Below are positions 1 to 56,914 of a DNA stretch of 56,914 bases, in pieces. This stretch comes from Ruminococcaceae bacterium OttesenSCG-928-D13 (lineage in GTDB: Bacteria; Bacillota; Clostridia; Oscillospirales; Ruminococcaceae). Numbering within the stretch: the stretch's first letter is position 1; each line of letters opens with the position of its first letter. Below the pieces are notes generated by a model. It was not told the DNA's origin and ran no database searches. It saw only the letters and a program-made list of their open reading frames with translations. A program made the position numbers and the translations under genes. The stretch lies in the NCBI GenBank assembly GCA_030266915.1, contig JAJDIZ010000002.1, positions 1 to 56,914 on the forward strand, given 5' to 3'.

Positions 1-149
1 CTTGCCGCATAAGCAGGATAGTCAGATATTTCAAAAACTGTCTGCTTCGCCTACCCGGCAGAATTCCTGTCGATGTGTTGCCACATGCACCCGTATCCGG
101 TAAAATGGAAATGGTCAACCAAATAACTTCGTTAACCAGGAGGGCATAG

Positions 150-1091
150 ATGGCAAAGCAAATCATCGCCATTGCGGGGGCTGGCACCATGGGGGCGTCT
201 ATCGCGCAGGTGTACGCCCAGTGCGGCCACGAGGTGGTGCTGTACGACCTGTTTCCACTGGGCCTCGGGAAGGGCAAAGACCTGATTACCCTGAACCAGG
301 AGACGGCGGTGGCCGAGGGCAAGCTGACGGCGGCCCAATCGGCCGAGCTGCTGGGCCGCATCCACTTCACCACCGAGCTGGCCGATTTTGCCCGGGCAGA
401 CTTCGTCATCGAGGCCATCCTCGAGCGGATGGATGTAAAGCACGCTTTCTGGGCCGAGGCTTCGTCGCTGGTGCGTGCCGACGCCATCCTCACCAGCAAC
501 ACCAGCGGCCTGTCGCTTAGCGAGATCGCCACGGCCGTCATCCGGCCCGAGCGGTTCTGCGGCATGCACTGGATCAACCCGCCCCACATCGTGCCGCTGG
601 TGGAGGTGATCAAGGGGGACAAAACCAGCGATGAGACAGCCCAAGCGGTGTATGAAAGCGCCCTGGCCGCCGGGAAAAAGCCGGTGATGGTGCAGAAGGA
701 CGCCAAGGGCTTTGTGCTGAACCGCCTGCAGTTTGCCGTCCTGCGGGAGGCGATGCACATTGTGGAGAATGGCATCGCCAGCCCCGAGGACGTAGACAAC
801 GTGTTCAAGTACGGCCTGGGCATGCGCTACGCGGCCATCGGTCCCTTCGAGACGGCCGACCTGGGCGGACTGGACGTCTTCTACAACATCGCAAGCTATC
901 TGCTGGCCGACCTGAGCGACGAAAAGGCCGTGCCCGAGCTGCTGGCGGCCCGCTACCAGGCAGGTGATTACGGCGTCAAGAGCGGCAGGGGCTTCTATGA
1001 CTACTCGGATGGCAAGGACGAGGCGGCCATCCGCCGGCGGGACAAAATGTTCCTCAAGCTGGCCGAGTGCCTGTATGGCGGCGAGGACTGA
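150..1091 (+). CDS. 3-hydroxyacyl-CoA dehydrogenase family protein
   Basis: This 313-aa NAD-dependent dehydrogenase has the Rossmann motif GAGTMG near residue 10, the SNTS motif of the 3-hydroxyacyl-CoA dehydrogenase family, and a catalytic-His region reading HWINPPHIVPLVE. A C-terminal dimerisation domain ends in a KSGRGFYDY-type motif. The family oxidises L-3-hydroxyacyl-CoA esters or related 3-hydroxy acids. The NPPHIVPLVEV version resembles the L-gulonate/carnitine dehydrogenase side of the family as much as butyrate-pathway Hbd, so the substrate is left open. The start is fixed by AGGAGG 7 nt upstream of ATG. No other fatty-acid or butyrate gene is adjacent. A strong terminator follows, so it is probably monocistronic or the last gene of a unit entering from the left. 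Confidence 0.85.
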   Translation: MAKQIIAIAGAGTMGASIAQVYAQCGHEVVLYDLFPLGLGKGKDLITLNQETAVAEGKLTAAQSAELLGRIHFTTELADFARADFVIEAILERMDVKHAFWAEASSLVRADAILTSNTSGLSLSEIATAVIRPERFCGMHWINPPHIVPLVEVIKGDKTSDETAQAVYESALAAGKKPVMVQKDAKGFVLNRLQFAVLREAMHIVENGIASPEDVDNVFKYGLGMRYAAIGPFETADLGGLDVFYNIASYLLADLSDEKAVPELLAARYQAGDYGVKSGRGFYDYSDGKDEAAIRRRDKMFLKLAECLYGGED

Positions 1092-1130
1092 CGTCCCCCA
1101 ACCCGACCCGGCAGCCCACCGAAAAAGCAG

Positions 1131-1168
1131 AAAAAGCCCGGCCCGATGTCACATCGGGCCGGGCTTTT
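1131..1168. terminator. bidirectional intrinsic terminator
   Basis: A 13-bp GC-rich perfect stem (AGCCCGGCCCGAT with its complement, 4-nt loop) has an A-run on its left and a T-run on its right. It can terminate both the dehydrogenase (+) and the convergent kinase-like gene (-). Confidence 0.85.
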
Positions 1169-1218
1169 GGCACAGTTAAAAACGGGCGGGCACATCAAAT
1201 GGCCCAAATAGCGGCGGG

Positions 1219-3231
1219 TCAGTCGGCGGGCTCCTGGTAGTTGCCGTAGTAGGTGATCACCACTTTGGTGCTGCTGGTCACCTCGGCGTTCACCACGTAG
1301 TCGATGGAGGCCACCTTGCCGTCATTGTCGGACGAGATATCGTTATCGGTGACCTCGGGCGGGGAGTAGGGCACGCCGATCTTGTCGAGGTAGGTGGTCA
1401 GGGCGGTGTAGTCCCCACCCATATAGCTCTCAAGGTTGGGCATATAGAACTTGTCCAGCACGTTCACGTTCACAATGGTTGCCTCGGTGGCCACCTCGCC
1501 GCCGGCGGGCGGGTCGGTGGAGTAGATCAGGCCAACCTTGTGGTAGCCCTCGCTGTTGGCAATGGTGTTGACGCGGTACTGGGTGATGCCCACCCGTGTC
1601 AGCTCCGCAATGCCCTCGGCCTCCTTGCGGCCCGTGATGTCGGGCATCGCGACGGTCTTCACCTCGCCGGCCACGTAGAGCACAACCTTATCCTTGCCGG
1701 GCTTCACCTCGCTGCCGGCCGCCGGGTCTGTTTTGGTGACAGTGCCGGGCTCCACCTTGCCCGCGTTGGCCTCGGTGGCAACGGTGTATTCAATCCCCAG
1801 CTCTTTCAGCTTCTTTTCAGCGTCCTCCTGGGTGGTAAAGGTGTTCACAAAGTCGGGCATCACCACCGGCTCCATGCCGTCACTCACCCACAGCTTAATC
1901 TTGGTGCTGCCGTCCCAGGTGTCGCCGCCCTTCGGGTCCTGCCGGATAATCCGGCCTGCTTCCACGTCGTTGCTGTATTCCATCACCGGCTCGTCAAAGT
2001 TGAAAATGTCGGTGTAGGCCGCGTTCTTGGCCACATCCTCGTACAGCTTACCGGTGAAATCCGGGATGGTCTCCCCCACACTGATGGAGGAGCTGACCGA
2101 AATCGACACGCTGGAGGAAGGATCCTCCTTGCCGCGGTTGCGGGTGAAGGCCGAAATCAGCAGGATGATCAGCAGCAGCACCACCACAGCGCCCACGGCG
2201 CAGGCGCCCACAATCAGCTGCTGGCGGGTAAGGCCCAGCGGGCCGCGGCCCTCGGGCTTGCCGGTGCGCCCGCCGCCGCCCTCGCCGGCCAGGGCCAGCC
2301 GCAGGTCGGGGATGTTCTGGATGCGCTCGGCCGGCACCAGGCGCATGGCCCGGGCAATCCCGGCCGAAAGGTAGGCCGGCACGTCACGGTTCACGGTGCG
2401 GGCCGGGCGCAGGTTGTCCTGCATCCGGCGCTCGTTGGCCGGGTAGGGCGCCTCGCCGGCCACCAGCCGGTACAGCACGGCGCCCATGGCGTAGATATCG
2501 GTGTAGCGGCCCTCAAACTCGTTGGCGGCATACTGCTCGGGGGCGGTGTAGCCCGGGTAGAGCTTGGGCTTCAGCTCGCTGCCCTGCTGGCGCAGCGCCA
2601 GGGTGCCGTAGCCGCAGAGCTTGGCGGTGCCGCCGCTCTCGAGGATGATGTTCTCGGGTGCAATGCCCCGGTGCACCATATTTGCGGCGTGCATCGCCTC
2701 CACCCCGTTCAGCACCGGGCGCATCAGGGCCACGGCCCGGGCGGCGTCCACAGCGCCCTCGCGCTTGGTCAGGTACTCGGCCAGGGTGGGGCCTTCTATC
2801 TTTTCCAGCACCGCATAGGCGGTGTTGTTCTCCTCCACAACGTCCAGCACCTGCACCAGGCCCTCGGTGAGGCCCATGCGCAGCAGGGTGCCATACAGCT
2901 CGGCAAAATCGATGCGGGTGGTTTTGAACAGCACCTCGTTGCCGGGCTTCGGGCGGATGGAGCCGGTTTCGTCCCGGGAGGCGCAAAGGGTGACCGGCAT
3001 GAACTCTTTGATCACCACCCGCTGCAGGGTGTTGCCGTCGATGGCGGAATAGGTGACCCCCTCGCCGTCGATGTCGTTATAGCGGCCGACGGTGTAGCGC
3101 CCGGCCAGCACCCAACCGTTGGGCAGGGCCCCGCCGGGGTTGGTGTTCTCAAAAGTGATTCCGCATTTTGGGCACTGCCCGCTCCCGGCCGGAACGCGAC
3201 CAAAGCAATTGTCGCAAATCCTGTCCGCCAT
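1219..3231 (-). CDS. PASTA-domain protein kinase homologue, predicted pseudokinase
   Basis: The 670-aa protein starts with a zinc-ribbon (CDNC near residue 6, CPKC near 20), followed by a protein-kinase fold (about 45-310), a low-complexity linker, one membrane span (about 335-360) and about four extracellular PASTA-like repeats (about 385-660). PASTA kinases normally sense peptidoglycan fragments and phosphorylate cell-wall and division proteins. The ATP-binding lysine is present (VVIKEF), as is the APE-like motif (TAPEQY). The catalytic loop, however, reads HRGIAPEN where active kinases have HRD, and the metal-binding DFG is replaced by CGYG. Both essential aspartates are therefore missing, and I infer a pseudokinase or scaffold. 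RBS AAAGGTGG supports the start. It is followed by a terminator and preceded by yebC on the same strand. Confidence 0.85.
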   Translation of the reverse strand: MADRICDNCFGRVPAGSGQCPKCGITFENTNPGGALPNGWVLAGRYTVGRYNDIDGEGVTYSAIDGNTLQRVVIKEFMPVTLCASRDETGSIRPKPGNEVLFKTTRIDFAELYGTLLRMGLTEGLVQVLDVVEENNTAYAVLEKIEGPTLAEYLTKREGAVDAARAVALMRPVLNGVEAMHAANMVHRGIAPENIILESGGTAKLCGYGTLALRQQGSELKPKLYPGYTAPEQYAANEFEGRYTDIYAMGAVLYRLVAGEAPYPANERRMQDNLRPARTVNRDVPAYLSAGIARAMRLVPAERIQNIPDLRLALAGEGGGGRTGKPEGRGPLGLTRQQLIVGACAVGAVVVLLLIILLISAFTRNRGKEDPSSSVSISVSSSISVGETIPDFTGKLYEDVAKNAAYTDIFNFDEPVMEYSNDVEAGRIIRQDPKGGDTWDGSTKIKLWVSDGMEPVVMPDFVNTFTTQEDAEKKLKELGIEYTVATEANAGKVEPGTVTKTDPAAGSEVKPGKDKVVLYVAGEVKTVAMPDITGRKEAEGIAELTRVGITQYRVNTIANSEGYHKVGLIYSTDPPAGGEVATEATIVNVNVLDKFYMPNLESYMGGDYTALTTYLDKIGVPYSPPEVTDNDISSDNDGKVASIDYVVNAEVTSSTKVVITYYGNYQEPAD

Positions 3232-3288
3232 ATGATGTTGCCACCTTTCGTGTTGGTTCTGGTTCTGTGCTCTTTATGGGCCTTGGCC

Positions 3289-4023
3289 TCAGGGCAGGTC
3301 GTCGGCGTTCTCCAGGTTGTGCCACACGTCCTGCACGTCGTCGTCCTCCTCCAGATGGTCCAGCAGCTGGCCCATGCGCTTGAGGTCCTCCCCGCTCGAG
3401 AGGCTGACGGTGCTGGAGGCCACAAACTCCGCTTCGGCAGAGGTGACGTTATAGCCCTTTTCCCGCAGGGCGGCGGCCACCGCGTCCACCTTGGGAGGCT
3501 CGCAGGTCAGCTCGGCCATGCCGTCGTCGATATCGAAATCGTCGGCCCCGGCGTCGAAGGCGTCTTCCATCAGCTTTTCCTCGTCGAGGTTCTCCCCCTC
3601 AATCAGGATGATGCCCTTCTGGCTGAACTGGAAGGCCACCGAGCCGCTCTGCCCAAGGCTGGCGCCGTATTTATCGAAGTAGTGCCGCATGTTGGCGGCG
3701 GTGCGGTTGCGGTTGTCGGTCAGGGTTTCCACCATCACCGCGGTGCCCGAGGGGCCGTAGCCCTCGTAGGTGATGGATTCGTAGTCGTCCTTTTCGCCGC
3801 CCTCGGCCCGCTTGATGATGCGGTTGATGTTATCGTTCGGCACGTTCAGGCTCTTGGCCTTGGCAATCAGGTCCCGCAGCCTGCCGTTGGAATTCGGATC
3901 GCCCCCGCCCTCGCGCACCGCCACGGCAATTTCGCGGCCAACCTTGGTGAACAGTTTGGCCTTCTGCGCGTCGGTTTTTTCTTTCTTGCGCTTGATGTTG
4001 TTCCACTTGCTATGCCCGGACAT
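3289..4023 (-). CDS. yebC: YebC/PmpR family protein
   Basis: This 244-aa protein begins MSGHSKWNNIKRKK, the invariant start of the YebC/TACO1 family, and keeps the family length and acidic central region. Members were described as DNA-binding regulators. More recent work ties the family to translation of proline-rich stretches by the ribosome; which role applies here cannot be told from sequence. It lies 57 nt upstream of the kinase-like gene on the same strand, so the two may be co-transcribed. A GGAGGTGGGC stretch precedes the ATG. Confidence 0.93.
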   Translation of the reverse strand: MSGHSKWNNIKRKKEKTDAQKAKLFTKVGREIAVAVREGGGDPNSNGRLRDLIAKAKSLNVPNDNINRIIKRAEGGEKDDYESITYEGYGPSGTAVMVETLTDNRNRTAANMRHYFDKYGASLGQSGSVAFQFSQKGIILIEGENLDEEKLMEDAFDAGADDFDIDDGMAELTCEPPKVDAVAAALREKGYNVTSAEAEFVASSTVSLSSGEDLKRMGQLLDHLEEDDDVQDVWHNLENADDLP

Positions 4024-4201
4024 AGCCCACCTCCGGAAGTATCATTATATTTTATCTACTGGTTATCCACTAAAGATTAATTTTACCATATTTTGGCGGC
4101 GGTTGCAAAACACGCCATTTGTAACGGCAGACCGGTATCCATCTCGCATAATCCACGAATAATTGTAGCATAAACACCGGCCGATTCAAACTTCGAAATG
4201 G

Positions 4202-6220
4202 TTACACTTTGTAGATCAGCACCGTCTCGCTCTCGAAGGCGGGCGCGGCACCTTCGAAGGGGTGCCCGCCGCTGGGCAGGTGCACCAGCAGCACCGAAAT
4301 GCCGTTTTCACGGGCCAGCTGCGTGGCCTGCTCGAAGCTTTCAGCCGCGAAGATACCGTCGCTCACCTGCTCCAGGTTGTGGCGCAGCAGGTGGTAGTCA
4401 AGGCTGTAATCCATGGCGTAGCGCCAGCTCTCCACAAAGGCCTGGCGCTGGCTCTCGGCCGTGTAGTAGTGGAAAACGCCCTCGGCGGCCTCGGGAACCT
4501 TGGCGTTGCGGTTGGTGGCGAACACCTCGTCCCTGGCCATGTTGTCCGCCAGCCAGCGGGCGGCGGCGTAGTCGTCCCGGGTGATGGTCTCAGCCGCCAG
4601 GGGCATGTCGGGCCGCAGGTGCAGGCAGCGCAGGGCGCTCTGCACTCCCACCCGCAGGCTGGGCGCGGCGTAGTAGACCGTGCTGGCAAAGCCGAGGGCG
4701 CACAGCAGCAGCACCGCCACCCCGGCGGTTCGCCCGGCCATCGGGCGTTCCGTCTTTTTTGACACAATCCCGTCGAAAAACCGTGAGGCCACCCGCCCGG
4801 CGCAGATCCACATACAGAACACCGCGGCCAGCAAAAAGTAGCTCTGGGAGAAGGAGTAGTGATTGAACAGCGCGTAGGCCGCGATGCCCCCCGGCACAAT
4901 GGCGTTCACCACAAGCGCCGTGACACCAAGCTTTTTGAACTCGACAAGGCTGTAGACCAGGGAGATCAGGTAGAGCACCAGGGCCGGCAGGCAGCGCTCC
5001 CACAGGATTTTGAGGGCGTCCACCAGCATGGCAAGACTGGGCTGGAACAGCAGGTTGTTGATGGCCTGCCGGTAGATCAAAAACCACAGCAGGCCGAAGA
5101 TGGCCGCGCCGCCGCCGGCGGCAGAGAGCAGCCACAGGTTTGGCTTTTTCCGCAGCAGGAAATCCACGAGAAAGGCGGCCAGCAGGGCGCACACCAGCAG
5201 CACCCCCACCGTGCTCTTGCCCCAGATCAAGGCCGTCAGCGTGCCCAGCAGGGCGGCCAGCGCCCGCTTGCTCTTGAAGCCCCCGGCCTCGCATTGCTGC
5301 AAAACCAGCAGGGCGGCGGCAAAGAAGAAGTTGCTCTGCATCACACCATTCATGTTGGTGAACACATGGCTGTAACCGGCGTTCCAGCTGGTGTGGCCAA
5401 ACAGCACCCCGGCCGGGACGATCAGCGCGGCGTAGGGCCCGGTGCCAAAGCCCTTTGCCAGCAAGTAGAGGGCCGCGCAGAGCAGGGCGCACCAGATGGG
5501 CCAGCCGTAGTAGCAGATGGAATCCCAGGCGTTCTGGCCGCAGAGCAGCCCCACAAGGCCGCCCAGCACGTCGCTGAAATAGTGGTAGTGCAGGATGCCC
5601 CCGGCCGTCCGGATGTCCCGCACCGGGCTGCCAAACTGGGCCGAGGCCGCGTTGCCCACGCTCCACAGCAGGTCCTGGCTGTACACCCGGTTGCCGCCGT
5701 TTGCGGGCCGCGCATAGGTGAACACCCCGGAAAAGATGTACAAAAACAGGGCCGCGGCCAGCAGCATCACCAGCAGCCAGGCGCCATTTGATAAGCCACC
5801 CAGCCGGGGTTTTGCGGGGAGGCGCTCGGCACCCACGCCGTCCACCATCCGTGCCGAGCGCTGATCCCTCAGCCGCAGAAAGGCCCACCCCAGCCCGAGC
5901 AGGGCGCTGGGCAGGCCGCAGAGCCACACCGGGGCAAAGCTGCCCAGGGTGGTGAACACCAGCATCAGTAAAAGGCCGCCCAGCGGCACAGCGGCCACCA
6001 GGCGCACCGCAAGCGCTGCCTTCGGCAGGGCAAGGGCGGACAGCCACAGGCCGGGCAGCACCACAAGCACTCCGAAGCCCAGCGGGTAGAGGAACACCCC
6101 GGCCACACTGCCGCCCGAGAGCCCCACCGCCACAGTGTACAACGCAAAAACGCCCGCCGCCACAACGATGGCGAGGACGGGTACAACACGGTTTGCTTTG
6201 GATGCTGCCGTTTTCTGCAA
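4202..6220 (-). CDS. large polytopic membrane protein, possibly GT-C-like
   Basis: The 672-aa protein has many hydrophobic segments, beginning with a first span at about residues 12-35 and continuing to about residue 530, then a soluble C-terminal domain of about 130 aa. The layout (multiple spans, a large loop with acidic and aromatic residues such as YSQDLLWSVG, and a C-terminal soluble domain) is like GT-C-fold lipid-linked sugar transferases or similar uncharacterised proteins. I see no diagnostic motif, so no enzymatic activity is assigned. The start is a TTG with AAAGGG about 10 nt upstream, which is only moderately convincing. It is separated from mrnC upstream by a palindromic repeat element. 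Confidence 0.6.
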   Translation of the reverse strand: MQKTAASKANRVVPVLAIVVAAGVFALYTVAVGLSGGSVAGVFLYPLGFGVLVVLPGLWLSALALPKAALAVRLVAAVPLGGLLLMLVFTTLGSFAPVWLCGLPSALLGLGWAFLRLRDQRSARMVDGVGAERLPAKPRLGGLSNGAWLLVMLLAAALFLYIFSGVFTYARPANGGNRVYSQDLLWSVGNAASAQFGSPVRDIRTAGGILHYHYFSDVLGGLVGLLCGQNAWDSICYYGWPIWCALLCAALYLLAKGFGTGPYAALIVPAGVLFGHTSWNAGYSHVFTNMNGVMQSNFFFAAALLVLQQCEAGGFKSKRALAALLGTLTALIWGKSTVGVLLVCALLAAFLVDFLLRKKPNLWLLSAAGGGAAIFGLLWFLIYRQAINNLLFQPSLAMLVDALKILWERCLPALVLYLISLVYSLVEFKKLGVTALVVNAIVPGGIAAYALFNHYSFSQSYFLLAAVFCMWICAGRVASRFFDGIVSKKTERPMAGRTAGVAVLLLCALGFASTVYYAAPSLRVGVQSALRCLHLRPDMPLAAETITRDDYAAARWLADNMARDEVFATNRNAKVPEAAEGVFHYYTAESQRQAFVESWRYAMDYSLDYHLLRHNLEQVSDGIFAAESFEQATQLARENGISVLLVHLPSGGHPFEGAAPAFESETVLIYKV

Positions 6221-6320
6221 GTGCCGCCGCCCTTTCCGCTGGAATTGATTTACATCGAAACCTTACTGACGTTTCTTATCTGAATAGTAAGCGAAACCGC
6301 AAGCAAAGTGCGTCTCGTCC

Positions 6321-6413
6321 GCGGCGCCATGTGCCGTGGCATTCCTCCACTCGCATGCTTCGCATATCCTTAGCCCTAGGCTCGCTCCAGAATGCCCCGG
6401 CCCATGGCGCCGC
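6321..6413. repeat. palindromic element, copy 1 (conserved core, local arms)
   Basis: A 24-nt left arm (6321-6344) is complementary to the right arm (6390-6413) with two mismatches. Between them is a core (6353-6388) that recurs almost unchanged at 13011-13046 and 21422-21456. The core contains two mini-hairpins, ATGC-TTC-GCAT and AGCC-CTA-GGCT. The arms differ in sequence from the other copies but keep pairing. It lies between two minus-strand genes. Confidence 0.85.
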
Positions 6414-6455
6414 TGCCTTTTCTTCACTCTTCATTAAACTATGCAGCGGCCACTT

Positions 6456-6863
6456 TTATTTCATCTCAAGATGCCGCTGCCAGATCGGCTCGAAAAGCTC
6501 CTCCACCCGCTCCAGCCGGTTTTGCAGGTAGAGCCAGCCAAACAGCGCCTCAAGGCCGGTGGAGGCCCGGTACTCCTCGGCGGAGGCATTCTTGCTCACC
6601 GTGGCCTTGCTTGCGTTGCGGCCCCGGCGCACAATGTCGGCCTCCTGCTCGGTGAGCATCGGCTCCAGCAGGTGCAGGGCCGCAAACTGGCCCCTGGCGC
6701 TCACCATCTCCACCGCGCTGCGGTGCAGCGCCCCGGCGGGCATCCGGCTTTCGGCCACCAGGCGGGCGCGCACCAAAAGCTCAATCACACCGTCGCCCAC
6801 AAAGGCCAGCGCCAGGGGGCTGCGCTCCCGCAGATCAATCTCCGATTCAGGGAATGTCAGCAT
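6456..6863 (-). CDS. mrnC: Mini-ribonuclease 3
   Basis: This 135-aa protein is a stand-alone RNase III catalytic domain without a dsRNA-binding domain, the hallmark of Mini-III, which matures 23S rRNA ends in Gram-positive bacteria. Near the N-terminus LAFVGDGVIELLVR matches the family's LAYxGDAVYE region with the active-site acidic residue. Near the C-terminus GLEALFGWLYL matches the second catalytic patch (EALxGxLYL). The length is typical. In many Firmicutes mrnC sits beside cysS; here it follows obgE by 9 nt and is presumably co-transcribed with it. Confidence 0.9.
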   Translation of the reverse strand: MLTFPESEIDLRERSPLALAFVGDGVIELLVRARLVAESRMPAGALHRSAVEMVSARGQFAALHLLEPMLTEQEADIVRRGRNASKATVSKNASAEEYRASTGLEALFGWLYLQNRLERVEELFEPIWQRHLEMK

Positions 6864-6872
6864 AGGGTTCCC

Positions 6873-8150
6873 TCAAAAGACATAGTCAAATTCGTAGTCG
6901 CCGATCTTGATGGTGTCGTCCTCCTCCACCCCAAGCTCAATCAGCTTCGCCAGCACGCCGACGCTATCCAGCTGGCGCTGGAAGTATTGCAGGCTCTCCC
7001 AGTCGTCCACGTTGCTGCCGGCCAGAATCCGCTCCAGCCAGGGGGCCTCCACCTCGAACAGGTGGTCATCCAGCTTGGTGGCAATGAAGGCGCGGCCCTC
7101 ACCCGCCGGCTGCAGGGACGGGATGTAATCCGGCACAAAGCGCTCCACCGGCGGCAGCTTTTTCAGCTCGGTGTAAACCAGGCGGGGCAGCTCGTCGGTG
7201 CCGGTGTGGGCCGCCGCGCTGATGGTGCGGAAAATCAGGCCCTTTTCCTCGATGAAATCCCTAAACGCGGCCACCTGTTCCTCGGTGGCGATGTCGCACT
7301 TGTTGCCCAGCACAATCTGGGGCCGGCCGGCCAGCTCGGGGCTGAAAGCCGCCAGCTCGGCGTTGATCTTCTCAAAGTCTGCCACCGGGTCCCGCCCTTC
7401 GCTGCCCGAAACGTCCACAAGATGCAGCAGCAGGCGGCAGCGCTCCACATGGCGCAGGAAGTCGTGCCCAAGGCCCGCCCCGCCGGCAGCCCCCTCGATC
7501 AGGCCCGGGATGTCGGCAGCCACAAAGCTCTCCTCCTCGGCCACCCGCACCACCCCAAGCTGGGGCACCAGCGTGGTGAAGGGATAGTTCGCCACCTTGG
7601 GCCGGGCCGCGCTGATCACACTGATCAGCGTGCTTTTGCCCACGTTGGGGAAGCCGATTAGCCCCACGTCGGCTATCAGCTTAAGCTCCAGCCGGGCGTC
7701 GAAGGCATCTCCGGGCAGGCCGGGCTTGGCAAAGCGCGGGGCCTGCCGCTGGGGGGTGGCAAAGTGGCTGTTGCCCCAGCCGCCCCGGCCGCCCTTCGCA
7801 ATCACCACCGGCTCGTCGCCCGAGACGTCGGCCCGCAAAAGGCCGGTGGCGTCATCCAGCACCAGGGTGCCCCGGGGCACCTTGAGCACCAGGTCCGGCG
7901 CGGCCTTGCCATACTGCTTCTTGCCACGGCCGTCCTCGCCGTTCTGGGCGGCGTACTTGCGCTTGTAGCGGAAGTCCATCAAAGTGGACAGATTGTCGTC
8001 AGCCACCAGCACCACATCGCCGCCGCGGCCGCCGTCGCCGCCGTCCGGCCCGCCGTTGGCCACATATTTCTCCCGGTGGAAGGACACACAGCCGTTGCCC
8101 CCCTTGCCGGCCTCGATGCGAATCTTCGCCACATCTACAAAACTGGCCAT
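6873..8150 (-). CDS. obgE: GTPase ObgE/CgtA
   Basis: The protein has the Obg glycine-rich N-terminal domain (KGGNGCVSFHREK, GGPDGGDGGRGG), a central GTPase domain with P-loop GFPNVGKST, switch motif DIPGLIEGA and NKCD, and a C-terminal OCT domain. It acts in ribosome assembly and stress control. An upstream in-frame ATG at 8186 would add 12 residues, but AAGGAGG lies 7 nt before the ATG at 8150, where the family start MASFVDVAKI begins. I therefore chose 8150, giving 425 aa. It lies downstream of rplU-rpmA, a common Gram-positive order, but a terminator separates it from rpmA. Confidence 0.95.
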   Translation of the reverse strand: MASFVDVAKIRIEAGKGGNGCVSFHREKYVANGGPDGGDGGRGGDVVLVADDNLSTLMDFRYKRKYAAQNGEDGRGKKQYGKAAPDLVLKVPRGTLVLDDATGLLRADVSGDEPVVIAKGGRGGWGNSHFATPQRQAPRFAKPGLPGDAFDARLELKLIADVGLIGFPNVGKSTLISVISAARPKVANYPFTTLVPQLGVVRVAEEESFVAADIPGLIEGAAGGAGLGHDFLRHVERCRLLLHLVDVSGSEGRDPVADFEKINAELAAFSPELAGRPQIVLGNKCDIATEEQVAAFRDFIEEKGLIFRTISAAAHTGTDELPRLVYTELKKLPPVERFVPDYIPSLQPAGEGRAFIATKLDDHLFEVEAPWLERILAGSNVDDWESLQYFQRQLDSVGVLAKLIELGVEEDDTIKIGDYEFDYVF

Positions 8151-8189
8151 TGCGGGCCTCCTTTTGGTAGTTTTTTGTGTTCCCAAACC

Positions 8190-8217
8190 AAAAACTGCCG
8201 GACCAGCGGCCCGGCAG
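8190..8217 (-). terminator. intrinsic terminator after rpmA
   Basis: On the minus strand a perfect 7-bp stem CTGCCGG/CCGGCAG with a 9-nt loop is followed by TTTTT. It ends rplU-rpmA transcription ahead of obgE. Confidence 0.75.
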
Positions 8218-8238
8218 TGGTTCTGTTAAGCTAAAAAT

Positions 8239-8490
8239 TTACTGCTTGATAGAAACCTTTTTGCGGTCCCGGCCCCAGCGCTCGAAGCTCACGCGGCCGT
8301 CCACCAGGGCAAAGAGGGTGTCGTCCTTGCCTTTGCCAACGTTCTCGCCGGGATGGATGTGGGTGCCGCGCTGCCGCACCAGAATGTTGCCGGCCAGCAC
8401 AAACTGCCCGTCTGCGCGCTTCGCGCCCAGCCGCTTGCTCTCGGAGTCGCGGCCGTTCTTGGTTGAACCTACGCCTTTTTTATGTGCCAT
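8239..8490 (-). CDS. rpmA: 50S ribosomal protein L27
   Basis: This 83-aa L27 starts directly at [16 protein letters not shown], the mature N-terminus that reaches the peptidyl-transferase centre. Most Firmicutes L27 proteins carry an N-terminal extension of about nine residues (ending LQFFA) that is removed by the protease Prp, encoded between rplU and rpmA. Neither the extension nor a prp gene is present: rpmA starts 22 nt after rplU, with GGGAGGAG as its RBS. Confidence 0.97.
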
Positions 8491-8512
8491 GGTAGTTTAC
8501 TCCTCCCGGAAA

Positions 8513-8833
8513 TTATTTCGCGTTGATGGCGGTGATCTCCACCTTGGTGTAGGGCTGACGGTGGCCAATGCGGCGCACGCTGCCCTTTTTGGGCTTGTAG
8601 GTGATGATGTTCAGCTTTTTGCCGCGGCCGCTTTTCAGCACGGTGCCGCTCACTTTGGCGCCGGCCACGTTCGGGGTGCCAACGGTAACTTTGCCGTCTT
8701 CGCCCACGGCCAGAACATCCTCGAACTCGACGGTGTCGCCCGCCTCGGCCTCGAGCTTCTCGATGAAGATCTCATCGCCTTTTTCCACGCGGTACTGCTT
8801 ACCGCCGGTCTTGATCACTGCGTACATGGCCAT
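8513..8833 (-). CDS. rplU: 50S ribosomal protein L21
   Basis: This 106-aa protein has the classical L21 start [18 protein letters not shown] (after MA) and the C-terminal [11 protein letters not shown] motif. It is the first gene of a two-gene ribosomal protein operon with rpmA. A good sigma-A promoter lies about 95 nt upstream, leaving an untranslated leader long enough for an autogenous L21-type leader, although I did not recognise the consensus with certainty. Confidence 0.97.
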
Positions 8834-8925
8834 TCCTCATTTACTTATAGACTCGCTGCCAGGGGCGGCTGCACACTGCCAAACGCAGGCGCAACACTTC
8901 AAAACCCGTTACAAGCGGCCCTATT

Positions 8926-8955
8926 ACTATATCACAGGGGCGGGGCGGATGTCAA
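8926..8955 (-). promoter_or_regulatory. sigma-A promoter of rplU-rpmA
   Basis: Read on the minus strand, TTGACA (8955-8950), an 18-nt spacer and TATAGT (8931-8926) form a near-consensus vegetative promoter pointing at rplU. Confidence 0.75.
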
Positions 8956-8970
8956 CGGAATTCTCACAGG

Positions 8971-8996
8971 AAAACCGGGCCCGCGCGGGGCCCGGC
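8971..8996 (-). terminator. intrinsic terminator after ireB
   Basis: A GC-rich hairpin (CCGGGCCCGCG...GGGCCCGG) is followed on the minus strand by TTTT. It lies 34 nt beyond the ireB stop codon and just upstream of the rplU promoter. Confidence 0.7.
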
Positions 8997-9029
8997 ATTG
9001 GCCAAATAATACCCATCGGGCTATATCGC

Positions 9030-9278
9030 CTATTCCCCCAGGTAACTCTTCACCAGAGCCTGCAGGATGTCATCCCGGTCCACCTTGCAAATTTTGGTGC
9101 GCGCACCGCCGAAGGTGGTGATGTAGGTGGGGTCTTCGCTGAGGATGTAGCCCACTATCTGGTTGATGGGGTTATAGCCTTTCTGTTTCAGCGCGGCGTA
9201 AACCTCGGTAAGGATCTTGCGAATCTCGGCGTCCTGGTCGTCGTGCACTGAAAAGATGGTGGTTGTGGAGTCGCTCAT
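9030..9278 (-). CDS. ireB: IreB family regulatory protein (UPF0297)
   Basis: This 82-aa protein matches IreB/YrzL in length and pattern (N-terminal TTxIFSV, then GYNPINQIVGYILSEDPTYI and GARxKI). In enterococci IreB is phosphorylated on N-terminal threonines by the PASTA kinase IreK and modulates cephalosporin tolerance; here Thr5-Thr7 (STTTIF) correspond. The only PASTA-kinase homologue in this window (1219-3231) looks catalytically dead, so any kinase for this protein would have to lie elsewhere. RBS AGGAGGGG precedes the ATG. It is a single-gene unit with its own terminator. Confidence 0.9.
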   Translation of the reverse strand: MSDSTTTIFSVHDDQDAEIRKILTEVYAALKQKGYNPINQIVGYILSEDPTYITTFGGARTKICKVDRDDILQALVKSYLGE

Positions 9279-9418
9279 AAAACCCCTCCTGTTGCCGTTA
9301 TATCGAGGAACTTGAATACATGGTCCGCTGGTTACATTATAGCGGTAAGACTGTCAAAACGCAATAGAGATGACAGAAGGTTTACAGAAAGTTGATGTTT
9401 GGGGCGGCGGTGCCTTAA

Positions 9419-9446
9419 CCCGCCGCGACCGGCCTCCGCCTTCCTA
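9419..9446 (-). repeat. 28-bp repeat overlapping the pheT stop codon
   Basis: On the minus strand this 28-bp sequence matches 54706-54733 (+) with one mismatch. The repeat begins inside the pheT stop codon and continues into the 3' region, consistent with a small dispersed element placed right at the gene's end. Confidence 0.6.
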
Positions 9447-11846
9447 CTGCCGCAGCGCCACGCCCATGCCGCCGAGCTTTGCCAGCACCTTGCCGATGAT
9501 CTCATCGGCGTCGGCGTCGGTGAGGGTGGCGGCCGCGTCGCGCAGCACCAGGCTGTAGGCCAGGCTCTTTTTGCCGGGGCCAATCTTCTCGCCGGTGTAC
9601 ACGTCAAACAGGGTCAGGCTTTCAAGCCGCTTGCCGGCAGCCGAGGTAATGGCCCCCGCAATCTCGGCGGCGGGCATGTCTTCGCCTGCCACCAGGGCCA
9701 GGTCCCGGGTGATGGCCGGGAACTTGGGCAACTGCCTGAACTGCGGGGTGGCGCCGCTGGCCTCGAACAGCAGGTCGAGGGAGAGGTCAGCCGCCACGAG
9801 GCGCGGCTTGATGTCGTAGCTTTCGGTCACGGCCGGGTGTACCTCGCCCAGGGTGCCCAGCTTAACCAGCTCGGGCGGGGCGTTTTCCACAGGCACCTGC
9901 ACCCAGATGTCACCGCAGCGGCCCGGGTGGAAGGTGGTGCCCGCATCGTTGCGGCGCACCTCCCAGCGGGTGATGCCCGCGACCTCCAGCAGCGCCTCGG
10001 CCACCCCTTTCAGGGCGGCGTAGTCCCAGCTTGGGCCGTAGGCGGCCAGTACCAGCTTCTGCCGCTCGATGGGCAGGTCCTCCTCCCCCGGGGTGGGGGT
10101 GTACTCGGTGGCCTGCTCGAATACCGCGCAGCTCTCGGCCCGGGCGGCCCAGTTGCGGGCGGCCACCTCGAAGATGCTGGGCAGGGCGGTGGTGCGCATG
10201 ATCGAGGTCTCCTCCCCGAAGGGGTTCATGATCTTCACCGCGTCCCGCAGCGGGTCGTTTTCGGGCAGGTTGATTTTGTCGAACCCGGCCGGGCTGTAGA
10301 AGCTGTAGGTCTGGCACTGCCACAGGCCGCAGCCCACCAGCACCCGCATGCACTTCTCCTCGAACAGCTGGCGGGCCGTGGGCCGGGCCTTGGCCACCCC
10401 GCTCAGGATGGTGGCCGGAATGGTGTTGTAGCCCACGAAGCGCACCACCTCCTCGGCGATGTCGCAGTCGCGGGAGACGTCGGCCCGGGCGGTGGGAATG
10501 GTGATGACGCCGTTTTCCACCTTGAGGTCCAGCGGGGTGAGGATGTCGATCACCTCTTTTTCGGACACATCGATGCCCAGCAGCGCGTTCACGGCCGCCA
10601 CATTCAGCGGCATGGTGCGCTGGGCGCGCGGGCGGGGGTAGTCATCCAGAATGCCGCCCACAATGTCGCCGGCGTCCAGTTCCACCACCAGCTCCAGGGC
10701 GCGGCGCAGGGCCGGCCCGGCGGTGTTCGGGTCAAGGCCCTTCTCGAAGCGGCCGCTGCTCTCGGTGCGCAGGCCAAGACGGCGGGAGGTGGCCCGCACG
10801 CTGGGGCCGTCGAAGGCGGCGCTCTCGAACACCACCTTCTCGGTGGTGTCATACACGCCAGAGTACTCCCCGCCCATCACGCCAGCCACGGCAATCGGGC
10901 CTTTCTCGTCGGCAATCACCATCATGCCGGGGTCAAGGGCCCGCTCGATGCCGTCCAGCGTGACAATCTTCTCGCCTTCCTTCGCCATCCGCACGGTGAT
11001 TTTGCCGCCGTTCACATAGGCGTAATCGAAGGCGTGCATCGGCTGGCCGTACTCCAGCATCACGTAGTTTGTGATGTCCACGATGTTGTTGATGGGCCGC
11101 ACCCCGGCGTGGCGCAGCCGCTGCCGCAGCCAGCGGGGGCTGGGTTTGATGCGCACGTTCTCCACCATGGCGGCGGAATAGCGGTTGCAGGTCTCGGCCT
11201 GCACCACCGCCGAAAGCAGGGTGGAGACATCCCCCTTGCCCTGCGGCTCGGGCGGGGTGTGATCCTTGAAGGGCACCCTGAAGGTGGCGGCGGCCTCCCG
11301 CGCGAGGCCCCGCACGCTCAGGCAGTCGGGCCGGTTGGGGGTAATCTCGAAATCAAAGGTGACGTCGTCCATCCCAAGGGCCACGGCGGCGTCGCTGCCC
11401 GGCTCGGCCGGCTCCTCCAGCACGAGAATCTCCTCCTCGCTGCTGCCGGGGAAGTCGTGGGTGGTCAGGCAAAGCTCGGGCAGGCTGCACAGCATGCCGT
11501 TGCTCTCCAGCCCCCGCAGCTTGCCTTTGCGTATTTCGGCGCCGTTGGGCAGCTTGCTCCGGTGCAGGGCCACCGGGGCGTAATCGCCGGGCTTCAGGTT
11601 GGCCGCCCCGGTCACAATCTGGATCGGCTCGCCGGCACCGGTGTCCACCTGGATCACATGCAGGTGGTCGGAGTCCGGGTGGGGCTGGGTGGCCGCCACC
11701 CGGCCCACCACCACGTTGCTCATCGCGTCGGCCTCCCGCTCGAAGGTCTCCACCTTCGAGCCGGTCATCGTCATTTTCTCGGCAAACTCAGCCGGGGTCG
11801 CCTCAAAGGGCGCAAAGCTTTTCGCCCATTCCATCGGTAATTTCAT
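9444..11846 (-). CDS. pheT: phenylalanyl-tRNA synthetase beta subunit
   Basis: This 800-aa protein has the full PheRS beta layout: N-terminal EMAP/OB tRNA-binding domain (residues about 40-150; VVGRVAATQPHPDSDHLHV), B3/B4 editing domain (about 210-390; NNIVDITNYVMLE, MGGEYSGV), B5 domain, catalytic-like core and a C-terminal ferredoxin-like anticodon-binding domain (FPAITRDLALV). With PheS it forms the alpha2beta2 enzyme that charges tRNA-Phe. It starts 7 nt after pheS with AGGAGCG as RBS. Expression is expected to be under the T-box upstream of pheS. Confidence 0.97.
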   Translation of the reverse strand: MKLPMEWAKSFAPFEATPAEFAEKMTMTGSKVETFEREADAMSNVVVGRVAATQPHPDSDHLHVIQVDTGAGEPIQIVTGAANLKPGDYAPVALHRSKLPNGAEIRKGKLRGLESNGMLCSLPELCLTTHDFPGSSEEEILVLEEPAEPGSDAAVALGMDDVTFDFEITPNRPDCLSVRGLAREAAATFRVPFKDHTPPEPQGKGDVSTLLSAVVQAETCNRYSAAMVENVRIKPSPRWLRQRLRHAGVRPINNIVDITNYVMLEYGQPMHAFDYAYVNGGKITVRMAKEGEKIVTLDGIERALDPGMMVIADEKGPIAVAGVMGGEYSGVYDTTEKVVFESAAFDGPSVRATSRRLGLRTESSGRFEKGLDPNTAGPALRRALELVVELDAGDIVGGILDDYPRPRAQRTMPLNVAAVNALLGIDVSEKEVIDILTPLDLKVENGVITIPTARADVSRDCDIAEEVVRFVGYNTIPATILSGVAKARPTARQLFEEKCMRVLVGCGLWQCQTYSFYSPAGFDKINLPENDPLRDAVKIMNPFGEETSIMRTTALPSIFEVAARNWAARAESCAVFEQATEYTPTPGEEDLPIERQKLVLAAYGPSWDYAALKGVAEALLEVAGITRWEVRRNDAGTTFHPGRCGDIWVQVPVENAPPELVKLGTLGEVHPAVTESYDIKPRLVAADLSLDLLFEASGATPQFRQLPKFPAITRDLALVAGEDMPAAEIAGAITSAAGKRLESLTLFDVYTGEKIGPGKKSLAYSLVLRDAAATLTDADADEIIGKVLAKLGGMGVALRQ

Positions 11847-11853
11847 GGTTTCT

Positions 11854-12882
11854 TCACGCTCCTTTGAATTGTTTCAGGAATCGCAGGTCATTTTCGAACA
11901 GCAGGCGCATGTCGTCGATGCCATAGCGCATCAGGGTGATGCGCTCCAGCCCAACGCCGAAGGCAAAGCCCGAATAGACTGTGGAATCGATGCCGCAGTT
12001 TTCCAGCACCTTGGGGTGCACCATGCCGCAGCCCAGCATCTCGATCCAGCCTTCGCCCTTGCACATCGGGCAGCCCTTGCCGCCGCACTTGAAGCAGCTC
12101 ATGTCCACCTCGGCCGAGGGCTCGGTGTAGGCAAAGTGGTGGGGGCGGAAGCGGGTGCGGGTTTCGGGGCCGTAGAGCTGCTTGAAGAACAGGTCGAGGG
12201 TGCCCTTCAAATCGGTAAACGTGATGCCTTTATCCACCGCCAGGCCCTCGATCTGGTTGAACACCGGGCTGTGGGTGGCGTCGGCGGCGTCGCTGCGGTA
12301 CACCCGGCCCGGGCAGATGATGCGGATGGGCGGCTTTTCGGCCAGCATGGTGCGAATCTGCATCGGGCTGGTTTGGGTGCGCAGCAGGATGTTCTCGGTG
12401 ATATAGAAGGTATCCTGGGTGTCTCGGCTGGGGTGGCTCTTGGGCATGTTCAGCATCTCGAAGTTGTACTTGTCGTACTCGATCTCCGGGCCCTGCACCA
12501 CGTCGAAGCCCATGCCGAGGAAGATGTCCTTAAGCTCCCCCAGCACGATGTCCAGCGGGTGGCGGCCACCCAGGTCCTGCCGGGTGCCGGGCAGGGTGAC
12601 GTCGATGGTCTCCCCGGCCAGCCTGGCGGCGCGCTCGGCGTTTGCCAGCCGCTTTGCGGCGCCGCGCACCGTGGCGTCAATTTCCTCCCGCACCTCGTTG
12701 GCCAGCGCCCCAATCACCGGGCGCTCCTCGGCGGACAGGCCGCCCATCTGCTTCAAAATGGCGGTCAGTTCGCCCTTTTTTCCAAAAAAGCGGACCCGCA
12801 GGGCGTCCAGGGCCTGGGCGTCCTGCACCGCGCCGATCAGCCGGCCGGCCTCTGCGCGGATGGATTCCAGTGCATTTTTCAT
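11854..12882 (-). CDS. pheS: phenylalanyl-tRNA synthetase alpha subunit
   Basis: This 342-aa protein has the N-terminal coiled-coil arm and class II catalytic core, with the motif 2 region (HSPVFNQIEGLAVD, then FRPHHFAYTEPSAEVD) and motif 3 (GFAFGVGLERITLMRYGI). It also carries a CFKC...GCPMC zinc-like pair within the insert. It is the first gene of pheS-pheT. RBS AGAGGACG precedes the ATG. Upstream, in order, are a palindromic repeat and a tRNA-sensing T-box leader, so transcription should rise when uncharged tRNA-Phe accumulates. Confidence 0.97.
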   Translation of the reverse strand: MKNALESIRAEAGRLIGAVQDAQALDALRVRFFGKKGELTAILKQMGGLSAEERPVIGALANEVREEIDATVRGAAKRLANAERAARLAGETIDVTLPGTRQDLGGRHPLDIVLGELKDIFLGMGFDVVQGPEIEYDKYNFEMLNMPKSHPSRDTQDTFYITENILLRTQTSPMQIRTMLAEKPPIRIICPGRVYRSDAADATHSPVFNQIEGLAVDKGITFTDLKGTLDLFFKQLYGPETRTRFRPHHFAYTEPSAEVDMSCFKCGGKGCPMCKGEGWIEMLGCGMVHPKVLENCGIDSTVYSGFAFGVGLERITLMRYGIDDMRLLFENDLRFLKQFKGA

Positions 12883-12980
12883 GCTCTCACGTCCTCTATT
12901 CTGCTTGTATTTTGCGTTTTAGCGTTAAAAGAGTGGGGTTTGCCAAAAATTCCGACTATCCAGTGCAGGCCTAAAGCGCG

Positions 12981-13069
12981 AAGGCCCGCACGGCGGATAT
13001 TTCTCTACTCGCATGCTTCGCATATCCTTAGCCCTAGGCTCGCTCCAAAACATCCGCCGCGCAGGCCTT
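12981..13069. repeat. palindromic element, copy 2, between T-box and pheS
   Basis: Arms 12981-12998 and 13052-13069 pair over 18 bp with two mismatches. The core 13011-13046 is identical to that of copy 1 (6353-6388). The element sits in the pheST 5' untranslated region, downstream of the T-box terminator, so it will be part of every full-length pheST message. Confidence 0.85.
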
Positions 13070-13125
13070 TATCACTGTAGGGCGCTGCATCACCGATATT
13101 TCTTCTACGCCAACCAGATAGTTAG

Positions 13126-13405
13126 AAAAAAATAAGCCCCGCCCCACAATGGGACGAAGCGTTGCTCCGCGGTACCACCCAAATTCCCGCGTTCGCGCGC
13201 GGGCGCTTGCCATCTGTAACGGGAAAGCCCGTTCCAGCCTAGTGCCGCGGTTTGCACAGGGTGTGCCCGCATGGTTCAGCCGGACCGCTCGGGAGGGAAC
13301 TTCGCGCGCCTGCGCCGCCAAAGGCTTTCAGCCGGGGCCTTTTTCTCTTGTTGCAGTGGCAGGCGGTTACTTTTCTCCGTCATCGCGTTTCCACATATTC
13401 TAGCA
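13126..13405 (-). promoter_or_regulatory. T-box leader (tRNA-Phe sensing) of pheS-pheT
   Basis: On the minus strand the diagnostic T-box sequence GGGTGGTACCGCGG is followed by a hairpin and a T-run (13132-13126), giving the antiterminator/terminator switch. Upstream is a long structured stem I region. In a plausible specifier loop the sequence GAAGTTCCC offers TTC (13299-13297), the Phe codon, matching the synthetase encoded downstream. Stem I was not folded rigorously, so the specifier call is tentative; the T-box call is strong. Confidence 0.92.
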
Positions 13406-13492
13406 CGAGAAATCAGTCATTGCAAGGGGCATGGCTGTTGCGCGGCGGTTTATTATGGTATCATAGGGACGAAAAGAATGCGGAGGTGGCCG

Positions 13493-13870
13493 ATGATCTA
13501 CGGAGTGGGCGTGGACTGCGTGCAGGTGGCGCGCATCGCCAAAAGCATGGAAAAGCCCCGCTTTGCGGAGCGGGTGTTCAGCGAGGCAGAACGGGCGCTG
13601 TTTGAGCAGATCGGCGCCGAGGCAAAGCGCGATGAGACCGCCGCCGCCAATTTTGCCGCCAAGGAGGCCTTTTTGAAGGCCTGCGGGGTGGGCCTTGGGG
13701 GCTTTGCCCTTTCGGAGATTGCCGCCCTGCGCAGGGAGAGCGGCGCGCCTTACTACCAGCTTTCAGGCGCGGCGCTGGCCTTTTGCGAGGAAAACGGCCT
13801 TGCGGCCCACCTCTCCCTCACCCACGAGGGCGGGATGGCGGTGGCCTTCGCGGTGCTGGAGAAGGGCTGA
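13493..13870 (+). CDS. acpS: holo-[acyl-carrier-protein] synthase
   Basis: This 125-aa protein has the AcpS motifs GVGVDCVQVARI (conserved Asp binding Mg) and FAAKEAFLKACG (conserved Glu/Lys), and ends with the typical LSLTHEGGMAVAFAVLE strand. It transfers 4'-phosphopantetheine from CoA to apo-ACP. The open frame extends much further upstream, but the T-box/promoter region lies there. GCGGAGGTG 6 nt before ATG 13493 sets the start, which also matches the family N-terminus. It is divergent from pheST and convergent with the lipoprotein gene that follows. Confidence 0.92.
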   Translation: MIYGVGVDCVQVARIAKSMEKPRFAERVFSEAERALFEQIGAEAKRDETAAANFAAKEAFLKACGVGLGGFALSEIAALRRESGAPYYQLSGAALAFCEENGLAAHLSLTHEGGMAVAFAVLEKG

Positions 13871-13879
13871 ACTGGCCGG

Positions 13880-14803
13880 CTATACCAGGCCCTCCAGCGA
13901 TTCAAACTCAACGTTGCCTGTGGCGTCGGGATACTCGGCCTCACAGGCCTTAATAATTTCATAGAGGTACCGGGCCAAATCCGCCATCCGGGCCTCGTCG
14001 AGGGCAAGCAGTTCCCCGCTGCCCAGCACCTGCCGGGGGTTGGAATAGGCCGGTGCAGGCGTGGATTCATGGCTCACCGGCACCGGCTGGCCGCTTACCA
14101 GGCTGGCAGTGATGCTTACAGCAGGCCCGTCGGGGGCACCGGTGACCGACCCTGTAATTTTGGAAAGGACGATGTTCAGCTCCTGGGCTTCCGGGTTGTG
14201 GAAAGCGGTGATCCAGTTGGGGGCCGGGAACTCCGGCAGGCCCGGGAGGTTGTTCAGGCTGACGCCCCGCTGGCCGCCCTCACCGTCCGGCGGGAGGTAT
14301 TCATAATGGGATATATATGTGGCGGAGTCCTCCGGTTCACCTGTCCACTCATCCAGGCTGTAGAACGCCGCGTCGCGCCAATCCTCGTCCAGCCCGATGT
14401 CATACGTCATATCATAGAACCACGCCTCGCCGGTGGCCGCCGTCATCGCCGCGCGGGACACCAGCTCCCCCTCGGGGTTTGTCACCTCAAAGACGTAAGC
14501 GGGCTTGCCGTGCAGGCTGCGCTCACCGCTAAAGGCAAGCTCCACCCCCTCGGGGTAATAGGCCCGCAGCGCCTGTTCGGCCTGCTCTTGGGTGACCGGG
14601 TCGCCCTCGGGCTCCGGTTCGCTCTCCGCGCCCTGGTCGGGCTGGGGGGCAGAGCCGAACCGGTCTTCCATTGCCTGCACGAAGGCGTTGTTGCTTTCTG
14701 ACAAGTCGCTGTCGGCCTCGTCGCTTTGGGTGCAGGCGGCAAACAGGCCGGCGCACAGCGCCAGCCCCAGAATACAACTGATTAATCGCAGCTTTTTCAT
14801 CAT
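13880..14803 (-). CDS. putative lipoprotein, PepSY-like
   Basis: The 307-aa protein has a lipoprotein signal peptide (MMKKLRL, hydrophobic stretch, lipobox LFAAC at about 20-24), then an Asp/Glu/Ser-rich spacer (about 26-75). A folded domain follows in which LRAYYPEGVEL...GKPAYVFEVTNPEG...AATGEAWFYDM is reminiscent of PepSY-type domains. It is likely anchored on the outer face of the membrane. I recognise no specific function. It has its own RBS (AGAAGGAG) and is convergent with acpS, with only 9 nt between the genes. Confidence 0.7.
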   Translation of the reverse strand: MMKKLRLISCILGLALCAGLFAACTQSDEADSDLSESNNAFVQAMEDRFGSAPQPDQGAESEPEPEGDPVTQEQAEQALRAYYPEGVELAFSGERSLHGKPAYVFEVTNPEGELVSRAAMTAATGEAWFYDMTYDIGLDEDWRDAAFYSLDEWTGEPEDSATYISHYEYLPPDGEGGQRGVSLNNLPGLPEFPAPNWITAFHNPEAQELNIVLSKITGSVTGAPDGPAVSITASLVSGQPVPVSHESTPAPAYSNPRQVLGSGELLALDEARMADLARYLYEIIKACEAEYPDATGNVEFESLEGLV

Positions 14804-14915
14804 GTCGTCGCTCCTTCTTCACGGTTCTGATACGGAAAACGACACTCTCCGGCTGCCTTTCCTCTATTTATAAAACGGCCCTGTCTGCCGTTTTGTTACA
14901 GGTTTTGTGCCAAAT

Positions 14916-16331
14916 TCAACCCCAGGTGCTGTCGCCGAGCATCATGTGGGCGCATTTGTAGATGTCGCCGCAGCCCAGGGTGAGCACAAGATCGCCGGGC
15001 CGGGCGTTTTGCAGCACATAGTCGGCCGCCTCGCGCTGAGTTTCGAACCACACGCTGCCCGGGATCTTGTCCGCAAGGTCCCGGGTGGTGACGTTGTAGT
15101 CCTCCTTGCGCTCCCGCCCGCCCATGATGGCGGTGAGCACCACCCTGTCGGCAATGGGCAGCACGGCGGCAAAATCCTCCAGCAGGCTTTGGGTGCGGCT
15201 GTAGGTGTAGGGCTGGTGCACCGCCCACACCCGGCCGTATTCCATGGCCTTGGCCGCCGTGAGCACCGCCTTCACCTCCGCCGGGTGGTGGGCGTAGTCG
15301 TCGGCAATGGTGACCCCGTTCACCTGCCCCAGCACCTCGAAGCGGCGCCCGGTGCCGCTGAAGGCGGCAAGCCCCCGCTCGATATCCTCGAAGGAGGCGC
15401 CCAGCCGCATGGCGCCGGCCGCCGCGGCCAGCGCGTTGTAGACGTTGTGCTTGCCCGGGGCGCCGAGGGCGATCTCCCCGTGGGCCTCGCCGCCGGCCAT
15501 CAGCGTGAAGGCCCAGTAGCCGGGCCGGTGCTCCCGCAGGTTGATGGCCCCAAAGTCCGCCCCTTCCTCAAGGCCAAAGGAGAAGAAGGAAAGCTTCTCC
15601 CCCGCGCTGTTCACCCCGCTTTGCAGCAGCGGGGCCACCACCTCGCGGGTGTTTGCGTCGTCCCCGTTGTACAGCACGGCTCCGGTGGCCAGGCGGCAGA
15701 AGCTGCGAAAGGCCTCCTTCAAATTCTCCATGCTGCCGAAGAATTCCAGGTGATCGTCGTCCACGTTCAGCAGCACCGCGCACTCGGACGCAAGCTCCAG
15801 GAAGGTGTTGTGGTACTCGCAGGCCTCGACGACCATGGCGTCGTTCCCCTGCCCCGCCTGGCCGTAGCCGCCGATCAGCGGCAGCCGCCCGCCAATCACC
15901 GCGCCCGGGGCGTGGCCGCCCATCTCGAGAATCTGCACCGCCATGCCGGTGGCCGTGGTTTTGCCGTGGGTGCCGGCGATGCAGAGCGGCCGCCGGTACA
16001 GCGAGGCCACATAGCCCAGCATCACGCTGCGCTCCACGCAGGGAATGCCCAGACGCTCGGCCTCCAGGCGCTCGGGGTTGTCGGCCCGGATGGCCGCCGA
16101 ATAGACCACCAGCTCGCCGCCGTGCACGTTTTCGGCCACCTGGCCCATCATCACCCGCACGCCCTGCCGGCGCTCGTAGTCCAGTATCTCTCCCTCGTTC
16201 ACGTCGCTGCCCGAGATTGTGTGTCCAGCGGCCAACAAAATCTGCACCAGCGGGTACATGCCGCTGCCGCCCACCCCCACAAAGTGGATTTTCCTGCTCT
16301 GCTCCAGTATTTTGTTCAAATCCACCGGCAT
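14916..16331 (-). CDS. murC: UDP-N-acetylmuramate--L-alanine ligase
   Basis: This protein of about 471 aa has the Mur ligase N-domain motif FVGVGGSGMYPL, the ATP-binding P-loop AGTHGKTTATGM, the DDYAHHPAEV catalytic/metal region and a C-terminal domain ending in LGCGDIYK. It adds L-Ala to UDP-MurNAc in peptidoglycan precursor synthesis. A GTG at 16340 is possible, but GGAGG lies 7 nt before ATG 16331, which I chose. It is a single gene divergent from cca; no other mur gene is adjacent. Confidence 0.96.
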   Translation of the reverse strand: MPVDLNKILEQSRKIHFVGVGGSGMYPLVQILLAAGHTISGSDVNEGEILDYERRQGVRVMMGQVAENVHGGELVVYSAAIRADNPERLEAERLGIPCVERSVMLGYVASLYRRPLCIAGTHGKTTATGMAVQILEMGGHAPGAVIGGRLPLIGGYGQAGQGNDAMVVEACEYHNTFLELASECAVLLNVDDDHLEFFGSMENLKEAFRSFCRLATGAVLYNGDDANTREVVAPLLQSGVNSAGEKLSFFSFGLEEGADFGAINLREHRPGYWAFTLMAGGEAHGEIALGAPGKHNVYNALAAAAGAMRLGASFEDIERGLAAFSGTGRRFEVLGQVNGVTIADDYAHHPAEVKAVLTAAKAMEYGRVWAVHQPYTYSRTQSLLEDFAAVLPIADRVVLTAIMGGRERKEDYNVTTRDLADKIPGSVWFETQREAADYVLQNARPGDLVLTLGCGDIYKCAHMMLGDSTWG

Positions 16332-16516
16332 TTCTGCCACCTCCGCCTGCGCCCCTGCGCAAATGTTTACAATTATTTCTATTGTTAGGCCTTGGGATAT
16401 GTTACAATTAGGCAGTCAAAAAAGCGCTCAAATTCTGCATTTTTCCTAACTGAACCCTTACCGTATCATATCATAAAAGTGCCGGATCGCCAATCGGATC
16501 ACGAGGAGGCGTTGCA

Positions 16517-17710
16517 ATGCTGGCAAAAATGCCTGGCCAGGCGGCCAGAGTGATACAGACCATCCACGCAGCCGGGGGCCGTGCCTACCTGGTGGGCGGC
16601 GCGCTGCGCGACCTTGCGCTCGGCGGCACCCCGAAGGACTGGGACTTCGCCACCACCCTCTCCCCGCAAAAGCTGCTGGCCCTGCTGCCCGGGGCACGCC
16701 TGATTGGCGGGGGCTGCGGCACGGTGCAGGCCCACTTTGTGGATTCCTGCCTCAAGCCCTACAGCGACTGGACCTACGAGATCACCCCCTGCCGCACCGA
16801 GAGCGGCTACAGCGACAGGCGCCACCCGGATGTGGTGGAGTTTGTGCCGGACATTTTGGCCGACCTTGCCCGCCGGGACTTCACGGTGAACGCGATGGCC
16901 TGGGACGGGCAGGTGCTGTTCGACCCCTTCGGCGGCCAGCGGGACCTGAGGCTCCGGCTGCTGCGCTGCGTGGGCAACCCGGCCGACCGATTCAACGAGG
17001 ACCCGCTGCGGGTGCTGCGGCTGTTCCGGCTGGCCGCCCAGCTGGGCTTCACGGCCGAGTGGGAGACCTTCTGCGCCGCCGGCGAGGCGATGGAGCTGAT
17101 TGCCACCCTGCCGAAGGATCGGGTGGCCGCCGAGGTGCGGAACATCCTGTTCAGCGACGGACCCCAGGTGCTGAGCGGGGTGATTGTGAAGGGCGGGCTG
17201 CACGGCTACGGCTTCGACTTTGCCCCCGCGCTGAACGCCCTGCGGGAGGTGCCGTCCCTGCCGCTGTGCCGCTGGTGGGGACTGATTGCCCTGTGCGGCG
17301 CCGACATCGAAAATGTGTGCCGGGCCTTTGGCTTTTCCCGCCGCTTCCAGGCCGACCTTGAAAACTGCACCCGGCTCTACCGGCAGGGCCCGGCCCTCGA
17401 CAACACCAGCCTCAAGCAAAAGCTGGCGGGCTCCAAGCTGGACTACGCCCCCATCGCCGCCACCTTCGCCGCGGTCTCCCCGGCCTTCGCGGCCGAGCCG
17501 GCCCTTTTTGCCTCGGTGTGCGCCCGGCACGAGCCCTACCGCCGGGAAGACCTGGCCGTGAACGGCGACATGCTGGCCGCCGAGGGCATCCAGGGCCGCC
17601 ACTGCGGCAAGGTGCTGGACGCGCTGCTGGCCGCCGTAATCCAGAACCCGGCGCTCAACAAGGCCGAGGTGCTGCTGGGGCTGGCCCGGGGGCTGAAAAA
17701 AACGCTGTGA
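16517..17710 (+). CDS. cca: CCA tRNA nucleotidyltransferase
   Basis: This 397-aa protein of the PolA/Cca family has the nucleotidyltransferase motif AYLVGGALRDLALGG, the DWDFAT metal-binding aspartates, RRDFTVNAMA, and the EDPLRVLRLFRLAAQ motif of the neck domain. It adds or repairs the 3' CCA of tRNAs. RBS AGGAGG is 7 nt before the ATG. It precedes the pirin gene by 28 nt, a likely co-transcript. The C-terminal half is less conserved but full length. Confidence 0.92.
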   Translation: MLAKMPGQAARVIQTIHAAGGRAYLVGGALRDLALGGTPKDWDFATTLSPQKLLALLPGARLIGGGCGTVQAHFVDSCLKPYSDWTYEITPCRTESGYSDRRHPDVVEFVPDILADLARRDFTVNAMAWDGQVLFDPFGGQRDLRLRLLRCVGNPADRFNEDPLRVLRLFRLAAQLGFTAEWETFCAAGEAMELIATLPKDRVAAEVRNILFSDGPQVLSGVIVKGGLHGYGFDFAPALNALREVPSLPLCRWWGLIALCGADIENVCRAFGFSRRFQADLENCTRLYRQGPALDNTSLKQKLAGSKLDYAPIAATFAAVSPAFAAEPALFASVCARHEPYRREDLAVNGDMLAAEGIQGRHCGKVLDALLAAVIQNPALNKAEVLLGLARGLKKTL

Positions 17711-17738
17711 GCCACCACTCAACCGGAGGATTAAAGCA

Positions 17739-18605
17739 ATGAAAGAACGCGCAATCAGAAAAACCGTGCGCGGCCAAAGGGCTGTGGACGGCGCGGGGGT
17801 ACATCTGGTGCGGGTGCTGGGCCGCGACACCATCGCCGACTTCGACCCGTTTCTGATGCTGGACTCCTTTGACAGCACAAACCCCGACGACTACACCGCG
17901 GGCTTCCCGATGCACCCGCACCGGGGCATCGAGACCATCACCTACCTGATCGGCGGGCAGATTGACCACGAGGACAGCCTGGGCAACGCCGGGCGCATCG
18001 GCCCGGGCCAGGCCCAGTGGATGACCGCCGGCAGCGGCATCATGCACCAGGAGATGCCCCAGCCCTCAAAGCGGATGCTGGGCCTGCAGCTGTGGCTGAA
18101 CCTGCCCGCCGCCGAGAAGATGGCCGACCCACAGTATTTTGACATCGCCGGCGGGATGATTGGCGAGACCGAGGACGAGAACGCCGCCGTGCGGGTGATC
18201 TCGGGGGAATACGGCGGCACCCGCGGGGTGCAGCCCCGCCATCTGCCCGCCAGCATCTACGATGTGACGGTGAAGCCCGGCCGGTCCGTCACGATTCCCA
18301 CCCCGGCGGACGAAAACGTCAGCGTCTTTTTGATCGAGGGGGACGCGGTCATCGGCGGCCAGCAGATAGCGGAGAAAACCGCTGTCAATTTCGGCGCGGG
18401 GGACGCCGTCACCGTGGGCGCCCCGGCGGACGCCGAGGCCCGGTTCATCTTCCTGTCCGGCAGGCCGTTGGGCGAGCCGGTGGCCTGGGGCGGCCCGATT
18501 GTGATGAACACCCGCGAGGAGCTGAAGCACGCCTTTGACGAGCTGGACGCAGGCACCTTTGTGAAGCACAAGCCTGCGCCGCCAACCGGCGGCACGCCGC
18601 AGTGA
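17739..18605 (+). CDS. pirin family protein
   Basis: The 288-aa bicupin has pirin landmarks: GFPMHPHRGIETITYLI (metal-binding His residues), DSLGNAGRIGPGQAQWMTAGSGIMHQEMP (N-terminal cupin) and LQLWLNLP. The C-terminal cupin follows (DENVSVFLIEG). Bacterial pirins bind a metal and some act as quercetinases or metabolic regulators; a role here is not evident. RBS GGAGGATT precedes the ATG. The transcript ends at the hairpin at 18634. Confidence 0.9.
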   Translation: MKERAIRKTVRGQRAVDGAGVHLVRVLGRDTIADFDPFLMLDSFDSTNPDDYTAGFPMHPHRGIETITYLIGGQIDHEDSLGNAGRIGPGQAQWMTAGSGIMHQEMPQPSKRMLGLQLWLNLPAAEKMADPQYFDIAGGMIGETEDENAAVRVISGEYGGTRGVQPRHLPASIYDVTVKPGRSVTIPTPADENVSVFLIEGDAVIGGQQIAEKTAVNFGAGDAVTVGAPADAEARFIFLSGRPLGEPVAWGGPIVMNTREELKHAFDELDAGTFVKHKPAPPTGGTPQ

Positions 18606-18633
18606 TTGCTGCCGGCAAACAACCGCATTCGAA

Positions 18634-18663
18634 AGGCCCGGCCGAATTGGCCGGGCCTTTGCA
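18634..18663. terminator. bidirectional intrinsic terminator
   Basis: The inverted repeat AAAGGCCCGGCC/GGCCGGGCCTTT has a short AATT loop and sits between the convergent pirin (+) and M56-M23 (-) genes. Confidence 0.85.
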
Positions 18664-18687
18664 TATTGTCTTTATCTTACCCGCGTC

Positions 18688-20358
18688 TTACCCGCGCATG
18701 TCCCTGGTCATCTTGCCGTTCTCCCCGGGGTAGGGGCACAGCACCGCCACATAGCCGGCAGGGTCTTGCTGTTCGCCGTCCACCAGCACCTCGAAGTGGC
18801 AGTGGATGCCGGTGGAGTTGCCGGTGCTGCCCACGGTGGCAATCTGCTGGCCGGTGAGCACCGTCTCCCCCGCCTCCACCGTCAGGGTTTCGCAGTGGGC
18901 ATAGAGCGTCTCCAGGCCGGCGCCGTGGTCAAGGCGCACATAGTTGCCATAGCTGAAGTGCCAGCCCGCCTCGATGACGGTGCCGTTTTCGGCGGCGAGC
19001 ACCCCAATGCCCTCGGGGCCATTGAAATCGATGCCCCTGTGGCCGTCGTCGCTGTACAGCCGGGCCACATGGGTGGCCTCGGGCACTGGATTTTGCATCA
19101 GGGCGCCATTTTCATCCATCTCAATGAGCTTATCGCCCCACTCCACCACATAGACCGCGTCCCCATCATCCCCATTATCGCCGGCAGGCGTGTGCTCCGG
19201 TTCGCCAGCCGGCTCGGGCAGGCTGAGGCTGTCGGCGGGGTCCGTCGGCGCCGAATCCCCGGGCGGCATCGAAATCTCGGACGGCGCCGGGGCAGACACC
19301 TGCTGCTCGGTGTAGCTGGCCGCCCCGCTGCTCAGGGCGCAGCCGGCCAGCGTGCCGGCTGCAAGCAGCCCGCAAAGCAGCAGCAGGCAGGCGGCACACA
19401 GCCGTTTGCTGGGCCGCACCGGGCGCATCAGGGCGCCGAGGCGCTTTTTCAGCTTTTTTGCCGGGGTGGCAAAACCGGACACCATCACGTTCGGCGCCGG
19501 GCCTGCAAAGGCCAGCAAGGACTCGGCGTAGGCACGGCGGTTCTCTGGGTCAAAATCCCGCGCCAGGCTCTCGTCGCAGCTCTCCTCGCAGGTCTGGTCA
19601 AACTCCCGGCGCAGCAGCACACACACCGGGTTGAACCAGTGCACCGCGCAGGGCAGCAGCATCAGCAGCTTGAAGGGCAGATCGCCCCGGCGGAAGTGGG
19701 TCAATTCGTGGCGCAACGCGAAGGTCAGGTCGCCGTCCCGCATCGATGCTTCGGGCAGCAGGATGCGCGGCCGGAACACTCCGGCCAGCACCGGGGCGCT
19801 CACCCTGTCGCTGAGGCAGAGCACCGGAGCGCGCCGCAGGCCCATTTCGGCGCAAAGTTCCCGATAGACAATGGCGCTGCGATCTGCCGGGAGGACCGGC
19901 CGGGCGCTTCCTTTCAGCCCGGCCATCAGGCGGGCATAGCGGGCAGCCATCACCAGCAGGCTAAGGGCCGCTCCGGCCAGATAGACCACCCCGGCCGCCT
20001 GTGCCGGGCTTGCCGCCGGCCCAGCCTGGGACGCCGCATCCCCGGCGAGGGCAGGCGCGTTCACTGCCACAGGCGCCAGCACTTCGGCCAGCGCATGGCC
20101 GGCCTGAACCACCGGGGCCACCGGTCCTGTTGCCCGCAAACCCTCGGCGGGCAGGGCACCGGAGGCCATCCCTGCCGCCCCCGGCAGGGGCAGCAGGGTT
20201 AGCGGCAGCAGGAAGACAAGCCCTGCCACCAGCAGCATGGCCCGGCGCTGGCCCGCCCGCAGCCGCGCAAACAGCGGCCGGCACAGCCAGGTCAGTCCAT
20301 AAAATAGTGTACCTGCCAGGGAGACAGGCAGCACCAGGCGCAACAGCAGCTCAGTCAT
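18688..20358 (-). CDS. M56 (BlaR1-like) membrane peptidase fused to M23 endopeptidase domain
   Basis: The N-terminal half has several membrane spans and the M56 zinc motif HELTH within ALRHELTHFRRGDLPFK, plus the downstream CDE region (EESCDESLAR), as in BlaR1/MecR1 signal-transducing proteases. After a further membrane segment (about 330-350) and a Ser/Pro/Asp-rich linker, the C-terminus (about 435-550) is an M23/LytM domain with HRGIDF, YAHC and HCHFEV carrying the expected zinc ligands. An antirepressor protease is thus joined to an extracellular peptidoglycan hydrolase-like domain in place of a penicillin-sensor domain. It overlaps the blaI-like gene by 8 nt, so the two form an operon. 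Confidence 0.88.
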   Translation of the reverse strand: MTELLLRLVLPVSLAGTLFYGLTWLCRPLFARLRAGQRRAMLLVAGLVFLLPLTLLPLPGAAGMASGALPAEGLRATGPVAPVVQAGHALAEVLAPVAVNAPALAGDAASQAGPAASPAQAAGVVYLAGAALSLLVMAARYARLMAGLKGSARPVLPADRSAIVYRELCAEMGLRRAPVLCLSDRVSAPVLAGVFRPRILLPEASMRDGDLTFALRHELTHFRRGDLPFKLLMLLPCAVHWFNPVCVLLRREFDQTCEESCDESLARDFDPENRRAYAESLLAFAGPAPNVMVSGFATPAKKLKKRLGALMRPVRPSKRLCAACLLLLCGLLAAGTLAGCALSSGAASYTEQQVSAPAPSEISMPPGDSAPTDPADSLSLPEPAGEPEHTPAGDNGDDGDAVYVVEWGDKLIEMDENGALMQNPVPEATHVARLYSDDGHRGIDFNGPEGIGVLAAENGTVIEAGWHFSYGNYVRLDHGAGLETLYAHCETLTVEAGETVLTGQQIATVGSTGNSTGIHCHFEVLVDGEQQDPAGYVAVLCPYPGENGKMTRDMRG

Positions 20359-20737
20359 CGGTGTTCACCTCCCGGGCGTTCAGCCACGCCCGCAGCTCGG
20401 CCACCTCATCGGCGCTCAGGGCGCGGCCCTCCACCATCGCCGCCAAAAAATCCCGCGCGCTGCCGCCATAAAGCTCATCCAAAAAGGCCCGTCCCTCGCC
20501 GCGGCCATATTCTTCCCTGCTCACAAGGGGGCTATACCAGTTACTCTTGCCCCGCTTTTCCACCGCCAGCATCCCCTTGGCCGCAAGGCGGCTCAAAAAA
20601 GTGAGCAGCGTGGTGGGTTTCCACCCGCGGGTCGCCACCAGCGCCCCCAGCTCGTCGGTGCCCATCCCGCCGTGTGCCCAAAAGGCCCGCATGATGTATA
20701 GCTCCGACTCGGACAGTCTGTTCTCGGGCATAATCAT
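20351..20737 (-). CDS. BlaI/MecI/CopY family transcriptional repressor
   Basis: This 128-aa winged-helix protein has the family start (LSESELYIMRAFWAHGGMGTDELGAL, then WKPTTLLTFLSRLAAKGML) and a C-terminal dimerisation region with EVAELRAWL. Such repressors bind TACA/TGTA dyads and are inactivated by cleavage through the partner M56 protease. Both a partner (overlapping downstream gene) and matching dyads (20799-20815, 20900-20907) are present. Its C-terminus contains no obvious cleavage-site signature that I can identify. Confidence 0.93.
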   Translation of the reverse strand: MIMPENRLSESELYIMRAFWAHGGMGTDELGALVATRGWKPTTLLTFLSRLAAKGMLAVEKRGKSNWYSPLVSREEYGRGEGRAFLDELYGGSARDFLAAMVEGRALSADEVAELRAWLNAREVNTDD

Positions 20738-20797
20738 CGCCCCTTCCCCCGCCCGACCGTTCAGCCTGGCGGTGCAGTTTTTCCTCAGGACGAGGTC

Positions 20798-20907
20798 ATT
20801 CTACATCATGTAGAAACAAATGTCAACCTGAACACATTTTGGGATATTTCCACAAACTGCCCGCCAGTGGCTTGCATTTGTCTTCCCCTTGTGATATGGT
20901 ACATGTA
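20798..20907. promoter_or_regulatory. BlaI-type operators and promoter of the blaI-M56 operon
   Basis: On the minus strand TTGACA (20826-20821), a 17-nt spacer and TAGAAT form the promoter. Its -10 region lies inside the perfect palindrome TTCTACATCATGTAGAA (20799-20815), which has the TACA...TGTA core of BlaI operators, implying autorepression. A second TACATGTA dyad at 20900-20907 sits in front of the divergent ACT-domain gene. Confidence 0.75.
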
Positions 20908-20938
20908 TTGCACACATTTGTATCTGGGGGAGGCACAG

Positions 20939-21373
20939 GTGGAAAAGCGCAAATATTTGCTGGTGGACATTAAGGTGCTGCCCGAGGTTTTCCTGCGGGT
21001 GCTCCGCGCCAAGGAGCTGCTGGCCAGTGGCGAGGCCAAGAACGTGAGCCGGGCCACAAAAATGGCCGACGTAAGCCGCAGCGCCTATTACAAGTACAAG
21101 GACAGTGTGTTCCATGCGGACAACGAACGCGAGGCCGTCACCATCACGGCAACCCTGCTGGACGAAACCGGCGCCTTGCAGGAGCTGCTGGCCAGCATCT
21201 CCAAGGTGGGAGGCAACGTGGTCACCATCAACCAGAGCATGCCGGAAAACGGCGCCGCCAACGTGGCAGTCACCATCCGCACCGAGGGAATGCGCATCAG
21301 CCTGGAGGAGCTTTGCGACAAGCTCGCCAAGCAGCGCACCGTGGTGGAGGTGCGACAAAGCACGAAGCTTTAG
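20939..21373 (+). CDS. ACT domain-containing protein (UPF0735/PheB type)
   Basis: A 144-aa protein starting with GTG 20939, set by GGGGGAGG about 7 nt upstream. The N-terminal half (RKYLLVDIKVLPEVFLRVLRAK, then ADVSRSAYYKYKDSVF) looks like a small HTH-like region. The C-terminal half is an ACT domain (VTITATLLDETGALQELLASI). The PheB/UPF0735 family is commonly found beside homoserine dehydrogenase and threonine/phenylalanine genes and is thought to sense an amino acid. Here it precedes hom and lysC, in keeping with a role in that branch. Confidence 0.87.
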   Translation: MEKRKYLLVDIKVLPEVFLRVLRAKELLASGEAKNVSRATKMADVSRSAYYKYKDSVFHADNEREAVTITATLLDETGALQELLASISKVGGNVVTINQSMPENGAANVAVTIRTEGMRISLEELCDKLAKQRTVVEVRQSTKL

Positions 21374-21389
21374 CCGCGAAGCTATGGCC

Positions 21390-21480
21390 GCGAAGGCAGC
21401 CACCCGGTGTTCATCCGTGCGGATGCTTCGCATATCCTTAGCCCTAGCCGCGCTCCTGAACACCGGGCGGCCACCTTCGC
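21390..21480. repeat. palindromic element, copy 3, between ACT gene and hom
   Basis: Arms 21390-21413 and 21457-21480 pair over 24 nt with three mismatches, all of which become G-U on the minus strand. The core 21422-21456 matches copies 1 and 2 except near its right end. The element is oriented with, rather than against, local transcription, unlike copies 1 and 2. Confidence 0.85.
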
Positions 21481-21523
21481 TAAGAGCAAACTTGATAAAA
21501 CAAAAATGGGGGAAATAAAGGAA

Positions 21524-22747
21524 ATGGCAAAACTGGTAATTCTTGGGTTCGGCATCGTGGGCGGGGGCGTCTACGAGGTGTGCAAGCGCAACCATGACAT
21601 CATCGAAAAGCGGCTGGGAGAGCCGCTGGACGTGGCCTATATCTGCGACATCCGGGACTTCTCGTCCCACCCGGACGCACAGCTTTTTGTGCAGAGCATC
21701 GACCCAATTTTGGCCGATGACTCGGTGCAGGTGGTGGTGGAAACCATCGGCGGGGCCACCATCGCCTACGACTATGTGAAGCGCGCCCTCTCGGCCGGGC
21801 GGCATGTGGCCACCAGCAACAAGGAACTGGTTGCAACCCACGGGGCCGAACTGCTGGCCCTGGCAAAAGCCAACAACGCGGCCTTCCTGTTCGAGGCCAG
21901 TGTGGGCGGCGGCACCCCGATCATCACCCCGATGTTCCAGTGCCTCGCGGCCAACAATGTTGTGAACGTGCTGGGCATCATCAACGGCACCACCAACTTC
22001 ATGCTCACCCGGATGGAGCAGGCCGGCCTCACCTTCGACGCCGCCCTGAAGGAGGCCCAGGATCTGGGCTACGCCGAGACCATCGACCCGTCCTACGACG
22101 TGGACGGCATCGACGCCGGCCGCAAAATCGCCATTCTGGGGGCCATCGCCACCGGCGCGCACATCCACCCGCAGAACATCGCCACCCGGGGCATCCGCCA
22201 GGTGACCCCGGCCGACATGGCCGCGGCCAAAAGCCTCGATCGGGCCGTGAAGCTGATCGCCTACGCCGGCCGGGACGAAAAGGGCGGCCTCACCATCGGG
22301 GTGGAGCCGATGCTGGTGCCGAAAAGCCATCAGCTGGCCGGCGTGGAGGACGTGTTCAACGCGGCGGTGATCGAGGGCGACATGGTGGGCGAGGTGATGT
22401 TCTACGGCCAGGGCGCCGGCAAGCTGCCCACCGCCAGCGCTGTGGTGGGCGACGTGATCGAGGCGCTGAAAGCGGGCGTCGGGGTGCACAACGGCACCCT
22501 GTTCTGGGAGGCCTCTGCACCCATCGAAGGACAGTACCCGGGCTACGGCCCCTGCGAGGTGTATCTGCGCTGCGCCCATCCGGCCGGGCTGGCACAGCTG
22601 AAAGACCTGCCCGGCGCGCGCCCGGTGGCCGGCGCAAGCGCGGTGGTGCTGCCCGCCATGGGTGCCGCCGAGCTGGACGCCACCTGCAAGCAGCTGGCCG
22701 AGGCGGGCTGTGAGGTGGGCATCGCGCTGAAGCTGATGAACCAGTAG
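21524..22747 (+). CDS. hom: homoserine dehydrogenase
   Basis: The protein begins MAKLVILGFGIVGGGVYEV (NAD(P)-binding). It carries the family motifs SNKELVATHG, FEASVGGGTPIITP and GIINGTTNFMLTRM, and the catalytic region AQDLGYAETIDPSYDVDGIDAGRKI. It reduces aspartate semialdehyde to homoserine for Thr and Met synthesis. An ATG at 21506 is also in frame; I prefer 21524 from the family N-terminus and GGGGGA 10 nt upstream. The product is 407 aa, ending in a short ACT-like tail (ATCKQLAEAGCEVGIAL). It is probably co-transcribed with lysC, with a degenerate palindrome in between. Confidence 0.95.
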   Translation: MAKLVILGFGIVGGGVYEVCKRNHDIIEKRLGEPLDVAYICDIRDFSSHPDAQLFVQSIDPILADDSVQVVVETIGGATIAYDYVKRALSAGRHVATSNKELVATHGAELLALAKANNAAFLFEASVGGGTPIITPMFQCLAANNVVNVLGIINGTTNFMLTRMEQAGLTFDAALKEAQDLGYAETIDPSYDVDGIDAGRKIAILGAIATGAHIHPQNIATRGIRQVTPADMAAAKSLDRAVKLIAYAGRDEKGGLTIGVEPMLVPKSHQLAGVEDVFNAAVIEGDMVGEVMFYGQGAGKLPTASAVVGDVIEALKAGVGVHNGTLFWEASAPIEGQYPGYGPCEVYLRCAHPAGLAQLKDLPGARPVAGASAVVLPAMGAAELDATCKQLAEAGCEVGIALKLMNQ

Positions 22748-22760
22748 GCGCATCGAGGCG

Positions 22761-22814
22761 GTCAGCCAGTGTTCTGGATATACAACGCATCCGCGTGGAT
22801 GAACCTTGGCTGAC
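22761..22814. repeat. degenerate, inverted relative of the palindromic element
   Basis: Arms 22761-22774 and 22801-22814 pair over 14 nt with two mismatches. Read on the minus strand, the loop contains CGCGGATGCGTTGTATATCC, which aligns with the first half of the core of copies 1-3 (GCGGATGCTTCGCATATCC) but lacks the second half. It lies between hom and lysC. Confidence 0.5.
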
Positions 22815-22875
22815 GGTCCCGATAAATACCTGACACAGACCCATATCCAACGCAACTGAGGGGGAACATGGAAAG

Positions 22876-24096
22876 ATGGCATTGATCGTACAAAAATTTG
22901 GCGGCTCGTCGGTGCGCGACTATGAGCGCATCATGAACGTGGCGCGCATCGTGGGCAAAACCTACGCGGACGGCAACGACGTGGCCGTGGTGGTGAGCGC
23001 CCAGGGCGACACCACCGATGACCTGCTGGAAAAAGCCGCCCAGATTACGCAGCATCCCAACGCCCGGGAGCTGGACGTGCTGCTCTCCACCGGGGAGCAG
23101 ATCAGCATGGCGCTGCTTTCGATGGCACTGGGTGAGATGGGCTACCCTGCCATCAGCCTCACCGGCTGGCAGGCGGGCTTCGAGACCAACCGCAGCTACG
23201 GCCGCGCCCGCATCAAAAACCTGAACACCGAGCGCCTGCAAAGCGAGCTGGACAAGCGACGCATCGTCATTGTGGCGGGCTTCCAGGGCATCAACGTCAA
23301 CGACGATATCACCACCCTGGGGCGCGGCGGGTCCGACACCTCGGCCGTGGCCATCGCCGCCGCGCTGAACGCCGACAAGTGCCAGATCTACACCGATGTG
23401 GACGGCATCTACACCGCCGACCCACGCATCGTGGCAAACGCCCAAAAGCTGGACATCATCTCCTTCGACGAGATGCTGGAGCTGGCAACACTGGGCGCCC
23501 AGGTGCTGCAAAACCGCAGTGTGGAGCTGGCAAAAAAATACGGGGTGGAGCTTGAGGTACTCAGCAGCCTGGACCCGGTGAAAGGAACCATTGTGAGGGA
23601 GGTAGTGGACATGAAAGAAGGCATGCTGATCAAGGGCGTCACCAAGGACGAGAAGGTGGCGGTCATCACCATACTGGATGTGCCGGACGTGCCGGGCATC
23701 AGCTTCAAGGTTTTCAGCCTGGTGGCCCAGGCCAAGGTGAACGTGGACATCATCCTCCAGGCCACCGGCCGCGGGGGCAACAAGGACATTATCTTCACGG
23801 TGCCGGCCGCCCGGGCCGAGGAGGTTTGCACCCTGCTGCGGGAGAACCTGTCCCGCTTTGGGGGCCGCGAGGTGGAGTACAGCACTGATGTGGCCAAGGT
23901 GAGCGTGGTGGGCGCCGGCATGCAGAGCCACTCGGGGGTGGCCAGCCGGATGTTCGAAGCGCTGTACGAGGCCAACATCAACATCCAGATGGTGGCCACC
24001 AGTGAGATCAAAATCAGTGTGATTGTGAAGAAGGATGAGGCCGACCGCGCCGTGCAGGTGGTTCACGCCGCCTACGAGGAGATGAACGGTCACTGA
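22876..24096 (+). CDS. lysC: aspartate kinase
   Basis: This 406-aa protein has the signature VQKFGGSSV at the N-terminus, GFQGINVNDDITTLGRGGSDTSAVA for the kinase core, YTDVDGIYTADPRI, and two C-terminal ACT domains (about 265-400; the second with VSVVGAGMQSHSGVA). It phosphorylates aspartate, the first step to Lys, Met and Thr. The tandem ACT domains indicate feedback control. It stands downstream of hom, and a strong terminator follows 25 nt after the stop codon. Confidence 0.97.
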   Translation: MALIVQKFGGSSVRDYERIMNVARIVGKTYADGNDVAVVVSAQGDTTDDLLEKAAQITQHPNARELDVLLSTGEQISMALLSMALGEMGYPAISLTGWQAGFETNRSYGRARIKNLNTERLQSELDKRRIVIVAGFQGINVNDDITTLGRGGSDTSAVAIAAALNADKCQIYTDVDGIYTADPRIVANAQKLDIISFDEMLELATLGAQVLQNRSVELAKKYGVELEVLSSLDPVKGTIVREVVDMKEGMLIKGVTKDEKVAVITILDVPDVPGISFKVFSLVAQAKVNVDIILQATGRGGNKDIIFTVPAARAEEVCTLLRENLSRFGGREVEYSTDVAKVSVVGAGMQSHSGVASRMFEALYEANINIQMVATSEIKISVIVKKDEADRAVQVVHAAYEEMNGH

Positions 24097-24121
24097 GCCT
24101 TGTGAAAAACCATCACCTTTT

Positions 24122-24153
24122 AAATACGCCGGAAGCCCGGCGTATTTATTTTT
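24122..24153 (+). terminator. intrinsic terminator after lysC
   Basis: A perfect 11-bp stem AAATACGCCGG/CCGGCGTATTT with an AAGC loop is followed by a T-rich run. Confidence 0.85.
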
Positions 24154-24261
24154 GTCAAAATCCCATATATTGTATTGTCCCGGGGGGCAATATCGTGTAT
24201 AATGTGGTTTGATGGATTGGAATGGAGTAAAAACAACCCTGCGTGCAAAGAGGTGAGTGTA

Positions 24262-25272
24262 GTGCCAAACGATCCGCGCCGCCCCCGTAATGCGCCACCG
24301 GGCCGCCCTGCCGGTGGTTATGGCACCCCGGAATCGGGGGACGAATACCGCCGCCGGATGGAGGCCAAGGCCAAGCGCCGTAAAAAACGCCAGATGCAGC
24401 GCCTGCTGCTGATTGCCGCCTTTGTGCTGGCCGCTGTGCTGCTGGTGGTGTGCATCATCGCCATTTTCCGCGCCATCTTCGGTGGCGAGGGCAAGGATAA
24501 GGTCAAGAGCAGCAGCTCTGACACCACCAGCATCTCGGTGTCGTCCGAGGTGTTGAGCGGCCCGGGCTACAGCTGGACCATCGCGCCCGACCCCACCCTG
24601 TGGAACCTGATTCTGGTAAACGGCCAGCGTGCCCTGCCCGACGGGTTTGAGCTGACCACCGACCAGATGGGTACCATTGCCTACGGCCCCATCCCCTATT
24701 ACTTTGACGCCCGCATCATGGAATCCCTGCAGGGCATGATCGACGCCTGCAACACCGTGGAGGGCCACACGCTTAAAATCATCAGCGGCTACCGCGGCGC
24801 CAGCAACCAAAACGAGCGCTACAACTATCTGGTCACCTACTTCAAGGGACAGAACTCCAGCGACGCCGAGGCCGATATCCTGGCCCGCCAGATCGACCCG
24901 CCCGCCGGCTACTCTGATCACCAGACCGGCCTTGCGGTGGATTTTGTCACCGGCAGTGTCAACGAGCCGGGCGAGGCCTTCGCCGGCACCCCTGAGTATG
25001 CCTGGCTGAGCGAGCACGCCCACGAGTACGGTTTTGTGCTGCGCTACCCCCAGGAGAAGGAAAACATCACCGGCATCAAGAACCAGCCCTACCACTGGCG
25101 CTATGTGGGCATCGAAGAGGCCAAGATCATGAAGACCCAGGGCACCTGCCTTGAGGAATACCTGGCCTTCCAGCCTGACAGCAGCTCCGTCTCCGAACCG
25201 GACGGCAGCTCCTCCACCCCCACCAGCCTGTCCGAGTCCAGTTCAGACACCGGCTCTGACACCCCTGGCTGA
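24262..25272 (+). CDS. D-alanyl-D-alanine carboxypeptidase, VanY family, membrane-anchored
   Basis: A protein of 336 aa. A basic Pro/Arg-rich cytoplasmic N-terminus and one membrane span (about 50-72) precede a VanY-type peptidase domain (about 105-290). The zinc-peptidase motifs are YSDHQTGLAVDFV (SxHxxGxAxD) and QPYHWRYVG, with FVLRYPQEKENITG between them, as in D,D-carboxypeptidases trimming peptidoglycan stems. A Ser/Thr-rich tail follows. I chose GTG 24262 because AGGTG lies 6 nt upstream; GTG 24253 is an alternative. A GC-rich hairpin around 25310-25345 probably terminates it. Confidence 0.88.
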   Translation: MPNDPRRPRNAPPGRPAGGYGTPESGDEYRRRMEAKAKRRKKRQMQRLLLIAAFVLAAVLLVVCIIAIFRAIFGGEGKDKVKSSSSDTTSISVSSEVLSGPGYSWTIAPDPTLWNLILVNGQRALPDGFELTTDQMGTIAYGPIPYYFDARIMESLQGMIDACNTVEGHTLKIISGYRGASNQNERYNYLVTYFKGQNSSDAEADILARQIDPPAGYSDHQTGLAVDFVTGSVNEPGEAFAGTPEYAWLSEHAHEYGFVLRYPQEKENITGIKNQPYHWRYVGIEEAKIMKTQGTCLEEYLAFQPDSSSVSEPDGSSSTPTSLSESSSDTGSDTPG

Positions 25273-25522
25273 GCCCGGCTTTCCACTTTCCTGAACAGCC
25301 CCTTCCGCCCGCTGCGGCCCGCCGGTGTTCACCGGCGGCCCGGCGGGCTTTGTGGTGGCATTTTCCGCCCTGTTTTGACAAAGCCCTGCCTTTGCTTTTT
25401 TTGCTAAAACAGGGTACAATGGCAGAATGCTGGCACGGTTTTGCCGGCATATGTTTCATTGTCTTCAAACACCCATTTTAGCGCGCCCAAAAGACGCGCC
25501 CGTAAGCAGAAAAGGAAATTGA

Positions 25523-26800
25523 ATGAAGAGAACCCAAATCGCCCCGGGCGTCTTTTACACCCAGGTGCCGGGCGAGAAATTCAAGCGCTGTAAACTGGCG
25601 GTTCACCTGGTGGTGCCGGGCCGGCGGGAGAACGCCACCGCCCTGGCCCTGCTGCCCCATGTGCTGGACCGCCGATGCGACGCCGTGCCGGACCCCACAG
25701 CCCTGTCGCGCCTGCTATTTTCCCTGTACGGGGCCGAGCTTGGCAGCGAGAGCTACACCGCCGGCGCCAGCCGGATTGTCAGCCTCTCGGTGGGCGGGCT
25801 GAAAAGCGAGTACGCCATGGCCGGGGAGGACCTGGCCGGCCAGTATCTCGACCTGCTGTGCAACCTGTTGTTCCACCCCAAGCTCTCGGACCAGGGCTTT
25901 TTCGAGGACGAGGACCTTGCCATCGAGAAGGAGAAGCAGGCCGAGTTCCTGAAAAGCGAGCTCAACGACAAGCGCAGCTACTGCATGCGCCAGGCCCGGC
26001 GCAAGCTCTATGCCGACTCCCCCTTGGGCATCGAGTCCCCCGGCTACCTCGAGGACCTGCCGGGCATCACCCCGGAAAACCTCTACGCCGAGTACACCAA
26101 CCTGCTGAACACCGCCCAGGTGGAGGTGCTGGCCTGCGGCATGGACGCCGAGGCCGCCGCGCGGCGCGTCGCCGAAAGCCTTGTCCGCCCGGGCCGGGCG
26201 CCGGTGGCCCTGCCGCCCACCGAGGCAGTGCCGGTGCCGCCCAGCTTTGAGCATTTCAGCGAGGGGATGGACACCGTGCAGGGCAAGCTGTGCATCCTGT
26301 GCGCCAGCGGCAAATCCTCCGATGGCACCGCCGACGCGGTGGGCCGGGTGGCCAGCGCCCTCTACGGTGGGCTGCCCACCAGCCGGCTGTTCGTAAGCGT
26401 GCGGGAGCAGCAGGGCCTGTGCTACTACTGCGCCACCGCCTTCGGCTACTTTGGCGGCACGCTGACCATCGACTCCGGCGTGGACCACGACAAGGCGGAA
26501 CACGCCCGGGACGCCATCCTCGCCGAGCTTGAAAAATTGCAGCAGACCCCGGTGCCCCAAGACGAGCTGGACACTGCCATCCGCTACCTGAAAAGCGCCT
26601 TCTCCTCCGCGAAGGACAGCCCCGACGCCCTGATGAACTGGGCCTTCACCGAGCAGATCAAGGGCACCGGCCGCAGCCTGGATGAAATGGCCGAGGCGGT
26701 GGGAAAAGTCACCCCGGGCGAGGTTCAGGCTTTGATGGCCGGCCTCACCCCGGCCGTGGAGTACGTGATCACCGGCAAGGGAGGTGCCTCGGATGCATAA
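25523..26800 (+). CDS. M16 family peptidase-like protein, inactive partner (YfmF-like)
   Basis: A 425-aa protein of the insulinase (M16) fold. Where active members have HxxEH, this protein reads LLPHVLDRR, so the zinc site is missing. C-terminal family features remain (SRLFVSVREQQGLCYYCATAFGYFGGTLTI). Gram-positive genomes often carry such a non-catalytic M16 protein directly before an active one (B. subtilis yfmF-yfmH), and the two are assumed to pair. RBS AAAGGAAA precedes the ATG. It overlaps the next gene by 8 nt. Confidence 0.88.
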   Translation: MKRTQIAPGVFYTQVPGEKFKRCKLAVHLVVPGRRENATALALLPHVLDRRCDAVPDPTALSRLLFSLYGAELGSESYTAGASRIVSLSVGGLKSEYAMAGEDLAGQYLDLLCNLLFHPKLSDQGFFEDEDLAIEKEKQAEFLKSELNDKRSYCMRQARRKLYADSPLGIESPGYLEDLPGITPENLYAEYTNLLNTAQVEVLACGMDAEAAARRVAESLVRPGRAPVALPPTEAVPVPPSFEHFSEGMDTVQGKLCILCASGKSSDGTADAVGRVASALYGGLPTSRLFVSVREQQGLCYYCATAFGYFGGTLTIDSGVDHDKAEHARDAILAELEKLQQTPVPQDELDTAIRYLKSAFSSAKDSPDALMNWAFTEQIKGTGRSLDEMAEAVGKVTPGEVQALMAGLTPAVEYVITGKGGASDA

Positions 26801-28073
26801 ATACCAGCTGCCCCCGGCCGCCGAAAAGGCCCTGCGCTTCGAGCAGGTGGAGCTGCCCAACGGCCTCGTTATCCGCCTTTTGCCGATGCCGGAGTACGGC
26901 GCGGTGCACACCATCTACGGCACCCATTTCGGCTCGATCAACCGGGCCTTCGAGCAGGGCGGCAAGAGCGTGGTTCTGCCGGCCGGCACGGCCCACTTCA
27001 TGGAGCACAAGATGTTCGAAAACGCCGACGGGGTGGACGCCTTCACCCTGTTTGGCGAGACCGGCGCCTCCTCCAACGCCTACACCGGCTTCGACCGCAC
27101 CAGCTACATCTTCACGGCCACCGACCAGCTCGAGCGCAATCTGGACATCCTGCTCAGCTTTGTGGGCCATCCCCACTTCACCAAAGCCACGGTGCAGAAG
27201 GAGCAGGGCATCATCGGCCAGGAGATTGGGATGTACGAGGACAACCCCGATGCCCGCAGCCTGTTCGGGATGATGGAGTGTCTGTATCACAACCACCCGG
27301 TGCGGGACGACATCGCCGGCACGGTGGCCTCGATTGCCGAGATCACCCCCGAGATTCTCTACGCCTGTGCCGACGCCTTCTACAACCCCGGCAACATGGT
27401 GCTGGCCGCTGCCGGCAACCTGACGATGAAGCAGCTGCTGGCCGCGGTGGAGCGCGCCGGTCTGCCTGCCGAAAGAGCCCCGGCCACCAAGCGGGTGTTC
27501 CCGGCCGAGCCGGACACCGTTGCCACCCCCCGGGTGGCCATCGAGATGCCAGTGGCGATGCCGCTGTTCTGCCTGGGCTTCAAGGAGGCCCCGGTGCAGG
27601 GCAGCACCACCAAAACCGAGGTGGTGTGCGACCTGCTGTGCGAGATGCTCTGCGGCGACACCAGCACCCTCTACCGCCGCCTGTACGACGAGGGCCTGGT
27701 GCAGCCCGGCTTCGGCGGCGAATTTGGCTGCTACGACGGCTGCCTCCAGTTCATTTTCAGCGGTGAGAGCCGACAGCCTGAGGCGGTGCGTGAGGCCATT
27801 TTTGCCGAGATCGCCCGCCAACGTGCCGAGGGAATGGACGCCGGGCAGTTCGATATCTGCAAACGGATGATGTACGGCGAGGCCATTGCCGACCTCGAGA
27901 GCGTGGAACGGGTGGCCTCGGTGCTCAGCAGCAGCTATTTCCGCGGGCGCACCCCGGCCGAGGAGCTGGCGGTAATCGCCGCCGTCACCCTGGCGGATGT
28001 GGAGGAGGCCCTGCACACCATGCTGCAGGAGGACCGCAGCGCCTTCCATCTGGTGAATCCCGTCAGTGAATGA
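26793..28073 (+). CDS. M16 family zinc peptidase (YfmH-like)
   Basis: A 426-aa insulinase-family peptidase with the inverted zinc motif HFMEHKMF (HxxEH) near residue 70 and the downstream Glu (about 145, in EQGIIGQEIGMYEDNP). The substrate-binding RxxY-like region (LYRRLYDEGLVQPGFGGEFG) is at about 290. It is the active partner of the preceding M16 homologue. I chose ATG 26793 because GGGAGG lies 8 nt upstream; a GTG at 26784 is less likely. It is probably co-transcribed with lgt. Confidence 0.92.
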   Translation: MHKYQLPPAAEKALRFEQVELPNGLVIRLLPMPEYGAVHTIYGTHFGSINRAFEQGGKSVVLPAGTAHFMEHKMFENADGVDAFTLFGETGASSNAYTGFDRTSYIFTATDQLERNLDILLSFVGHPHFTKATVQKEQGIIGQEIGMYEDNPDARSLFGMMECLYHNHPVRDDIAGTVASIAEITPEILYACADAFYNPGNMVLAAAGNLTMKQLLAAVERAGLPAERAPATKRVFPAEPDTVATPRVAIEMPVAMPLFCLGFKEAPVQGSTTKTEVVCDLLCEMLCGDTSTLYRRLYDEGLVQPGFGGEFGCYDGCLQFIFSGESRQPEAVREAIFAEIARQRAEGMDAGQFDICKRMMYGEAIADLESVERVASVLSSSYFRGRTPAEELAVIAAVTLADVEEALHTMLQEDRSAFHLVNPVSE

Positions 28074-28144
28074 ACCCCGCCACTTCCCACATATAAGACC
28101 GGCAGCACTGAAACTTTTGCATCCTTTGAAATGGAGGTTTTCCA

Positions 28145-29362
28145 TTGACCAATCTGGTTGAATTCCCGGGCCTTGGCCTCGAGTTCAAGGTTAGCCGCGT
28201 GGCCTTTTATATCGGCGACATCGCCATCTACTGGTACGGCGTGCTCATCGGCCTCGGCATGCTGATTGCCCTGGTTACCGCTTTCCGGCTGGCCCCCCGC
28301 TTCGGCGTCGATGTGGACCGGATGATCGACGTCATCATGATCGGCTTCGTGCTGGCCATCGTCTGCGGACGGCTGTATTACGTGCTCTTTGTGGACACCC
28401 AGTACCGCAGCTTCTTCGAGCTGATTGATCTGCGCAGCGGCGGCATCGCCATCTACGGCGGCATCATCGGGGCGGTGGTTGGGGCTGTCATCGGCTGCAA
28501 GTGGCGCAAGGTGCCGCTGGCCCCGATGCTGGACCTGGTGGGCATCGGCTTTTTGATCGGCCAGGCCCTGGGCCGCTGGGGCAACTTCACCAACCAGGAG
28601 GCCTTCGGCAGCAACACCACCAGCGTCTTCGGCATGATAAGCCCCGCCACCACCGCCTACCTGCAGTACAACGAGGCTGACCTGATTGCGAAGGGCATCT
28701 ACGTGGACCCCACGATGCCGGTGCACCCCACCTTTTTGTACGAGAGCCTGTGGTGCCTGCTGGGCTACATCCTGCTGCTGGTCTACCACAAGCACCGTAA
28801 ATTCAACGGTGAAATCTTCCTGATGTATGTCTTCTGGTACGGGGCGGCCCGCTCGGTAATCGAGGGCCTGCGCACCGACCCGCTGATGGTCGGCAGCTTC
28901 AGGGTATCCCAGGTGCTGGCGATCGTCTCGGCAGCGGCTGCTCTGGCTGTCTGGGCCGTGCTGCGCCACCGGCACCGGGGCCAGCCGCTGGAGGTGCCGG
29001 TCATTCCACCCCACACCGCCAAGGTGCGCCTCGAAACAGCCGATGGCCCCACCACGGTGGTCATCAGCTGGCCGGCGGACGAGAAGGCCCCCACCGCCGA
29101 GGAGCGCCGTGAGCTGGCCCGCAAGGTGCTGGCGGCGGCCAAAGACCAGACCGAAGAACCCGCCGCCGAGGACAGTGAAAAGACCCCGACGCCTGAGGGG
29201 GAGCCCCACGCGGACACCCCCGCGGCCGAGGCAGATGGCACCGACACCGATGCATCCAGGGACGAGGCGGACAGCGGCGAGGTGGCATCCACCGGCGCGG
29301 CCGAGGAAACCTCCGAGGATAGCGGAAACGACGACGAGAACCGGGGCGATGACGATGCCTGA
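28145..29362 (+). CDS. lgt: prolipoprotein diacylglyceryl transferase with long acidic C-terminal tail
   Basis: The first 280 residues are a typical Lgt: several membrane spans, FYIGDIAIYWYGVLI, the RSGGIAIYGGIIGA loop, the signature GRWGNFTNQEAFG, and HPTFLYESLW. Lgt attaches diacylglycerol to the lipobox cysteine of prolipoproteins, and several lipoproteins lie in this window. Residues about 285-405 form an unusual Asp/Glu/Thr/Ala-rich tail (EETSEDSGNDDENRGDDDA) not needed for the fold. The start is TTG with GGAGG 9 nt upstream. Confidence 0.95.
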   Translation: MTNLVEFPGLGLEFKVSRVAFYIGDIAIYWYGVLIGLGMLIALVTAFRLAPRFGVDVDRMIDVIMIGFVLAIVCGRLYYVLFVDTQYRSFFELIDLRSGGIAIYGGIIGAVVGAVIGCKWRKVPLAPMLDLVGIGFLIGQALGRWGNFTNQEAFGSNTTSVFGMISPATTAYLQYNEADLIAKGIYVDPTMPVHPTFLYESLWCLLGYILLLVYHKHRKFNGEIFLMYVFWYGAARSVIEGLRTDPLMVGSFRVSQVLAIVSAAAALAVWAVLRHRHRGQPLEVPVIPPHTAKVRLETADGPTTVVISWPADEKAPTAEERRELARKVLAAAKDQTEEPAAEDSEKTPTPEGEPHADTPAAEADGTDTDASRDEADSGEVASTGAAEETSEDSGNDDENRGDDDA

Positions 29363-29534
29363 CGATTTGCTGGTGGCCATCCTCCAAAACCGGCCGCTGC
29401 CCGGCAGCGACGGCAGCATGCCCACCACCGGCGACGGCCAGCTGGACAGCTTCAACCTGATCTTCATCGTCGGCTTCGCGGTGCTCATCACCGTGCTGGC
29501 GCGGTGGCTGTCCACCCGGGGGCGAAGGAAATAG
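29355..29534 (+). CDS. small membrane protein with sortase-signal-like C-terminus
   Basis: This 59-aa reading frame starts inside the lgt stop region (8-nt overlap), which suggests translational coupling. Its second half reads MPTTGD, a spacer, a hydrophobic stretch (FNLIFIVGFAVLITVLARWL) and a basic end (RGRRK), which is the architecture of an LPxTG-type cell-wall sorting signal. There is no N-terminal signal peptide, so it may simply be a single-span membrane protein. No homologue recognised. Confidence 0.55.
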   Translation: MPDDLLVAILQNRPLPGSDGSMPTTGDGQLDSFNLIFIVGFAVLITVLARWLSTRGRRK

Positions 29535-29628
29535 AGTTGCAATCCCGGCCGTTTTGCGGTATCATAGATTGGTGCCTGCCCGGCAGGCATGTTTGAGTGT
29601 GTTTTGTTCGAAAGGAGTATTCCCCCAC

Positions 29629-29934
29629 ATGGCATTTGAGCCGAAATTGAAATACAAGGGCAAACCGCTGGTACGTTCAAAAAATGAAATGTACTACGGT
29701 GATTTTTCCGACCCCTGGGTGGTGTTCATGCAGATTTTGTCCACCAAGCAGGAGAATGGCGACGAGCTGCCCGACAAGGTGATGGTGATGCTGCTGAGCA
29801 CCGACACCACCCTGGCCCCGAAGGACCGCATTGCCAAGCAGAGCGTGAAGAACGGCCTGTACAACGCGCTGGACTTCGCCGCCATCTTGCTGGAGCGCGC
29901 TTTGGCCGACGAAAAGAAAGTCGCCAAGGCCTAA
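29629..29934 (+). CDS. conserved hypothetical protein
   Basis: A 101-aa soluble protein starting MAFEPKLKYKGKPLVRSKN. The ATG at 29629 has AAAGGAG about 10 nt upstream and is preferred to the longer open frame. It has no membrane span and no motif I can assign. The N-terminal part is rich in Lys/Tyr, followed by a helical, Asp/Leu-rich part (AKQSVKNGLYNALDFAAILLERAL). It directly precedes the DUF3842 gene by 4 nt, and the two are probably co-transcribed. Function unknown. Confidence 0.75.
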   Translation: MAFEPKLKYKGKPLVRSKNEMYYGDFSDPWVVFMQILSTKQENGDELPDKVMVMLLSTDTTLAPKDRIAKQSVKNGLYNALDFAAILLERALADEKKVAKA

Positions 29935-29938
29935 GCGG

Positions 29939-30364
29939 ATGAAGATCGTTGTGATTGACGGCCAGGGCGGCCGCATTGGCGCAACGCTGGTGGAAAAGCT
30001 GCGGGCCGTGCTGCCCACAGCCGAGATACTCGCCATTGGCACCAACAGCACCGCCACCGCCGCCATGATGAAGGCCGGCGCCACGGCCGGCGCCACCGGG
30101 GAAAACCCAATTCTGGTGGCCTGCCGGGACGCAAGCTACATCCTCGGCCCGTTGGCCATTATTGCGGCTGACGCGCTGCACGGCGAGGTGACCCCCGCCA
30201 TGGCCGTGGCCATCGGGCAGAGCACCGCCGCCAAGATACTGCTGCCGCTGAACCGCTGCAATCACTACGTGGCCGGCGCGCCGGAGTTGACGATGGCGGA
30301 GCTGGTGCAGCATGCGGCCAACCGTCTGCTGGCCCTCGAGGCCGAGCGACAAAACGGAACCTGA
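29939..30364 (+). CDS. DUF3842 family protein
   Basis: A 141-aa protein with a Rossmann-like N-terminus (MKIVVIDGQGGRIGATLVEKL), LAIGTNSTATAAMMKAGATAG, LGPLAIIAADALHGEVTPAMA and a C-terminal LLPLNRCNHYVAG. This matches the DUF3842 family of clostridia, for which I know no experimentally established function. It is preceded with a 4-nt gap by the 101-aa hypothetical gene. A GC-rich inverted repeat (30376-30420) follows the stop codon. Confidence 0.85.
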   Translation: MKIVVIDGQGGRIGATLVEKLRAVLPTAEILAIGTNSTATAAMMKAGATAGATGENPILVACRDASYILGPLAIIAADALHGEVTPAMAVAIGQSTAAKILLPLNRCNHYVAGAPELTMAELVQHAANRLLALEAERQNGT

Positions 30365-30457
30365 TCCAAAGCAAAACCGGCGCTGCCGAAGCGGCGCCGC
30401 GCGGGTCCAGCCCGCCGGTTCACAATCCCGATCCACCCCACCAAAGACTGACTATAG

Positions 30458-30521
30458 TGCCACGAAGGCAGGCCCGTTTTCCGCAGAAAACGGACGGACT
30501 GCTTTGGTGGCATTTTCTTTT
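30458..30521 (+). promoter_or_regulatory. hairpin/attenuator-like leader of the ECF S-component gene
   Basis: A long hairpin runs from TGCCAC (30458) to GTGGCA (30512), containing the nested stems GCAG/CTGC and CCGTTTTC/GAAAACGG. It is followed by TTTTCTTTT, i.e. terminator-like, yet it lies only 22 nt before the downstream ATG. A TATAGT -10-like element is immediately upstream. It may be an attenuator or part of a riboswitch; I did not recognise a known riboswitch consensus. Confidence 0.45.
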
Positions 30522-30542
30522 CAGAACCAAGGAGGAATCATC

Positions 30543-31082
30543 ATGACCGCAACAAAAACCCGCTCCCTCATAAGAAACCTCACCGCCTCGGCTGTCTGCC
30601 TGGCACTGTGCCTGCTGCTGCCCTTCCTCACCGGGCAGATACCCACCTTTGGCAGCATGCTGGCCCCGATGCACCTGCCAATCCTGCTGTGCGGCTTCAT
30701 CTGCGGCTGGCAGTATGGGCTGGCTGTGGGCTTTGCGGCCCCGCTGCTGCGCAGCCTGCTGTTTGCCATGCCGCCCATGGTACCCACCGCCCTCATCATG
30801 GCCTTTGAACTGGCCGCCTACGGCGTGGCCACGGCCCTGCTGTACCGGGCGCTGCCCAAGAAGCCGGCCTATGTCTATGTCTCCCTCATCGCCGCCATGC
30901 TGATTGGCCGCGCAGTGTGGGGCGTTGCCGCATTCTGCATCTACGGCGCCCTCGGCATCGAGTTCGGCTGGGGCATCTTCTGGGCAGCCGTCTTTACCAA
31001 GGCCTGGCCCGGCATGCTGGTGCAGCTCATCCTGATTCCGTCCATCGTGCTGGCGATGCGGAAATCCAACCTGATGGTATAG
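30543..31082 (+). CDS. ECF transporter S component (substrate unknown)
   Basis: This 179-aa protein with about six membrane segments has features of the ECF-type vitamin/metabolite S components: a polar N-terminus, then TGQIPTFGSMLAPMHLPILL, a GFICGWQYGLAVGFAAPLL segment and a C-terminal span. It would bind a vitamin-like substrate and share the EcfAA'T energising module, which is not encoded here. The conserved APMHLPxLL region is of the PF12822 type; biotin, riboflavin or pantothenate specificity cannot be told apart. RBS AAGGAGGA precedes the ATG. It is the last backbone gene before the island. Confidence 0.85.
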   Translation: MTATKTRSLIRNLTASAVCLALCLLLPFLTGQIPTFGSMLAPMHLPILLCGFICGWQYGLAVGFAAPLLRSLLFAMPPMVPTALIMAFELAAYGVATALLYRALPKKPAYVYVSLIAAMLIGRAVWGVAAFCIYGALGIEFGWGIFWAAVFTKAWPGMLVQLILIPSIVLAMRKSNLMV

Positions 31083-31116
31083 TTACTCTGGCATTCACGC
31101 ACCGTATCACAAAGCA

Positions 31117-31144
31117 AAGACCCTGTGCCGAAGCACAGGGTCTT
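31117..31144 (+). terminator. intrinsic terminator after ECF S component
   Basis: A perfect 12-bp stem AAGACCCTGTGC/GCACAGGGTCTT with a CGAA tetraloop is followed by a T-rich stretch. Confidence 0.85.
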
Positions 31145-31168
31145 GTTGTTCTGTTTTTCAGAAAAAAG

Positions 31169-31553
31169 TATGGAAGTACAACCGAAAATTATCAAAAGTG
31201 CGACGTCCGATTATCAAAATGCTTCACTCTATTTTTTCTCTATTTCCCTGCGCCACGGTGGCGATTTCCACATCGTAGGCAAGTTGGAAGTTGGACGGGA
31301 GGAACTACTGCGGAATGAGAAACGGACTTCGGCCAGAAGCGGTGTTATTCCCGATTCATCAATAATTTTATTCTATTTTTGCAGTAGTTTTCGTGGCCCC
31401 GCAGGGCCGAGCGGAGTGACCGAAGGGAGCGGAGCGAGGGCCTTTCTGGCAATAAAAAAAGACCCCACCGGGGCCAGTTACGGCCCGGTTGAGGTCAGTG
31501 TGTTTTGGTAATTTAGCGTTAGAACTTTGCTAATTTTTCAGTGCATGTTTTTA
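31169..31553. repeat. 385-bp direct repeat, left copy
   Basis: Identical over 385 bp to 49529-49913. It begins 25 nt after the ECF-gene terminator hairpin and ends where unique island sequence starts. The repeat contains a hairpin plus T-run oriented to terminate leftward transcription, plus GC-rich palindromic sequence. The open frames in it look like chance. This copy is separated from any rplL gene and probably derives from, or was copied into, the original rplL 3' region. Confidence 0.95.
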
Positions 31554-32171
31554 TGGTAACACTGGCCTCGCATTCATCATAGCAAGGGCCGGTGGGCTTG
31601 TCAAGATTATTCGCTCACCCGCATTTTTTGAAGTATTAACATCAACAGCGGCCCGGAAATGGGCAAAAAAAATCCGCCCATTCGGCGGCTTCAATGCGGC
31701 GTATTCTCAAACAGGTTTTCCAACCTTGTTTTTCGTTTTCGTCATTATATTCTCCTTGTCTGTTATTTGCGGCCTGCAAAACCGCAGTGCGAATTGTAGA
31801 ACTTTCGCAATCCCCTCGCTTCGGTTTCTGCAAAGAGCAACCAGCGAAACCAAAACGTTATCGAAACACCCCTATCCTCCTTTGTGGCCCGTTAGGGCAA
31901 ACTAAAAACGCCGACCAAGCGTTTTCGTATTTTATTTAGGGTACAGACGTTCCTTGTAACCCATGCTATAATTCTACACGAAATTGACATAAACGGCAAC
32001 AAAATATTTTTTTGTGCTATTTTTTGTGTACATTAAACATGCGATAGCCACAATAAACGTCCAAATTGGTGATTTTAGACAAGAGAAAAGAGCGGTGGCA
32101 AAACCGCCCCTTCCGATGCTTCTCATAAGAACAGGGCCCCGAAGGGCCCCGTCAATCAAATCAATAGGCGC
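31554..32171 (-). other. non-coding left part of island with leader-peptide-like ORF and terminator
   Basis: No full-length gene is visible. On the minus strand a 12-codon ORF (31745-31707, MTKTKNKVGKPV) has a good RBS (AAGGAG) and is followed by a hairpin CCGCCGAATGGGCGG with an eight-T run (31688-31665), like a leader peptide with terminator. Upstream, AAAGGAGG (near 31878) and a 25-codon frame (MLFAETEARGLRKFYNSHCG...) precede it. This looks like the attenuated leader of a gene that has been deleted. A GGGGCCC hairpin at 32133-32151 lies just after the BIG2 gene. Confidence 0.5.
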
Positions 32172-33578
32172 TTATCCGTTCATCACGTAAATGTAGGTTC
32201 CGTCAGAGTGTATGGTTATCGGGGGCGGGTATCCGCCACCCATGTGTACCCAGAAGTCAATATCCGAGCAAATAGCCGCAGTCATCGCTTCGGTGCTAAT
32301 GCTGGTGCTGATGGGCGCACGGTAGGAGCCGCCGCCAGTGCCACTTGTGCAACCTTTGGAAGCGGCGTAAGAATAGCCAGCCGCGATAGCCGAGCCTACG
32401 TCACCGCCCTGGGCCGGGGGAGGAGTTTCTCCACCGCCGCCAGTGTCACCACCGCCGCCACCGCCAGTACCACCGGTGCCGCCGCCTCCGCCAGTACCAC
32501 CACCGCCACCAGCGCCGCCGCCTGCACCACCAGCACCTCCGGTGCCGCCACTGCCATTGCCGCCGCCCGTAGGCGCAGGGTTCTTCACAGTCAGAGTATA
32601 GCTTGCGGACACAGCTTCACTGTACACGTCGCTTTCGCCCGCTTCTTCCTCGGTCAATACACGCTCAATGGGGTTGCCCTCGGCATCCACCACCGTCGCA
32701 GTGATAGTCGCAGTACCAGCCTTCACGGCGCTCATGCGGCCTTCTTCGTTCACGGTCGCCACGCTCTCGTCGCTGGAAGCCCACACGATGCTGTAGTCCA
32801 CGTTGATGTCTTCGGGATTCACCCTGTACTCAATGTTGTACGCCTGACCCTTGGTCAATACGCCCTCGCTGTTGGTGAACTCAATGGCGTTCGGCCAAGT
32901 CTCCACGGCCACGTCAAAGGTCGCCTTGTGTTCCTTCTGGGTAAAGCTGTCCACCACGGTCACGGTGATTTTCGCACCGCCGTTGCCAATCGCAGTCACA
33001 ACGCCGTCGGCGTCCACGGTAGCCACTTCCTCGTTGTCCGAGGCATACGTCGCGTCTTCGTGCTTCGCGTCGGCAGGAGCAACCTTAAAGCCGATTTCAT
33101 GGGTCTCGCCCAGTTTCAGGGTAATGGTTTCCTCGTCCAGCTTCACTTCGCTCACCACGTTCACAACGGTCAGCGCAAGCGTCGCCGTCAAGGGATTCTC
33201 GCCCTCGCCAAGCGTCAGCGTGATAACACACTCGCCGGGCTTCAAAGCCTCAATCTGGCCGTTCGCCGGGTCAACCTTCGCCACGTCGGGCTTGTCGGAA
33301 GTCCATACGGGTGCGAGTTTGGCGATTTCTTCAAGCACTTTTTCGTCTGCGCCCTCGCCGGGTGTGACCTCCACGCCGCCAGCAAAAGCTACGTTCACTG
33401 CGTTTTCGTCAACTGCCGCAGTAACAGTGTAGCCGGTTTGTGAGGTTTCGCCCACCATGAGCGTAAAGTTGGTGTCGGCTAATGCAAGGCCGGTCATTTC
33501 AATTTTGGTGCCAGCACAGCCCGCCAGCATTCCCACCAGAATCAGCGCCACGCATAGCATTGCGGTTGTCTTTTTCAT
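32172..33578 (-). CDS. Ig-like (BIG2) domain lipoprotein
   Basis: The 468-aa protein has a lipoprotein signal (MKKTTAML, lipobox LAGC at 18-21) and then about three or four BIG2-type Ig-like repeats (each with a SDxxVATVD-like and a GxxxITVTV-like strand, e.g. ASDNEEVATVDADGVVTAIG). A glycine-rich linker (about 345-395) leads to a short C-terminal module with two Cys residues (KGCTSG, AICSDI). It is probably an envelope-anchored adhesin-like protein. RBS AGGAGGAAC precedes the ATG. It is paralogous to the next upstream gene and forms a likely operon with it and the sigma-factor gene. Confidence 0.85.
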   Translation of the reverse strand: MKKTTAMLCVALILVGMLAGCAGTKIEMTGLALADTNFTLMVGETSQTGYTVTAAVDENAVNVAFAGGVEVTPGEGADEKVLEEIAKLAPVWTSDKPDVAKVDPANGQIEALKPGECVITLTLGEGENPLTATLALTVVNVVSEVKLDEETITLKLGETHEIGFKVAPADAKHEDATYASDNEEVATVDADGVVTAIGNGGAKITVTVVDSFTQKEHKATFDVAVETWPNAIEFTNSEGVLTKGQAYNIEYRVNPEDINVDYSIVWASSDESVATVNEEGRMSAVKAGTATITATVVDAEGNPIERVLTEEEAGESDVYSEAVSASYTLTVKNPAPTGGGNGSGGTGGAGGAGGGAGGGGGTGGGGGTGGTGGGGGGDTGGGGETPPPAQGGDVGSAIAAGYSYAASKGCTSGTGGGSYRAPISTSISTEAMTAAICSDIDFWVHMGGGYPPPITIHSDGTYIYVMNG

Positions 33579-33685
33579 TCGTTCGTTCCTCCTGTTAAAA
33601 TCAGTATGGTTTTGTTGCCATCTGATAGACGGTATATTGGGTGGGCGGGTAGGTTTTATATTTATATAAAATTATTTTCTCCCGC

Positions 33686-34822
33686 TCACATAAGCCCTTC
33701 GAGCCCATCGGTGACAGACCCGTCATCCTCGACCGCTCCCTTGTCGCCTTGACCATGGATGGGTTCTCCGCTCTCGCCACCGCCGCCCGATGGGGCGGGG
33801 TCGGCACTTGGGGAGGGGTCGCCTCCACCAGCCGGGGCCGGTGCGGTGCCGCCATTCCCTGTGCCGCTTGCAGGTCGGGGTGCAGACACGCCCACGGTGC
33901 AAACGGCGGTTATCTCGGTGCCGTTTACGGCCACCGTTACGGTGCAGTTCCCCGGTGCCACCGCCTTTACGGTTACGCTGTGGGCGTCCTCGCTGGGGGT
34001 GATGGTGCAAACGGCTTCGTCGCTTACAGTCCATACGATTTCATAAGGTGCGGTTATATTCTCCGGGCCAACTTCTGCCACAAGCTGAAAGGTGCCGCCC
34101 GTTGTCAACCATGCCTCGGCCTGCGTGAGCATGATGCTTTCGGGTGGGGTTTGCACAACGATGCGCACGGTGGCAGTTATCTTCTCGCCGCCATTGTACT
34201 TGTCCTCGGCGGTGATGGTGATGCTCGTTTCCCCATCGGCCAGCCCGGTAATTTCGCCGGTGGCGCTTACCGTCACAATGTCCGGGTTACTACTGGCATA
34301 GGTTAAGCTGGGGTCTGTGGCGCCAGCCGGGGCCAAGGAAGCCGCCAGTATTTGGCTCTCGCCCACAGCAAGGGTGATTTCGTTCTCTGTGGTGATGCTC
34401 TCCACAAGCTGTGCAACGGTCAGCGCAAGCGTCGCTGTCAAGGGATTCTCGTCCTCGCCAATGGTCAGCGTAATGACGCACTCGCCGGGGGCTACAGCGG
34501 TTATTAGGCCGGTGCCAGCGTCCACAGTGGCAATGCCGGTGTTGTCGGAACTCCATACCACGGCGGGTAGCTTCTCTACGGCTTTTTCGTCAGCCTCTTC
34601 GCTGGGCACAGGGTCAATGCCTCCCGGCCCATACGCAACGGTGATGGGCGTATCGCCCACGTTGGCGCTGATGATGTACCCAAGCTGGGCGCTCTCGCCG
34701 GGTGCAAGGGTGATATTCTGCTCGTCTGCTTCTATGCCGGTAACGGTTACGGATGGACTACACGCGGTAAGCATCCCAATCGCCAAAAGTAACGTGATAA
34801 AAAGTGCTGTTGTTTTCTTCAT
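33686..34822 (-). CDS. Ig-like (BIG2) domain lipoprotein, paralogue
   Basis: A 378-aa lipoprotein (MKKTTALF, lipobox LTAC). Its first domain closely parallels the neighbouring protein (VAPGECVITLTIGEDENPLTATLALTV against LKPGECVITLTLGEGENPLTATLALTV), showing tandem duplication. Two or three BIG2-like domains follow (SSDNTGIATVD, SSNPDIVTVSATGEITG), then a Pro/Gly/Ser-rich C-terminus. I use ATG 34822: AGAGGA lies 9 nt upstream, whereas an earlier ATG at 34843 would overlap that RBS. The gene starts 24 nt after the sigma-factor gene ends. Confidence 0.85.
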   Translation of the reverse strand: MKKTTALFITLLLAIGMLTACSPSVTVTGIEADEQNITLAPGESAQLGYIISANVGDTPITVAYGPGGIDPVPSEEADEKAVEKLPAVVWSSDNTGIATVDAGTGLITAVAPGECVITLTIGEDENPLTATLALTVAQLVESITTENEITLAVGESQILAASLAPAGATDPSLTYASSNPDIVTVSATGEITGLADGETSITITAEDKYNGGEKITATVRIVVQTPPESIMLTQAEAWLTTGGTFQLVAEVGPENITAPYEIVWTVSDEAVCTITPSEDAHSVTVKAVAPGNCTVTVAVNGTEITAVCTVGVSAPRPASGTGNGGTAPAPAGGGDPSPSADPAPSGGGGESGEPIHGQGDKGAVEDDGSVTDGLEGLM

Positions 34823-34846
34823 ATCAAAAATTCCTCTTTTCAAATC

Positions 34847-36364
34847 TTACCCGTTGCGCCGGGCCTCTAAAAAAGGCTCGTAATTGCGCCGTGCAACGAT
34901 GGCGGGTTTGCCGTGGATGTTGTCAGTTCCAAACTCGATATATAATTCCAGCATTTCATCTTGGCCGGGGAAATACAGTTCGTAGGACAGATAGACATCG
35001 GGTTCATCATCATAGATGCCGCTACGTGACAGGTCGAAAACTCCGCTCTCAAACGTGGCTTCCATTGCCGCTTTCATCTGTTCATAATTCATGCCGAGGT
35101 CGATTCCAAAAACGCTGTACCTATCACTGTAAATGGTCAGCCAGCGGTATTCATCTTCCGGGCCGTAGGCTCTGGTGTAGTCCAGTTCGGATGCTTCCGG
35201 CGAATCCTCGCCCGTGTGGGGATTGGAGTAAAAAGTGACACCATAATTAAACGTTTCCCACTGCCAGCCAATGTAGGCGGGTTCATCAACATTCGGTAAC
35301 AGCGGCACAGTGTATTCCGGCGCTCCGGCTATCTGTTCCAGCAGGGCCAAATCATCAAACCCGGCCTCTGCCTCATGGGGTAGCGTCATGGTGAAGTCCA
35401 GCGCGGGCCTCTCGCTCAAACGTGGGTCACGCTGGGGTGGCTGGCTCACACTGGATGAAGCCGGGGCTGGGATGCTCTGCACGATGGAGGACGGCGGCGG
35501 TGCTGGTTCCTCGCTGGGCCGGGTTGCAAGGAAAATCCCGGTTCCGATGCCGCCAGCCAAAACAGCGGACGCAACCCCAATGGCGATTTTTGCGGTCAAG
35601 GTCATGCCGGTTGCTGTTGCCGTTCCTGTACCCGCCGCCGCAGTGCCAGTCGTGGCCGCAATGGTGCCTGCCGCCGCCTGCGTGATGCTCTGCAAAATGG
35701 CGCTTTGGGTGGTGAGGCTCGGCGCAGTTGCCAAAGCATCTTTTGCAAAAATGCCAAACAGAGCAATGGCGGAAATGCTGTGCAGACGGACGCCGGATTT
35801 TTCTTCCTCTTTTTCCACTCCGGCCTTAATCTTTTTTCGGGCATAGTTCAGTTGGGATTTGATAGTATTCTCGTTGGTGCCTGTTACCTCGCTTATCTGT
35901 TGGATGGTGAGTTCTTGATAGTAATACATCAAAACCACTGCCCGTTGCTGGTCGGGCAGGCTATCCACAATCCGCAAAATTAGCTGTTTAATGTCCTCCC
36001 GTTCCAGCACGGCGTCAGGCTGGTCGCCGTTGTCGTCTTCCACGTCGGGCAAGGTGCTGTCGGCATCATCACCCACCGGCGCAAAAAGCACTTCGGTTTT
36101 CTTTTTCATTCTATTGGTACACTGGAACGCTGTAATCTGCTGAACCCATTTGAAAAAAGATTCGGGAGTTTCCAACTTACCAAGGTCGCGGTAGGCAATA
36201 AGGAACACATCCTGTGTCACCTCTTGGGCGCTATCTTCATTCCTCAAGATTTTGCGGGCAGTGTAGTATGCGTTGTTGAAACTTTCTGCATAAAGTGCCG
36301 CAAAGGCCTCTTGGTCGCCCTGCTTGGCCTTTATCACCAGTTGCCGCAGTTCTGTTTTTTCCAT
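34847..36364 (-). CDS. ECF-type sigma factor fused to membrane span and extracellular domain
   Basis: Residues about 1-185 form a sigma-70 region 2/region 4 protein (AFAALYAESFNNAYYTARKIL, DVFLIAYRDLGKLETPESFFKWV, then DSLPDQQRAVVLMYYYQELTIQQISEVTG with an HTH). After a Thr/Ala-rich stretch there is one membrane segment (about 258-282, ending GIFLATRP). A Pro/Ser linker follows, then an outside domain of about 200 aa of unknown type (residues 310-505). This joins promoter recognition and a putative surface sensor in one chain, presumably needing release or membrane-tethered action. It heads the operon with the two BIG2 lipoproteins, its probable regulon. Confidence 0.85.
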   Translation of the reverse strand: MEKTELRQLVIKAKQGDQEAFAALYAESFNNAYYTARKILRNEDSAQEVTQDVFLIAYRDLGKLETPESFFKWVQQITAFQCTNRMKKKTEVLFAPVGDDADSTLPDVEDDNGDQPDAVLEREDIKQLILRIVDSLPDQQRAVVLMYYYQELTIQQISEVTGTNENTIKSQLNYARKKIKAGVEKEEEKSGVRLHSISAIALFGIFAKDALATAPSLTTQSAILQSITQAAAGTIAATTGTAAAGTGTATATGMTLTAKIAIGVASAVLAGGIGTGIFLATRPSEEPAPPPSSIVQSIPAPASSSVSQPPQRDPRLSERPALDFTMTLPHEAEAGFDDLALLEQIAGAPEYTVPLLPNVDEPAYIGWQWETFNYGVTFYSNPHTGEDSPEASELDYTRAYGPEDEYRWLTIYSDRYSVFGIDLGMNYEQMKAAMEATFESGVFDLSRSGIYDDEPDVYLSYELYFPGQDEMLELYIEFGTDNIHGKPAIVARRNYEPFLEARRNG

Positions 36365-36406
36365 GATGTTTCCCCTTATATATATAATGAAGTTGGTTGC
36401 TGGCGT

Positions 36407-36583
36407 TCACGGTGGGCGGGGCCACAGGTCGAACAGGGCCAGCAGGGTATTTCGTTCGGCTTCCGGGTTTCTGTGCGCTTCGGCGTCCTCTTGTAGCGCC
36501 GCCATGATTAAGGCGTCCAGTTCGGACAAGTCCGGGCCGTCTCTTATTTGTTCTATGATGCCCACCCCCTTGTGTCTCTGCAT
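36407..36583 (-). CDS. small hypothetical protein upstream of the sigma factor
   Basis: A 58-aa acidic, helical frame (MQRHKGVGIIEQIRDG, then a Leu/Glu-rich helix, ending FDLWPRPP) ends 42 nt before the sigma-factor start on the same strand. The start is uncertain: a longer frame reaches 36670, and the GTG within KGVGII is also possible. No family recognised. It could be an anti-sigma-like or leader protein, but nothing in the sequence proves that. Confidence 0.4.
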   Translation of the reverse strand: MQRHKGVGIIEQIRDGPDLSELDALIMAALQEDAEAHRNPEAERNTLLALFDLWPRPP

Positions 36584-36788
36584 AACGGTATCGCAGAGGG
36601 CAGGGGTGGTTTTATTCCGGGTGAAAAAAGTCTTTTTGTGTGTCCCTCCCGGTTTTTGACGGCTGGACAAATCTACACATTATAGCATAATTTGCCATTC
36701 CGTCAACACCGTTATAACATTTTATCGTCCTATAAAACGGACGTCAACCCTTACAATATGATTATCTCTTGAAAATGAGGTAATCACG

Positions 36789-37037
36789 ATGGCAAAAGGA
36801 ATCCAGCAGGCATTTGTGCGTCAGCTTAAAGTGCAGATGAAAGCCCGTAAAATCACCGCATACAGGCTGGCATACGACGCCGGGGTGCCATACAGTACGG
36901 TAAAAAGTATACTGGACGGCAAGAGCAGAGCAACCAACATTGTCACCATCAAAAAGCTACTGGATGCAATGAAGCTGTCAGTGCCCGACTTCTTCAGTGC
37001 AGACGATTTTGCACAACTGGAACAGGAAATCAAGTGA
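36789..37037 (+). CDS. XRE-family (Cro/CI-type) HTH regulator
   Basis: An 82-aa protein consisting almost entirely of an HTH: QLKVQMKARKITAYRLAYDAGVPYSTVKSILDGKSRATNIVTIKKL, a pattern of Cro/CI-type DNA-binding domains. RBS GAGGTAA lies before the ATG. It is divergent from the sigma/BIG2 operon and may control it or itself. A terminator-like hairpin (CCCTGCC...GGCGGGG, then TTTT) follows at about 37043-37065. Confidence 0.88.
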   Translation: MAKGIQQAFVRQLKVQMKARKITAYRLAYDAGVPYSTVKSILDGKSRATNIVTIKKLLDAMKLSVPDFFSADDFAQLEQEIK

Positions 37038-37233
37038 CGGCCCTGCCAAACTGGCGGGGTTTTGCTTTGTGTACAAACACTGTGCAAAGCTGTGTACAAA
37101 AGCACAAAGCCGAAATATTACGATAATACAAGCATAATCACCACCTCCTTTTTCTTTTACACGTTGTTTGCACGGAGTTCTGTACAAAAGGTTTTGTTTG
37201 TTAATATTCAAGATACCTGGGGCCTTGCGGCCC

Positions 37234-37890
37234 CTATTTTTGTTGCCAAACCATTTGCTCGTTGCAATCCCCGCACATGATGTTGACCATCTTTGTTGCT
37301 CGCACCGATGTACCGCAACATGGGCAAACATACTTCCGGCTGTTGCTGGTGGTTCTACCTGTTGGCGGCAGTGTTCCAGTTCCGGCGCTCCCGGCTCCGG
37401 CTCCACCGCGAGGCACAAAAGACCATTCACGACGTGCCATGTCGATGTCAGTCCAAGCCTGTTCGATGATAAAATCAAGCAATCCCTCTGTCGGCTCCGT
37501 AATGCTCCAGCCAATCCGCTTGTCGTAGCTGATGGAGAGGTCGCGCTTTTCGGCCTCGACCTTGAAGCGTTTGTTATGATACTGCCCCGCGCGCGAAACA
37601 TCTTTAATATCGTTAGCCAGACAAAAAAGGTGTACACACTCATGTAAAAGGGTGGCCGTGACTTCCTCAATGGGCCTGTCCAGCGTCCCGGCCCCAATGT
37701 TCAATTCGTGGCGGCTCTCTTGGCCTTTTCGCCAGCTTTTACCCACCGTCACATGACCATAGGCGCGGGGTGTGCTCTGTATGGTAATGATGGGTTCTTC
37801 CAACTGACCTTCAAAGTATTTTTCATTGAGCGCCCGAAACATCTTTTCCAAATACCCGGCTGTCCTCGATGTCTTAACGGTCTTTTTCAT
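37234..37890 (-). CDS. SprT-like zinc metallopeptidase domain protein
   Basis: This 218-aa protein has the SprT-type zinc motif HECVHLFC at about 82-89, in the context TATLLHECVHL...AGQYHNKRFK, and a C-terminal zinc ribbon (CPCC about 190, CGDC about 207). SprT-like proteins include the DNA-protein crosslink protease Spartan, and related small forms are common on clostridial mobile elements. I start at ATG 37890, where GGAGG is 8 nt upstream; an ATG at 37905 would overlap the RBS. The 5' untranslated region holds a GCCCCAA/TTGGGGC hairpin. Confidence 0.85.
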   Translation of the reverse strand: MKKTVKTSRTAGYLEKMFRALNEKYFEGQLEEPIITIQSTPRAYGHVTVGKSWRKGQESRHELNIGAGTLDRPIEEVTATLLHECVHLFCLANDIKDVSRAGQYHNKRFKVEAEKRDLSISYDKRIGWSITEPTEGLLDFIIEQAWTDIDMARREWSFVPRGGAGAGSAGTGTLPPTGRTTSNSRKYVCPCCGTSVRATKMVNIMCGDCNEQMVWQQK

Positions 37891-38290
37891 GTTTCGTACC
37901 TCCATAATTTTTTGTTGGCCCCAACTTGGGGCTTAAAAACCGTTTCCGGCTGTAATTAACAAAAAAGCCGCTGTCCGGGGTGGTCAAGAGCACCGTGGAA
38001 TAAGGCCCTACCTTATGCCGCGAAAGGCTCTTTACCGCCGCAGAGGACGGCGGGTTATTATATCCGTCAGCCGAAACGGTATCACAAAATGCCCTGCCAG
38101 CAGGCAGGGCTACAACGCACTTGTTCTTGACCTTTGGCCCTTAACGCTTTACCCGGACTATGATTTATCATATCCGGGTAAAGCGTCTAAAGGGTCGCTG
38201 GGTGTATATATCGGGGCAGATGGTTACTGGGCGTGTCCGAAAAAAGCCGTCACAGGTGTCGGCTCCGGGTGATACAATCACCCATCCGAA
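37891..38290. other. non-coding stretch with hairpins
   Basis: This 400-nt intergenic stretch holds no convincing gene. An open frame at 38015-38272 has low-complexity arginine-rich content and no family, and overlaps two strong palindromes: GCCCTGCC/GGCAGGGC around 38091-38110 and the larger one at 38144-38186. It separates the SprT-like gene from the structured-RNA unit. Confidence 0.6.
38144..38186. repeat. 43-bp near-perfect palindrome
   Basis: ACGCTTTACCCGGA and TCCGGGTAAAGCGT form a perfect 14-bp inverted repeat. The 15-nt centre itself contains TATGA/TCATA, so nearly the whole 43 bp is self-complementary. There is no T-run on either side, which argues against a terminator. Possible roles are a recombinase or replication-protein site. 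Confidence 0.7.
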
Positions 38291-38374
38291 TTGACATACT
38301 TTGCAATTTATGGTATAGTTTCGAACGTTGCTACGAAAATTAGTTGTTGCACACCTCTTTTAGATATGGTATAA
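38291..38374 (+). promoter_or_regulatory. tandem sigma-A promoters for the structured RNA
   Basis: P1 is TTGACA (38291-38296), a 17-nt spacer and TATAGT (38314-38319). P2 is TTGCAC (38346-38351), a 17-nt spacer and TATAAT (38369-38374). Both are near consensus. P2 would start transcription at about 38381, just before the first paired element of the RNA. Confidence 0.85.
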
Positions 38375-38380
38375 TTAATA

Positions 38381-38763
38381 TGTACAAACCCACATTGCCA
38401 AAACAACACCCGTTACCGGGCTGAAAGCATCAGATGGCACGCCGTGGCATTAAAACCATCTGGTGACGGTGGGTATGGACTGCACAGGATTGAATCTTCA
38501 TATTCAAAACTGCAACCAAGCTGGGAAGGGTCAGCGAAAAATCCGTGAATGGCCTTAACCTCTGGCAGAGAATGTGTAAGTGGAGCCGTGGTTATCCCAT
38601 GCAGTCCTCGCGCGAAAGCGCCGTCAGCAACGAGACGTAAAAACCCGTTGTTGGCCGAGAGGCCTTTAAGGAATTATTTAAAACAAAAAAACTAAACACC
38701 GAAAATCCACCACAGACAATACCACCCAATTTTGAACGGGGATGGTTTTAGGTCTGTTTTTTT
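38381..38763 (+). ncRNA. highly structured non-coding RNA upstream of tyrosine recombinase
   Basis: No ORF explains this transcribed stretch, but it folds densely by eye. A closing helix joins GCC-AACAAC (38397-38407) with GTTGTTGGC (38647-38655). Hairpins are CCCG/CGGG (38409-38420), CAGATGG/CCATCTG (38431-38462), TTGAAT/ATTCAA (38490-38507), and CGCGAAAGCG inside CTCG/CGAG (38607-38634). A long-range helix pairs GGACTGCA (38477-38484) with TGCAGTCC (38600-38607). A terminator (38712-38763) ends the unit. It is driven by two strong promoters. Its size and place before an integrase gene recall large ornate clostridial RNAs such as the raiA motif, but I cannot confirm a family. Confidence 0.75.
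38712..38763 (+). terminator. intrinsic terminator between structured RNA and recombinase gene
   Basis: ACAGAC/GTCTGT and CCACCC/GGGGATGG form a long, imperfect hairpin followed by seven Ts, ending 22 nt before the recombinase ATG. Recombinase expression from the RNA promoters would require read-through. Confidence 0.75.
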
Positions 38764-38785
38764 ATTGCACGGGGGGTGATAAAAA

Positions 38786-39655
38786 ATGAGAAAACGAGGG
38801 TCTTTACAATTCGAGGCGAATCAGGCGCTTGAAAATATGAAAGCGTTTGGACGAAGCCGTGATGCTGACAAGAAAGCCGGTGTAACCAAAGACAAAATTT
38901 ATACATATAAAACCATGCGCACTTACCAACACCAAGCTGGACGTTTCATCGAGTGGGTTCGTGGTCAGGATGAGAATAAGAAAACGAAGACGCTGGAACA
39001 GTCCCGCGAATGGGTAGACGCATATATCCAGCATATGAAAGATAGAGGCGACAAGGCCGCCAGTCAGGCAACTGCGGCGGCGAGCCTCGCCAAGTTGTTC
39101 CAATGCTCCAAGAGCGATTTTGCGCCGACTGACCCGGTACGCAGGGTTGATATTGAGCGTTCCCGCAACGAGGTTCCCAGCGACAACCGTTTCAGCGAGG
39201 AAAAAAACCGTGACCTTGTGGACGTGTGCAAAGCAACTGGCCTCCGACGCTGTGAGGTGTCGGCTTTGCGGCCCGATTGGTTGCGTGGGGATGCACAGGC
39301 TGGGTTTCGCCTGTCAATCCCGCCCGGTATCGCCAAGGGCGGACGACCACGCGAGTTACCAATAAGAGGTGAAACGGCGGCGAAAGCGGTTGAGGTTATA
39401 CGCCGCACGTTCGCCGGAAATCGCGTTTTCCCACGCGTCCATACACACGCTGACATTCACGCCTACCGCGCCGAGTACGCCAACAGCTACTACAGGGAGT
39501 TGGCGCGTGATGTGCGTACACTCCACCGTTCCGAGCGATACGATTGTCGAAAAGACAAGGCCGGTATCCATTATGACCGTGCGGCAATGAAGGCGGTCAG
39601 CGAGGCTCTGGGACACACGCGAGTCTCGGTAATCGCCAGCAATTATTTGATGTGA
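38786..39655 (+). CDS. tyrosine recombinase/integrase
   Basis: A 289-aa protein with an N-terminal SAM-like core-binding region (about 35-105) and a C-terminal catalytic domain. Catalytic residues can be read: Arg154 in TGLRRCEVSAL, a Lys in the KGGRPRELPI beta-hairpin, HYDR at 262-265, His277 in LGHTRVS, and the presumed nucleophile Tyr287 three residues from the end. It would catalyse site-specific recombination, for example excision or resolution of the island or of a cointegrate. The RBS region GGGGGGTG precedes the ATG. It sits mid-island rather than at an end, and is immediately downstream of the structured RNA. Confidence 0.9.
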   Translation: MRKRGSLQFEANQALENMKAFGRSRDADKKAGVTKDKIYTYKTMRTYQHQAGRFIEWVRGQDENKKTKTLEQSREWVDAYIQHMKDRGDKAASQATAAASLAKLFQCSKSDFAPTDPVRRVDIERSRNEVPSDNRFSEEKNRDLVDVCKATGLRRCEVSALRPDWLRGDAQAGFRLSIPPGIAKGGRPRELPIRGETAAKAVEVIRRTFAGNRVFPRVHTHADIHAYRAEYANSYYRELARDVRTLHRSERYDCRKDKAGIHYDRAAMKAVSEALGHTRVSVIASNYLM

Positions 39656-39669
39656 GGAAGGTGAAGCCA

Positions 39670-40098
39670 GTGGGTGAACAGGAGTATATCAAACGGCTTG
39701 AAGCCGAGGTAAGCGCCATGAGGGCAACCATCACCGGCAGAGCCAACCGTGACCGCGATTTGCGGCCCCGTGACCAGCATTGTGGATACCGGGTAATTTC
39801 CAAAAAAGAGGGTGAGTGGGTGGCGATTCGCGGCGGTGCTGTACAAGGCCGGAAACCGGCCTACATTGTTGAGCTTGAGACGCCGTACACCTCCACCATG
39901 CGGATTTATCCCCTGCGGGAGAGCATCAAACAGGCGGTGTGTGAGTTGGCCGCAAACAGCGATTTTGAAGGGCCGGAGCCGCCCAAGCTGTTTGACTTAA
40001 AAATGTTCGTTCAGCGCGGGCCTGCTGATTTTTGGGCAGTGACGTGCTTCTTCAATAAAGAGTGGACGGAAATATCACAGGAGGGAGGTGAAAAATGA
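39670..40098 (+). CDS. hypothetical protein downstream of recombinase
   Basis: A protein of about 143 aa starting with GTG 39670 (RBS AGGAAGG); an ATG at 39652 overlapping the recombinase stop is also in frame. The first 25 residues look like a short coiled coil (EQEYIKRLEAEVSAMRATI). The rest is a mixed alpha/beta region with no motif I recognise (GYRVISKKEGEWVAIRGG, DLKMFVQRGPADFWAVTCFF). It follows the recombinase by 14 nt and overlaps the next gene by 4 nt, so the three form one unit. Confidence 0.75.
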   Translation: MGEQEYIKRLEAEVSAMRATITGRANRDRDLRPRDQHCGYRVISKKEGEWVAIRGGAVQGRKPAYIVELETPYTSTMRIYPLRESIKQAVCELAANSDFEGPEPPKLFDLKMFVQRGPADFWAVTCFFNKEWTEISQEGGEK

Positions 40099-40496
40099 TG
40101 AGGGATGAGTTTTATTCGTGGCTCTATGCAGGCTCCAATATCAAGCTCGGTAGTGCAATGGATGTGCTTATAAGGAATATGAGCACGGACGAACTGGTGT
40201 GCATGTTGCCGCGTATCACGACGGCACCTCCGATGTCGCGTTGCAGTGGGGTTGTGGCAAGCTTTCACACGCCGGACACGCACAGTAAGGCCGAAGTTAC
40301 TCGCGCCGCACGGGCTTTGTTTGAGGCGCTGGAGAACGAGCCGAACGTGTACGACGGTTGGAACGATGTTGCTGACCATGTTTCTTCTAAATGGGCGCTC
40401 ATTGAAAATCGTGGCTATGATGTGGATGCGACGAATCGCGCCATTCGGATGATGGCTGATGAAATCAAAGCGGCGTTTGAAACCGAGATTGCGTAG
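40095..40496 (+). CDS. hypothetical protein, last gene of recombinase unit
   Basis: A 133-aa soluble protein (MMRDEFYSWLYAGSNIKLG) with predicted helices and no recognised motif. The overlapping ATGA with the preceding gene and RBS GGAGGTG show translational coupling. A terminator follows 12 nt after the stop codon. Because it is locked in one operon with the recombinase and the 143-aa protein, it may be an accessory factor, but there is no sequence evidence for any biochemical role. Confidence 0.7.
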   Translation: MMRDEFYSWLYAGSNIKLGSAMDVLIRNMSTDELVCMLPRITTAPPMSRCSGVVASFHTPDTHSKAEVTRAARALFEALENEPNVYDGWNDVADHVSSKWALIENRGYDVDATNRAIRMMADEIKAAFETEIA

Positions 40497-40507
40497 GCGA
40501 GCGCAAC

Positions 40508-40545
40508 AAAAAAGGCGACCTCCGTTTGCAATGGGGGTCGCCTTT
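40508..40545 (+). terminator. intrinsic terminator of the recombinase operon
   Basis: A-run, AAAGGCGACC and GGTCGCCTTT form a 10-bp perfect stem with a GC/GU-rich loop, followed by CATTT; it is usable in both directions. Confidence 0.8.
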
Positions 40546-40742
40546 CATTTGGGCTTTGGTGCTGGTGCCGAGTGTGCGTAGCACATTTCAACGGCTCCTT
40601 TCTTTTCTGCAAGGGCTTTCTGCAAAGGACTTTATGCGTGTGGCTCCTAATGGAATGGGCCGTGTTTGTTCAATTCTACGGGTAGGTCAAGGACGGTGAT
40701 GTTCAAAAAACAAATTCCTCACCCGTAGCCCTTCCCGATACT

Positions 40743-40880
40743 CTTGATACCTTGATACCTTGATACGTTGATACTTCTTTTAAAAAAATTATCAATAGTA
40801 TCAAGTGGTAGTGTTTGACTTGATACCCGTAAAACGGCTTGAAATCGGTATATTGGGGGGTTCGGTATCAAGTATCAAGG
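40743..40880. repeat. iteron-like 8-bp repeats (CTTGATAC)
   Basis: Four head-to-tail units of (C/G)TTGATAC occupy 40743-40774. A further unit is at 40819-40826, and inverted units GTATCAAG are at 40798, 40865 and 40872. The cluster spans the end of the helicase-like gene and the stretch beyond it. The rest of the 40546-40742 gap holds nothing recognisable. Tandem short repeats beside a replication-type ATPase are the usual look of a replication origin or initiator-binding site. Confidence 0.65.
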
Positions 40881-42033
40881 TATCAGCGACACCAGCGTTT
40901 TCGTCAACGTTGGAGTTCTCTGAAAAATTGGCCTCACCCGAATAATCGTTCAACGTGATTTGCTCGGCATCTTCATCGTCTACATCGACAGGCGTTGAAG
41001 TAGGAGAAACAAGGCGACTGAAACGATACGTCCTGTCTTTCGTGCTTGTGGGGCGGTCACATCGAACGTGGTCGCGTTCCAGCAATAAGGCGCTGAATTT
41101 CTTAAACCGCTTACCAACCTCATTGCTGACCAGCATCTCCCCGGTCACGTTCATCACATCCGCCATAAAGTCCGACGGTTTTGTTTCAAAGCCGCTCGGC
41201 TCCTGTGCCAGCCTGTGAAGGATGGTTCTTACAACCGGGTCTTGGCTGTACGCCATCACACGCTGGTGCCGTTCCAGTTCTTCCCGTGAGCCGCGATACT
41301 TCCAAATACAATCCTCGCCGTCAAACTCGACCACAAAAGACGTTTCTTCGGTTTCGCGGGAGGTGTAATAAAGGGTTGCAATTCTGTCCTCGGAATTGCC
41401 CCGAGAATGGCGTTGAAGTACCATTGCGAAGTCTACGCCACCAAAGATGCCCTGCCCGCCCAAGATGCTATCAAAAGGGTTTTCCGGGTTCTTCTCTTGC
41501 CTGTTATGGTGAACAAGCAAAACACAAATATTGTGCTTGTCGGCGATTGCTTTAAGCGCCGCCATTTCGGTTGTATCCATCCCATAGAAATTCTTGTTAC
41601 CGTAGTTGCGGTCAGGTCGAATGCGTTGGAAAACATCAATAATTACAATAGTGGTTTCGGGAAAATCGGCCATGTGGTTGTCAATCTCGGCTTCCAACCC
41701 AGCCCCAAGAATACTTGCCTCGGTACGCATTCGCAAACGCTCATTCGGAGCCACTCCCAGCGCGGTAGAAATTTTACGCACCCTGTCCTGCAAACGCCTC
41801 TCGCCGTCCTCCAGCGCCATATAAAGCACGTCGCCTTTGTGGGTCGAGTGTTCAAGAAAAGGGATACCTTCGGTGATACAGATGCCCATTTCCATCATCA
41901 TCATGCTTTTGCCAGCTTTCGGGTCGGCACTGATGATACCCAAGCCTTGATGCACAAGTCCCTCAACCACCCACAGCAGAGGCGGCAGTGCCTTTTGGTC
42001 AAGTTCTTTCGCGTTTTGTGTCGTAATCTTCAA
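40801..42033 (-). CDS. RepA-like RecA-fold ATPase (replicative helicase type)
   Basis: This 410-aa protein has a Walker A motif (SADPKAGKS at about 40-48) preceded by GLVHQGLGIISA, and a Walker B-like IVIIDVF. LLVHHNRQ and GGQGIFGGVDFAMVLQR follow, the pattern of hexameric RepA/DnaB-related ATPases on plasmids and phages. The C-terminal about 110 aa form a winged-helix-like region plus an acidic tail that spans the iterons. I use TTG 42033 because AAAGGAGG lies 8 nt upstream; the longer ATG (42066) version contains that RBS. It follows the Toprim-like gene. Confidence 0.82.
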   Translation of the reverse strand: MKITTQNAKELDQKALPPLLWVVEGLVHQGLGIISADPKAGKSMMMMEMGICITEGIPFLEHSTHKGDVLYMALEDGERRLQDRVRKISTALGVAPNERLRMRTEASILGAGLEAEIDNHMADFPETTIVIIDVFQRIRPDRNYGNKNFYGMDTTEMAALKAIADKHNICVLLVHHNRQEKNPENPFDSILGGQGIFGGVDFAMVLQRHSRGNSEDRIATLYYTSRETEETSFVVEFDGEDCIWKYRGSREELERHQRVMAYSQDPVVRTILHRLAQEPSGFETKPSDFMADVMNVTGEMLVSNEVGKRFKKFSALLLERDHVRCDRPTSTKDRTYRFSRLVSPTSTPVDVDDEDAEQITLNDYSGEANFSENSNVDENAGVADTLILDTEPPNIPISSRFTGIKSNTTT

Positions 42034-42140
42034 AATAATGTCCTCCTTTATAATTTTTTGTTTCATCTATTGAAACACACCCCCGGTTTGTCCGGGTTGG
42101 TGTGGAAAAAATTTCCAAGTTTGGTACATTGCCGAGGCTG

Positions 42141-42521
42141 TTATTCGCCTACAGCGGCGGCATAGATGTCGCCAATGAGGTCGCTCTCGCCGGTGCCACA
42201 GAAGGTGGAAATGAGGCAATCGACACCCAAGCCCTCATCTTTGGGGATACAGAGCGTGAAATCCGTTACCCGCATGGTCTTGATGCGCTCATTAGGGATG
42301 CCCTGCTTACGAAGCCGGACAATGGTCTCGTCGGCCCACGATTCCCCTTCCTCGCCCAGCGCGGGAAAAATAATCACCCGTTCGCTGACCTCAATATCAT
42401 GGAAAAAGGGTTGAACGTCGCCACGGATGCGGTGAATGGCTTTAAACCCCGAACGGACAAGCGCAATGGCATCAGTGAGCGTTGGTGTAAGAAAAACGAC
42501 GTTAGAAATAGACAAAGGCAT
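42141..42521 (-). CDS. Toprim-like domain protein
   Basis: A 126-aa protein with the strand-helix pattern of a small Toprim-like fold (SNVVFLTPTLTDAIALVRSGF, RVIIFPALGEEGESWADETIVRLRKQGI, then LGVDCLISTF). This suggests a stand-alone primase-type domain as found next to RepA-like helicases on plasmids and phages. The acidic ExxxDxD set is not cleanly visible, so activity is uncertain. The RBS GGAGAG lies within the end of the 343-aa gene 4 nt upstream, indicating coupling. Confidence 0.55.
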   Translation of the reverse strand: MPLSISNVVFLTPTLTDAIALVRSGFKAIHRIRGDVQPFFHDIEVSERVIIFPALGEEGESWADETIVRLRKQGIPNERIKTMRVTDFTLCIPKDEGLGVDCLISTFCGTGESDLIGDIYAAAVGE

Positions 42522-42524
42522 ATG

Positions 42525-43556
42525 TTAATTCTCTCCATCTTCGATAACATTCTGCCAACGAACGTTCGCAGATGGCATTGCGCTCTCTATTTTTTGGACA
42601 ATACTTCTTCCCCACGCCTCTTCGCTTTTTCCGAAAGAAAAAACAAAGAAGCCTGGATTTTTAAGTTTTTCCAGCGGTGGAATAGAAGTATAGAAGGTTA
42701 TATTCATCTTTTTTTCCGCCGCTGTTTCCTGTAACATATCCGCCATTTCTTTTGTTTTCACAATACCGACCATGTCAATCATTTTTTTTCCGTCAAGCAT
42801 GATTTTGCCATAGTAGTCTGTCTGCATCGGGGATTCTGTACTGAAAATGAGATTTTCATAATAAGAGAAATCCTCACACCCTTCCATGATATAAGCCATT
42901 TCTTCGACTACGTCTTCATCCTCTGGAAAGATATTGTCGCTATTGGTGAAAAGGCCCATGAAAGCCCAGCCAGCAGTGCGGCATCCACCCAAAATTTCCA
43001 CCTCGTAATATGTGCTTTTGAGTGCGCTCTCATCCTGCTTTACAAATGTGCGGTATTCATCCAAAGTATGACCCCGAAAATACCTCCCAGTGTCCTCATG
43101 GTTGTAAAAATACGCTTCAACAAATAGTATTCCGTCTCTAAACATTATTCTGCTGATACTCATGAAGTGGTGGTACACACTGGTGAGTATGTTGCACTCC
43201 ACTTCGATAGCCTTTTTCAAATTCCTTATATGGACTTTACCAGTGTGAGCAACTGGAATGGACATCACGACACTTCCAAACTCTTTATCCATGCTGAAAA
43301 AAACATCCTTTTTACAAACGGCATCTTTACAAACGGCATTGTGTTTCTCGAACTCATCAAAGGAATACATGTTCTGTTTGACCTTCCTTTTTCCCAGCTT
43401 TCTAACAGATGCGTTATACAGCATCTGCAAATCCATATAGGTAAGCATAAAAAAGGGAGCATCGTCCTCATTGAGCTTGCGAGGGGCGACAGGCGTGGAC
43501 TTCCCACTGTTGATTTTCTCGTAGTATTCTTCGATTTTTTTTAATTTCGTGTTCAT
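42525..43556 (-). CDS. hypothetical protein of the replication-like operon
   Basis: A 343-aa protein, AT-rich in codon use compared with the backbone, soluble, with many Asp/Glu/Tyr/Met residues. Two paralogous-looking Cys residues occur (HNAVCKDAVCKKD, residues about 75-84). I do not recognise a family. Its position between the 46-aa protein and the Toprim-like gene, with RBS GGAGG and tight spacing, places it in the early/replication operon driven from the 43838 promoter. An initiator or accessory replication role is only an inference from that position. Confidence 0.75.
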   Translation of the reverse strand: MNTKLKKIEEYYEKINSGKSTPVAPRKLNEDDAPFFMLTYMDLQMLYNASVRKLGKRKVKQNMYSFDEFEKHNAVCKDAVCKKDVFFSMDKEFGSVVMSIPVAHTGKVHIRNLKKAIEVECNILTSVYHHFMSISRIMFRDGILFVEAYFYNHEDTGRYFRGHTLDEYRTFVKQDESALKSTYYEVEILGGCRTAGWAFMGLFTNSDNIFPEDEDVVEEMAYIMEGCEDFSYYENLIFSTESPMQTDYYGKIMLDGKKMIDMVGIVKTKEMADMLQETAAEKKMNITFYTSIPPLEKLKNPGFFVFSFGKSEEAWGRSIVQKIESAMPSANVRWQNVIEDGEN

Positions 43557-43576
43557 TCTATATCCTCCATTTAATT

Positions 43577-43717
43577 TTATATTTGACTAAAAACGTAAAA
43601 AACATCCCTCTTATCGCTTGGGATGATGGCGTTCACATCATCCGGGGGTGCCCGTCCTCGGTATCTACCGAGATAGTTAGCACCTCTGTTAAGCGTAAGA
43701 AAGATGTATACAAACAT
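43577..43717 (-). CDS. 46-aa small protein, first gene of the replication-like operon
   Basis: A 46-codon ORF (MFVYIFLTLNRGANYLGRYR, then Pro/Asp-rich, ending VFSQI) has an excellent RBS, AAAGGAGG, 6 nt before its ATG. It lies between the strong minus-strand promoter and the 343-aa gene, whose own RBS begins just after its stop codon. The short hydrophobic N-terminus followed by Arg/Gly is not a known family. It could be a leader peptide or a small regulator. Confidence 0.6.
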   Translation of the reverse strand: MFVYIFLTLNRGANYLGRYRGRAPPDDVNAIIPSDKRDVFYVFSQI

Positions 43718-43809
43718 AATAAACCTCCTTTTATTTTTTCGTTATCACGCCCTTTCTGGTCGGCCGAAATGGTTTTATGTGAATGACGGGTGGGTCAACT
43801 GATAGGTGG

Positions 43810-43900
43810 ATTATACCATGATTCTTTGAATATGTCAAGCAAATATTGACGATATAATTTATTCGTCAATATTTATGTATTGACGCTTTCGTGTTGACGA
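43810..43900. promoter_or_regulatory. consensus promoter and repressor operators between divergent operons
   Basis: On the minus strand TTGACA (43838-43833), a 17-nt spacer and TATAAT (43815-43810) form a perfect sigma-A promoter for the replication-like operon. Next to it, AAATATTGACGA (43841-43852) and TCGTCAATATTT (43863-43874) make a perfect 12-bp inverted repeat. Two more TTGACG half-sites follow (43880, 43894). They lie upstream of the XRE gene and are likely its operators. Confidence 0.85.
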
Positions 43901-43941
43901 CAATATATGAGCGTGATATGATTGGTTTTGGAGGTGCGAAT

Positions 43942-44682
43942 ATGAAAGAGCAAGATTTAGGCGAAATAAGCATTTTTGGGCAACGGTTACGTGCATTGCG
44001 AAACTCTTGGAATCCTCCGATGTCCTCACAGGATTTAGCTACGGAACTTGGTTATAAATCTGATGCAACTGTCAGAAACTGGGAGAATCCAAAACGGCTT
44101 GACAAAAACAGCGAGGATGAAAAAAAATGGATAATGCCTCCCATTGATAAAATCGCACAAATAGCCGACATCTTTTCGTGCAGTGTAGATTATCTGTTGG
44201 GAAGAACGGATGTCATAAATGAAGAGCGATTAGAGGGTATGAGTGAAGATTTAAGTGAACTACATGCGACCCTATCCCGCTACGGCCTATATGGTGATAA
44301 GTTCTTTAACCTCATTCAAAAATATCTTAAAACAATGACAACGGCTATCGGTGACACGCCATTTGGCAAAAAAAACCTATTCTTCAACTATTTTGAGATG
44401 TTGACCATGATGGACGAAGCGACCCGCATATCGCTTCTGTTGCCTAAAAAAAATGATGTCAATGAATCATCCAATATTGTAGATGTAAGCAAAGTTGTCG
44501 TTGGCACAGCAAACGCAACACAACGCATTCACGGGTTCCATAAAAAAGCTCAAGACTCTTTTGCCCAATACTTCAAGATACTTTATGATATGACCGAGGA
44601 TGCCTATTTAGATATTGCCAAAAGTGATAGTGAGAAAAATGTCATCGCCGCAATAGTGAAAGCTCATACAGACCCGGTCTAA
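43942..44682 (+). CDS. XRE-family repressor with long C-terminal domain
   Basis: A 246-aa protein with an N-terminal Cro/CI-type HTH (FGQRLRALRNSWNPPMSSQDLATELGYKSDATVRNWE, to about residue 85 with FSCSVDYLLGRTD) and a helical C-terminal region of about 150 aa of unknown type. ATG 43942 is set by GGAGG 7 nt upstream; the frame is open further upstream through the operator repeats. It faces the replication-like operon across consensus promoter and operator sequences, the arrangement of a phage-type or element-type master repressor. Confidence 0.85.
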   Translation: MKEQDLGEISIFGQRLRALRNSWNPPMSSQDLATELGYKSDATVRNWENPKRLDKNSEDEKKWIMPPIDKIAQIADIFSCSVDYLLGRTDVINEERLEGMSEDLSELHATLSRYGLYGDKFFNLIQKYLKTMTTAIGDTPFGKKNLFFNYFEMLTMMDEATRISLLLPKKNDVNESSNIVDVSKVVVGTANATQRIHGFHKKAQDSFAQYFKILYDMTEDAYLDIAKSDSEKNVIAAIVKAHTDPV

Positions 44683-44706
44683 TATGTACCAGCCAGTATA
44701 AAGAGA

Positions 44707-44738
44707 AAAGGCCCTGCCATCATCGGCAGAGCCTTTTT
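44707..44738. terminator. bidirectional terminator between XRE repressor and tniQ
   Basis: AAAAGGC-CTGCC and GGCAG-GCCTTTTT form a hairpin with an A-run before and T-run after. It lies between the convergent repressor gene and the transposition operon. Confidence 0.8.
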
Positions 44739-44751
44739 GTTTTGGAAACCA

Positions 44752-45783
44752 TCACGATACCAACCCATAAATCTTTCCCCAGCGACGCACCGTTCCGGGG
44801 TCGATGCCCAACCTCCGTGCAATAGCCTTTTGGGGTTCTCCCTTTTCCAGCCCCTTGCGAATTTCTGCGATTCCGTCAACCTTCTTGGGTTTTGAAAATA
44901 GACTTTCAAAACCGATACCCATAAAATGTGCTACCTGTAAGATGAAGCGTGGGGCCGGGTTCTTGGCGTAACCAAAAGTTACAGTTAGGCGAAGCTGGCT
45001 CACATCATCATCAGGCACAAAATCATCATAGAACACCCGCATAGCCTCTGCCATTTCCCGTGTTTTCGTCCATCGTCCTGTCACTGGTCGCCAACCGTGC
45101 CGTTTTAAGCCCTCGTCCAGCACGGCGGTGTGTATGCCGCCATCGGCTTTCAAGTCCAGCGGCGAAGCCAAACAGGCACCATACAGCGCCGATAAATCGC
45201 GCTCTTGCTGGCTCGCCTCTCCCTGCCGGACGGCTGACAGTTCCATCCCCAGCAGGGCCGGGCGAAAAGTCACCTCGCAGTCGGTAAACGGCACACCCGT
45301 ATCACACAGCCAGCACCCGTGCGTTGTGCAGATGCGAAGGTCTACAAGCTGGTGTGCCCGGTGCCAGTAGGGTTCGCCATACTGGGCAATGTCATCATGA
45401 TAGCACTCCGGGCAGTAGCGGAAAAAGGGGTGCCGCTCACCGCTTATGGTGTTCATGCCTACCAGCATTACGGCCCTGCCGCCACCGTGGGTTAGTTCAT
45501 GTACAACATTTTGCTTGCGTTCGGCGCTCCAAAACCGGGCGTAGTAGGGTAGTAGTGTGTGCTGGACCAGTATATCTACAGGTTTCATATAAGGCGCATG
45601 CAGATTGCCCATGACAACCGCCAGTTCGGTTGCCAGTTCCAGTGACACCCTGCCCTTGTACCGGCCAAACAAATCACGGACGCTTTGGGTGGCACAATAA
45701 TTCCCGCTCCGAAGGTGATACCGGGAAAGCACCGAAAACCACAGTTCATCCGGGTAAGGTGTAGGCAGAAAAGACAGGCTCAT
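44752..45783 (-). CDS. tniQ: TniQ/TnsD family target-selector protein
   Basis: This 343-aa protein opens with the TniQ signature FLPTPYPDELWFSVLSRYHLRSG. It carries the zinc-binding motif YCPECYHDDIAQYGEPYWHRAHQL...CTTHGCWLC and ends in a homeodomain-like HTH (EPQKAIARRLGIDPGTVRRWG). TniQ/TnsD proteins choose the target site for Tn7-like elements, binding DNA directly or through guide complexes. It is shorter than classical TnsD (about 500 aa). Its start overlaps the tnsC stop in an ATGA. No Cas or guide-RNA locus is nearby, so direct DNA recognition is expected. Confidence 0.9.
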   Translation of the reverse strand: MSLSFLPTPYPDELWFSVLSRYHLRSGNYCATQSVRDLFGRYKGRVSLELATELAVVMGNLHAPYMKPVDILVQHTLLPYYARFWSAERKQNVVHELTHGGGRAVMLVGMNTISGERHPFFRYCPECYHDDIAQYGEPYWHRAHQLVDLRICTTHGCWLCDTGVPFTDCEVTFRPALLGMELSAVRQGEASQQERDLSALYGACLASPLDLKADGGIHTAVLDEGLKRHGWRPVTGRWTKTREMAEAMRVFYDDFVPDDDVSQLRLTVTFGYAKNPAPRFILQVAHFMGIGFESLFSKPKKVDGIAEIRKGLEKGEPQKAIARRLGIDPGTVRRWGKIYGLVS

Positions 45784-47081
45784 AATATGGCAACCTCCGT
45801 AACGTATTCGGCGAGAGCATCCACCACTGGCTTACCCTGCTTTTTGGCATCTACGACGATAGCCCGAAGGTCGGCCCTGCCGGTGGTTTGGTGTGGTTCC
45901 AAGCTTTGAGTATTAACATTCAAATCACCCGTACCCGGTTTTGGTGCTGTTCTCTGGCGCTTGGGGGTATCGTCCAGCGAAGCGAGAAAGCCGTCAACCA
46001 TCTGTAAACTGCCTTTGTAGGCCCGTTCCAGCGTGTCTATTGTTACGGCTTCCGTGCCGTCCATGATGGCCCGTTGCTGGGCATGGTAAATCAGCTTCAC
46101 CATAATATCGGGCACACCCTGCGTTTTGCGATAAATCCAGTTCGCAACCTCCGGGGTGAGGTCGGCAGAGTTCCGGGTGTACTGGTAGCGCCATAAGGAT
46201 TTTAACAAAAGCGAAAACTCGTCATTGTTCCCCAGCCGGTCATACACAAGGCCGGTGGCTCGGCGGGCACTCCGAAATTCAGCTTGCAGGGTGCCCAGCA
46301 CTTGCGGGGTGCCAACCATGCAGACGGACAAATGCGCGGAATTTATTAGCTGAACAATAAAATTTAATAGCCGGATTCCACCGCCGTTGCGTATGTGGGC
46401 AATGTTCTGTATCTCGTCCACCACCAAAAGGCCCAAGTTGATACTCTTGCTGATTTGGCTTATCTGGCTCACCATCATATCAGCGGATAGCCTGTTGGTC
46501 ACGGCTCGCTGGTGATGCGCTGTACCACTGGCACCATCTATCTGTAAGAGAATGTCAAGGCAAAGGGCTTTGATTGAAGCATCGGAGGGGGTCTGTACAA
46601 CAATGTAGGGTATCTGCTTACACACAAGCGGTTGCCCGTTGTAGGCTTCGTGCTCAATGACAGGTGGGAACAGGCCAAGCACCTGTTGAAGTGCCCGCGA
46701 TTTTCCCAGCCCGCTAATGCCGATAACGGAAAAGCTATTGCCACCACCTGTCGCGGCAGTGATGCGGCGGTTTTGAAGGTCTGTATAATTGGTGTGATAC
46801 TGCTGAACATCGGCCACGGTCAGTTTTTGGGCAAAGCTGTGTTGCATGGCGGCGCAGACTTGATAGTACAACTGTACGGTCATTTCAAGCGGCTGGTATA
46901 CTTCATATAACGTCCCCAACATCTGCAAGCGCACTTCTGCTGGTAACTGGCGGCTGGATTCGTCATAAGGCGGAAAGTGACCGAGAGCATCAACAAGGGC
47001 CTGCCCGCCCAGCGTAGGCGGTAGGGCCTCTATGAACGGGTTGCCGGGGTATGCCGGGTTTGGCGTATATACTGCTTTCAT
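45780..47081 (-). CDS. tnsC: TnsC-like AAA+ ATPase
   Basis: A 433-aa AAA+ protein with Walker A GISGLGKS (121-128), Walker B LLVVDEIQN (Asp222-Glu223), sensor-like VGTPQ and a C-terminal tail containing repeated Lys/Arg. TnsC forms ATP-dependent filaments on DNA and links target selection (TniQ) to the transposase (TnsB). It overlaps tnsB by 4 nt and tniQ by 4 nt, so all four genes make one translationally coupled operon. A truncated Tn5053-type TniB would be shorter; the length here fits TnsC. Confidence 0.92.
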   Translation of the reverse strand: MKAVYTPNPAYPGNPFIEALPPTLGGQALVDALGHFPPYDESSRQLPAEVRLQMLGTLYEVYQPLEMTVQLYYQVCAAMQHSFAQKLTVADVQQYHTNYTDLQNRRITAATGGGNSFSVIGISGLGKSRALQQVLGLFPPVIEHEAYNGQPLVCKQIPYIVVQTPSDASIKALCLDILLQIDGASGTAHHQRAVTNRLSADMMVSQISQISKSINLGLLVVDEIQNIAHIRNGGGIRLLNFIVQLINSAHLSVCMVGTPQVLGTLQAEFRSARRATGLVYDRLGNNDEFSLLLKSLWRYQYTRNSADLTPEVANWIYRKTQGVPDIMVKLIYHAQQRAIMDGTEAVTIDTLERAYKGSLQMVDGFLASLDDTPKRQRTAPKPGTGDLNVNTQSLEPHQTTGRADLRAIVVDAKKQGKPVVDALAEYVTEVAIL

Positions 47082-48934
47082 GCTCCATTCCCCCTTAAAA
47101 TCTCAAACACACTCGGCTCTTGGCGCTGTTCTGCGGCCCGGTTCGCCCGGATGCCCGTTGATATGGTCTTGACTGTCTGCGGCTCTACAGGTGTAGCCTG
47201 TGCCGCAATATCCTCAATGTCTGCAATCAAGGACACCCGCGCTTGCAACTCCTGTTGTTGATATTGAGATTTCAAGTTTTTTTCATCCTTCCGTAGCTGG
47301 GTCAGTTCGTCTAATGTCTTGCCCCTGTATTGGCTCTGAACGACTTCAAACGGCGTGTACACCATGCTCTCATACAGCCACACGGTGCCTATATCATCAG
47401 GATTGTACGCCACCGTCACCTTCTCTTTTCCCCTCATCCCTGCGGTCACAAACCGCTTGTTGTAGGCGCTGTTATTATAATGGATGCCGTTCACTTCAAG
47501 GCCCTTTTGGGTAAACCCGCCCTGTATGCGAGGCAACAAAGCCAACGTGAAGCGTCCAGCATCCACCGTGGGCAAGGCTCCCTCCGGCTGGGCCATACCA
47601 TGCAACCACAGTTTTGAAGCAACAGGCGGCACATCAGCCGCAATCTGGCTTTCCGTGCGCGGGTAGTTCTGCATTATGTGTTCAGAATTGTAATAAAGAA
47701 CGCACCGTATGACGATTGCCGTAAACTGCTCCAAATCCAAAGTGCTATCCTTGCGGTAATCATGCCCGCCGCGCTCTTGGAAGTCTGGTTCAATAACACC
47801 TTTCCCCTTCAAGTGCGGCTTGTAGGAAGTCTGCAACAGGTCAAACAGCTTTTCCACCGGGCCTTTGAGGTCAGGCCGGTAAGCAGGCAAGTTTACAATC
47901 TCTATCCCATATTCACTACACAGGTTTTCCAACACGTCACCGATAAACTCTTTGCCCCGGTCTGTGAGGATGCGCCGGGGTAGGTGGTGAGCGGGCCATT
48001 GCTCCGGGTCTATTTCGATTCCGTGTTGCTGGCAATACTCGGCCTTGTGCATGATGGTGTTCGCCAAAAGCATCCGCAAGCCGTGTTTGCCGCCCTCCAA
48101 GCCCACATACAAGCCAGTTATCATGTTGGTATGAGCATCCACCATCGTATAGATGATGGGGCGACCTATCACCTTGCGAGAAAATCGGCTGACAATATAG
48201 ATGTCGGCTATCGTTGCGTCCGTCATAAAAGTGCCGATTTCAGCGGCGTATTCCCTAACGCTCCCGGTAAAGGCTCTGTGGTTCCTCTGATAAGCCTTTA
48301 GCCCCTTGCGACTGATAGCTTCGTTCACGGGGTCACGGGTGGAGTAGAAAAAGTAGCGGAATTGGTGAAAAGATGGGTACGGCTCCTGTAGGGTGCCGTG
48401 GGCATCGGTATATTTTTCTTTGAGCATCAACGTGTAGGCATTTTTCAAGGTGTGTTGCAGAGGGGAATAGTAAAAACGGTTGAGCGCCCAGCGTATGTTT
48501 TTCTGGTCAGCGGTCAGCGGCGGTGGCTCCTTCTGCTGGCGCTCGGAAGGTAACAGGGCATTGCGGCTCTGCGCCACCCAATAGCGCCAGAGATAGCTTT
48601 TGACGGTCTGCATCCCTACACCCGCATAAACGGATACATCATGGATTATTCGGTTTCGATGGGCCTTGTTTGTGATGCACTCCACCGATAGTAATGGCTC
48701 TATCAGCGAATACCGTTTGTCGCGAGTTTCCTTCTGTCTGGGTTCCAATTCTTCATCCGTATAGGGAATACGGTATTCATTGGTGCTGACAGGCTCCATA
48801 TCATCCAGGATGTCATTATCCAACATGAACGGCATCCGACACCGCGAACAATCCACCACCCAGCTTGCAGGGTCAGACAGCACCAAAACCCGCACCGTCA
48901 GCCCAGCATCCCGTAAAATGTCATTCTCTCTCAT
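47078..48934 (-). CDS. tnsB: TnsB-like DDE transposase
   Basis: A transposase of about 618 aa of the Mu/TnsB/retroviral-integrase superfamily. An N-terminal CSRC motif (about 29) and HTH domains precede the catalytic core. The DDE residues can be read as Asp239 (MTDATIADIYIVSRF), Asp325 (LTDRGKEFIGD) and Glu361 (KGPVEKLFDLLQ). It is followed by a beta-barrel and a C-terminal tail thought to contact TnsC. It binds the transposon ends and performs 3' cleavage and strand transfer. I start at ATG 48934, since AAGGAGG is 7 nt upstream; a TTG at 48940 is also open. Confidence 0.95.
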   Translation of the reverse strand: MRENDILRDAGLTVRVLVLSDPASWVVDCSRCRMPFMLDNDILDDMEPVSTNEYRIPYTDEELEPRQKETRDKRYSLIEPLLSVECITNKAHRNRIIHDVSVYAGVGMQTVKSYLWRYWVAQSRNALLPSERQQKEPPPLTADQKNIRWALNRFYYSPLQHTLKNAYTLMLKEKYTDAHGTLQEPYPSFHQFRYFFYSTRDPVNEAISRKGLKAYQRNHRAFTGSVREYAAEIGTFMTDATIADIYIVSRFSRKVIGRPIIYTMVDAHTNMITGLYVGLEGGKHGLRMLLANTIMHKAEYCQQHGIEIDPEQWPAHHLPRRILTDRGKEFIGDVLENLCSEYGIEIVNLPAYRPDLKGPVEKLFDLLQTSYKPHLKGKGVIEPDFQERGGHDYRKDSTLDLEQFTAIVIRCVLYYNSEHIMQNYPRTESQIAADVPPVASKLWLHGMAQPEGALPTVDAGRFTLALLPRIQGGFTQKGLEVNGIHYNNSAYNKRFVTAGMRGKEKVTVAYNPDDIGTVWLYESMVYTPFEVVQSQYRGKTLDELTQLRKDEKNLKSQYQQQELQARVSLIADIEDIAAQATPVEPQTVKTISTGIRANRAAEQRQEPSVFEILRGNGA

Positions 48935-48936
48935 GG

Positions 48937-49314
48937 TCAAGCCTCCTTTTCAATGACGATGCCCCAATCGGTCACACCTTGTTGGTACCAATATTCCAGC
49001 GAGAGTTGTAACAGGTCAATCACGCTCTGACGGGGTAAGATATGCCGAAAAACACACTCGCGTACTGCCATAGTCCCATCTGTCTTTTTTATAAGAAAGT
49101 CGCTCATGTGCGAAGTTGGTGGCGCTGGCAGGTCTGACGGCAACGCGGTTTTTTTGAAATCAAGTGGTATGTTCATGGAAAACTCGGACACGTTTTCATC
49201 GGTGTTAAGCTGGCGGGCGTATGCCTCCATCAGCTTATCGTGACATCTGCATATCTGCTGGTTCTTATCGAGGCTGATTTTTGCGCAACGGTTTTTTTGG
49301 CTCGTTCTCCGCAT
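48937..49314 (-). CDS. tnsA: TnsA-like endonuclease domain protein, active site altered
   Basis: A 125-aa protein matching the TnsA N-terminal nuclease core: DKLMEAYARQLNTDENVSEF (catalytic-Glu helix), MSDFLIKKTDGTMAVREC (Asp plus third-motif strand) and LEYWYQQGVTDWGIVIEKE (the C-terminal YW...IVTE signature). It lacks the TnsA C-terminal HTH domain (full TnsA is about 270 aa). Where active TnsA has (E/Q)xK, this has REC, so the catalytic lysine is apparently replaced. TnsA cuts the 5' ends to allow cut-and-paste movement; without it Tn7-type elements make cointegrates. It is the first gene of the operon (RBS AGGAAGGAAA). Confidence 0.8.
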   Translation of the reverse strand: MRRTSQKNRCAKISLDKNQQICRCHDKLMEAYARQLNTDENVSEFSMNIPLDFKKTALPSDLPAPPTSHMSDFLIKKTDGTMAVRECVFRHILPRQSVIDLLQLSLEYWYQQGVTDWGIVIEKEA

Positions 49315-49328
49315 GGTGTTTCCTTCCT

Positions 49329-49429
49329 TTCAGTCCGGGGTCAATCCGGGTTCAGTCCGGCTTTTTCGGGATAAAAGGGCGTTTTGGGGGTTCAATCCGG
49401 GGTCAATCCGGGTTCAGTCCGGCTTTTTC
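49329..49429. repeat. two blocks of three 11-bp repeats near the island's right end
   Basis: Units of (T/G)TCA(A/G)TCCGG(G/C) occur three in a row at 49329-49361 and again at 49391-49423, each block followed by TTTTTC. The blocks are 62 bp apart. They lie between tnsA and the right 385-bp repeat, where a Tn7-like element carries its TnsB-binding sites. A CCCGG-ATAG-CCGGG hairpin and CCGGACTGACTG follow at 49490-49518. The remaining sequence of this gap (49315-49528) holds no gene. Confidence 0.75.
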
Positions 49430-49528
49430 AAAAATATCCTCACCTCTATTCTGACGAATTAACAGCCCTTTTTTCGCATATATTAAAAACCCGGATAGCC
49501 GGGATGCCGGACTGACTGAAAACCACTA

Positions 49529-49913
49529 TATGGAAGTACAACCGAAAATTATCAAAAGTGCGACGTCCGATTATCAAAATGCTTCACTCTATTTTTTCTC
49601 TATTTCCCTGCGCCACGGTGGCGATTTCCACATCGTAGGCAAGTTGGAAGTTGGACGGGAGGAACTACTGCGGAATGAGAAACGGACTTCGGCCAGAAGC
49701 GGTGTTATTCCCGATTCATCAATAATTTTATTCTATTTTTGCAGTAGTTTTCGTGGCCCCGCAGGGCCGAGCGGAGTGACCGAAGGGAGCGGAGCGAGGG
49801 CCTTTCTGGCAATAAAAAAAGACCCCACCGGGGCCAGTTACGGCCCGGTTGAGGTCAGTGTGTTTTGGTAATTTAGCGTTAGAACTTTGCTAATTTTTCA
49901 GTGCATGTTTTTA
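49529..49913. repeat. 385-bp direct repeat, right copy
   Basis: Identical to 31169-31553. It begins just beyond the presumed transposon right end and stops 6 nt short of the rplL stop codon. It carries the rplL transcription terminator (49813-49856), so this copy restores a complete 3' end to the ribosomal protein operon. Confidence 0.95.
49813..49856 (-). terminator. terminator of the rplL operon (inside right repeat)
   Basis: On the minus strand GACCTCAACCGGGCC and GGCCCCGGTGGGGTC pair over 15 nt (two mismatches, one wobble) around a 6-nt loop and are followed by seven Ts. An identical copy stands in the left repeat at 31453-31496. Confidence 0.85.
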
Positions 49914-49919
49914 AAAAGC

Positions 49920-50291
49920 TTACTTGAGCTCGATCTTGGCGCCCTGCTCTTCCAGCTTCTTCTGGATGTCCTCGGCGTCGGCCTTGGAGGCACCCTCTTT
50001 GATGGGCTTCGGAGCGGTATCCACCAGCTCTTTGGCTTCCTTCAGGCCCAGGCCGGTGATCTCCTTGACGGTCTTGATAACGGCCATCTTGTTGGGGCCG
50101 ATCTCCGCCAGGATGACGTCGAATTCGCTCTTCTCTTCCTCGGCGGAAGCGGCGGGGGCGGCGCCGGCCATCATCACAGGGGCAGCGGCAGACACGCCGA
50201 ATTTCTCCTCGATCGCCTTGACCAGCTCGTTCAGTTCCAGCACGGTGAGTTCTTCCACCGCGGCAACAATTTTATCAATTTTTTCAGCCAT
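49920..50291 (-). CDS. rplL: 50S ribosomal protein L7/L12
   Basis: A 123-aa protein with the N-terminal dimerisation helix region ([28 protein letters not shown] in character), an Ala/Gly-rich hinge and the C-terminal factor-binding domain ([24 protein letters not shown]-type motif). It recruits translation factors to the ribosome stalk. RBS AAAGGAGAT precedes the ATG. It is last in rplK-rplA-rplJ-rplL. In most bacteria rpoB follows; here a terminator and the island follow instead. Confidence 0.98.
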
Positions 50292-50340
50292 TGTTGGTTA
50301 TCTCCTTTAGTATTCAGATTGATTCGTTGGGTGGAAGTGC

Positions 50341-50859
50341 TTACGCGGCGCCTTCCTCGGCGGCCTTCTTCTCGGCCAGGGCGTTCAGGCCAACGGCCAG
50401 ACCGCGCAGATTGCCGGTCAGGGCGCTCAGCAGCATGGACAGCAGGCCCTCGCGGCCAGGCAGCTTGGACAGGGCGGTCACCTCGTCGGCGCTCATCACC
50501 TTGCCTTCCATGTAGCCGATCTTCACGCTGAACTTGCCTTTGCTCTTTTCGGCGTATTTGCACAGGATGCGGGCCGCGGCCAGCGGATCCTCCCCGCCGC
50601 ACACCGCAAGGGCGGTGGAGCCGGTCAGCACCGTGTCCAGCTCGGCGTAGTCGGTGTCCTGCACGGCCAGGTGCATCAGGGTGTTCTTCACCACCTTGTA
50701 GTCCACGCCGGCCGCGCGCAGCTCTTTGCGCAGGGCGGTGTCCTGTTCCACGGTGATGCCGATATAGTCCACCAGCACGCCGGAGGCGGCGCCGGTGATC
50801 TTCTCCTTCAGTTCGGACACGAGTTCCTTCTTCTGTGCCAAAATCTTATCACTGGGCAT
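50341..50859 (-). CDS. rplJ: 50S ribosomal protein L10
   Basis: A 172-aa protein with the L10 core (LAQKKELVSELKEKITGAASGVLVDY, LRKELRAAGVDYKVVKNTL) and a C-terminal helix that binds L7/L12 dimers (LTGNLRGLAVGLNALAEKK). It forms the stalk base with rplL, 49 nt downstream. Expression of both is probably tuned by the L10 leader upstream. RBS GAAAGAGGTG precedes the ATG. Confidence 0.98.
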   Translation of the reverse strand: MPSDKILAQKKELVSELKEKITGAASGVLVDYIGITVEQDTALRKELRAAGVDYKVVKNTLMHLAVQDTDYAELDTVLTGSTALAVCGGEDPLAAARILCKYAEKSKGKFSVKIGYMEGKVMSADEVTALSKLPGREGLLSMLLSALTGNLRGLAVGLNALAEKKAAEEGAA

Positions 50860-50864
50860 TCTTC

Positions 50865-51060
50865 TTTTTCACCTCTTTCCGGGGGTCCGCCGGTTGCCGG
50901 CGGGTGTCGATCAAACAAAAAACCTCTTTCCCATGCCGGGAAAGAGGTTGTAGACACGCAATAAAGCCAATCTAAACCTGTTTCTCGGCAGGACGGGTTC
51001 GTCGAACCACGGTTAGGCGCAAATGCGCTCCTGCTGTCTTGGAAGCAGCTTTTTTATTTT
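50865..51060 (-). promoter_or_regulatory. L10 leader of rplJ-rplL with attenuator
   Basis: The spacer between rplA and rplJ has the typical ribosomal protein L10 leader makeup: several hairpins, then a strong terminator-like stem AACCTCTTTCCC/GGGAAAGAGGTT (50950-50921) with a T-run toward rplJ. L10 or the L10-(L12)4 complex binding this leader would reduce rplJ-rplL expression. The assignment rests on position and structure. Confidence 0.75.
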
Positions 51061-51096
51061 ACCACAGATGTGGCGGTTGTCAAGTCTTTGCCAGGC

Positions 51097-51804
51097 TTAG
51101 GCGCCGGGCTGGGCCACATACTTGGCGCTGGAGAGACGCACGCCCGGGCCCATGGTGCTGGCCACGGTGGCACTCTTGATGTACTGGCCCTTGGCGGCGG
51201 CGGGCTTTGCCTTGACAATGGCGTCCATCACGGTGGCCAGGTTGTCGCCCAGCTTTTCGCTGCCGAAGCTGGCCTTGCCAATCGGCACATGGATAATGTT
51301 GGACTTGTCGAGGCGGTACTCGATCTTACCGGCCTTGGCCTCGGCCACCGCCTTGCCCACGTCGGGGGTCACGGTGCCGGCCTTCGGGTTCGGCATCAGG
51401 CCGCGGGGGCCCAGCACCTTACCAAGACGGCCCACCAGGCCCATCATGTCCGGGGTGGTGATCAGCACGTCGAAATCGACGAAGCCTTCCTTCTGGATGC
51501 GGTCCACCAGGTCCTGCTCGCCCACGAGCATGGCCCCGGCTTCCTCGGCGGCCTTCACAGCGTCGCCCTTGGCAATAACCACAACGCGTACGTCCTTGCC
51601 GGTGCCGTGGGGCAGCACAACGGCGCCGCGCACCTGCTGGTCGGCATGGCGGCTGTCCACGCCGAGGCGCACATGCAGCTCAACGGTCTCGTCAAACTTG
51701 GCCTTGGCGTTCTTGCACACCAGCTCGAGGGCCTCATCGCTCTCGTAAAGCTTAGCGCGGTCGACGGTCTTTGCCGCGTCGGTATACTTTTTTCCGTGTT
51801 TCAT
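51097..51804 (-). CDS. rplA: 50S ribosomal protein L1
   Basis: A 235-aa L1 protein with the two-domain pattern ([25 protein letters not shown] in character) and the [19 protein letters not shown] signature, followed by [24 protein letters not shown]. It forms the mobile L1 stalk at the ribosomal E site and can bind its own mRNA. It starts 14 nt after rplK on the same strand. Confidence 0.98.
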
Positions 51805-51818
51805 CTGTTATGCCCCCC

Positions 51819-52244
51819 TTAACCTTCCACCGTGACGCCCATGCTGCGGCAGGTACCCGCAATCATGCTCACGGCTGATTCAAGATCGCTGGCGTTGAGA
51901 TCGGCCATCTTGGTGTTGGCAATCTCCTCCAGCTGGGCACGCTTGATGGTGGCCACCTTGGCGCTGTTCGGGGCGCCGCTGGCCTTCTCAATGCCAACCG
52001 CTTTCTTGATCAGGGTAGCGGCGGGCGGGGTTTTGGTGATGAAAGAGAAAGAGTGGTCGGCGTACACGGTGATAACCACCGGGATGATGTAGCCGGCATC
52101 CTTCTGGGTGCGCTCGTTGAACTCCTTGGTGAAGCTCATGATGTTCACGCCGTGCTGGCCCAGCGCGGGACCAACCGGGGGGGCCGGCGTCGCTTTGCCG
52201 GCGGGTATCTGGAGCTTGATGTACCCAATTACCTTTTGTGCCAT
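51819..52244 (-). CDS. rplK: 50S ribosomal protein L11
   Basis: A 141-aa L11 with the proline-rich N-terminal domain ([23 protein letters not shown]) and the C-terminal rRNA-binding domain ([37 protein letters not shown]). It binds the GTPase-associated centre. It follows nusG after a 127-nt spacer rich in hairpins. Confidence 0.98.
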
Positions 52245-52278
52245 TCTTAAATTACCTCCAAATGTGGTTAACTAGCGA

Positions 52279-52342
52279 GCAGGTTTTCCCTGCCCTCCCA
52301 CGGGCAAGCGGGCTTGCCCTTTGTAAAACCCCGGGTGGGGTT
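52279..52342. repeat. three consecutive hairpins in the nusG-rplK spacer
   Basis: GCAGG/CCTGC (52279-52293), GGGCAAG/CTTGCCC (52302-52319) and AACCCC/GGGGTT (52327-52342) follow one another. The first resembles hairpin 2 of the array at 53751-53897 (GCAGGTTTTACCTGC). None has a terminator T-run toward rplK. Confidence 0.6.
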
Positions 52343-52371
52343 AGTACCAAATCTGCGGCGGCAGGCAGGCC

Positions 52372-52887
52372 CTAGATGGGCTTCACCTGCGCCAGTTCCA
52401 GCTCGGCGGGGGTCTCCCGGCCGAACATCGAAACCTTGACGTTCACCTTGCCTGCGTCCTTGTCGATGCTCTCCACCAGGCCGATGAAGCCTTCCAACGG
52501 GCCGGTGAGCACCTCCACGCTGTCGCCCACGGCGTAGTCCACGCTTGTTTGCTGCTCGTCCACCCCAAGGGCTTCAACCTCAGCCTCGGTCAGCGGGATC
52601 GGCTTCGAGGACGGGCCCACAAAGCCTGTGACGCCACGGGTGTTGCGCACGATGTACCAGCTGTCGTCGGTCATCACCATCTTCACCAGCACATAGCCGG
52701 GGAACAGCTTGCGCTCCACCATCCGCTCCTTGCCGTCTTTGATGTCCGGCACGATCTCGGTTGGCACCCGCACTTCCTGGATCAGCTCCTGGAGGCGCTG
52801 GTTCTCGATGATGGTGGTCAGGTTCGTGGCCACCTTGTTCTCATATCCGGAATAGGTATGCACCACATACCATTGTCCCTGGTCCAT
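52372..52887 (-). CDS. nusG: transcription termination/antitermination factor NusG
   Basis: A 171-aa protein with the NusG N-terminal domain (WYVVHTYSGYENKVATNL, FPGYVLVKMVMTDDSWYIVRNTRGVTGFVG) and a C-terminal KOW domain (VGDSVEVLTGPLEGFIGLVESID). It binds RNA polymerase and modulates pausing and termination. It is encoded between secE and rplK in the usual order. Confidence 0.98.
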   Translation of the reverse strand: MDQGQWYVVHTYSGYENKVATNLTTIIENQRLQELIQEVRVPTEIVPDIKDGKERMVERKLFPGYVLVKMVMTDDSWYIVRNTRGVTGFVGPSSKPIPLTEAEVEALGVDEQQTSVDYAVGDSVEVLTGPLEGFIGLVESIDKDAGKVNVKVSMFGRETPAELELAQVKPI

Positions 52888-52913
52888 TTAGCTCTCCTTA
52901 AAGAAAGGCGTGA

Positions 52914-53168
52914 TTATGCGCCGGTGTCGGTGCCGGTTGTCAGCAGCACAATCCCCCGGAAAATCTGCGCAAACAGGAAGTCCAGCCCGGCAATCAGCAC
53001 CGCGCAGATGATGACGAAACCCATCACCACGAGGAAGTTGTTCCACACCTGCTTGCGGGAAGGCCAGACCACCTTTTTCATCTCGCCCCGGGTATCCTTG
53101 AAGAAGCGGGCGATGGCGCGGCCGGCGCGTACCAGGAAATTTGGTTTCTTGGTCGTTTTTTCAGCCAT
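52914..53168 (-). CDS. secE: preprotein translocase subunit SecE
   Basis: An 84-aa single-span SecE: a basic amphipathic helix (RAGRAIARFFKDTRGEMKKVVWPSRKQVWNN) followed by one membrane segment (about 50-75). It clamps SecY in the translocon. It is the middle gene of rpmG-secE-nusG. The 168-nt gap to rpmG is occupied by a composite repeat. Confidence 0.95.
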   Translation of the reverse strand: MAEKTTKKPNFLVRAGRAIARFFKDTRGEMKKVVWPSRKQVWNNFLVVMGFVIICAVLIAGLDFLFAQIFRGIVLLTTGTDTGA

Positions 53169-53183
53169 TAATTATGTACCCCC

Positions 53184-53280
53184 TACCCACGCCTCGCCGG
53201 CTCATTCGCCGGCTCTTGCGGCTCACCTGCGCCGCAACTGCGGCTTGCCTCGCCGGGCGCGGGAAAATTTGTTTTGCCCT
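53184..53280 (+). repeat. composite hairpin repeat, copy A (between rpmG and secE)
   Basis: About 97 nt aligned with the reverse complement of 54525-54620, with small hairpins whose stems change in step (GCCGCAACTGCGGC here, GCTGCATCGCAGC there). Weaker similarity continues toward the rpmG stop codon (shared CAAAGCCAAAT). Located in the rpmG-secE spacer. Confidence 0.75.
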
Positions 53281-53336
53281 TAGTACACTTCTGCATTTCA
53301 GTTTAAATAGCAAAGCCAAATTTTGCACTTCGTGCC

Positions 53337-53486
53337 CTATTTGGTTTCCCGGTGGGTGGTGTGCTTCTTGCAGAAGCGGCAATATTTTTTGCGCTCCAGC
53401 CGGTCAGGGGTATTCTTTTTGTTCTTGGTCGTGTCGTAATTGCGTTGCTTGCACTCGGTGCAGGCCAGTGTGATTTTGGTCGTCAT
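53337..53486 (-). CDS. rpmG: 50S ribosomal protein L33
   Basis: A 49-aa protein [20 protein letters not shown] with two Cys pairs (CTEC, CRFC) in the zinc-binding form of L33, ending THRETK. It is the first gene of rpmG-secE-nusG, a standard order. RBS GGAGGTG precedes the ATG. A sigma-A promoter lies about 135 nt upstream. Confidence 0.95.
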
Positions 53487-53621
53487 AGGGCACCTCCATT
53501 GCTTCGGCAGGCGCCGCCGGTCGGCGGCGCAGCATTAAAATACCTCCCTCATCCGGCGCTGCCCCTTGGTGCGTCCAAAAAAGTCCACACAAAAAAACAA
53601 GCCTTCCGGCGAGGTGCAATC

Positions 53622-53651
53622 ATCATATCACACCGGGCGCCGTCGCGTCAA
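53622..53651 (-). promoter_or_regulatory. sigma-A promoter of rpmG-secE-nusG
   Basis: On the minus strand TTGACG (53651-53646), an 18-nt spacer and TATGAT (53627-53622). The leader between it and rpmG contains a GCGCCGCCG/CGGCGGCGC hairpin (about 53510-53530). Confidence 0.7.
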
Positions 53652-53750
53652 GGGTTTGGGGCGATTTGCCGGCACAGGCACAACAAATAGTTTTTCCCGC
53701 GCTTTACGCCCCGGTGTATTTTGAGTATAATACCATACATGGTCAACCAT

Positions 53751-53897
53751 CTTGAAAACCTTAATGGTTTTCAAGCAGCAGGTTTTACCTGCTGGCACGC
53801 CTTTGGCGTGCGGTTGGCTATGAACGGTGGAAAGCTCGCCCATATTGGGCGAGCACGCGAATGCATTCGCGTCTTCAAAACCGCGTCGGTTTTGAAG
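53751..53897. repeat. contiguous array of six perfect stem-loops
   Basis: In order: CTTGAAAACC/GGTTTTCAAG (53751-53775), CAGCAGG/CCTGCTG (53776-53794), GCACGCC/GGCGTGC (53795-53811), CTCGCCCA/TGGGCGAG (53835-53853), the palindrome ACGCGAATGCATTCGCGT (53855-53872), and CTTCAAAACC/GGTTTTGAAG (53873-53897). All stems are perfect. The first and last are near-identical, so they can also pair with each other to close the array. No gene lies in 53487-53944 apart from this and the rpmG promoter/leader. Confidence 0.9.
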
Positions 53898-53944
53898 TTT
53901 CCTTAGTATAGTTGTAACGAAATGGTGAAAGGGCGGGCACGGGA

Positions 53945-54460
53945 TTGGCAATTGCCGGAAAAATGAAGCTGCGCAAGCAGCAGGTGCTCAAGGTGGTGAC
54001 CGGCATCGTTCTGGTGCTGATGGCCTCCTTTGTCACTATTTTTGTGCGGGATTCGTTGAATATGCGCAACCCCGAGAACGCCCTGCCCAACATGACGATC
54101 TACTTCGACAGCAACGGCAAAAGGGTTGCGATGCCCTACATCCACAGCAGCCGCCGGAACTACACCTGGCAGTTCTCCCTTTGGGAGCCTGTCTCCAAGG
54201 CGGATTTCGACCTGGAGCCCTGGCGGGAGCTTTACCCCGGCCAGGTGAACCCGGGCAGCAAGCTGGAGCTGGAGTTCAGCTTTAAACCGAAAGCGGTGGC
54301 CATCTACGCCGCTGCGGGCGAGAGCAGCTATATGGAAGTGGGTGACAGCACGGTTCTGTACGCTCCCACCAGCAAGGGCAACTACGCCTACAAAGTGGTA
54401 GCCACCTGGGGCGCCAACCGCACAGTGACCTACTATTTCAGAATTGATGTGCCGTGGTAG
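53945..54460 (+). CDS. membrane-anchored hypothetical protein
   Basis: A protein of up to 171 aa: a short basic N-terminus, one membrane segment (about 15-38), then an extracellular beta-rich domain of about 130 aa with several aromatic residues (WQFSLWEPVSKADFD, SYMEVGDSTVLYAPTS, YAYKVVATWG). The start is uncertain: TTG 53945 and ATG 53963 (MKLRKQQV) are both possible and neither RBS is strong. No family recognised. It lies between two repeat-rich spacers, on the opposite strand to the ribosomal protein operon. Confidence 0.7.
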   Translation: MAIAGKMKLRKQQVLKVVTGIVLVLMASFVTIFVRDSLNMRNPENALPNMTIYFDSNGKRVAMPYIHSSRRNYTWQFSLWEPVSKADFDLEPWRELYPGQVNPGSKLELEFSFKPKAVAIYAAAGESSYMEVGDSTVLYAPTSKGNYAYKVVATWGANRTVTYYFRIDVPW

Positions 54461-54680
54461 GGACTCCTTAAAGGGAGTTGGCATTTGGCTTTGCCGGCAA
54501 AACTGGCGATTCACTCCCAATTGAGGGCAAAACTGATTTTCCCACGCCCGATGAAGCAAGCTGCGATGCAGCGCAGGTGAGCCGCAAGCGCGGCCCGGCA
54601 CGGGCGCGCGGGCGTGGGTGGGGCCCCTTAAAGGGGGCTGGCGGCTGGCTTTGCCGGGAACACTGGCAAAACAGGCGACA
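54461..54680. repeat. composite hairpin repeat, copy B with internal duplication
   Basis: 54525-54620 is the inverted counterpart of 53184-53280. It is flanked by two related units: 54461-54512 and 54621-54672 share CCTTAAAGGG-type hairpins followed by TGGCTTTGCCGG. Their stems differ but still pair (ACTCC/GGAGT against GCCCC/GGGGC). Together they fill most of the spacer upstream of the PAP2 gene (54461-54871), which contains no credible gene. Confidence 0.75.
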
Positions 54681-54705
54681 CCCGACGCCCGGAAAACGCC
54701 GGCCG

Positions 54706-54733
54706 TAGGAAGGCGGAGGCCGGTTGCGGCGGG
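54706..54733 (+). repeat. 28-bp dispersed repeat (partner of pheT-end copy)
   Basis: Identical, apart from one base, to the minus-strand sequence 9446-9419 at the pheT stop codon. Here it follows the composite hairpin repeat directly. Confidence 0.6.
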
Positions 54734-54871
54734 CCGGGCCCCAAAGCGTGGCAGATGCCAACTTGTCGAGCGCGTAAACCATCTTAAAGGCCGGTGGGCT
54801 GTGCCCCCAAATTAAACCACCAACCCATCGATTCACCCAACTATATACAATACCCCTACAGAGGAGCCCCC

Positions 54872-55789
54872 ATGAGCGAGGGAAAAAAACCGTCCCAACA
54901 GCATAACCAAAGCGCTCGCGTATTCACCATCGCCATCCTGATCTATGCGGTCGGGTTGTTTCTGGGCGCTTTCTATGATCTGCCCCTCACCCGGGCCGCC
55001 TACAACCCCACCAGCCTGTTTGGCATCGTGATGGAGGCGGTGGGCTGGTACCCGGCCTTCCTGCCCAGCCTGCTGCTGTTCATACTCTGGACCTTCCAGA
55101 AGAACCTGCCCCAAAATCGCCTGTGGCAGCGCCCGGTGTGCGGCCTTGCGTCGGCCGGGGGCCTGGGGGCGCTCTACCTGGTCAGCGGGCGCTACCTGGC
55201 CCGCCGGGGCATGTTCACCGCGCTGGAGGGACTGTCCCTCTGGCTGTGGGTTGCGCTGGGGGTGGCCTTCGCGGCGATACTGGTCATCATCGTGCTGCGC
55301 ATGGTGCCTTCCACCCGCGTCAAAATGACCTTCTTTGGCATCTGGGGCACGGTGTATATGGTGGCAAACCAGGTGGTCACCTACCCCATCAAGGTGGCCT
55401 GGGCCCGCTCCCGCTTCGACGACATGGCCGCCATCGGCTCCTTTGAAGCCTTCACCCCTTGGTACCAGCCCTTCGGGAATGGCGGCAGCTCTTTCCCCTC
55501 GGGCCACACCGCCAACGCCGCCGGCATCTTCATGCTGCTGGTGCTGTGCGACCTGTTCCCCGCCTGGCACCGCCGCAGCAAAACGGTCTATGTGGTGTGC
55601 TGGGGCTATATCGCGGTGATGGCCGCCGCCCGCATCATCATCGGCCGGCACTACCTGTCCGACACGCTGGCCGCCAGCGCCATCATGGCGGTGCTGTTCT
55701 ACGCGATGCGCAGCACCAAACTCTACCAGGCACAGCTGCGCAAAACCCTGAGCAAGGCCGCCGAGGAAGGAACCCCCAATGCAATTTGA
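54872..55789 (+). CDS. PAP2 family phosphatase, membrane
   Basis: A 305-aa polytopic protein (about six spans) with phosphatase motifs: C1-like KVAWARSRF, C2 SFPSGHTANAAG and C3 ARIIIGRHYLSDTLA. PAP2 enzymes dephosphorylate lipid phosphates such as undecaprenyl pyrophosphate or phosphatidate on the outer face of the membrane; which one applies here is not determined. ATG 54872 has AGAGGAG 6 nt upstream. The longer open frame is not supported. It overlaps the next gene by 11 nt. Confidence 0.9.
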   Translation: MSEGKKPSQQHNQSARVFTIAILIYAVGLFLGAFYDLPLTRAAYNPTSLFGIVMEAVGWYPAFLPSLLLFILWTFQKNLPQNRLWQRPVCGLASAGGLGALYLVSGRYLARRGMFTALEGLSLWLWVALGVAFAAILVIIVLRMVPSTRVKMTFFGIWGTVYMVANQVVTYPIKVAWARSRFDDMAAIGSFEAFTPWYQPFGNGGSSFPSGHTANAAGIFMLLVLCDLFPAWHRRSKTVYVVCWGYIAVMAAARIIIGRHYLSDTLAASAIMAVLFYAMRSTKLYQAQLRKTLSKAAEEGTPNAI

Positions 55790-56888
55790 CTTTACCGCCC
55801 CCTGTTATTTTGGGCTGGAGAGCGCCGCCGCCTTTGACTTTCGCCGGCTGGGCGCTGAAAATTTGAAGATCACCGACGGGCGCGTCACCTTCACAGGGGA
55901 CGCGCGCCTTTTGGCCGACGCAAACCTCTGGAGCCGCTGTGCCGAGCGCATCATGATCAAGCTGGCCGCCTTTCCCGCCGCCACCTTCGATGAGCTGTTC
56001 GACCGGGTATACGCAATCCCCTGGGAGGATTACATCCCGCGAAACGGCAAGTTCCCGGTGAAGGGGTCCAGCCTGTCGAGCACCCTGTCCAGCGTGCCGG
56101 CCTGCCAGAGCATCGTCAAAAAAGCCGTGGTGGAGCGGCTGCGCAAGGGCCACCGGGTGGAGTTTTTGCCCGAGCGGAGCGAGGAGTACCGCATCCGGTT
56201 CTCGATTCGCAAGGACATGGCCGAGGTCTTTCTCGATACCTCGGGCGACGGGCTGCACAAGCGTGGCTACCGGCGTCTGGCCGGCGGCGCCCCGCTGAAG
56301 GAGACCCTGGCCGCCGCGATGGCCGACTTTGGCCGGGTGCGGCGGGACAGCCGGGTGGAAGACCCGTTCTGCGGCAGCGGCACACTGGTGATCGAAGCCG
56401 CGCTGAAGGCACTGAACATCGCGCCGGGGCTGCGGCGCAGCTTCGCGGCCGAGCACTACGCCTTCCTGCCCGAGGGCCTGTTTGCCGAGGCACGGGCGGC
56501 GGCCGAGGCCGAAAAGAAAACCGACGCAGCCTTTGCCGGGGCCGGGTTTGACATTGACCCGGAGATGGTGGCGCTGGCCGCCGCCAATGCCGAGAAGGCC
56601 GGGGTGGGCAGTGTTTGCCGGTTCGAGGCGCGGGACGTAGCCGCCTACCGGGCAGATTCCTCCGCCCTGATGATGACCAACCCGCCCTACGGCGAGCGCC
56701 TGCTGGACGCGGGAGCCGCCGCAAAGCTGGAGCAGGCGCTGGGCCGGGCCACCGCCGCCGCGCCGCCTGCCAGTGCCTACGTCATCACCGCCGACGCCGA
56801 GTTTGAGCGCCACTTTGGCCGCGTGGCCAAAAAGCGCCGCAAGGTTTACAACGGCATGATTCCCTGCCAGATCTACATGTATTACTGA
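55779..56888 (+). CDS. THUMP-domain class I SAM-dependent RNA methyltransferase, RlmL/YpsC-like
   Basis: A 369-aa protein with the N-terminal ferredoxin-like/THUMP region (FTAPCYFGLESAAAFDFRRLG, VEFLPERSEEYRIRFSIRKD) and a C-terminal methyltransferase domain. Motif I is DPFCGSGTLVIEAA, the acidic motif GFDIDPEMV and the catalytic motif TNPPYGER. The family N2-methylates guanines in 23S rRNA (G2445 in E. coli RlmL). A complete gene with stop codon lies before the window end. It overlaps the PAP2 gene by 11 nt, suggesting coupled translation. Confidence 0.9.
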   Translation: MQFDFTAPCYFGLESAAAFDFRRLGAENLKITDGRVTFTGDARLLADANLWSRCAERIMIKLAAFPAATFDELFDRVYAIPWEDYIPRNGKFPVKGSSLSSTLSSVPACQSIVKKAVVERLRKGHRVEFLPERSEEYRIRFSIRKDMAEVFLDTSGDGLHKRGYRRLAGGAPLKETLAAAMADFGRVRRDSRVEDPFCGSGTLVIEAALKALNIAPGLRRSFAAEHYAFLPEGLFAEARAAAEAEKKTDAAFAGAGFDIDPEMVALAAANAEKAGVGSVCRFEARDVAAYRADSSALMMTNPPYGERLLDAGAAAKLEQALGRATAAAPPASAYVITADAEFERHFGRVAKKRRKVYNGMIPCQIYMYY

Positions 56889-56914
56889 GATTGGAATAGA
56901 GTATGAAAAGCCCC

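Follow-up and report, generated by a model that had tools for sequence, protein, structure and literature searches.

Organisation of the island

The window (the whole stretch of 56,914 nucleotides that was analysed, a single contig of a 229-contig draft assembly that is 67.6% complete) comes from a gut bacterium and contains, beside rplL, an island of about 18.7 kb (31169-49913; 31164-49918 with its target duplications; Table 1). Both borders are formed by the same 385-bp sequence, hereafter E, the two copies of which are identical (385/385) and in direct orientation; AAAAG stands outside both of them, and the sequence on their inner sides is not duplicated. The backbone between the copies has a GC content of 51%, versus 61-64% for the flanks. 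An earlier, sequence-only reading of this DNA had described a replication-like module at 40743-43838: the module is real and these coordinates are correct, but they cover the replication module only and not the whole element, and the framing E repeats and the target duplication had been missed.

E is a complete mini-transposon with symmetric inverted ends; counted from either end, its boxes lie at 21-29 and 43-51. Because of this symmetry, the boxes are regarded as putative transposase-type sites. Beyond its two island copies, E was not found anywhere in the genome assembly. In the congener G041, rplL is not followed by an E, and the empty-site model (the window with the island removed) resembles the rplL terminator region of this congener.

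Table 1. Features of the island, with positions in the window.
Feature	Position	Strand	Remark
Target-site duplication AAAAG, left	31164-31168	.	chance 5-mer match 0.001 at local composition
E, copy 1 (385-bp mini-transposon)	31169-31553	+
Protein with repeated Ig-like (Big_2-type) segments, backbone	32172-33578	-	named by eye from translation
Sigma-factor-like protein, backbone	34847-36364	-	named by eye
82-aa XRE-type regulator	36789-37037	+	homolog in second element L046 (7e-36)
SprT-like protein	37234-37905	-	PF10263
Xer-like tyrosine recombinase	38786-39655	+	R, HxxR, H, Y residues by eye
Four tandem boxes, first half of putative origin	40743-40774	.	TTGATAC, 8-bp period
AT-rich spacer TTCTTTTAAAAAAATTATCAATA	40775-40797	.	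lowest-GC 23-mer within 39.5-43.9 kb
Second box set	40798-40878	.	overlaps ATPase 3' end
RepA/DnaB-like (AAA_25) ATPase, putative initiator helicase	40801-42066	-	421 aa
Degenerate Toprim-like protein	42141-42521	-	126 aa
Orphan 343-aa protein	42525-43556	-
46-aa ORF	43577-43717	-	sequence
Replication-operon promoter TTGACA-17 bp-TATAAT	43838-43810	-	perfect -35/-10, 17-bp spacer
34-bp near-perfect palindrome, putative operator	43841-43874	.	just upstream of promoter
XRE-type repressor-like gene	43891-44682	+	family searches
TniQ/TnsD-like target selector	44752-45783	-	PF06527, 6e-19
TnsC-like ATPase	45780-47081	-	family and homology searches
TnsB-like DDE transposase	47078-48940	-	family searches
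Short TnsA-like protein	48937-49314	-	V at Tn7 K132 position
E, copy 2 (same sequence as copy 1), beside rplL	49529-49913	+
Target-site duplication AAAAG, right	49914-49918	.	rplL stop codon within next few bases

Outside the replication module and the tns genes, the backbone encodes a Xer-like recombinase with a homolog in a second element of the same genome, L046 (2e-47). This recombinase is a candidate for the enzyme that excises or resolves the island by E x E recombination. A sigma-like gene is also present in L046. The hairpin-rich stretch ahead of the recombinase matched no known RNA in Rfam.

The replication module and its putative origin

The module has the composition announced by the sequence-only reading, namely a RepA-like ATPase, a Toprim-like protein, a 343-aa protein of no known family, a 46-aa ORF and a consensus promoter. 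The ATPase has the RecA-fold AAA_25/DnaB_C domain expected of a RepA/DnaB-like replicative helicase (Pfam AAA_25, 3e-24; DnaB_C, 9e-4, under the cut-off), matches DnaB-like and primase/helicase families in PHROG, and finds RSF1010 RepA as its top, though weak, match by sequence in the PDB (E=0.012). RSF1010 RepA is likewise an ATPase of the hexameric-helicase-type family, but the homology is distant and its partners RepB'/RepC were not recognised in the island. The family to which the ATPase belongs is helicase-type, and its members occur in elements that also carry integrase, XRE or mobilisation genes. A direct scan of the genome-contig collection gave no ATPase relatives. The ATPase is a putative RepA/DnaB-like helicase that would act at an origin.

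In the nearest ATPase homologs beyond this genome, a weakly scoring Toprim domain is fused ahead of AAA_25, and this strengthens the Toprim-like label of the 126-aa protein, the motifs of which are degenerate-looking. For this protein itself, family searches returned no match, and Foldseek with its AF2 model (pLDDT 66) returned nothing significant, the non-significant matches including RecR and 1t6t. The 343-aa protein is an orphan, with no reliable match in family searches, one weak match among 299 family genomes, no relatives in a direct scan of the viral-contig collection, and an AF2 model too low in confidence to be used (pLDDT 38). The palindrome and the promoter sit between the replication operon and the divergent XRE gene; XRE control of the replication promoter is plausible.

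Iterons overlapping the end of the ATPase gene had also been noted, and they are borne out by eight exact boxes (TTGATAC at 40744, 40752, 40760, 40768 and 40820; inverted GTATCAA at 40798, 40865 and 40872). They form the largest 7-mer cluster, at the ATPase stop codon, as compared with at most four copies in 200 shuffled sequences, and TTGATAC occurs only once more in the 57 kb, at 46438. Of 53 ATPase loci, 18 have comparable box arrays at the stop (3' end) of this gene. These arrays match the origin layout of the PICI/SaPI phage-satellite replicons, in which an AT-rich region flanked by two sets of boxes follows directly on the 3' side of the helicase gene. This suggests that two-box-set origins at this place may be common, also with helicases other than those of PICIs. 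The view of the module as a plasmid or satellite replicon is favoured by the helicase-type family and by the matching position of the box arrays in homologs; ordinary transposon cargo, which the earlier reading set aside, is unlikely.

Tn7-like genes with an altered TnsA

The island encodes a TnsB-type DDE transposase, TnsC and TniQ/TnsD, and has inverted ends with repeated putative transposase-type sites and a 5-bp duplication, as expected of a Tn7-like element. The tns genes lie between the outermost ends of the island, but not between those of E, both of which fall within 385 bp. In a profile search of the PDB, Tn7 TnsA was the sole match of the TnsA-like protein. In the alignment to Tn7, K132 is replaced by V, a catalytic lysine being found at that position in 0 of 89 sequences; E63 is not conserved and D114 is. 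The intact nuclease residues of a cut-and-paste TnsA are not found, and the lysine may have been displaced to another position. Since tnsA is absent altogether from many Tn7-like elements (PMC8649781), the altered TnsA does not take the island out of the wider Tn7-like group. The tnsA gene has been kept in the family and two acidic residues of its product are invariant, so that TnsA may still be of use to the element. No member of the TnsB family was found in the phage collection, and plasmid records yield no free form, as the best TnsB matches there are distant relatives (27-32% identity).

The E-backbone-E design in relatives

About 25 of 80 tnsB loci have an E, in this family about 250 bp long, directly upstream of tnsA; its TIRs are up to 22/22 identical, and about 25 loci show conservation of the inner TIRs. 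The complete E-backbone-E arrangement occurs in seven further islands, six of which have 4-5-bp target duplications. The second copy of E is 99.2% identical to the first in G301 (outer duplication TGGT), 94% in G303 (ATTTT/ATTTC), 90% in G314 (TTAAA), 100% in G315 (ATAAA) and about 87% in G324 (none defined); in G303, the copies are 94.4% identical to each other, versus 95.2% for one copy against another genome, and so are not each other's closest relatives. Two isolates have the backbone on a contig of its own that terminates in E halves; the complementary halves are on chromosomal contigs, with the duplications TCAG and ACGCT. A free-circle interpretation of these two single-unit contigs (35.0 and 40.4 kb) was rejected, because the complementary E halves on chromosomal contigs indicate that they are integrated. 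Of 91 tnsB loci, 25 have a contig end in the region of E, 500-1000 bp ahead of tnsB, 4 have one at 1000-1250 bp and none at 1250-1750 bp. In five relatives, no second E was found within about 36-40 kb. One apparent solo E (G331:C99) turned out to be the far-end E of another element.

In the TGTCG-type group, the backbone-side flanks of E are conserved (...TACTA/E/TRGTGATAT, the strokes marking the E ends), which makes E look like a constant component of a circle. Detection of circles had been called for in the sequence-only reading; the exact junction pattern, which covers TGTCG-type E only and not the window's E, was found neither in IMG/VR, nor in 391 genomes of the class, nor in the family loci, and whole contigs of the family showed no end-to-end overlap.

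Proposed integration and release of the replicon

We think it probable that a circular replicon, about 18.36 kb in size, integrated just after rplL by replicative, Tn7-like transposition, and that the island is the resulting cointegrate. Such a circle would carry a PICI/SaPI-style replication module, tnsA-B-C-tniQ and one E just upstream of tnsA. The ATPase would act as initiator helicase on the origin at its own 3' end (two box sets around the AT-rich stretch), the degenerate Toprim partner and the XRE/operator control completing the module. TnsB would recognise the two outward-facing ends of E, and TniQ/TnsC would direct insertion to a position immediately behind the stop codon of a housekeeping gene, here rplL. 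Because TnsA is seemingly unable to cut 5' strands, E would transpose from the circle replicatively, fusing the circle with the chromosome; an E would then stand at either border, enclosed by a 5-bp target duplication. E x E recombination, by the Xer-like recombinase or RecA, could later free the circle again, and the predicted junction of the window's circle is ...GAAAACCACTA-E-TGGTAACACTGG....

The autonomous circle proposed in the earlier reading gains support from E-backbone-E, the expected remnant of a circle that integrates by replicative transposition. As neither a free circle nor a circle junction was seen in the collections searched, we infer the circle from this integrated form. Also weighing against our reading are the retained tnsA with its invariant acidic residues, the five relatives in which no second E was found, the G303 copies, the variation of the ATPase across the island family, in which the other islands that were read hold different genes, and the incompleteness of the assembly from which the single contig comes.

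The island could instead be a composite Tn7-like transposon that moves by its outermost ends, each being by chance a mini-transposon, with the replication genes as passengers. This explanation equally predicts outer ends with a 5-bp duplication, and it agrees with the presence of a tnsA gene and with the 6-13% divergence of the E copies in G303, G314 and G324. We nevertheless judge it unlikely on three grounds. First, nothing in a composite transposon maintains the inner ends of E, yet the inner TIRs are conserved in the loci counted above, and the inner E ends are intact, as expected were they in use. Second, nothing keeps the copies alike, yet they are 99-100% identical in the window, G301 and G315. 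Third, its TnsA is without the lysine needed for 5' cutting.

A separate doubt concerns the module itself, which might be a degenerate relic made of replication genes that came from a satellite or mobilisable element and have lost their function; this would not conflict with the explanation given above for the borders. The orphan 343-aa protein and the degenerate-looking Toprim motifs point that way, as does the lack of an ATPase homolog in the other islands that were read. Against decay, the reading frames of the module are all open, the promoter is a perfect consensus and the eight exact boxes are retained; furthermore, L046 has retained comparable genes and has TGATAC boxes of its own, although weaker ones. 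We regard such a relic as rather improbable.

Less credible still is a Campbell-type integration, in which an E-bearing plasmid would have recombined via RecA with a resident E beside rplL, no Tns event being involved. It would yield an identical E-backbone-E with outer duplication, but it requires a resident E, and E occurs nowhere else in the genome, nor after rplL in G041, while E-backbone-E recurs at different genes in other islands. An assembly artefact that joined a separate plasmid to the chromosome at a shared repeat is very improbable: the draft state of the assembly and 385-bp repeats able to mislead short-read assembly would allow it, but the outer 5-bp duplication, the likeness of the empty-site model to the congener's rplL terminator region and the occurrence of E-backbone-E in isolate genomes all argue against it.

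Relation to known systems

The island shares with Tn7 and Tn7-like elements the tnsA-B-C-tniQ order, the DDE transposase, the insertion after a conserved gene and the 5-bp duplication (Benler et al. 2021, PMC8649781). It differs from them in its TnsA, a single short domain without the Tn7 lysine, and in its outward-facing ends, both of which lie within the 385-bp E, outside the tns genes, at both borders. With the Tn5053/Tn402-type elements, it shares a predicted replicative transposition via a cointegrate and a resolvase-type recombinase nearby (PMC8649781). In these replicative Tn7 relatives, the cointegrate is an intermediate that is then resolved by a resolvase (PMC8649781), whereas that of the island appears to be the stable integrated state.

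Similarly to PICI/SaPI (PMC6092414, PMC7581432), the island has primase-like and putative initiator helicase genes with divergent, repressor-type control. Its helicase, however, is of the AAA_25 (RepA/DnaB-like) type, for which we found no relationship to SaPI Rep, and its integration would depend on Tns rather than on a phage integrase. Among the island proteins scanned, no phage-type integrase, capsid-interference, terS or packaging genes were recognised; the integration genes are tns.

TnGBS elements have a circular form and replication genes, and to our knowledge E-type mini-transposon repeats are not part of their design. They are ICEs with a DDE transposase related to Mutator-like transposases (PMC3942029); the island is likewise an integrative element using a DDE transposase, but one of a different family.

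Taking the relatives together, we lean cautiously towards a widespread clostridial replicon family, in which a mini-transposon of about 250-400 bp would serve as a transposable attachment site for a nuclease-altered Tn7-like machinery, with a stable cointegrate beside housekeeping genes and release by E x E recombination. If so, elements resembling plasmids or satellites would integrate by means of Tn7-type transposition, a link between Tn7-like transposons and self-replicating integrative elements, which are usually kept apart, and the cointegrate, elsewhere a passing intermediate, would be the normal integrated state. Such islands could be delimited by a full mini-transposon repeated at both borders. 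In favour of the replicon reading, other islands of the family encode helicases, a serine resolvase and a relative of the actin-like ParM.

Borders of the island

Reading outward from the replication module, we found the island bordered by two identical 385-bp direct repeats (E), no further copy of which occurs elsewhere in the genome assembly (2.37 Mb, 67.6% complete; the window is its contig C112). An AAAAG 5-bp duplication flanks the E pair on the outside, exactly where identity stops (chance match at local composition, 0.001), and the inner flanks of the two copies differ. Each E is a complete mini-transposon: measured from either end, TTATCAAAA-type boxes lie at 21-29 and 43-51 bp, those of one end inverted relative to those of the other. 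A few bases separate the right copy from the stop codon of rplL, and subtracting the island with one AAAAG leaves a terminator-rplL junction resembling that of the congener G041, where E is absent.

Features of the window and of the second element of the genome
Feature	Position	Strand	Remark
T-box leader	13147-13392		chromosomal flank
E copy 1	31169-31553
Hairpin-rich stretch	37960-38780		ahead of Xer-like recombinase
Strong palindrome	38138-38194		in hairpin-rich stretch
ATPase	40801-42066	minus	AAA_25/RepA-DnaB-type protein
39-bp repeat blocks	49329-49429		between tnsA and E copy 2
E copy 2	49529-49913
Ribosomal L10 leader	50908-51061		chromosomal flank
L046	contig C168, 1-11515		second mobile element

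Among 80 relatives sampled from the TnsB family, mostly Clostridia, many have, between the target gene and tnsA, a mini-transposon of ~250 bp whose terminal repeats reach 22/22 identity. Where enough DNA is readable, the far end is bounded by a second direct E copy (G301, 99.2% identity, 26.4-kb unit; G303, 94%, 10.2 kb; G314, 90%, 17.3 kb; G315, 100%, 11.9 kb; G324, about 87%, degenerate). In five relatives no second E was found within about 36-40 kb; these may be larger, partial or different elements. The outer duplications of the relatives' islands are TTAAA and ATAAA (5/5), ATTTT/ATTTC (4/5) and TGGT (4 bp). Two isolates have the backbone as a separate contig (35,044 and 40,358 bp) with E halves at its ends; the chromosomal E halves lie on other contigs, next to the duplications TCAG (4 bp) and ACGCT (5 bp). 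Contig ends accumulate at E, with breaks 500-1000 bp upstream of tnsB in 25 of 91 loci.

Judging from their outer E flanks, related loci are inserted directly after the stop codons of conserved genes. The gene is rplL in the window, L044 and L062 have ppdK- and pfkA-like genes there (identified by eye), and others share a recurrent 3' end ...GAGTGGGAATAA; this variety suggests several TniQ target classes. G301 (L177/L178) bears two tandem elements with a common border (E, TGGT, second E), suggestive of repeated insertion at one site. Several E-type elements occur in the isolate G331 (contigs C70, C79 and C99), and an E remnant adjoins a full E border in its C99 and in C337 of G330.

A proposed circular replicon integrated through E

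The replication operon is present where the sequence-only reading had placed it. Its promoter, a perfect sigma-70 consensus, adjoins a 34-bp palindrome, with the XRE gene divergent on the other side. The 343-aa protein is an orphan. We read the 126-aa protein as Toprim-like, from its motif appearance, its moderate AF2 model (structural matches, including RecR and 1t6t, were non-significant) and the weakly scoring Toprim domain fused ahead of AAA_25 in L049 and L050, the closest homologs of the ATPase in other genomes.

At the ATPase stop codon, 135 bp contain eight exact TTGATAC/GTATCAA boxes, and the rest of the 57 kb has a single further copy; none of 200 shuffled versions of the 4.4-kb region gave a cluster of more than four copies of the same 7-mer. 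A tandem set of four is followed by an AT-rich 23-mer (2 G+C of 23, the lowest within 39.5-43.9 kb) and four more in mixed orientation. By the same cluster test, 18 of 53 ATPase loci (the window's own included, and not all independent) have 4-10 identical 7-mers within ~310 bp of the ATPase stop; the motif differs among loci (ACCGTTG, AGTGGTG, CCGTCAC, CGTCACG and others), and most of those listed have two box sets of opposite orientation. PICI/SaPI origins, which lie directly 3' of rep, likewise have an AT-rich region between two iteron sets (PMC6092414, PMC7581432). We found no kinship of the window's ATPase to SaPI Rep, so that this layout counts as a likeness and not as PICI/SaPI membership.

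We propose that E, which carries both transposon ends, was part of a circle whose remaining DNA encodes the Tns proteins and the replication module; replicative transposition of E would place this entire circle between a pair of E copies within a target duplication. The E-backbone-E structure observed is the one expected from this process. Circle integration accords better than a composite transposon with the conserved backbone flanks of E, the intact inner ends and the similarity of the E copies; the plasmid- and phage-type genes of other islands (actin-like ParM relative, YqaJ, Rad52-like, resolvase, helicases) also fit a circular replicon. Release would require E x E recombination, with the Xer-like recombinase encoded on the island as a candidate enzyme. 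The border structure supports the autonomous circle suggested from sequence alone; no circle was found, nor any junction with the one exact pattern searched, which covers the TGTCG-type E of relatives and would miss the window's own type. We found no matching description in the open-access literature, a scope that makes this weak evidence of novelty.

The family TnsA is short and single-domain, and a profile of six members had Tn7 TnsA as its sole PDB match (E=0.0011). Of the Tn7 TnsA active-site residues E63, D114 and K132, D114 aligns with a conserved D, E63 is not conserved and K132 is a V; Q130 aligns with an invariant E. Over 89 TnsA sequences the K132 position holds V, I, C, T, L or A, never K. 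It is reasonable to predict that these TnsA proteins do not cut.

Apparent exchange of the integration module

L046 shares with the island a homologous ATPase, its Toprim-like neighbour, the Xer-like recombinase, an 82-aa XRE protein and a sigma/Ig-like gene, and bears a large serine recombinase where the island has tns genes, so it seems that one integration module can be swapped for another on this backbone. The CTGATAC boxes of L046 are looser, and they do not reach significance when tested for clustering.

The hairpin-rich stretch has no Rfam match; the part at 38360-38740 has a fold z-score of -1.7, and its counterpart in L046 one of -2.7. The two 39-bp blocks, near-identical and made of TCAATCCGG/TCAGTCCGG repeats, possibly serve tns operon regulation; several relatives likewise bear direct repeats in the tnsA-E interval.
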